A program made the translations under genes and the position numbers. From Neocallimastix lanati (nom. inval.) (taxonomy: Eukaryota > Neocallimastigomycota > Neocallimastigomycetes > Neocallimastigales > Neocallimastigaceae), in assembly GCA_016946835.1 (NCBI GenBank), contig JACVTC010000484.1:1-24327 (forward strand): a stretch of 24,327 nucleotides of DNA, in the 5' to 3' direction. Under the pieces are notes generated by a model. The model made no database searches. It was not told the DNA's origin and saw nothing but the letters and a program-made list of their open reading frames with translations. This document shows positions 1 to 24,327 of the stretch, in pieces; the first letter of the stretch is position 1, and the number at the start of each line of letters is the position of its first letter.

Positions 1-269
1 TATTCGTAATGTAACTTATTTTCATTGTCAATTAAAATAAAATAAATAATAATAAAAAAAAATAACTGAATTTTATATTGAAGTTTTAATATTTTTATGT
101 GTTCACAAATGTTAAGTATATATATACCTTACTGATTATTAATTTTAATATTACTATTTACTATAATTATTATGATATTATTTATTTGTCAAAATACAAT
201 TTGTAAATTATTTTCTATATATATATATATATAAATATTATATCATCGTTATTCATAAAATATCTACTA

Positions 270-305
<36 letters not shown>

Positions 306-478
306 TTTTATCTAACTTATACTATATTGCCTAAATTCAATATATATTTATTTATGTTCTATCTATATTTTAATATTTATAATTTATTTTCTATTCTTCA
401 TATTGTATTATATATTTTATTCTATTATATATTATCTTTTCCTATATATGCTATTGTTAACAATTATTATTATATTAC

Positions 479-525
<47 letters not shown>

Positions 526-798
526 CTATATATATTTATATTTATAATACTACATACTAAAAATATTAATTATTATTATTTTTTTTTTTTTTTATACTAT
601 ATATATTTATATTTATAATACTATATACTAAAAATATTAATTTAATTATTATTTTTTTTTTTTTTTTTTTTTTTTTTATACTATATATATTTATATTTAT
701 AATACTATATACTAAAAATATTAATTTAATTATTTTTTTTTTTTTTTTTTTTTTTTTTTTATTTTATTTTTTTTTTTTTTTTTTTTTTGTTTTTGTTT
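1..798. other. 3' noncoding region of element A, homopolymer-rich
   Basis: This stretch lies downstream of the broken pol in element orientation. It holds T tracts (A tracts in the element sense) at about 280-309, 480-522, 650-677 and 733-788, (TA)n runs near 219-231, and a short tandem repeat at 522-760. No LTR end, polypurine-like GGGGCATCT or coding frame could be recognised. The open frames that run through it consist of poly-Phe, Tyr and Ile from T/TA runs and are not credible genes. Confidence 0.6.
522..760. repeat. Tandem repeat, about 70-85 bp unit, three copies
   Basis: Three copies start at about 522, 593 and 677. Each begins TATACTATATATATTTATAT, continues through TTTATAATACTA[CT]ATACT and AAAAATATTAAT, and closes with a T run. 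The spacing of 71 and 84 bp differs mainly in T-run length, which suggests expansion by slippage or unequal exchange. Confidence 0.8.
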
Positions 799-3700
799 TT
801 ACTCTTCTTCCTCTATATCTACTTCGGTAAAGTACGGAACTATGTTTTTTAGATGAATATTCCTGTCAGCTATTTCCCCTGTGATAGGATCACAGACCGT
901 TACCGTGTTTAATTCTTGTTTATTATCTTTAATGGACCAGTGAAATATGGATCCAGCTTTCTTCTGTTGAACACCTTACCAAAACTAGCTCTCCAGGTTT
1001 GTAATTACTTTTCATTCTTTTTATTTGTCTTCTTCTGTCTTCCCATAATTTATTTGCTGTTTCGATATTGTTTATAGCTTCCCTTATCCATTTATCGTGC
1101 GTTAAAAACTTCCTGAGCCAGTACTCTTCTTCCGATTCTTCTTCATTTCTTCTTTCTAGATTTATTTGGAGCTCAAACGGTTGTAGGTCCCTTCTTCCAT
1201 AGAGCAGCTCGAAACTACTATATTTTGTAACTTCGTTCTTACAAGTTCTTAAAGCCCAAAGAGCACTGTATAGAGTTTCATCCCAATCTTCCGTTCTTTC
1301 ACTTAATAAACGTAAGTACTTACAGATTTCTTTATTTCTATTTTCTACTTCGCCATTCGATGCTGGATGGTAAGTAGTAATATAATATACAAATACGTCA
1401 TGTAAATCCAAGAAGGCTTTAGTCTTATCTGATATGAACTGTGGTCCATTATCAGTGACTAGAACTTCTGGTATTCCATGACGGGAAAATACCTTCTTAA
1501 GAAACTTAATTACATCTTCCGATTCCGTAGTTTTGAGTGGTTCTGCTTCCACCCACTTTGTTAAATAGTCAACCAAGACTATTATATATCTATTATCATT
1601 ATTTGTTTTAGGTAGGGGTCCTACTAAGTCCAGACCAACACGAGAAAAGGGGAGTCCAGGCTTGGTAGCTAGGTCCTCTGAAAATTTGTTCAATCCTTGA
1701 GGTCTATATAATTGGCATCTATGACAGCATTTAATAAAGGCAGCCACATCCTTCTTCATGTTCGTCCAATAGAAGTCTCTCTTTAGTCTATTATAAGTTT
1801 TGAAAATACCTTCGTGACCTATTTCATGAGCGGCGTTAATTAATTCAACTTTTTCTTCATTATTACTAATAATTCTTCTTAATTTATCATTTTGCTTATA
1901 GTACTCAATACCATCAATAGTAACTATTCTCTTCCTGACGTATTCTTGCATAAAGTTATTTATGGCATCATTATTATTATTTATATTATTATTTATTTTA
2001 TTATCTATATTATTATTTCTATTACTGTTATTACTATCATTATATATTACATTTACTATTTCCTTATTATTTTTACAAGACAATCTAGACAACGCGTCTG
2101 CTAGAACATTCTTCTTCCCCTCTTGATACTGAACTTTCACGTTCAGAATACTGACTTCCGTTACCCATTTAAGATGGCGGCTAGTAAGAGGTTCTTTATT
2201 AGTAAAAATACTGACTAGGGGCTTATGATCAGTATACAAGGTTGTTACAAAAGGGCTACCCGTGAGAAAACACTTGAACTTCCTTACACAATGGAACACT
2301 GCCTTTCCTTCCAAGTCAGTAACACTGTAGTTATTTTCCGAAGGGGAAAGGGATCTACTTTCGAAATAGATTGGAACTTCTATATTATCTTTAACTTGAA
2401 GTAAAACACCACCTAAGCCTGTCCTTGATGCGTCCGTGCGAATAATAAATGGTTTCTTATAGTCAGGAGGTGTTAAGATAGGAGCACTTACTAATTTATT
2501 TTTCAGTTCTTCGAAAGCAACTATGCAGTCCTCAGACCAAATAAAAGGAACATCTTTCTTAAGTAATTGGAATAATGGATATGCAACTTGAGCAAAATTG
2601 TAAATAAACTTTCTGTAATAACCAATGGCGCCAAGGAAGGATCGCAATTGAGTTTTGTCTTTAGGAGGAATCCAGTTTATAATAACTTTGACCTTCTCAG
2701 GAATGGGGGAAATACCTTCGGTAGAAAGAATGTGACCGAGAAGAGTGACTTTATTTTTGAAAAAAGGTACATTTCTCAGTATTTATTTTTTAATTCATTA
2801 TCATTTAAAATTTTAAAAACCTTACCCAAATCGCTAATATGATCTTCTAATGTTTTTGAAAATACAATAATATCATCAATATATATAAAAACGCAAACAC
2901 CAATTAAGTCCATAAAAATTCTGTTCATTTCACGTTGAAATGAAGCCGGAGCGTTGCATAACCCAAATGGCATGACTCTAAAGTTATAATTTCCAAACAT
3001 AGTGGTAAAGGCTGTTTTATCTTTATCTTCTTCAGCCATGGGTATTTGATGATATCCAGAAAACAAATCAATAGTAGATAATATTGGGAATTATTGCCAA
3101 TATAATTAAAGATATCATCGATTAATGGTAGTGCATAAGCATCCTTAATGGTAACATTATTCAATTTGCGATAGTCAACACACAATCGCCATTTGTTACC
3201 ATTTTTCTTTGGAACAAGTACCACCGGTGAAGACCATGATGAGAAGGAAGGTTCAATAAGGTAATTTTCAATTAATTTTATTAATTCCTGTTTTAATACG
3301 TCCATGAGAGATTTAGGTATTCTATATGATTTTTTGTTTTATTGGTTGGGCACCTGGTACTAGTTCGATCCTATGAGGGAGAAGTTTTGATTTACCAAGA
3401 TCATCTGTTTTTATTGCTATAATATCAAAATTTTTATAAAATAATTCCCTCACTATTTTTTTGAAATTTTCAGGAATAGTTTGTATAATTTCATCAATTA
3501 TATTTTGTTTAATTTTATCAGAATCATTTGCATCGTTATTTTCGTCATTTACAACAGTTACTGTTAGCAACATAGGGTTTTGTTCAATATGTTCATCTTG
3601 AGCATGATCTTCTGAATTCGGAATAGGTGAGTCTATATCATAGTATAGATCAGCTAATTCAGTAGAATTATTATTTTCATCAATATAATATAATTTATCT

Positions 3701-4621
3701 TTAACTAGATTGATATCAAATCTATTTTTCTTAAGAGAATCGACACCTATTAAGACATCAAAAATGTCATCTTTTTCAATAACCCTAAAATATTCAACAA
3801 ACGTTCTACATCCAATGGAAATTTTTAATTCAACTACTTCACTAGCAATAGTGGAATTAGAATATGCTTGTAAAATTGTTTCCGAGATGGTACCAATAGC
3901 AGGTTTGTTGATTTTTAATTTATTTAATGTGGATCTTGTTATAGCATTAAGGCTAGCACAAGAATCCAAAAATATTTCACATGATTTATTCTCGACAAAT
4001 CCCTTCACTTTAATAATTTTATTCTTGCTAATTATTGTCATGATATTAGTAACCGTATTTTTAGGGGTAAGTTTTAAGGCCTTCATAAATTCAGATCGAA
4101 ATTTGGGGAATAGATCCAGAAGGTATGTTAGCTTGGTAATTACTTCAGTAGAAGCTACTTCTTTTACTAAATCTTGAATGCAGTATTCTTCAAAAGTCTT
4201 CATCAAATTTATGTGACGTTCCTTGCTATTAATAGGTAATTCTTGAGTATTGGTTTTCATTTTATTATTATTAATTTGTTCCCTAATTTCTCTGATACGT
4301 TCTTGTTTATTTTTCTTTTAGCATTAATAATATTCTTTTCAGTAATGAAGGAAGGATCTAAATATTCTAACTTTTCTGTGATGCTATGATTACCTTTAGT
4401 GTTATTAACTGATTCACTTTCATTTAAAGATAATTTCACAGTTTTATTATTTTTAGCCTTTGTTTCACTATAATTTATATTATTGTTATCTTCTTCTTCT
4501 AATTCAGATTCCCTAAGCATTTCAATATCATCTTGTATAGGTATAACATTTTGATCTCTATTAATATTATTAACATCATTTTTATTATTACTATTATTAA
4601 CATTATTAATATTATTATTAC

Positions 4622-4663
<42 letters not shown>

Positions 4664-5255
4664 TATTATTAATTTTATTATTGTTATTAATTTTATTATT
4701 ATTATTAATAACATTATTATTATTAATATTATTGTTATTATTATTATTATTATTATTATTAATACTGTTATTATTACTATTATTATAACTATTATTATTA
4801 TTATTATTATTATTACTGTTATTATTACTATTATTATAACTATTATTATTATTATTATTATTAATAGGTAAATTAGTATTATGACTCATTGCTGACGTAA
4901 TTATAGGGGTAGGTTGATCTTTTAAATTATTTATTGTTTTATTCTTATCATATGGTTTAACTTTATTCAATTTTGGTTTTGATTTCCTTGTAGCCGCTGC
5001 CACAATTTCTGTGTTATATAAATGTGATTGATCTTCTTGATTAGGAAATTTTTTTGAAAGTGTCATGTTGTTATGGTTACTATTGTTACTATTGGTCATT
5101 AATGAGTTAGTTGGTATTGTAGTCATAAAATAATTATTATTTTGATTGTCGTTTATGTTATTATTATAATTTTGTTTATTGTCAAGGTTATTATTAAAAC
5201 TATTGTCATGGGTTTGTTTCATGGAAGTTGTCCTTCTCCCATTTAATGGTTTAAA
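799..5255 (-). pseudogene. pol: Element A pol: protease-RT-RNase H-integrase polyprotein broken by about six frameshifts
   Basis: Homologous throughout to the intact pol at 8896-14376. Pieces in order are: Asn-rich leader (4257-5255); conserved helix and protease with DSC (3322-4260); RT fingers (2925-3305); RT palm with YIDD (2776-3066); and RNase H, HHCC and DDE integrase (929-2647). A last frame (799 to about 983) supplies the GPY/F-like tail and ends in TAA at 799-801. Frame changes fall near 4258-4280 (ATT/TTA repeat), 3330-3335 (6-base run), about 3084, 2786-2791 (6-base run), 2760-2765 (6-base run) and about 974. No clear nonsense mutation was found apart from these. The lesions are mostly in homopolymers, so either real decay or long-read indel errors could explain them. 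The leader holds an internal duplication of a poly-Asn/Ser/Tyr block (4596-4870). Confidence 0.88.
5222..5255 (-). promoter_or_regulatory. Predicted -1 frameshift signal, element A gag-pol junction
   Basis: On the minus strand the heptamer U UUA AAC (5249-5255) is in the gag frame. A 7-nt spacer (5242-5248) follows, containing the gag stop. Next come stem arm UGGGAG (5236-5241), an 8-nt loop (5228-5235) and arm CUUCCA (5222-5227). One pair is G-U, so the stem survives a base change relative to elements B and C. The pol frame is -1 to gag and opens just before the heptamer. U UUA AAC is an established -1 slippery sequence; its use here is inferred. Confidence 0.85.
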
Positions 5256-6469
5256 GGAGTTTTAATTAATCCCTTTTCTTCCATGTCCGCCAATTGCTTG
5301 TAAGTATATGTACATTCGGAAGCTTTATGACCTTGCATGGTGCATTTATGACATATGATAGTTCCACTAGATGCATCATTGTGATTTCTTCTTCTTGTAC
5401 TATTTTTCATGTGGTCATTAAAATTTCCATTGATCATATTATTATTATTGTTTATCATGTGAGAATTATTAACATCATTATTTATTATATTATTATTGTT
5501 AAGGAATTGATTATTAGAATTTCCTTTTACAGTAAAAGTAGAATCCCCCCTAGTATAGTTATTTTGATTATATCTGTTATTGTATGATCGATTTTTATAA
5601 TTTCCAAACCGCATTAATTGAGTATTATTTTTCATATTATAATTATTGTTGTTATTATAATATCCATTATTATAGCCACTAAATTGTGGGTTAGGTGTAT
5701 TGTACACATTATAGTTATTAGTGTCAATGTTGGGACCCCAAAGTTTTGGTACATCGTTTCTTCTAGTTGCTGTAAATAAAGTATTATTATTAGGATAATA
5801 ATTTAATCCATAATTTAAATTAGCTTGTCCATTTATTAATTCACCATAAATTGGATGATTTAATATTGGGTTTTGATTAATATTAGTTTGAGTAATCATC
5901 ATAGGGGTTCCTCCTGTATATGGCATTGCCTGATTTGTATTTGAAATGATTTCCTTTTCTGCGTCTTCTGCAATTTCTGCAATTTTGAATGCTTCAGTTA
6001 CATTTTCACATTCGGCTACAATTACTCTGGAACATGCGAATACTCTTGAGCTAATAGAGTTTGTGTAATCCTTAACAGTAACAAGTTTTCTATATTCTTG
6101 ACTAAGCTTATTATATAACTTTTTGTATCTATAATTAAATTTCTTTATAGTTTCTACATTAGAAATTTTTAAGGATTTTAAGATAGAACATTTTTCACTT
6201 TCTGTAATCTTCAGATATTCTTCAATTGATTCTTGAATTTCCTTTTTCGTAGGGTACTTGATTTCTGAACCTCTTTTTGTTATAAGGGAGTTTAAAACGC
6301 CTTGAATATCTTCTTCAACAGCCTCTTTAGCCCATGTAAATATTTGTCTTGGTTCAATAATATCGTACAAAGCCATTACTTTAGAGAAATCATTAATCCA
6401 ACTATCAACATCTCTTCCATAGTTGGATAGAAGTGGTAATACTTTTAATAGTTTTGTTGCGTCAAACAT
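5243..6469 (-). CDS. gag: Element A Gag polyprotein (408 aa)
   Basis: Structural protein expected to assemble the virus-like particle and package element RNA in the cytoplasm. Residues 1-175 form the folded core, sharing with the Gag at 14367-15671 the motifs SNYGRDVDSWI, KCSILKSLKI and ETIKKFNYRYKKLY, plus an EAFKIAE helix. Residues 190-360 are Asn-rich and disordered. One zinc knuckle, C-x2-C-x4-H-x4-C, lies at 373-386 near the C terminus and fits nucleic-acid binding. The start ATG is chosen because the matching residue begins the homologous Gag. The stop overlaps the frameshift signal, and the last residues (TPLNH) straddle the slippery site. The frame is undamaged although the downstream pol is not. 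Gag assignment is firm; particle formation is inferred from the family. Confidence 0.9.
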   Translation of the reverse strand: MFDATKLLKVLPLLSNYGRDVDSWINDFSKVMALYDIIEPRQIFTWAKEAVEEDIQGVLNSLITKRGSEIKYPTKKEIQESIEEYLKITESEKCSILKSLKISNVETIKKFNYRYKKLYNKLSQEYRKLVTVKDYTNSISSRVFACSRVIVAECENVTEAFKIAEIAEDAEKEIISNTNQAMPYTGGTPMMITQTNINQNPILNHPIYGELINGQANLNYGLNYYPNNNTLFTATRRNDVPKLWGPNIDTNNYNVYNTPNPQFSGYNNGYYNNNNNYNMKNNTQLMRFGNYKNRSYNNRYNQNNYTRGDSTFTVKGNSNNQFLNNNNIINNDVNNSHMINNNNNMINGNFNDHMKNSTRRRNHNDASSGTIICHKCTMQGHKASECTYTYKQLADMEEKGLIKTPLNH

Positions 6470-6666
6470 TTTGAAAATTTAATAATAGTATATTTTTATA
6501 TAAAAAAAATGTATATGTATTCAAAATAATAAAAATAATAATAAAAAAAAAAAACAATATAAGATAATATTAAATCAATTACAAACTAAAATAATAAAAA
6601 AAAAATTAGTAATTATTATGCTCTGTTATTATTTTCATATAATTTTATCTTGCTTTCATTTATTCC
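6470..6666 (-). other. 5' leader of element A
   Basis: About 200 nt between the primer-binding site and gag, almost entirely A/T with an A run near 6542-6554. It is much shorter than the leaders of B (about 770 nt) and C (over 790 nt), and none of the hairpin repeats of those leaders was found. Confidence 0.6.
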
Positions 6667-6684
6667 CCCCCACGTTGGGCGCCA
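6667..6684 (-). other. Primer-binding site of element A
   Basis: The plus strand reads like a tRNA 3' end, CCCCACGTTGGGCGCCA, ending in CCA. In the element sense it starts TGGCGCCC, four bases (AATT) inside the LTR edge at 6689. Position and the TGG start are standard for minus-strand cDNA priming. The tRNA identity cannot be assigned from the sequence alone. Confidence 0.8.
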
Positions 6685-6688
6685 AATT

Positions 6689-7259
6689 TGATACGAATAA
6701 TTTTTATATTGTATCGGGTGGTTCGTGAATGCAAGTTTTATTATAAAATTATATATTCTAATAAAAGAATTATAATAATTATCACACAAAAAGATTAAAT
6801 AAAAATAATAAGAAAAAGATAAAAGAATATTTGTTGTCGTTTTGTTTTATTAAAATATATATATATATTTTTTTTTTACATTAATTATTTTTAAATACTT
6901 ATTAGTTATTTTAATCTATTCCCTTGAATAATTAAACCTTAACTTTAATAAGTATTTATTTTAAATTTAACTAAAATAATTATTTTCTAAGTATCTCTGA
7001 CTTAGATTTATAAATTCCTAATTCTAAACTAATTAAACTACGTCTGTCTAAAAAAATCATTTTTCTTTCATATTTATATATTTATTTTTATTAAATCCTA
7101 TTGGTTCAATTTATATATTATCTTTACTATCTTTACTAATATTTTTTTTATATTATTTTAAATTTAATTAATATTATTATATATAATTATTTTATAATTA
7201 TTTCCTATTTAACTTTACTATTTATATTAAAATTATATTTTTAATTCGGCACCGTACCA
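6689..7259 (-). repeat. 5' LTR of element A (571 bp)
   Basis: The left edge is fixed by the primer-binding site four bases away. The right edge is set at CA just before TTAC. On the element strand it runs TGGTACG...CGTATCA, an imperfect terminal inverted repeat. It shares the start TGATACGA and the segment TTATATATTCTAATAA with solo LTR D. The partner LTR is outside the window, so the right edge is inferred. Confidence 0.8.
6690..6715 (-). other. LTR-terminal hairpin, element A
   Basis: GATAC (6690-6694) pairs with GTATC (6711-6715), and the stem extends through AATA/TATT with one bulged base. It sits at the U5 end beside the primer-binding site; comparable hairpins occur at the same place in B and D. 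Confidence 0.55.
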
Positions 7260-7263
7260 TTAC
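7260..7263. repeat. TTAC junction between element A and solo LTR E
   Basis: Reads CA|TTAC|TG. It is the same four bases that separate every adjacent element in the window. The flanking LTR ends make a near-perfect inverted repeat around it (ACCGTACCA / TGGTATGGT). Confidence 0.8.
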
Positions 7264-8050
7264 TGGTATGGTTCATATAGTTTTAGGAATATAATAATAA
7301 TTAACACAAATAATAAAATTACAATAAAAATAATTTTGTTTTAAAATCAATGTTTATTTATTTAAATTTATAAAAGAAAAATAATAATATAATTATTTAT
7401 TTAATAAAAAGAAAGTTATTCATTATATTTTATTTCACTAAAAATTACATGTATTTATATTTTTTTATCAAATTAAAATTTGTAAAGCCTAACTATTTTT
7501 TTTAATAAACTAATTACTAATTATTTTAATAAATAAAACATTTAAATTGAAATTGAATTATTATTTTAGTTAATAATATTATTGTTATAAATAGTAGTTA
7601 TATATTATTGAATTATTAATTATTTAATAATAGTTTAATACTAATATATATAAAATAAAAATAAAGAGATTATACAGAATATTTTATTGTGGTTTAGTTA
7701 AATTTAATAATTAAAAATAAATTTAAATTGATAACGAAAATTTTAATAACTAATTAAATAGATTTGATTATTTTCAATATAACATAATACAAAAGAAATA
7801 TAATATTAATATATTAAGTGGGCAAGGACAATATTCTTGGCTAAAGATTTTTAATACATTATAATGGAATCGGATCGATAATTCAAAAAGGAATTATAAG
7901 TTAATTAGTGATTTATTAACTTAAGATTTCTATTTAGTAATATTTGAAGAATATTGGAAAGTTCCAATTATATAGAATAGAATAATCTATAAGGTTAGAA
8001 TAATTTAAATTATTCTAGCACAATTAGTATTATTTGTTCATTCTGTATTA
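7264..8050 (-). mobile_element. Solo LTR E (787 bp), diverged member of the element C LTR family
   Basis: No internal region follows. Landmarks match the element C LTR at nearly the same offsets from the left end: AACACAAAT at 39 versus 40, and CACTAAA with TTACAT at 172 versus 173. Its last 24 bases (8027-8050) also align with the last 24 bases of that LTR (18588-18611), including ATTATTT and CATTCT. The terminal CA has become TA. It is bounded by TTAC on both sides, as expected of a solo LTR left by LTR-LTR recombination. Short palindromes cluster at 7878-8017. Confidence 0.8.
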
Positions 8051-8054
8051 TTAC
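8051..8054. repeat. Target-site duplication TTAC, left of element B
   Basis: Matches TTAC at 17078-17081 at the other end of element B. Including one LTR base it could be read as ATTAC, but TG...CA LTR ends favour four bases. Confidence 0.9.
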
Positions 8055-8674
8055 TGATACGATATTTTATTAAATACCGTATATGTTAGTTGGGCGTTTG
8101 TGCAAAAGGGAATTACTCCAAGAATATTATATTACAATAATTATATTTACTTTTTATTTATTTATCTTTTATTATTTTATTTATTATATTTTATCATAAA
8201 AAAAAAAAAATACATGTTTTATTATTATTCCTTAAAAAAAAAAGAAAATATTTATTTATAAATTATTTTCATAATTATATTTTTACTAATTTTATAAATT
8301 TTATTTATCGAAACACTAAAATTAATTAATAAATATAAATATTCATAACTTTTTACTTATAACTATTAATTCATATTGTTTAACATTATTTAAAAATTAT
8401 TTTAATATTAACATCAATTTAATTAAACATTCAATCTCCGTTATAATTAATATAACTAATTTTACTATATTATCAACAATTCTTTTAATATTTTTAATAT
8501 TATTATTTAATTTAATATTTTAATAATTAATAATAATAAATTATCTTTAATAATATATTAATAATATATTTTAAGATTCATTATATAAAATTAATTTTTA
8601 ATAAATATTTATATTAATAATTTTTCTAAATAATTTTTCTATTATTTTCTATTATTTTTACTGGACATGCATCA
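8055..8674 (-). repeat. 3' LTR of element B (620 bp)
   Basis: Matches 16459-17077 base for base by eye except for two A runs (13 versus 11 and 10 versus 11). On the element strand it begins TGATGCATG and ends CGTATCA. Confidence 0.95.
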
Positions 8675-8686
8675 AGATGCCCCCAC
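8675..8686 (-). other. Polypurine-tract-like site of element B
   Basis: The element strand reads AGTGGGGGCATCT directly against the TGAT start of the 3' LTR. Element C has the same GGGGCATCT|TGAT at 18612-18620, so this is the likely plus-strand primer region. The pyrimidines between the G run and the LTR are atypical for a polypurine tract. Confidence 0.65.
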
Positions 8687-8845
8687 TTAGCTTAGACTTC
8701 GTCCCTTGAAGTCTATAAGCATATTAAAATATTTATTAAACTAATAATACTATTATATATTTTATAATATTTTTTTTATATTTTTTTTTTTTTATATTTT
8801 TTATATATATCAAAATTTTTTTTTTTTTTTTTATATATATATCAT

Positions 8846-8895
<50 letters not shown>
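8687..8895 (-). other. 3' noncoding region of element B with hairpin and 50-base A tract
   Basis: A perfect 7-bp hairpin, AGACTTC (8694-8700) with GAAGTCT (8708-8714) and loop GTCCCTT, lies next to the polypurine-like site. An uninterrupted T run (A50 in the element sense) at 8848-8897 starts within the pol stop codon. Smaller T runs lie at 8769-8794 and 8817-8832. No gene is seen. Confidence 0.7.
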
Positions 8896-8900
<5 letters not shown>

Positions 8901-11900
8901 GATTATAATTTAGGAAATTACTAATATATGGAATTACATTTTTTAGATGAATGTTTCTCTCTGCAATTTCGTTCGTATAAGGATCACATACTGTGACAGT
9001 ATTAAATTGCTGTTTAACTATTTTTAATGGTCCGATATAATAAGGGTCTAGTTTCCTTCGATTGAAATTTCTAACTAAAACTAGGTCTCCTGGTTTGAAT
9101 TCACTTCTTAATCTTTTAATCTGTCTTCTCCTATCTTTCCATAATTCATTTGCAGTTTCAATATTTTTGATTGCTTCAGAAATCCAATTATGGTGATTAA
9201 TAAATTTTCGAACAAAATATTCTTCTTCTGATTCTTCAGGAAATCTTTTGTCAATATTAATTGCTAATTCAAATGGTTGTAAGTCTTTCCTACCATAGAG
9301 TAATTCGAAACTACTAAATTTAGTAACTTCATTTTTTGTTGTTCTTAAAGCCCAAAGTGCACTAGGTAAAATATCATCCCATTCTTGATTTTGTTTACTT
9401 AATTCTTTAAATTGGCTTTTAAGAATTCTAATATATTTGACTATTTCTCTATTCCTGTTTTCAACTTCTCCGTTAGAAGCAGGATGATAAGTACTAATAT
9501 AATGTACATAGACATCATTTAAATCTAGGAAAGCTTTTGTTTTATCAGATATGAATTGCGGGCCATTATCAGTAATTAATATCTCTGGAATCCCGTGTCT
9601 TGAAAATATATTATTTAAAAATCTAATGACATCTTCTGATTCTGTTTTGGCTAATGCTTCAGCTTCCACCCATTTTGTTAAATAATCTACAAGTACTATT
9701 ATATATTTATTACCTCTGAAAGATTCGTATAAGGGTCCAACTAAATCCAATCCTACCCGAGTAAAAGGTAGACCTGGGGGTGTAGCTAAATCTTCTGTAA
9801 ATACATTCGGTGGTTGTGGTTTACATAATTGACATACATGACAAGATTTAATAAATAATCTGATATCCTTATTCATTCCTATCCAATAATAGTTCCTTTT
9901 CAAACGATGGTAGGTTTTAAAGTTACCTTCATGTCCTAAACAATGAGCTTTACTAATAAGTTCCCATTTTTCATTATCATTAAATATTACTTTTCTTAAT
10001 TCATTATTATCTTTATAATACTGAACTCCATCAATTAATACAAATTTCTGGTTTATTATTTTTTTATAGAAATCATTTAGTATTTCAGTACTATCATCAA
10101 TATCATTATTATTAGTATTAACATGATTAATATTATTATTATTATTATCATTATTATTAAAACTATGTTTATTATTTTCTTCAGTTTGAAATACCATATA
10201 ATTCACATTCAATTTATTTTCCACTCCATTATTTTCACTATTATTATTATGTAATTTATTATTAAACTTATTAATGTTATTTACATTATTTTTAATTTCC
10301 TCATATTCCATTTTGTAATTTTCATTATTACTATTGATCTTAATTTCATCCACTAACTCTTTTATTTTATTAATTTTAGTATTTTTCTTATTTCTAATTT
10401 CTTCATTATTTTTAATTTCACAATTTTGAATTTCATTATTTATAACTTGGTTGAATACATCTTTATTATAATTTTTTATATTATTTCTTTTATTTTTATT
10501 TTTTATATGTTTATCATCATTTTTTATATTTTTGATTATATATTTTTCATTGTTAGAATGTAATCTAGATAGTGCATCAGCAACTACATTCCTCCTCCCC
10601 TCTTCATATAACACTTTAATTTTTAAAATACTGAACTCAGTTATCCATTTGACATGCCTTGCTGAAGAAGGTTCTTTATTTTTAAATATGTAAACTAAAG
10701 GCTTATGATCGGTATAAAGAATTGTCTCAAAACTATTACCAGTGAGAAAAGGTTTAAATTTCATGACACAGTAAAATGCGGCAAGCCCCTCAAGTTCTGT
10801 AATGCTATAATTGATTTCAGAATTGGAAAGTGTCCTACTTTCATAATATAATGGCTTCTCAATGTTGTCATCGTCTAACTGAAGTAGTACCCCGCCAATT
10901 CCTGATTTAGATGCATCTGAACGAACAATAAATGGTTTATCAAAATTTGGAGGTGACAATATAGGTGCATTAATAAGACGAATTTTTAAAAATTCAAATG
11001 CATTATTAGATTCGGTAGACCAAACAAAAGGAACATTCTTTTTTGTTAAATCATATAAAGGTTTAGCAATTTGGGCAAAATGGCTAATGAATTTCCGGTA
11101 ATATCCAATTGCCCCTAAGAAAGAACGTAACTGTTTTAAATTAGAAGGAGGTAACCAATTAGCAATAACTTTTATTTTAGAATTCATAGGTTTTATACCC
11201 TTAGTAGAAAGAGTATGACCAAGGAGCTCAACTTCTTCTTTAAAGAAATCACATTTTTCAAAATTCACTTTTAATCCATTATTAGCAAGAATGAGGAATA
11301 CTTTTTCTAGGTCTTTGATGTGTTGATCTAATGAAGGAGAATAAATAACTAAGTCATCTATGTAAATAAAAACACATACTCCGATTAAATCAAAAAATAT
11401 TCTGTTCATCTCCCTTTGAAAAGTAGCGGGAGCGTTGCATAGTCCAAAAGGCATAACTTCAAAATTAAAGTTTCCGTAAATGGTCGTAAAGCAAGTGATA
11501 TCTTTATCATCAGAATGCATAGGAATCTGATGGTACCCTGAGAAGAGATCAATAGTAGACAAAATAGAAATATCACCGCTAACATAGTAAAGTATATCAT
11601 CTATTAAAGGAAGTGCATAAGCGTCCTTTAATGTACAATTATTAATCTTCCTGTAGTCAACACACATTCTCACTTGACCATTCTTTTTCGGTACCAGTAC
11701 TACAGGAGAAGACCAAGGAGAACTAGAAGGGACAATTAAGTTATTATTTATAAGTTTAATTAATTCCTTTTTAAGTGCATCAGCTTGCACTTTTGAAATA
11801 CGGTAGGCCCTCTGTTTAATAGGTGTTGTTCCTGGTATTAAATTAATTCTATGAGGATATAGCTTTGACGAACCCAAATCGTCAGTTTTCAGTGCAAGAA

Positions 11901-14173
11901 CACTAATATAATTTAAAAATAATTTTTCTACATCAGCTTTCAAATTTTCTGGTAATTTTTTTACAATAGAGTGAATCATTTCCAGTTTAGATATTGTGTC
12001 GTCTGTGCAAACCTCGTTTTCATTATGTAGTACTTCATTAGTTATTAATAAAAGAGATGGAATCAATTGTGTTGTAATATCAACCGTTTTATTCTTATAT
12101 TCTTTCCTTTCAATATTTCTATCTACTAATTTATAATTACTATTTAATTTGTTATTGCCGTTTTGATCAGAATCGATTTTTGATGGAAGTTTAGAATGTA
12201 GTATGGGATTTATATTGTTTGTAACTTTAGAATTAATTTTATGATCATTTATTTTATAATTGTCAATTTTATCATCATTCTTATTATTATTCGTTTTTAT
12301 TTTGATATTATTTTCTTTATCGATGTCGACACTATTAAAGAAAGGTAATTTTACATTAAAATTATTTATGTTAATATTAGGTAACTCTGATTTAGCATAT
12401 GTAAAAAGTATATTATTATTATCATTATTATTATCATTGTCACTCCAACTAGTTTCAGAATCCTCATCATTCTCTTCAGAAGAATTATTATTTATATTAT
12501 TCTCCTTATTCATATTATTTTCTTCGTCATTAATTCTATTTGTACTTTCAGAAGGACTCAAGCTAACATCATAAAATAAAGAAGCTAATTCTATAGGATT
12601 ATTATTTTCATCAATATGATATAAGGTATCATTAACTAAATTTATATCAAATCTATTTCGTTTAAGTGTGTCAATACCTATTAATATATCAAAGATATCA
12701 TCCTTATCAATTTTCCTAAAGTAATCGATAAAAGTGTAATTTCCAATAGATATTTTTAGTTCATAAATATCTGAACAAGTTGAATTGTTGGAATATACCT
12801 GAAAAATTTTTTCGGATATTCTCCCAATAGGATTTTTATTAATTTTAAATTTTTTTAAAGCCGTAGTGGTAATCAAATTAACGCTAGCACACGAGTCCAA
12901 GAAAATTTCAGCTGGTTTCTTATCCACAGTGCCTTTAACTTTAATCACTTTATGTTGGCTTATAATTGTCATTACATTTATTAAAGATGTATTCAAATTT
13001 TTCTTTATTTTCTCTTTTCCTTCGGTTAATTTTAATGCTTTTGTAAATTCTGACCTGAACTTTGGAAACAGGTCTAACAAATATACTAACTTCGTTATGA
13101 CTTCGGTTGATGCTACTTCCTTGATAAAGTCCTTAATTTTAAATTCATTAAAATCTTCCATCATTTTTATGTGTTTCTCTGGCTTGGAATAACTTTTAAC
13201 ATTGATGGGTATATCATCTTTGTTACTGCTCAGTATTTCATTTATTTTATTCAATTTATTCGCTTTTTTTACATTTCTAATATTTGGTTGATTGATATAA
13301 GAAAGATCCAAATATTCTAATTTATTTGTATTATTATTAGTTATTGTTTGATTAGTTGGTGGTTGTGAATCCTCAAAAATTTCAATAGATTCATTGAAAG
13401 TAACATTTTTATGATCTTTATTTTCTTTAAATTCTTTACCTTCTTCTTTTTCTGTTGATAGTTTGACATTCGTTCCTCCCTCATCTATTATCATATCAGG
13501 TGTTCCTGTAGTTGCTAATTTATTAACGTTTAATTTTCTTTTCATAATAGTATTTTTCTTCATAGCATTTGTAATAATTGGAACTGGATTATCTATAAGC
13601 TTTTTCTTTATTTCTTTGGTATATGGGGAGATTTTTATTGAATTATTTTTACCTTTCTTTTGGGCAACAGCGATAATTTCCTCATTATGGTAATTATCAA
13701 AATTATTATAAATATTATTTGAATTAGGTTCATTATTAATTTTCTTTTCATTATCATTTATAGAAATTCTATTTAAATCAATTTCATTGTTACTTTGATC
13801 ATCATTATTATTTTTATAAGTATTATTTATATTAACATCATTGTTAACTTGTTTATTAATAGTGTCATTTTCATAGATGTTGTTATGATTACTATTATTT
13901 AATTTATAACCGTTACTAGTATTCTTACTAAGATATTCTATATTATTTAAGTTATTATTATTATTATTATTGGAATAAATATTATCAATACTTGTATGAT
14001 TATCATCAAATAAACTGTTTGTATAATTTATTTTATTATTCTTATTTAAATAATTATTGTTTATATCATAATTATGTGAATTATCATTATAAGGATATCC
14101 ATTATTTATTACATCATTATTTGAAGTTGCACTAGCATTATATGAATTATTATTATTATTATTATTATTATGT

Positions 14174-14204
<31 letters not shown>

Positions 14205-14376
14205 AATTATTATCATTAGTATTATTATAATTATTTTTTATTTTCATAGTATTATTATTTAACTTGGGAGAGTATGTTAAATTTACATATTCTTCATTAA
14301 TACTATTATTTTTATTATAAGTTTGAAGTTTGGTTTGGTTAACGGGAGTTGTCCTTCTCCCATTATTTAGTTTAAA
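8896..14376 (-). CDS. pol: Element B Pol polyprotein, expressed as a Gag-Pol frameshift fusion
   Basis: Open from the slippery site at 14376; the first in-frame ATG is at 14247, from which it is 1783 aa. Positions below count from that Met. Residues 1-350 are an Asn-rich disordered leader with a conserved DNPVPIITNAM motif (219-229). A helix VASTEVITKL...FPKFRSE follows (378-400). Protease has D451-S-C. RT has D900 and YIDD (962-965). RNase H has D1111, E1153, D1180 and D1224. An Asn/Lys-rich linker of about 160 aa follows (1230-1390). Integrase has H1435, H1439, C1469 and C1472, then D1501, D1560 and E1596 with canonical D-x58-D-x35-E spacing. A GPY/F-like tail (1733-1775) ends it, with no chromodomain seen. 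No ATG near the junction supports independent initiation. It should mature Gag, copy the RNA to cDNA and integrate it. Confidence 0.95.
14343..14376 (-). promoter_or_regulatory. Predicted -1 frameshift signal, element B gag-pol junction
   Basis: Heptamer U UUA AAC (14370-14376) is in the gag frame, directly followed by the gag stop UAA. The spacer is 7 nt (14363-14369). Stem arm UGGGAG (14357-14362) pairs with CUCCCG (14343-14348) across an 8-nt loop (14349-14356), giving five Watson-Crick pairs plus one U-G. Gag codons start at positions 2 mod 3 and pol codons at 0 mod 3, a -1 relationship. Confidence 0.9.
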
Positions 14377-15671
14377 TTATTAAAGCTATCTCCATTATTA
14401 TTATTATTATTTACATTAGCTTTGAAATTACTATTAATATTTGAACTAGTAGTATTAATATCCTGATTTATTCCATTAGAATTTCTATTAAAATTATTAT
14501 TTCCAGTGGGAATATTATTCTCATTAAAATTATTATTATTTCTATTAGCAATATTATTTCCAGTAAATTTATTATTTTTATTAAAGTAATAATTACTACC
14601 ATTAAAAGAATTATTGTAGCCATTTTTATTACTATTATTATAATAATTGTTATATTTATTACTATTATTATTATAATCAAAATTATTATTATAATTATTA
14701 CCCATATCATTATTATTCATATTATAAAGATTATTATTTCTATTACTACCATTATTTTTATTATTAGGACATTCATAAGCTTTATGTCCTACTTGTTTAC
14801 ATGAGTAACACATAACTGATTTTCTAGCTTTTGGTTCGTAGTTATTATAGAATCTTCTTGTATCATAAGTATTATTTTGTTGAATTTGTTCTACTCCGTG
14901 ATAATAATTATTATTATTATTAAAACTTTTATTTTTATTGTTACTATATCTACCTGGTGTAAACATTCTATTATTGGTGGAGTTTTTATTTATATAACCC
15001 ATAACATATGATGACGCTTGATATGAATTATCTAAATTATTTCCATGTTCTCTTAAGCTCCTATAAATTGGATGATTTAATAAATTGTTACTATTTTTAT
15101 TTATGTTGTTTTGATATATCATAACATTCTGAGAATTTTTGTTTGTTATAGTTCGTACTTCAGCTTTTTCTGCACGTTCTGCTACTTCGAACGCTTCTGT
15201 TAATGTTTTACAGTTGGCCAAAATTACTTGAGAATGTACATATACCCTATCATGTATAGCATTTAAATAATCATCGACACATATTAATTTTTTATATTCC
15301 AAGTCAAGTCGATGATAAAGAGTTAAATAATTATAATTAAATCCTTTAATTGTTTCATTTCTTTTTATTTTTAAGGCCTTTAAAATTGAACACTTATCAT
15401 TTTGAGTAATTTCTAAATAATCTTCAATGGCTCTCTGGATTTCTTTATATGAGGGAAACCTTTTAACATTATTTCTTGTAGTACATAAAGATTTTAAAAG
15501 GTTTTTTATGTCAGCCTCTACTGCGTTCTTTACCCAAATAAAAATTCTGTTTGGTTCCTCAATGTTGTAAATTTCCATAACATTTTTGAAATCTTCTATC
15601 CAAGAATCTATGTCCTTACCATAATTTGCTAAGTATGGTAAGTCTCTTCTAATTTTCGAAGCGTCCGCCAT
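14367..15671 (-). CDS. gag: Element B Gag polyprotein (434 aa)
   Basis: Particle-forming protein of the element. Residues 1-175 are the folded core and align with the other Gags (LANYGKDIDSWIEDF, KCSILKALKI, ETIKGFNYNYLTLYHRL, EAFEVAERAEKAE). Residues 176-285 are polar and Asn-rich. The single zinc knuckle CYSCKQVGHKAYEC (C-x2-C-x4-H-x4-C, 288-301) is expected to bind RNA. Unlike Gag A, a further 130-residue poly-Asn tail follows the knuckle and runs to the slippery site (last residues NNLN). The tail is coded by AAT-rich repeats and is probably disordered, with prion-like composition. Start ATG is the first in frame and matches the start of Gag A. Intact. Confidence 0.92.
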   Translation of the reverse strand: MADASKIRRDLPYLANYGKDIDSWIEDFKNVMEIYNIEEPNRIFIWVKNAVEADIKNLLKSLCTTRNNVKRFPSYKEIQRAIEDYLEITQNDKCSILKALKIKRNETIKGFNYNYLTLYHRLDLEYKKLICVDDYLNAIHDRVYVHSQVILANCKTLTEAFEVAERAEKAEVRTITNKNSQNVMIYQNNINKNSNNLLNHPIYRSLREHGNNLDNSYQASSYVMGYINKNSTNNRMFTPGRYSNNKNKSFNNNNNYYHGVEQIQQNNTYDTRRFYNNYEPKARKSVMCYSCKQVGHKAYECPNNKNNGSNRNNNLYNMNNNDMGNNYNNNFDYNNNSNKYNNYYNNSNKNGYNNSFNGSNYYFNKNNKFTGNNIANRNNNNFNENNIPTGNNNFNRNSNGINQDINTTSSNINSNFKANVNNNNNNGDSFNNLN

Positions 15672-15739
15672 TTATCTAATTATTATTTTAATTTGAAATT
15701 ATATTCTTATATACTTTTACGAGTATAATAATATTATTT

Positions 15740-15757
15740 TTATTATTGTTATTATTA

Positions 15758-15809
<52 letters not shown>
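15740..15809. repeat. (ATT)n microsatellite
   Basis: Some 20 ATT units with a few GTT interruptions, in the leader just upstream of gag. Confidence 0.9.
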
Positions 15810-15810
<1 letters not shown>

Positions 15811-15843
15811 TCTTATTTTATATACTATTACTAAAATATTACT

Positions 15844-15981
15844 ATTACTAAAATATTATTTATTATTATTAATTATTACTTAATTCACTATTACTAAAAT
15901 ATCATTTATTATTATTAATTATTACTTAATTCACCATTACTAAAATATTATTTATTATTATTATTAAAATATTATCTATTA
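15844..15981. repeat. Tandem repeat, 46-bp unit
   Basis: Copies begin ATTACTAAAATAT at 15844, 15890 and 15936, exactly 46 bp apart. The third is partial. A degenerate fragment precedes them at 15826. Confidence 0.85.
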
Positions 15982-16090
15982 TTTTTTTTTTTTTTTCTAA
16001 ATATTATCACATATACTATTAATAAAATATTATTTAATATTAATTTTTATACTAAACTATTACTACTTTTTATTATAATATCATTTCTTA

Positions 16091-16142
16091 ATTAAAGGTT
16101 TATTCGTTTTTATACTGGTCCGAATTCCCAGTTGTCTTTAAT
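16091..16142 (-). other. Leader stem-loop, copy 1 (52 nt)
   Basis: On the element strand the outer stem is ATTAAAG...CTTTAAT (7 bp). The inner hairpin is ACTGG-GAATTCGGA-CCAGT. It is repeated at 16192-16243 with the same length. Confidence 0.65.
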
Positions 16143-16191
16143 TACTAATAAAGATGATAATAAAAAAAAATTAACTATACTAATAATAATA

Positions 16192-16243
16192 ATTAAAGAC
16201 TTATTCGTTTTTATTCTGGTTCGAACTCCCAGTTACCTTTAAT
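16192..16243 (-). other. Leader stem-loop, copy 2 (52 nt)
   Basis: Same architecture as 16091-16142: outer stem ATTAAAG...CTTTAAT and inner hairpin CTGG-GAGTTCGAA-CCAG. The copies lie 101 bp apart start to start. Differences fall mainly in the loop and linkers while the stems are kept. Confidence 0.65.
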
Positions 16244-16277
16244 TATTATTTAATAATAATCATAATAATTTTAGGCG

Positions 16278-16308
<31 letters not shown>

Positions 16309-16437
16309 TTTATATATTACTATTATAAAAAAATTAATTATTTAATTTTAATTTAATATTAATTATTTAATTGTCTTTATTTTTTAAAAAGTAAATATCA
16401 ATATAAATATAAATTTCATAATATTCTTGGTTTGCAC

Positions 16438-16454
16438 GCCCGGATTCTCCACCA
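16438..16454 (-). other. Primer-binding site of element B
   Basis: The plus strand reads GCCCGGATTCTCCACCA, a convincing tRNA 3' end: CCA, discriminator A, 7-nt acceptor strand ATTCTCC, T-stem CCCGG. It lies four bases (AAAA) inside the LTR edge at 16459. The primer differs from that of element A. The tRNA is not identified. Confidence 0.85.
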
Positions 16455-16458
16455 TTTT

Positions 16459-17077
16459 TGATACGATATTTTATTAAATACCGTATATGTTAGTTGGGCG
16501 TTTGTGCAAAAGGGAATTACTCCAAGAATATTATATTACAATAATTATATTTACTTTTTATTTATTTATCTTTTATTATTTTATTTATTATATTTTATCA
16601 TAAAAAAAAAAATACATGTTTTATTATTATTCCTTAAAAAAAAAAAGAAAATATTTATTTATAAATTATTTTCATAATTATATTTTTACTAATTTTATAA
16701 ATTTTATTTATCGAAACACTAAAATTAATTAATAAATATAAATATTCATAACTTTTTACTTATAACTATTAATTCATATTGTTTAACATTATTTAAAAAT
16801 TATTTTAATATTAACATCAATTTAATTAAACATTCAATCTCCGTTATAATTAATATAACTAATTTTACTATATTATCAACAATTCTTTTAATATTTTTAA
16901 TATTATTATTTAATTTAATATTTTAATAATTAATAATAATAAATTATCTTTAATAATATATTAATAATATATTTTAAGATTCATTATATAAAATTAATTT
17001 TTAATAAATATTTATATTAATAATTTTTCTAAATAATTTTTCTATTATTTTCTATTATTTTTACTGGACATGCATCA
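16459..17077 (-). repeat. 5' LTR of element B (619 bp)
   Basis: Partner of 8055-8674; differs only in A-run lengths near 16602-16612 and 16636-16646. Confidence 0.95.
16462..16485 (-). other. LTR-terminal hairpin, element B
   Basis: In RNA sense UACGGUAUUU pairs with AAAUAUCGUA around a 4-nt loop, ten pairs including one G-U. It lies at the U5 end directly before the primer-binding site. The same hairpin occurs at 8058-8081 in the 3' LTR. Confidence 0.6.
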
Positions 17078-17081
17078 TTAC
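17078..17081. repeat. Target-site duplication TTAC between element B and solo LTR D
   Basis: Reads CA|TTAC|TG and is shared as the right duplication of B and the left duplication of D. Confidence 0.9.
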
Positions 17082-17756
17082 TGATACGATATATTTTTAA
17101 ATATTCGTATTTACAATAGTTTTGGGCGCTACACTGGGGAATTGTATTAAGTTATATATTCTAATAATAATATTAATTATTTTATTTAGTTATTTAAATT
17201 TTTTATTTTAGGAAATTTGTTTTGTAATATTTTATTTTTATTTTATTTTATTTTATTTTATTTTATTTTATTTTATTTTATTTTATTTTTATCATATTAA
17301 TTAACTATTAATAATTATAATTTAATTATAATATTCTATAATTAATTACTTAAACAACTAATTTTATTAAAACTAATAACTAAACTACTATCTTAACTAA
17401 TTAAAACATTTTTCTTATATTAAATCAACTATTACTAATTAACATATATCAATAATTCATTAACAAAAACATTTTTTTTTTTTTTATAATATTTTTATAT
17501 ATTTTTTTTTTATAATTATTATCTCTATATTAAATCATAATTGTTATATTTTATATAAACATTAATATAAAAGTTTATATTATAATAATTAAATTTTATA
17601 CTATAATAATATTATTTTATATGATTTATAATTAATATAATTCATCATTTTTATATAATTAATTTTATAATAATATATATTTTACAAACTTTATATAATT
17701 AATATAATTTAATAATAATTTTAAAATATCATTATTTTTCTTTTCATCTTGTATCA
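17082..17756 (-). mobile_element. Solo LTR D (675 bp), related to LTRs of A and B
   Basis: Begins TGATACGA and ends GTATCA, giving terminal inverted repeats TGATAC/GTATCA. It carries landmarks of the A/B-type LTRs: TGGGCG at offset 41 (B: 36) and TTATATATTCTAATAA at offset 70 (A: 60). TTAC flanks it on both sides and there is no internal region, so it is a solo LTR. It contains a (TTTTA)n microsatellite. A terminal hairpin ATACGA/TCGTAT lies at 17084-17110. Confidence 0.85.
17229..17290. repeat. (TTTTA)n microsatellite in solo LTR D
   Basis: About a dozen near-perfect pentanucleotide units. Confidence 0.9.
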
Positions 17757-17760
17757 TTAC
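17757..17760. repeat. Target-site duplication TTAC between solo LTR D and element C
   Basis: Reads TATCA|TTAC|TGTTAAGG. It is the right duplication of D and abuts the left LTR edge of C. Confidence 0.85.
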
Positions 17761-18059
17761 TGTTAAGGTTTTAGAGAATTAAATAAAAATAAAGTAAGGA
17801 AACACAAATTTTATTTATTTATTTATTATTTTTATTTATAAATTTATTTTATTTTATTTGATGATATTTAAAAATTAGTAGCAAAATTTACAACTATTTA
17901 TACTTTTTTTCAAGGCATAAAAGTTGTTCTTGCCACTAAATTACATTTTATTTATTTTTTTTTTTAAAAAACTATTAAATTTAAATTGATTTTTATAATT
18001 AATTATATAAAATTTAATTATAACAATATAAATAAAATACATTTATAATATTAATAAAA

Positions 18060-18115
<56 letters not shown>

Positions 18116-18611
18116 TTATTTATTTAAAAATATCTAAAATATTACTAATAAGAATTTATTTAATTGGCTATAATTTTTATTACAATCTGTTAAAATATTC
18201 AAATAAAAATAAAAATACTATTCTAATATAAAGGTTTTTAATAAAATAAAATATTTTTCAATATAAAATAAAACATTTCGATATAAAATTTTATAATAAA
18301 AAGTTAAAATATAATATATAAATTTTTAATTATCAATATATAAAAATATTATTAATATAAATTTTCATTATTAATATAAAAAAAATAAGATTTATTATTA
18401 ATATTGCTAATATAAGTTTTAAATATATAAAAATATTACTATTAATATAAGATTTAATATAAAAATATAAAGTTTAATATAATTTTTGATTTAATTTTTG
18501 ATCTTTGGATTTAAAAATTTATTAAAGTACAAAAATAATAATGTACACATAATGTATTAGAAATAAATCGTAGATTTAATTAAGAATGCATTATTTAGTA
18601 CATTCTTATCA
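17761..18611 (-). repeat. 3' LTR of element C (851 bp)
   Basis: Starts TGTTAAG and ends CTTATCA, an imperfect terminal inverted repeat (TGTTAAG/TGATAAG). The right edge is fixed by the GGGGCATCT site also found at the LTR edge of B. The left edge is fixed by TTAC and by co-linearity with solo LTR E. It holds an uninterrupted T run at 18062-18113 (about 52 bases). Confidence 0.85.
18062..18113. repeat. T homopolymer, about 52 bases
   Basis: Uninterrupted T run within the LTR of element C, ending in a few TTTA units. Confidence 0.95.
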
Positions 18612-18623
18612 AGATGCCCCGAC
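18612..18623 (-). other. Polypurine-tract-like site of element C
   Basis: The element strand reads CGGGGCATCT against the TGATAAG start of the LTR, as in B. The pol stop is only 18 bases from the LTR, so this element has almost no 3' noncoding region. Confidence 0.65.
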
Positions 18624-18629
18624 GAAGAC

Positions 18630-21600
18630 TCAAGCTTCTCTGTAAGCGGAGTTAAACTTTACTAAATTTTTAAAGTGAACATTCCTATCGAGTTGCTTTC
18701 CAGTCTTCTGATCGATTAGGGTTGCCGTGTTGAATTGAATTTTTAAAATTTTAAATGGTCCATTGTAATATGGTTCTAGCTTAGTGCGGCTAAAGTTTCT
18801 AACAAGAACAAGATCACCAGCCTTTAATTCTTTTCCTTTTTTCATACTTATTTGTTCTTCTCGTCTTGTTGCCCAATACTTGTTAGCATTCTTCACATTT
18901 TCGCATGCTTCTCTAGTCCATTGATAATGACGAACAAATTTTTCCATTAAGATTTCATCATATGATTTACCTGCATTTTCAATTGTTCTTATGGCTATAT
19001 CATAAGGCTGTTGGTCTTCTCTTCCATATACTAATTCAAAACTAGAATGTCCAGTAGCTGTATTTTTGGTAGTTCGAAGTGCCCATAAAGCAGAAGGTAA
19101 AACTTCATCCCAATCTTGATTTTTCCTTCCTAATAAACGGAGTAATTTTCCAATTTCTTTATTTCGATTTTCAGTAAGGCCATTTGATTCAGGGTGGTAA
19201 GTAGCTACAAATTTAACATATACATCATAAAGATCAAGAAAGATTTTAGTCATATCAGAAGTGAATTGGACTCCATTATCAGTAGTAATAACTTGAGGTA
19301 CACCATGTCTTGCAAAAACGTTTATTAAAAATTTAATTATATCAGAGGAAGTTATGTTTTCAGTGGGTTCGGCTTCAACCCATTTGGTAAAGTAATCAAC
19401 AGTTACTATAATATATTGATTATTATTTCTTGTTTTTGGTAACGGTCCTATAATATCTAATCCTAAATGCACAAAGGGACCCTCCACTTTAGTTGGATGG
19501 TTTTCGGTTGGTTCTGGATATGGTTGAGGACGATTTAATTGGCATTTTTCACAATTACTAACAATTCTTTTGATATCTTTAATCATATGATTCCAATAAA
19601 AGTTTTTCTTAAGTCTTTGATATGTTTTGTAATATCCTTCGTGGCCAATATTATGAGCTTCTAAAATTAATTTAAACCTTTCATTTTCGTCCGTTATTAA
19701 TTTTCTATAATTTCCATTGTCGATAAAGTAATCTTCACCATCAATAACAGTAAACTTTTCATTAATAAATTCCTTTATAACCTTAGATAATAATTCTTCA
19801 TTATTTCCATTAGTAATTTTTGTTAATAATATCTTTCTCTCTTCCTTACTTTTCATTCTTGAAAGAGCATCAGCTAACACATTCTTTTTGCCTGATTCAT
19901 ATTTTATATTAATTCCAAGCATACCAGCGGTTAGACACCATCTTGTTTGCCTTGCATTCAAAGGTTCTTTATTCTTAAATAAACCAACTAATGGTTTATG
20001 ATCTGTGTAAATAGTTGTAGGTAATGGATTTCCTTCAATATAAGATTTAAATTTAGTCATACAGTAAAATAAAGCTGTTCCTTCCAAATCTGTGATACCA
20101 TAATTCTTTTCAGTTTTCTTCAAACTTCTACTTATAAAGTGTATTGGATGCTCCTTACCGGTTTCTTCTTCTTTTTGTAAAAGAACTCCACCAATTCCAT
20201 TATACGAAGCATCAGTTCTAATGATAAAAGGTTTGTCAAATGACGGAAATTTTAGAATAGGTGCATTGATTAATTTTTCTTTTAGGAGTTCAAAGCTTTC
20301 TTGTTGTTCTTTATTCCATTCATATTTAGTATTCTTTTTCAATAATTTACATAAAGGTGAGGTAATTTGAGCATATTTAGGGATAAAGTCACGATAATAC
20401 CCTATTGCTCCTAGAAATGATCTTAATTCATGAATTGATGAAGGGGCTTCCCACTTCTTAATAGCTGTTATTTTACTTTCCATGGGACTTAATCCTTTAG
20501 TAGTAAGTTTGTGACCTAATACATCAACTTCAGTTTGAAGAAAATGGCACTTTTCAATATTAATTTTTAACTTGTTTTCTTTAAATACTTCTAATACTTG
20601 TTTAATATGAATTAAATGTTCTTCGATACTTTTTGAATAGATCAAAACATCATCAATAAATACATAAACAAATTCACCAATAAAAGGGAATAAAATTTTA
20701 TTCATTTCTCTTTGGAAGGTTGAGGGAGCTCCAGTAAGTCCAAAAGGCATAACCTTAAATTGATAATTTCCAAACTTAGTAGTGAAAGTGGTTACTTCAA
20801 CGCTTTCTTCATCCATTAAGATTTGGTGAAAACCAGAAAATAAATCAAGAGTTGTAAATATTTTAGATCCTCCGAGACTATCAAAAATTTCATCTATATA
20901 TGGAACTGAATAAGAATCTTTTTCTGTCATATCATTGACTTTTCGGTAGTCAATACACAAGCGCCACTTTCCATTGTGTTTTAGAATGAGTACTACTGGA
21001 GATGACCATTCTGAACAGGATGGTTCTATCAATCCTTTCTTAATAAGCTTTGTAAGTTCTTCTTTTAAGATATCTGATTTTAATTTAGTTAACCTATAAC
21101 TTCTTAATTTTACTGGCTTTGCATTTGCTTTCAAACGGATCTTATGTGGTGAAAGTTTAGAAGGAGTTAGTTCTTCTGTTGAAGTGGCAACTATGTCAAT
21201 CATTTCTTTGAGAATTTTAATAATTTGTTCTTTATAATCTTTATTTAAGGTACTTAAAAATTCATCACTCTCAATAAATTCCATTGGAGTTAATTCCTTT
21301 ATAATTTCCTTTTCATTATTCGTTTCTTTAACTTTTCTAATAGTGCAAATTATACTTTCTTCATCATAATATTGATTATTTATTTTAGCTATTTCTTCGT
21401 ATTCACTTTCTGACAAAAGTTTACATAAACTGTTTAAGGTCGGATGAATAAATAAACAATGATCGATTTGAGTTTTAAAGTTTATTAACATATCATAAAA
21501 TGAGTCTTCTTTCTCAATAATTCTAAAGTCCGCATTAAATTCATAATTATTAATTTTTACTGGTAATTGAACAATAATTCCTTCCGAGTATTCTTCATCT

Positions 21601-22640
21601 TGTGTTGCTAGTTGGATTCTTCCACGACTTTTTCCAACTGTTTCATATTCACCAGGTAATTTATCAAAATACTGCTTAGTAACGATGCTTAGGTTACTAC
21701 AAGAATCAATTAAAAGTTTTCCTAGTACTCCGTCAACACTTGCATCAACCATTGCTAAGTCTTCTTCGGCTACTTCATTACTTTTACTTATGTAGCTATG
21801 ATCATAGTTATTCACTAATAAAGTTCGTGCTATTACATTGTCTACAGTTCCAATTATTTTAGATTTTTCTAACTTTAAACCTTGAGTTAATTGTGAACGA
21901 ATTTTCGGACATGCATTCAAGAGTTGACCTATCGTAATACTGGATTTAAGATTATTTAAATCATCCATAATATTGTAAGGTTCTTTATTATTCATCATTT
22001 TGATATTCCTTTTTACTAACTGAGTATTTTCATTATTAGTTTCTTTAGTTTTTGTTGAAATTAATTTTTCCAAAGTATTAGTTTTATTTTGTTGATTATC
22101 TTTATTCATTTCTATATCTTCTATTTCATTATCGATTACAAGTATATCTTCAGATTCAACTTTTTTCTTTCCTTTTGATGAATAATTGTTGTTTTCTTCT
22201 TTACTTTCTCTTACTCTTGTTATATTTCTTAATTCCTTTTCTTTTTGTTTTTCTTTGTTAATATTTGGTTGAGTTAAAATTGAAGGAAGTATTTGATTTT
22301 TATAAACTTTATTTGGTTTATTATGTAGCTCATTTTCTTTCTTCTTTCTTAAAGCAGGAGTTGCGAAAGGACGTGGATTATCTTTTAAACTTTTATGTAC
22401 TTTCTTGGAATTATTTTCTTCCTTTTCGCTGTTATTATCATTCATTTTTCTTTTTATAGCATTTATAATGATATTATCCTCACTTTCAGTTGTGTCACTA
22501 AAATCAGATTCTTCAGATTCTTTATTAAAGGAATTATTATCAATTGGGGTATTCTTGGTAAAAGTATTATTTTGTAAATTATTTAATGAAGCTATTGTTT
22601 TGTCATTGGGAGTGCTTCTGCTCCCATTTAGAAGTTTAAA
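18630..22640 (-). CDS. pol: Element C Pol polyprotein, expressed as a Gag-Pol frameshift fusion
   Basis: Open from the slippery site at 22640; first in-frame ATG at 22445, giving 1271 aa (positions from that Met). Residues 1-165 are charged, Lys/Glu/Asn-rich and disordered, with LKDNPRPFATPAL (20-32) matching a motif in A and B. A short helix TIGQLLNACPKIRSQL (171-186) follows. Protease has D247-S-C. RT has D534 and FIDD (596-599). RNase H has D745, E788, D815 and D859. Integrase has H931, H935, C965 and C968, then D997, D1056 and E1092 with D-x58-D-x35-E spacing. A GPY/F-like tail (KLEPYYNGPFKI) follows without a chromodomain. The long poly-Asn tracts and the RNase H-integrase linker of B are absent, which explains its shorter length. 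All catalytic residues looked for are present, apart from the odd DSC. Confidence 0.95.
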   Translation of the reverse strand, partial: FKLLNGSRSTPNDKTIASLNNLQNNTFTKNTPIDNNSFNKESEESDFSDTTESEDNIIINAIKRKMNDNNSEKEENNSKKVHKSLKDNPRPFATPALRKKKENELHNKPNKVYKNQILPSILTQPNINKEKQKEKELRNITRVRESKEENNNYSSKGKKKVESEDILVIDNEIEDIEMNKDNQQNKTNTLEKLISTKTKETNNENTQLVKRNIKMMNNKEPYNIMDDLNNLKSSITIGQLLNACPKIRSQLTQGLKLEKSKIIGTVDNVIARTLLVNNYDHSYISKSNEVAEEDLAMVDASVDGVLGKLLIDSCSNLSIVTKQYFDKLPGEYETVGKSRGRIQLATQDEEYSEGIIVQLPVKINNYEFNADFRIIEKEDSFYDMLINFKTQIDHCLFIHPTLNSLCKLLSESEYEEIAKINNQYYDEESIICTIRKVKETNNEKEIIKELTPMEFIESDEFLSTLNKDYKEQIIKILKEMIDIVATSTEELTPSKLSPHKIRLKANAKPVKLRSYRLTKLKSDILKEELTKLIKKGLIEPSCSEWSSPVVLILKHNGKWRLCIDYRKVNDMTEKDSYSVPYIDEIFDSLGGSKIFTTLDLFSGFHQILMDEESVEVTTFTTKFGNYQFKVMPFGLTGAPSTFQREMNKILFPFIGEFVYVFIDDVLIYSKSIEEHLIHIKQVLEVFKENKLKINIEKCHFLQTEVDVLGHKLTTKGLSPMESKITAIKKWEAPSSIHELRSFLGAIGYYRDFIPKYAQITSPLCKLLKKNTKYEWNKEQQESFELLKEKLINAPILKFPSFDKPFIIRTDASYNGIGGVLLQKEEETGKEHPIHFISRSLKKTEKNYGITDLEGTALFYCMTKFKSYIEGNPLPTTIYTDHKPLVGLFKNKEPLNARQTRWCLTAGMLGINIKYESGKKNVLADALSRMKSKEERKILLTKITNGNNEELLSKVIKEFINEKFTVIDGEDYFIDNGNYRKLITDENERFKLILEAHNIGHEGYYKTYQRLKKNFYWNHMIKDIKRIVSNCEKCQLNRPQPYPEPTENHPTKVEGPFVHLGLDIIGPLPKTRNNNQYIIVTVDYFTKWVEAEPTENITSSDIIKFLINVFARHGVPQVITTDNGVQFTSDMTKIFLDLYDVYVKFVATYHPESNGLTENRNKEIGKLLRLLGRKNQDWDEVLPSALWALRTTKNTATGHSSFELVYGREDQQPYDIAIRTIENAGKSYDEILMEKFVRHYQWTREACENVKNANKYWATRREEQISMKKGKELKAGDLVLVRNFSRTKLEPYYNGPFKILKIQFNTATLIDQKTGKQLDRNVHFKNLVKFNSAYREA
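22588..22640 (-). promoter_or_regulatory. Predicted -1 frameshift signal, element C gag-pol junction (possible pseudoknot)
   Basis: U UUA AAC (22634-22640) is in the gag frame. The 7-nt spacer (22627-22633) includes the gag UAA. The stem UGGGAG (22621-22626) / CUCCCA (22607-22612) has six perfect pairs. Its 8-nt loop (22613-22620) contains GAAGC, which could pair with GCUUC at 22588-22592 to form an H-type pseudoknot. The pseudoknot was not seen in A or B and is tentative; the hairpin is shared. Confidence 0.85.
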
Positions 22641-23533
22641 GACTTTTTGGAATATATTTCTTTTTTATTTTTTTCCATAATCTTATTTAATTGAGGGCAA
22701 TAGTATGAGTAATGACCTTCTTCCTTACAGAAGAAGCAAGTTTTAACAGATAAATTTCTCATTTTCTGGGTTGATTCTTCTATAATATCTTGAGGTTTCA
22801 GTTTATTATTTGTTTGACTTGTTTGGAAAGTTTCGTTTCTTCTTTTAGGATAAAGTCTTGAAGTAGTACTGTTTTGATTATTTTGATTATGCTGGGAATT
22901 ATTAACATTATAGGTATTAATATTATTGTTCCTTACAGAAAGTCTATCTACTTTCTCGGCAATTTTGAAAGCTTTCTCCATACTTATATCATCTTTAAGG
23001 GATAATTTCTTCCAGGCTTCATAATTATTTTGAATAGAGTCAATATAATCTAGTACACCAATGCGCTTTCTTCTCTTTTTATCAAGTTTAGTGTACAAAG
23101 TTCTATATCTTACATTAAAGTCTTTAATCTTTTCGTTTCTTTTAATTCGCATTGCACGAAGTTCTTTAAGAAGTAAATTTTGGTCTTCTTTAATACCGTA
23201 AAAATTTTCAAGACTTGAAATAATTTTTTCAAGAGAAGGAAATTTATCATCATCAACATTTTCTTCTTCATCATCTTCTTCTTCATCTGATGAATCATCA
23301 CTTTCATCATCACTATCTTCTCCCAAATCTTCAATAACGCGTTGTACTTCACCAGAGCTGGTAAGTAAACAAGCATTAAATATTGTTTCCGGATCTGTGA
23401 TACCTTGTATCTTGATCCAAAGTTTTAATTCAGTAGCCCAGGACTTTATATCTAAATTGTCCTTGCTAAGCTTCACTATGTCTCGTAATTCTTTCTTTAA
23501 TTCTTTAAAACTTAAAGTACTTTTAGTAGACAT
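22628..23533 (-). CDS. gag: Element C Gag polyprotein (301 aa)
   Basis: Shortest of the three Gags. The core shares with them SWATELKLWIK near residue 31, RAMRIKRNEKIKDFNVRYRTLYTKL (126-150, given in part as RNEKIKDFNVRYRTLY) and EKAFKIAEKVD (186-196). A very acidic insert of Asp/Glu/Ser at 71-96 has no equivalent in A or B and would be strongly negative. Residues 200-260 are Asn/Gln/Thr-rich. One zinc knuckle CFFCKEEGHYSYYC (266-279) precedes a short basic tail that ends at the slippery site (KKSLNF). The start ATG is the first in frame and precedes all conserved sequence. Role: particle assembly and RNA binding, inferred from family and knuckle. Confidence 0.9.
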   Translation of the reverse strand: MSTKSTLSFKELKKELRDIVKLSKDNLDIKSWATELKLWIKIQGITDPETIFNACLLTSSGEVQRVIEDLGEDSDDESDDSSDEEEDDEEENVDDDKFPSLEKIISSLENFYGIKEDQNLLLKELRAMRIKRNEKIKDFNVRYRTLYTKLDKKRRKRIGVLDYIDSIQNNYEAWKKLSLKDDISMEKAFKIAEKVDRLSVRNNNINTYNVNNSQHNQNNQNSTTSRLYPKRRNETFQTSQTNNKLKPQDIIEESTQKMRNLSVKTCFFCKEEGHYSYYCPQLNKIMEKNKKEIYSKKSLNF

Positions 23534-24327
23534 TTCGTTTTTAGTTAATAATTTTTTTATTGTAAATTAACGAGGTTATTAAATACGAATAAATTTGAAA
23601 GTCCAACTTTAAAAATATAATTTAACAAGTAATTTAATATCGAATCAAATTTTAAAACAATATATCTTAGTAATTTTTGAAAATAATAATTTTATTTGCT
23701 TTCTTTAGTAAGTATAAGCTCGAAATCCTTATCGACAACTTAGTAGAAATTATAAAGCACGAGGTTCTTTTCGACTACTTTTTTAAGAATAATTTTAAGT
23801 TCGAAATCTTTATCGACAACTTAATAGAATAATTTTAAGTTCGAAATCTTTATCGACAACTTAATAGAATATTTTTCAAGCTCGAAATCTTTATCGACCA
23901 CTTGAATTTTGTAATTTAGTATATTTGTAGTAATAAATTTAGAAGCAAAGTTTTATTTATTATTTTCACCTTTCAAAAATTTTTCTTTTTAAACGATAAA
24001 TATTGTATTGTTATAGCTAATAAAATTATTAATTAATTATAATTATTAAATACAAAAAAATAATCTTTATTGTCGTACAATCTGATAGTACACACTGTCT
24101 GACGTGCAGCTTACCTAATGGTGTCATGCCACGCGTGTGCCACGATTACTATATTCAATATAAAATATAGCAGTTCAGAGCCCACTAGCCCAATTACTAT
24201 GTAGGATAAACTTAATCCGATAATCTATGTACGGAATAAAAAAATTTTAAAAGTATTCAATAATATTTTTATTAACTAATAAAAATTAACTAAAAACACA
24301 ATATTTTCAAAGTAAATTAAGATTCTA
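23534..24327 (-). other. 5' leader of element C (incomplete)
   Basis: At least 794 nt upstream of gag without a credible open frame. It holds five tandem hairpin repeats (23718-23911) and a block at about 24075-24235 that is visibly richer in G and C than its surroundings, including CACGCGTG and a twice-repeated TGCCACG. No primer-binding site or LTR start was recognised before the window ends. Confidence 0.65.
23718..23911 (-). repeat. Five tandem leader hairpins, about 40-bp unit
   Basis: Copies begin at 23718, 23757, 23799, 23839 and 23880 (spacing 39-42). On the element strand each reads AAGUU-GU-CGA, a loop of about 8 nt, then UCG-AACUU, so CGA/UCG and AAGUU/AACUU pair around a 2-nt bulge. 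Copy 2 has AAAGUA/UGCUUU instead, and copy 1 has AAGUU/AGCUU: changes that keep pairing. Copy 5 has one mismatch. Confidence 0.8.

Follow-up and report, generated by a model that had tools for sequence, protein, structure and literature searches.

Stacked Ty3/gypsy elements with a common 4-bp spacer probably reflect repeated integration just upstream of a Pol III-transcribed gene

How do LTR elements of several families come to lie end to end on one strand, with the same four bases, TTAC, at each junction? The window, that is, the whole 24,327-bp stretch of DNA analysed here, is the entire contig C428 of an AT-rich, 199-Mb assembly in 762 contigs. On its minus strand, it carries the Ty3/gypsy elements A, B, and C together with the solo LTRs E and D. 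We consider it highly probable that this stack was formed by repeated integrations of several Ty3/gypsy families at one position about 13-16 bp upstream of a Pol III-transcribed gene. The most likely anchor in this case is a tRNA gene located a short way beyond the contig's right end. The window is composed as follows.

1..6688, minus strand: internal part of element A, Ty3/gypsy, pol frame broken; the 3′ LTR is found on C262, beyond the window
6689..7259, minus strand: 5′ LTR of element A; a 4-bp spacer separates it from primer-binding site TGGCGCCCAACGTGGGG, at about 6668-6684
7260..7263, no strand: TTAC, shared 4-bp duplication at the A/E junction; repeated in C262
7264..8050, minus strand: solo LTR E, from a family with 461 exact right ends genome-wide
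8051..8054, no strand: TTAC at the E/B junction, read TA-TTAC-TG; CAAA, CACC or AAAA at other loci
8055..8674, minus strand: 3′ LTR of element B, from the comparison of the LTR pair
8675..16458, minus strand: internal part of element B; open gag 14367-15671, open pol 8896-14376, primer-binding site TGGTGGAGAATCCGGG at the right end
16459..17077, minus strand: 5′ LTR of element B, from the comparison of the LTR pair
17078..17081, no strand: TTAC at the B/D junction, read CA-TTAC-TG
17082..17756, minus strand: solo LTR D; on C24 and C300, a copy serves as 5′ LTR to a larger element
17757..17760, no strand: TTAC at the D/C junction, read CA-TTAC-TG; D-TTAC-C also on C24 and C300
17761..18611, minus strand: 3′ LTR of element C
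18612..24327, minus strand: internal part of element C, which ends at the contig end; open pol 18630-22664, open gag-like frame 22628-23566
Beyond 24327: predicted 5′ LTR of C, duplication, and tRNA gene

An earlier note on this DNA had described four TTAC junctions in the order A, E, B, D, C on one strand, and we recovered all of them, as CA-TTAC-TG at 7260-7263, 17078-17081, and 17757-17760 and as TA-TTAC-TG at 8051-8054, where the right end of E is TA, one change away from CA. The LTR edges were likewise as described: the 5′ LTR of A starts at 6689 beside the primer-binding site, and copies of E and D elsewhere have identical edges. The position of this primer-binding site, at about 6668-6684, rules out E as A's own 5′ LTR. 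Given the composition of the window, the chance of finding TTAC at three further junctions is about 5e-7.

In Pfam searches, B and C each showed domains for RT, RNase H, and integrase, and the scanned piece of A showed RNase H plus integrase. The order RT-RNase H-integrase, gypsy-type Pfam domains, LTRs of the TG...CA type, and a primer-binding site characterize Ty3/gypsy LTR elements and were all found; for A, the assignment is based on the RNase H-integrase piece. Among solved structures, 7q5b (Ty3) was the best match for the pol of C. This pol also matches a protein from ENA at 99%, and a frame that might belong to the host yielded no homologues. The scanned frame of A is 66% and 64% identical to the pol of B in two stretches and 50% identical to that of C, and B and C share 50% identity in two stretches. 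Judged by these identities, A, B, and C are related yet distinct families. No chromodomain was detected with Pfam in the C-terminal parts of the A, B, and C pol proteins among matches up to E 5, a search that a divergent domain could escape.

A 24-kb contig is short, and this one is made of repeats, which would favor an artificial join. The probability of an assembly artefact is nevertheless negligible, as the same architecture recurs at many places. Contig C262 repeats two of the junctions in the order A-TTAC-E-TTAC-B, with 99.94% identity over 3.4 kb (window 6500-9900), and D-TTAC-C recurs on C24 and C300, identical across the 394 bp compared. We conclude from these recurrences that the window stack is not an assembly artefact. 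On C300, D-TTAC-C is preceded by an LTR of family Z, not by B, so this is more than the window locus minus some copies, and D is part of a larger element there. The prediction that TTAC would also be found to the left of A was borne out on C262, where CA-TTAC precedes A, the order being the end of LTR X, TTAC, and A.

No tRNA gene is present within the 24,327-bp window. Elsewhere in the genome, however, the same families lie at the stated distance from many tRNA genes, with a 4-bp duplication and with transcription mostly away from the gene. We sampled 118 right LTR ends, comprising 68 of the 129 exact ends of B and 50 of the 461 exact ends of E. The first 30 listed of each family were taken, followed by 38 B and 20 E ends from the first 100 listed, with likely external ends preferred; C308 was left out, its flank having already been read. 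Thirty of the ends were internal and 88 external. Another LTR abuts 49 of the 88 external ends at 3-6 bp (4 bp in 25 cases, 3 bp in 16, 6 bp in 7, and 5 bp in 1). A tRNA gene in the same strand sense lies 12-16 bp from a further 18 ends, 17 of them called by ARAGORN (Ser, Val, Trp, Ala, Met, Gly, Gln) and 1 by cmscan. At nine ends the flank is tRNA-like, containing a B box as well as an A box that lies at 20-23 bp; the remainder consists of 11 unclassified flanks and 1 that is too short because of a contig end. The A/B-box rule is passed by 11 of 29,600 random positions and by 11 of the 18 tRNA flanks. Neither ARAGORN nor cmscan (two cmscan runs, 5 + 4) called a tRNA in any of the 9 A/B-box flanks; the cmscan run on 5 of them missed L055, which the other cmscan run found. 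One unclassified flank, L036, shows Z at 8 bp and then tRNA-Ser. Known LTR family ends are present in 25 of 86 flanks of 110 bp, all at offsets 3-6 and 18 of them at offset 4.

Some of the sampled places are allelic or duplicated contigs, and the 88 right ends correspond to 80 distinct 40-bp flanks (44 LTR, 15 tRNA, 9 A/B box, 11 other, 1 short). Nine more E places outside the 88 count gave 3 LTR-type starts (by eye), 2 tRNA-Ser genes, 1 repeat of L055, 1 A/B-like sequence (by eye), 1 internal end, and 1 place without a match. Including tRNA-Arg on C149, C237, and C337 beside the seven isotypes named above, the fixed short upstream distance was observed for many isotypes. In the stacks that we walked, a Pol III gene is located at the end on the growing side. 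The reciprocal sample consisted of 16 tRNA genes with a similar start (one variant), taken from the best of the 63 tRNA-family matches listed. Another tRNA gene is situated directly upstream of 9 of them (by eye); 5 of the other 7 are preceded by a repeat of loci already read (two look identical), and 2 matched nothing.

The left ends behaved differently. Only 2 of 52 external left ends (L046, L061) face a tRNA gene or A/B-box sequence, compared with 27 of the 88 right ends, where the left ends were sorted by a regular expression for the primer-binding site and some may be misplaced. Thus, it is the gene that positions the elements, most of which are directed away from it. The common orientation within the window, which had been attributed to a non-palindromic target, is instead a polarity relative to the gene, and this polarity is only a bias: C is an inverted neighbor of B in L032 and L109, as is X to the left of B in L020 and L022.

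By analogy with Ty3, whose integrase is positioned by TFIIIB, the integrase of these families might be positioned by the Pol III initiation complex. A cut at a fixed distance from the gene, combined with a 4-bp duplication, would restore the identical 4 bp at the identical distance, so that an LTR-recognising system would be unnecessary. The next element would land between the gene and the previous LTR and share the 4 bp with it. Stacks would accordingly tend to a single 4-mer per locus and would grow toward the gene, with the oldest copy farthest away. A cut shifted by +2 would widen the gap to 6 bp and yield a new duplication that can be predicted. The solo LTRs E and D would be products of later LTR-LTR recombination. 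As regards age order, LTR divergence amounted to 0 mismatches in both pairs, with 1 gap column for A (partner on C262) and 3 gap columns for B. The earlier suggestion of a fixed hotspot renewed by every insertion was right in kind; the hotspot is the edge of a Pol III-type gene on its upstream side.

The flanks of single copies are mostly in line with a 4-bp target duplication. Equal outer 4-mers were found for 17 of 21 solo LTRs and, among the 12 full-length copies of B or E whose two ends were both read, for 9. The outer 4-mers are unequal for 4 of the 21 solo LTRs and for the full-length copies of B on C452 (CAAA, AAAT), B on C31 (TTTT, TTTC), and E on C24 (AAAA, CAAA). Unequal flanks also surround C on C337 (CTTA, TTAC) and X on C262 (AAAA, TTAC); the flanks of X probably result from LTRs of separate loci having exchanged sequence.

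The 4-mer differs by locus, which rules out TTAC as a preferred target sequence. Spacers in other stacks are CACC, AAAA, AATA, TCAG, and GCGA, and E and B abut also with CAAA. Contig C38 reads E-AAAA-E-AAAA-E, and the identical loci L005 and L006 read CACC-E-CACC-B-CACCTT-E. L010 contains two B-like LTRs followed by E, with AAAA before and GAAA after E. The pattern ATGCATCAN{0,30}TGATACGA, that is, a B right end, 0-30 bases, and a B/D-type start, occurs at 5 places genome-wide including the window, and the gap is exactly 4 bp in all of them. Two of these places, on C73 and C308, are 99.6% alike. In several stacks that extend to the gene, spacer and gene-side 4-mer are the same, namely on C2 (AAAA, tRNA-Gly), C12 (AATA, tRNA-Val), C70 (GCGA, tRNA-Ser), C24 (TTAC, tRNA-Ser), and C149 (TTAC, tRNA-Arg). 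On C111, where B and C are separated by the 6-bp gap TTAAAA, the AAAA predicted after C was found, which is a weak test in A-rich DNA. Contig C59 speaks against the offset rule, with CACC, CACC, CACCTT, and then CACT beside tRNA-Thr. We also observed that the AAAA on C111 adjoins A/B-box sequence, at which ARAGORN calls no tRNA.

TTAC itself is found beside more than one tRNA gene. On C149, a solo X LTR with TTAC on both sides is followed by AAAACGTAGAA and tRNA-Arg. Element C ends in TTAC on C237 and C337, which are 99.75% alike, followed by AAAATGTAGAA and tRNA-Arg, and on C24, followed by AAACAACCATAA and tRNA-Ser. The C copies with TTAC are located 15-16 bp from these tRNA-Arg and tRNA-Ser genes. 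C300, otherwise like C24, has TTAA beside its gene, and the letters there look like indels; ARAGORN calls no tRNA beside its C copy. The letters to the left of the first TTAC are nearly equal on C149 and C300 and represent the end of family Z (167 exact copies). Six of nine Z ends read TTTTACA and one reads TTTCACA, and two are interrupted after TTTTAC by another LTR. Z LTRs lie 10-12 bp from tRNA genes; in L036, a Z copy flanked on either side by ATAAA, a 5-bp duplication, lies 12 bp from tRNA-Ser. The recurrence of TTAC at the tRNA-Arg and tRNA-Ser loci is thus probably explained by its being the final stretch (...TTTTACA) of an older Z LTR, which would have been re-cut by families integrating about 4 bp farther out. 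We infer the same Z origin for TTAC at the window's own locus. None of C337, C237, C24, and C300 was established as the window's missing right end: C337 has other letters to the left of C, and C300 has Z before the larger D element.

Three further explanations have to be weighed. The earlier note had also proposed self-targeting, by a system that would recognise TTAC together with an LTR terminus. An integrase guided solely by an existing LTR end, whether or not TTAC accompanies it, and inserting right against that end with no gene involved would account for the 49 of 88 external right ends that abut an LTR and for the participation of several families. Yet other stacks carry other 4-mers, and many copies are immediate neighbors of a tRNA gene, without an intervening LTR; 27 of the 88 ends adjoin tRNA or tRNA-like sequence at a narrow distance. 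In addition, offsets of 3 and 6 bp occur, and the scarcity of left ends facing such sequence (2 of 52) is as expected with a polarity set by the gene. We therefore regard self-targeting as extremely unlikely. The observation named in advance as refuting it, random duplications with no excess of LTR-abutting insertions, was made in part: the duplications do differ from locus to locus, but insertions abutting an LTR are very frequent.

It is very unlikely that the stack was assembled not by serial integration but by recombination or block copying, be it ectopic LTR exchange, segmental duplication, or joined extrachromosomal copies. Such events are suggested by the unequal flanks of some copies, among them X on C262, which matches X on C149 exactly over its last 500 bp, by the occurrence of D-TTAC-C in two settings, and by C273, where three B ends are spaced 8475 bp apart as in an LTR-sharing tandem. 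Exchange within LTRs would, however, leave no clean 4-bp spacer, and the distinct families in the stacks have their own termini and such a spacer, which equals the gene-side duplication in several stacks. Finally, the tRNA rule could be right in general while the window stack is anchored elsewise or has moved from its gene. The contig ends in C, and the flanks of X are unequal, both of which would permit this reading; the C copies with TTAC at 15-16 bp from tRNA-Arg and tRNA-Ser genes argue against it, and we consider it unlikely.

Repeated integration upstream of a Pol III-type gene would turn a puzzling repeat into a clear mechanism. With hundreds of copies from several families, it offers a natural system for studying how an integrase reads the position and direction of a Pol III promoter. 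The stacks show how a genome might gain tens of kilobases beside a tRNA gene and leave the gene unbroken, and multi-family stacks with a common 4-bp mark could serve as an ordered record of past invasions. In the literature covered (titles and abstract openings, with few subscription journals and no bioRxiv), no description of LTR stacks with the same 4-mer at tRNA genes was found.

The closest known systems are related gypsy-type elements. Ty3 of Saccharomyces cerevisiae resembles the window families in its Ty3/gypsy pol and in its fixed integration place just upstream of Pol III genes. According to the cited part of PMC8632968, Ty3 duplicates 5 bp at a TFIIIB-determined site upstream of the Pol III start, and its integrase carries a chromodomain; the window families show a 4-bp duplication, and no chromodomain was found in the pol of A, B, and C. 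The Tfc1 C-terminus permits Ty3 insertion in both orientations, as stated in the cited part of PMC5911963, in contrast to the bias observed here (27 of 88 right ends versus 2 of 52 left ends facing the gene). DGLT-A of dictyostelids, as described in the cited part of PMC5006619, is a Ty3/gypsy element without a chromodomain that resides 13-33 bp upstream of tRNA genes, and only 20 insertions are detectable in D. discoideum. It thus resembles the window families in its Ty3/gypsy type, the lack of a detected chromodomain, and the short distance upstream of tRNA genes. The words tandem, nested, and array are absent from the main text of PMC5006619. DGLT-A inserts in either orientation according to the relevant passage of PMC5911963, whereas the orientation here is mostly divergent. 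Tj1 of Schizosaccharomyces japonicus is, in the cited part of PMC4600332, a gypsy-type element inserted upstream of Pol III genes in a fixed orientation, transcribed with the gene, with a 5-bp duplication and at 5-11 bp from the mature tRNA end; its authors state there that they know of no other wild-type LTR element with fixed orientation. Tj1 and the window families are alike in being gypsy-type, oriented, and located upstream of Pol III genes, but the latter are transcribed mostly away from the gene and duplicate 4 bp instead of 5 bp. Compared with Ty3, DGLT-A, and Tj1 as portrayed in these sources, the families described here are distinguished by their 4-bp duplication, their mostly divergent orientation, and their multi-family stacks.

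Element C was inverted relative to the adjoining B in L032 and L109, and X, the LTR found left of A on an overlapping contig, was inverted relative to its adjoining B in L020 and L022. These inverted neighbours indicate that insertion polarity is a strong bias rather than an absolute rule. On contig C273 of the genome assembly (G000), three right ends of B were spaced by 8475 bp, as expected for tandem B copies with a common LTR. The coding part of element A (window positions 929–6478) was broken and spread over several frames; despite this, its LTR pair showed 0 mismatches.

Some landing sites were tRNA-like sequences that recurred in the genome and carried both an A box and a B box (L030, L066, L111, L124; L062, L123, L143; L075). 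Neither ARAGORN nor cmscan made a call at these sites, which may be tRNA genes in decay or repeats derived from tRNAs. In nine of the 16 sampled tRNA genes (L078–L093), an apparent second tRNA gene was located ~14 bp upstream, and one cluster on contig C555 of G000 comprised >30 tRNA genes among the matches listed.

Copies of the LTR family Z (L036:1520–2178, L094, L176, L184–L189) were found 10–12 bp from tRNA genes, with TTTTACA as the apparent terminus of the family. The L036 copy was associated with a 5-bp duplication. One end stretch of this family occurred in 167 exact copies in the genome, and some copy pairs were spaced by ~7.04 kb. Family Z thus appears to represent a second integration register, alongside the 4-bp families.
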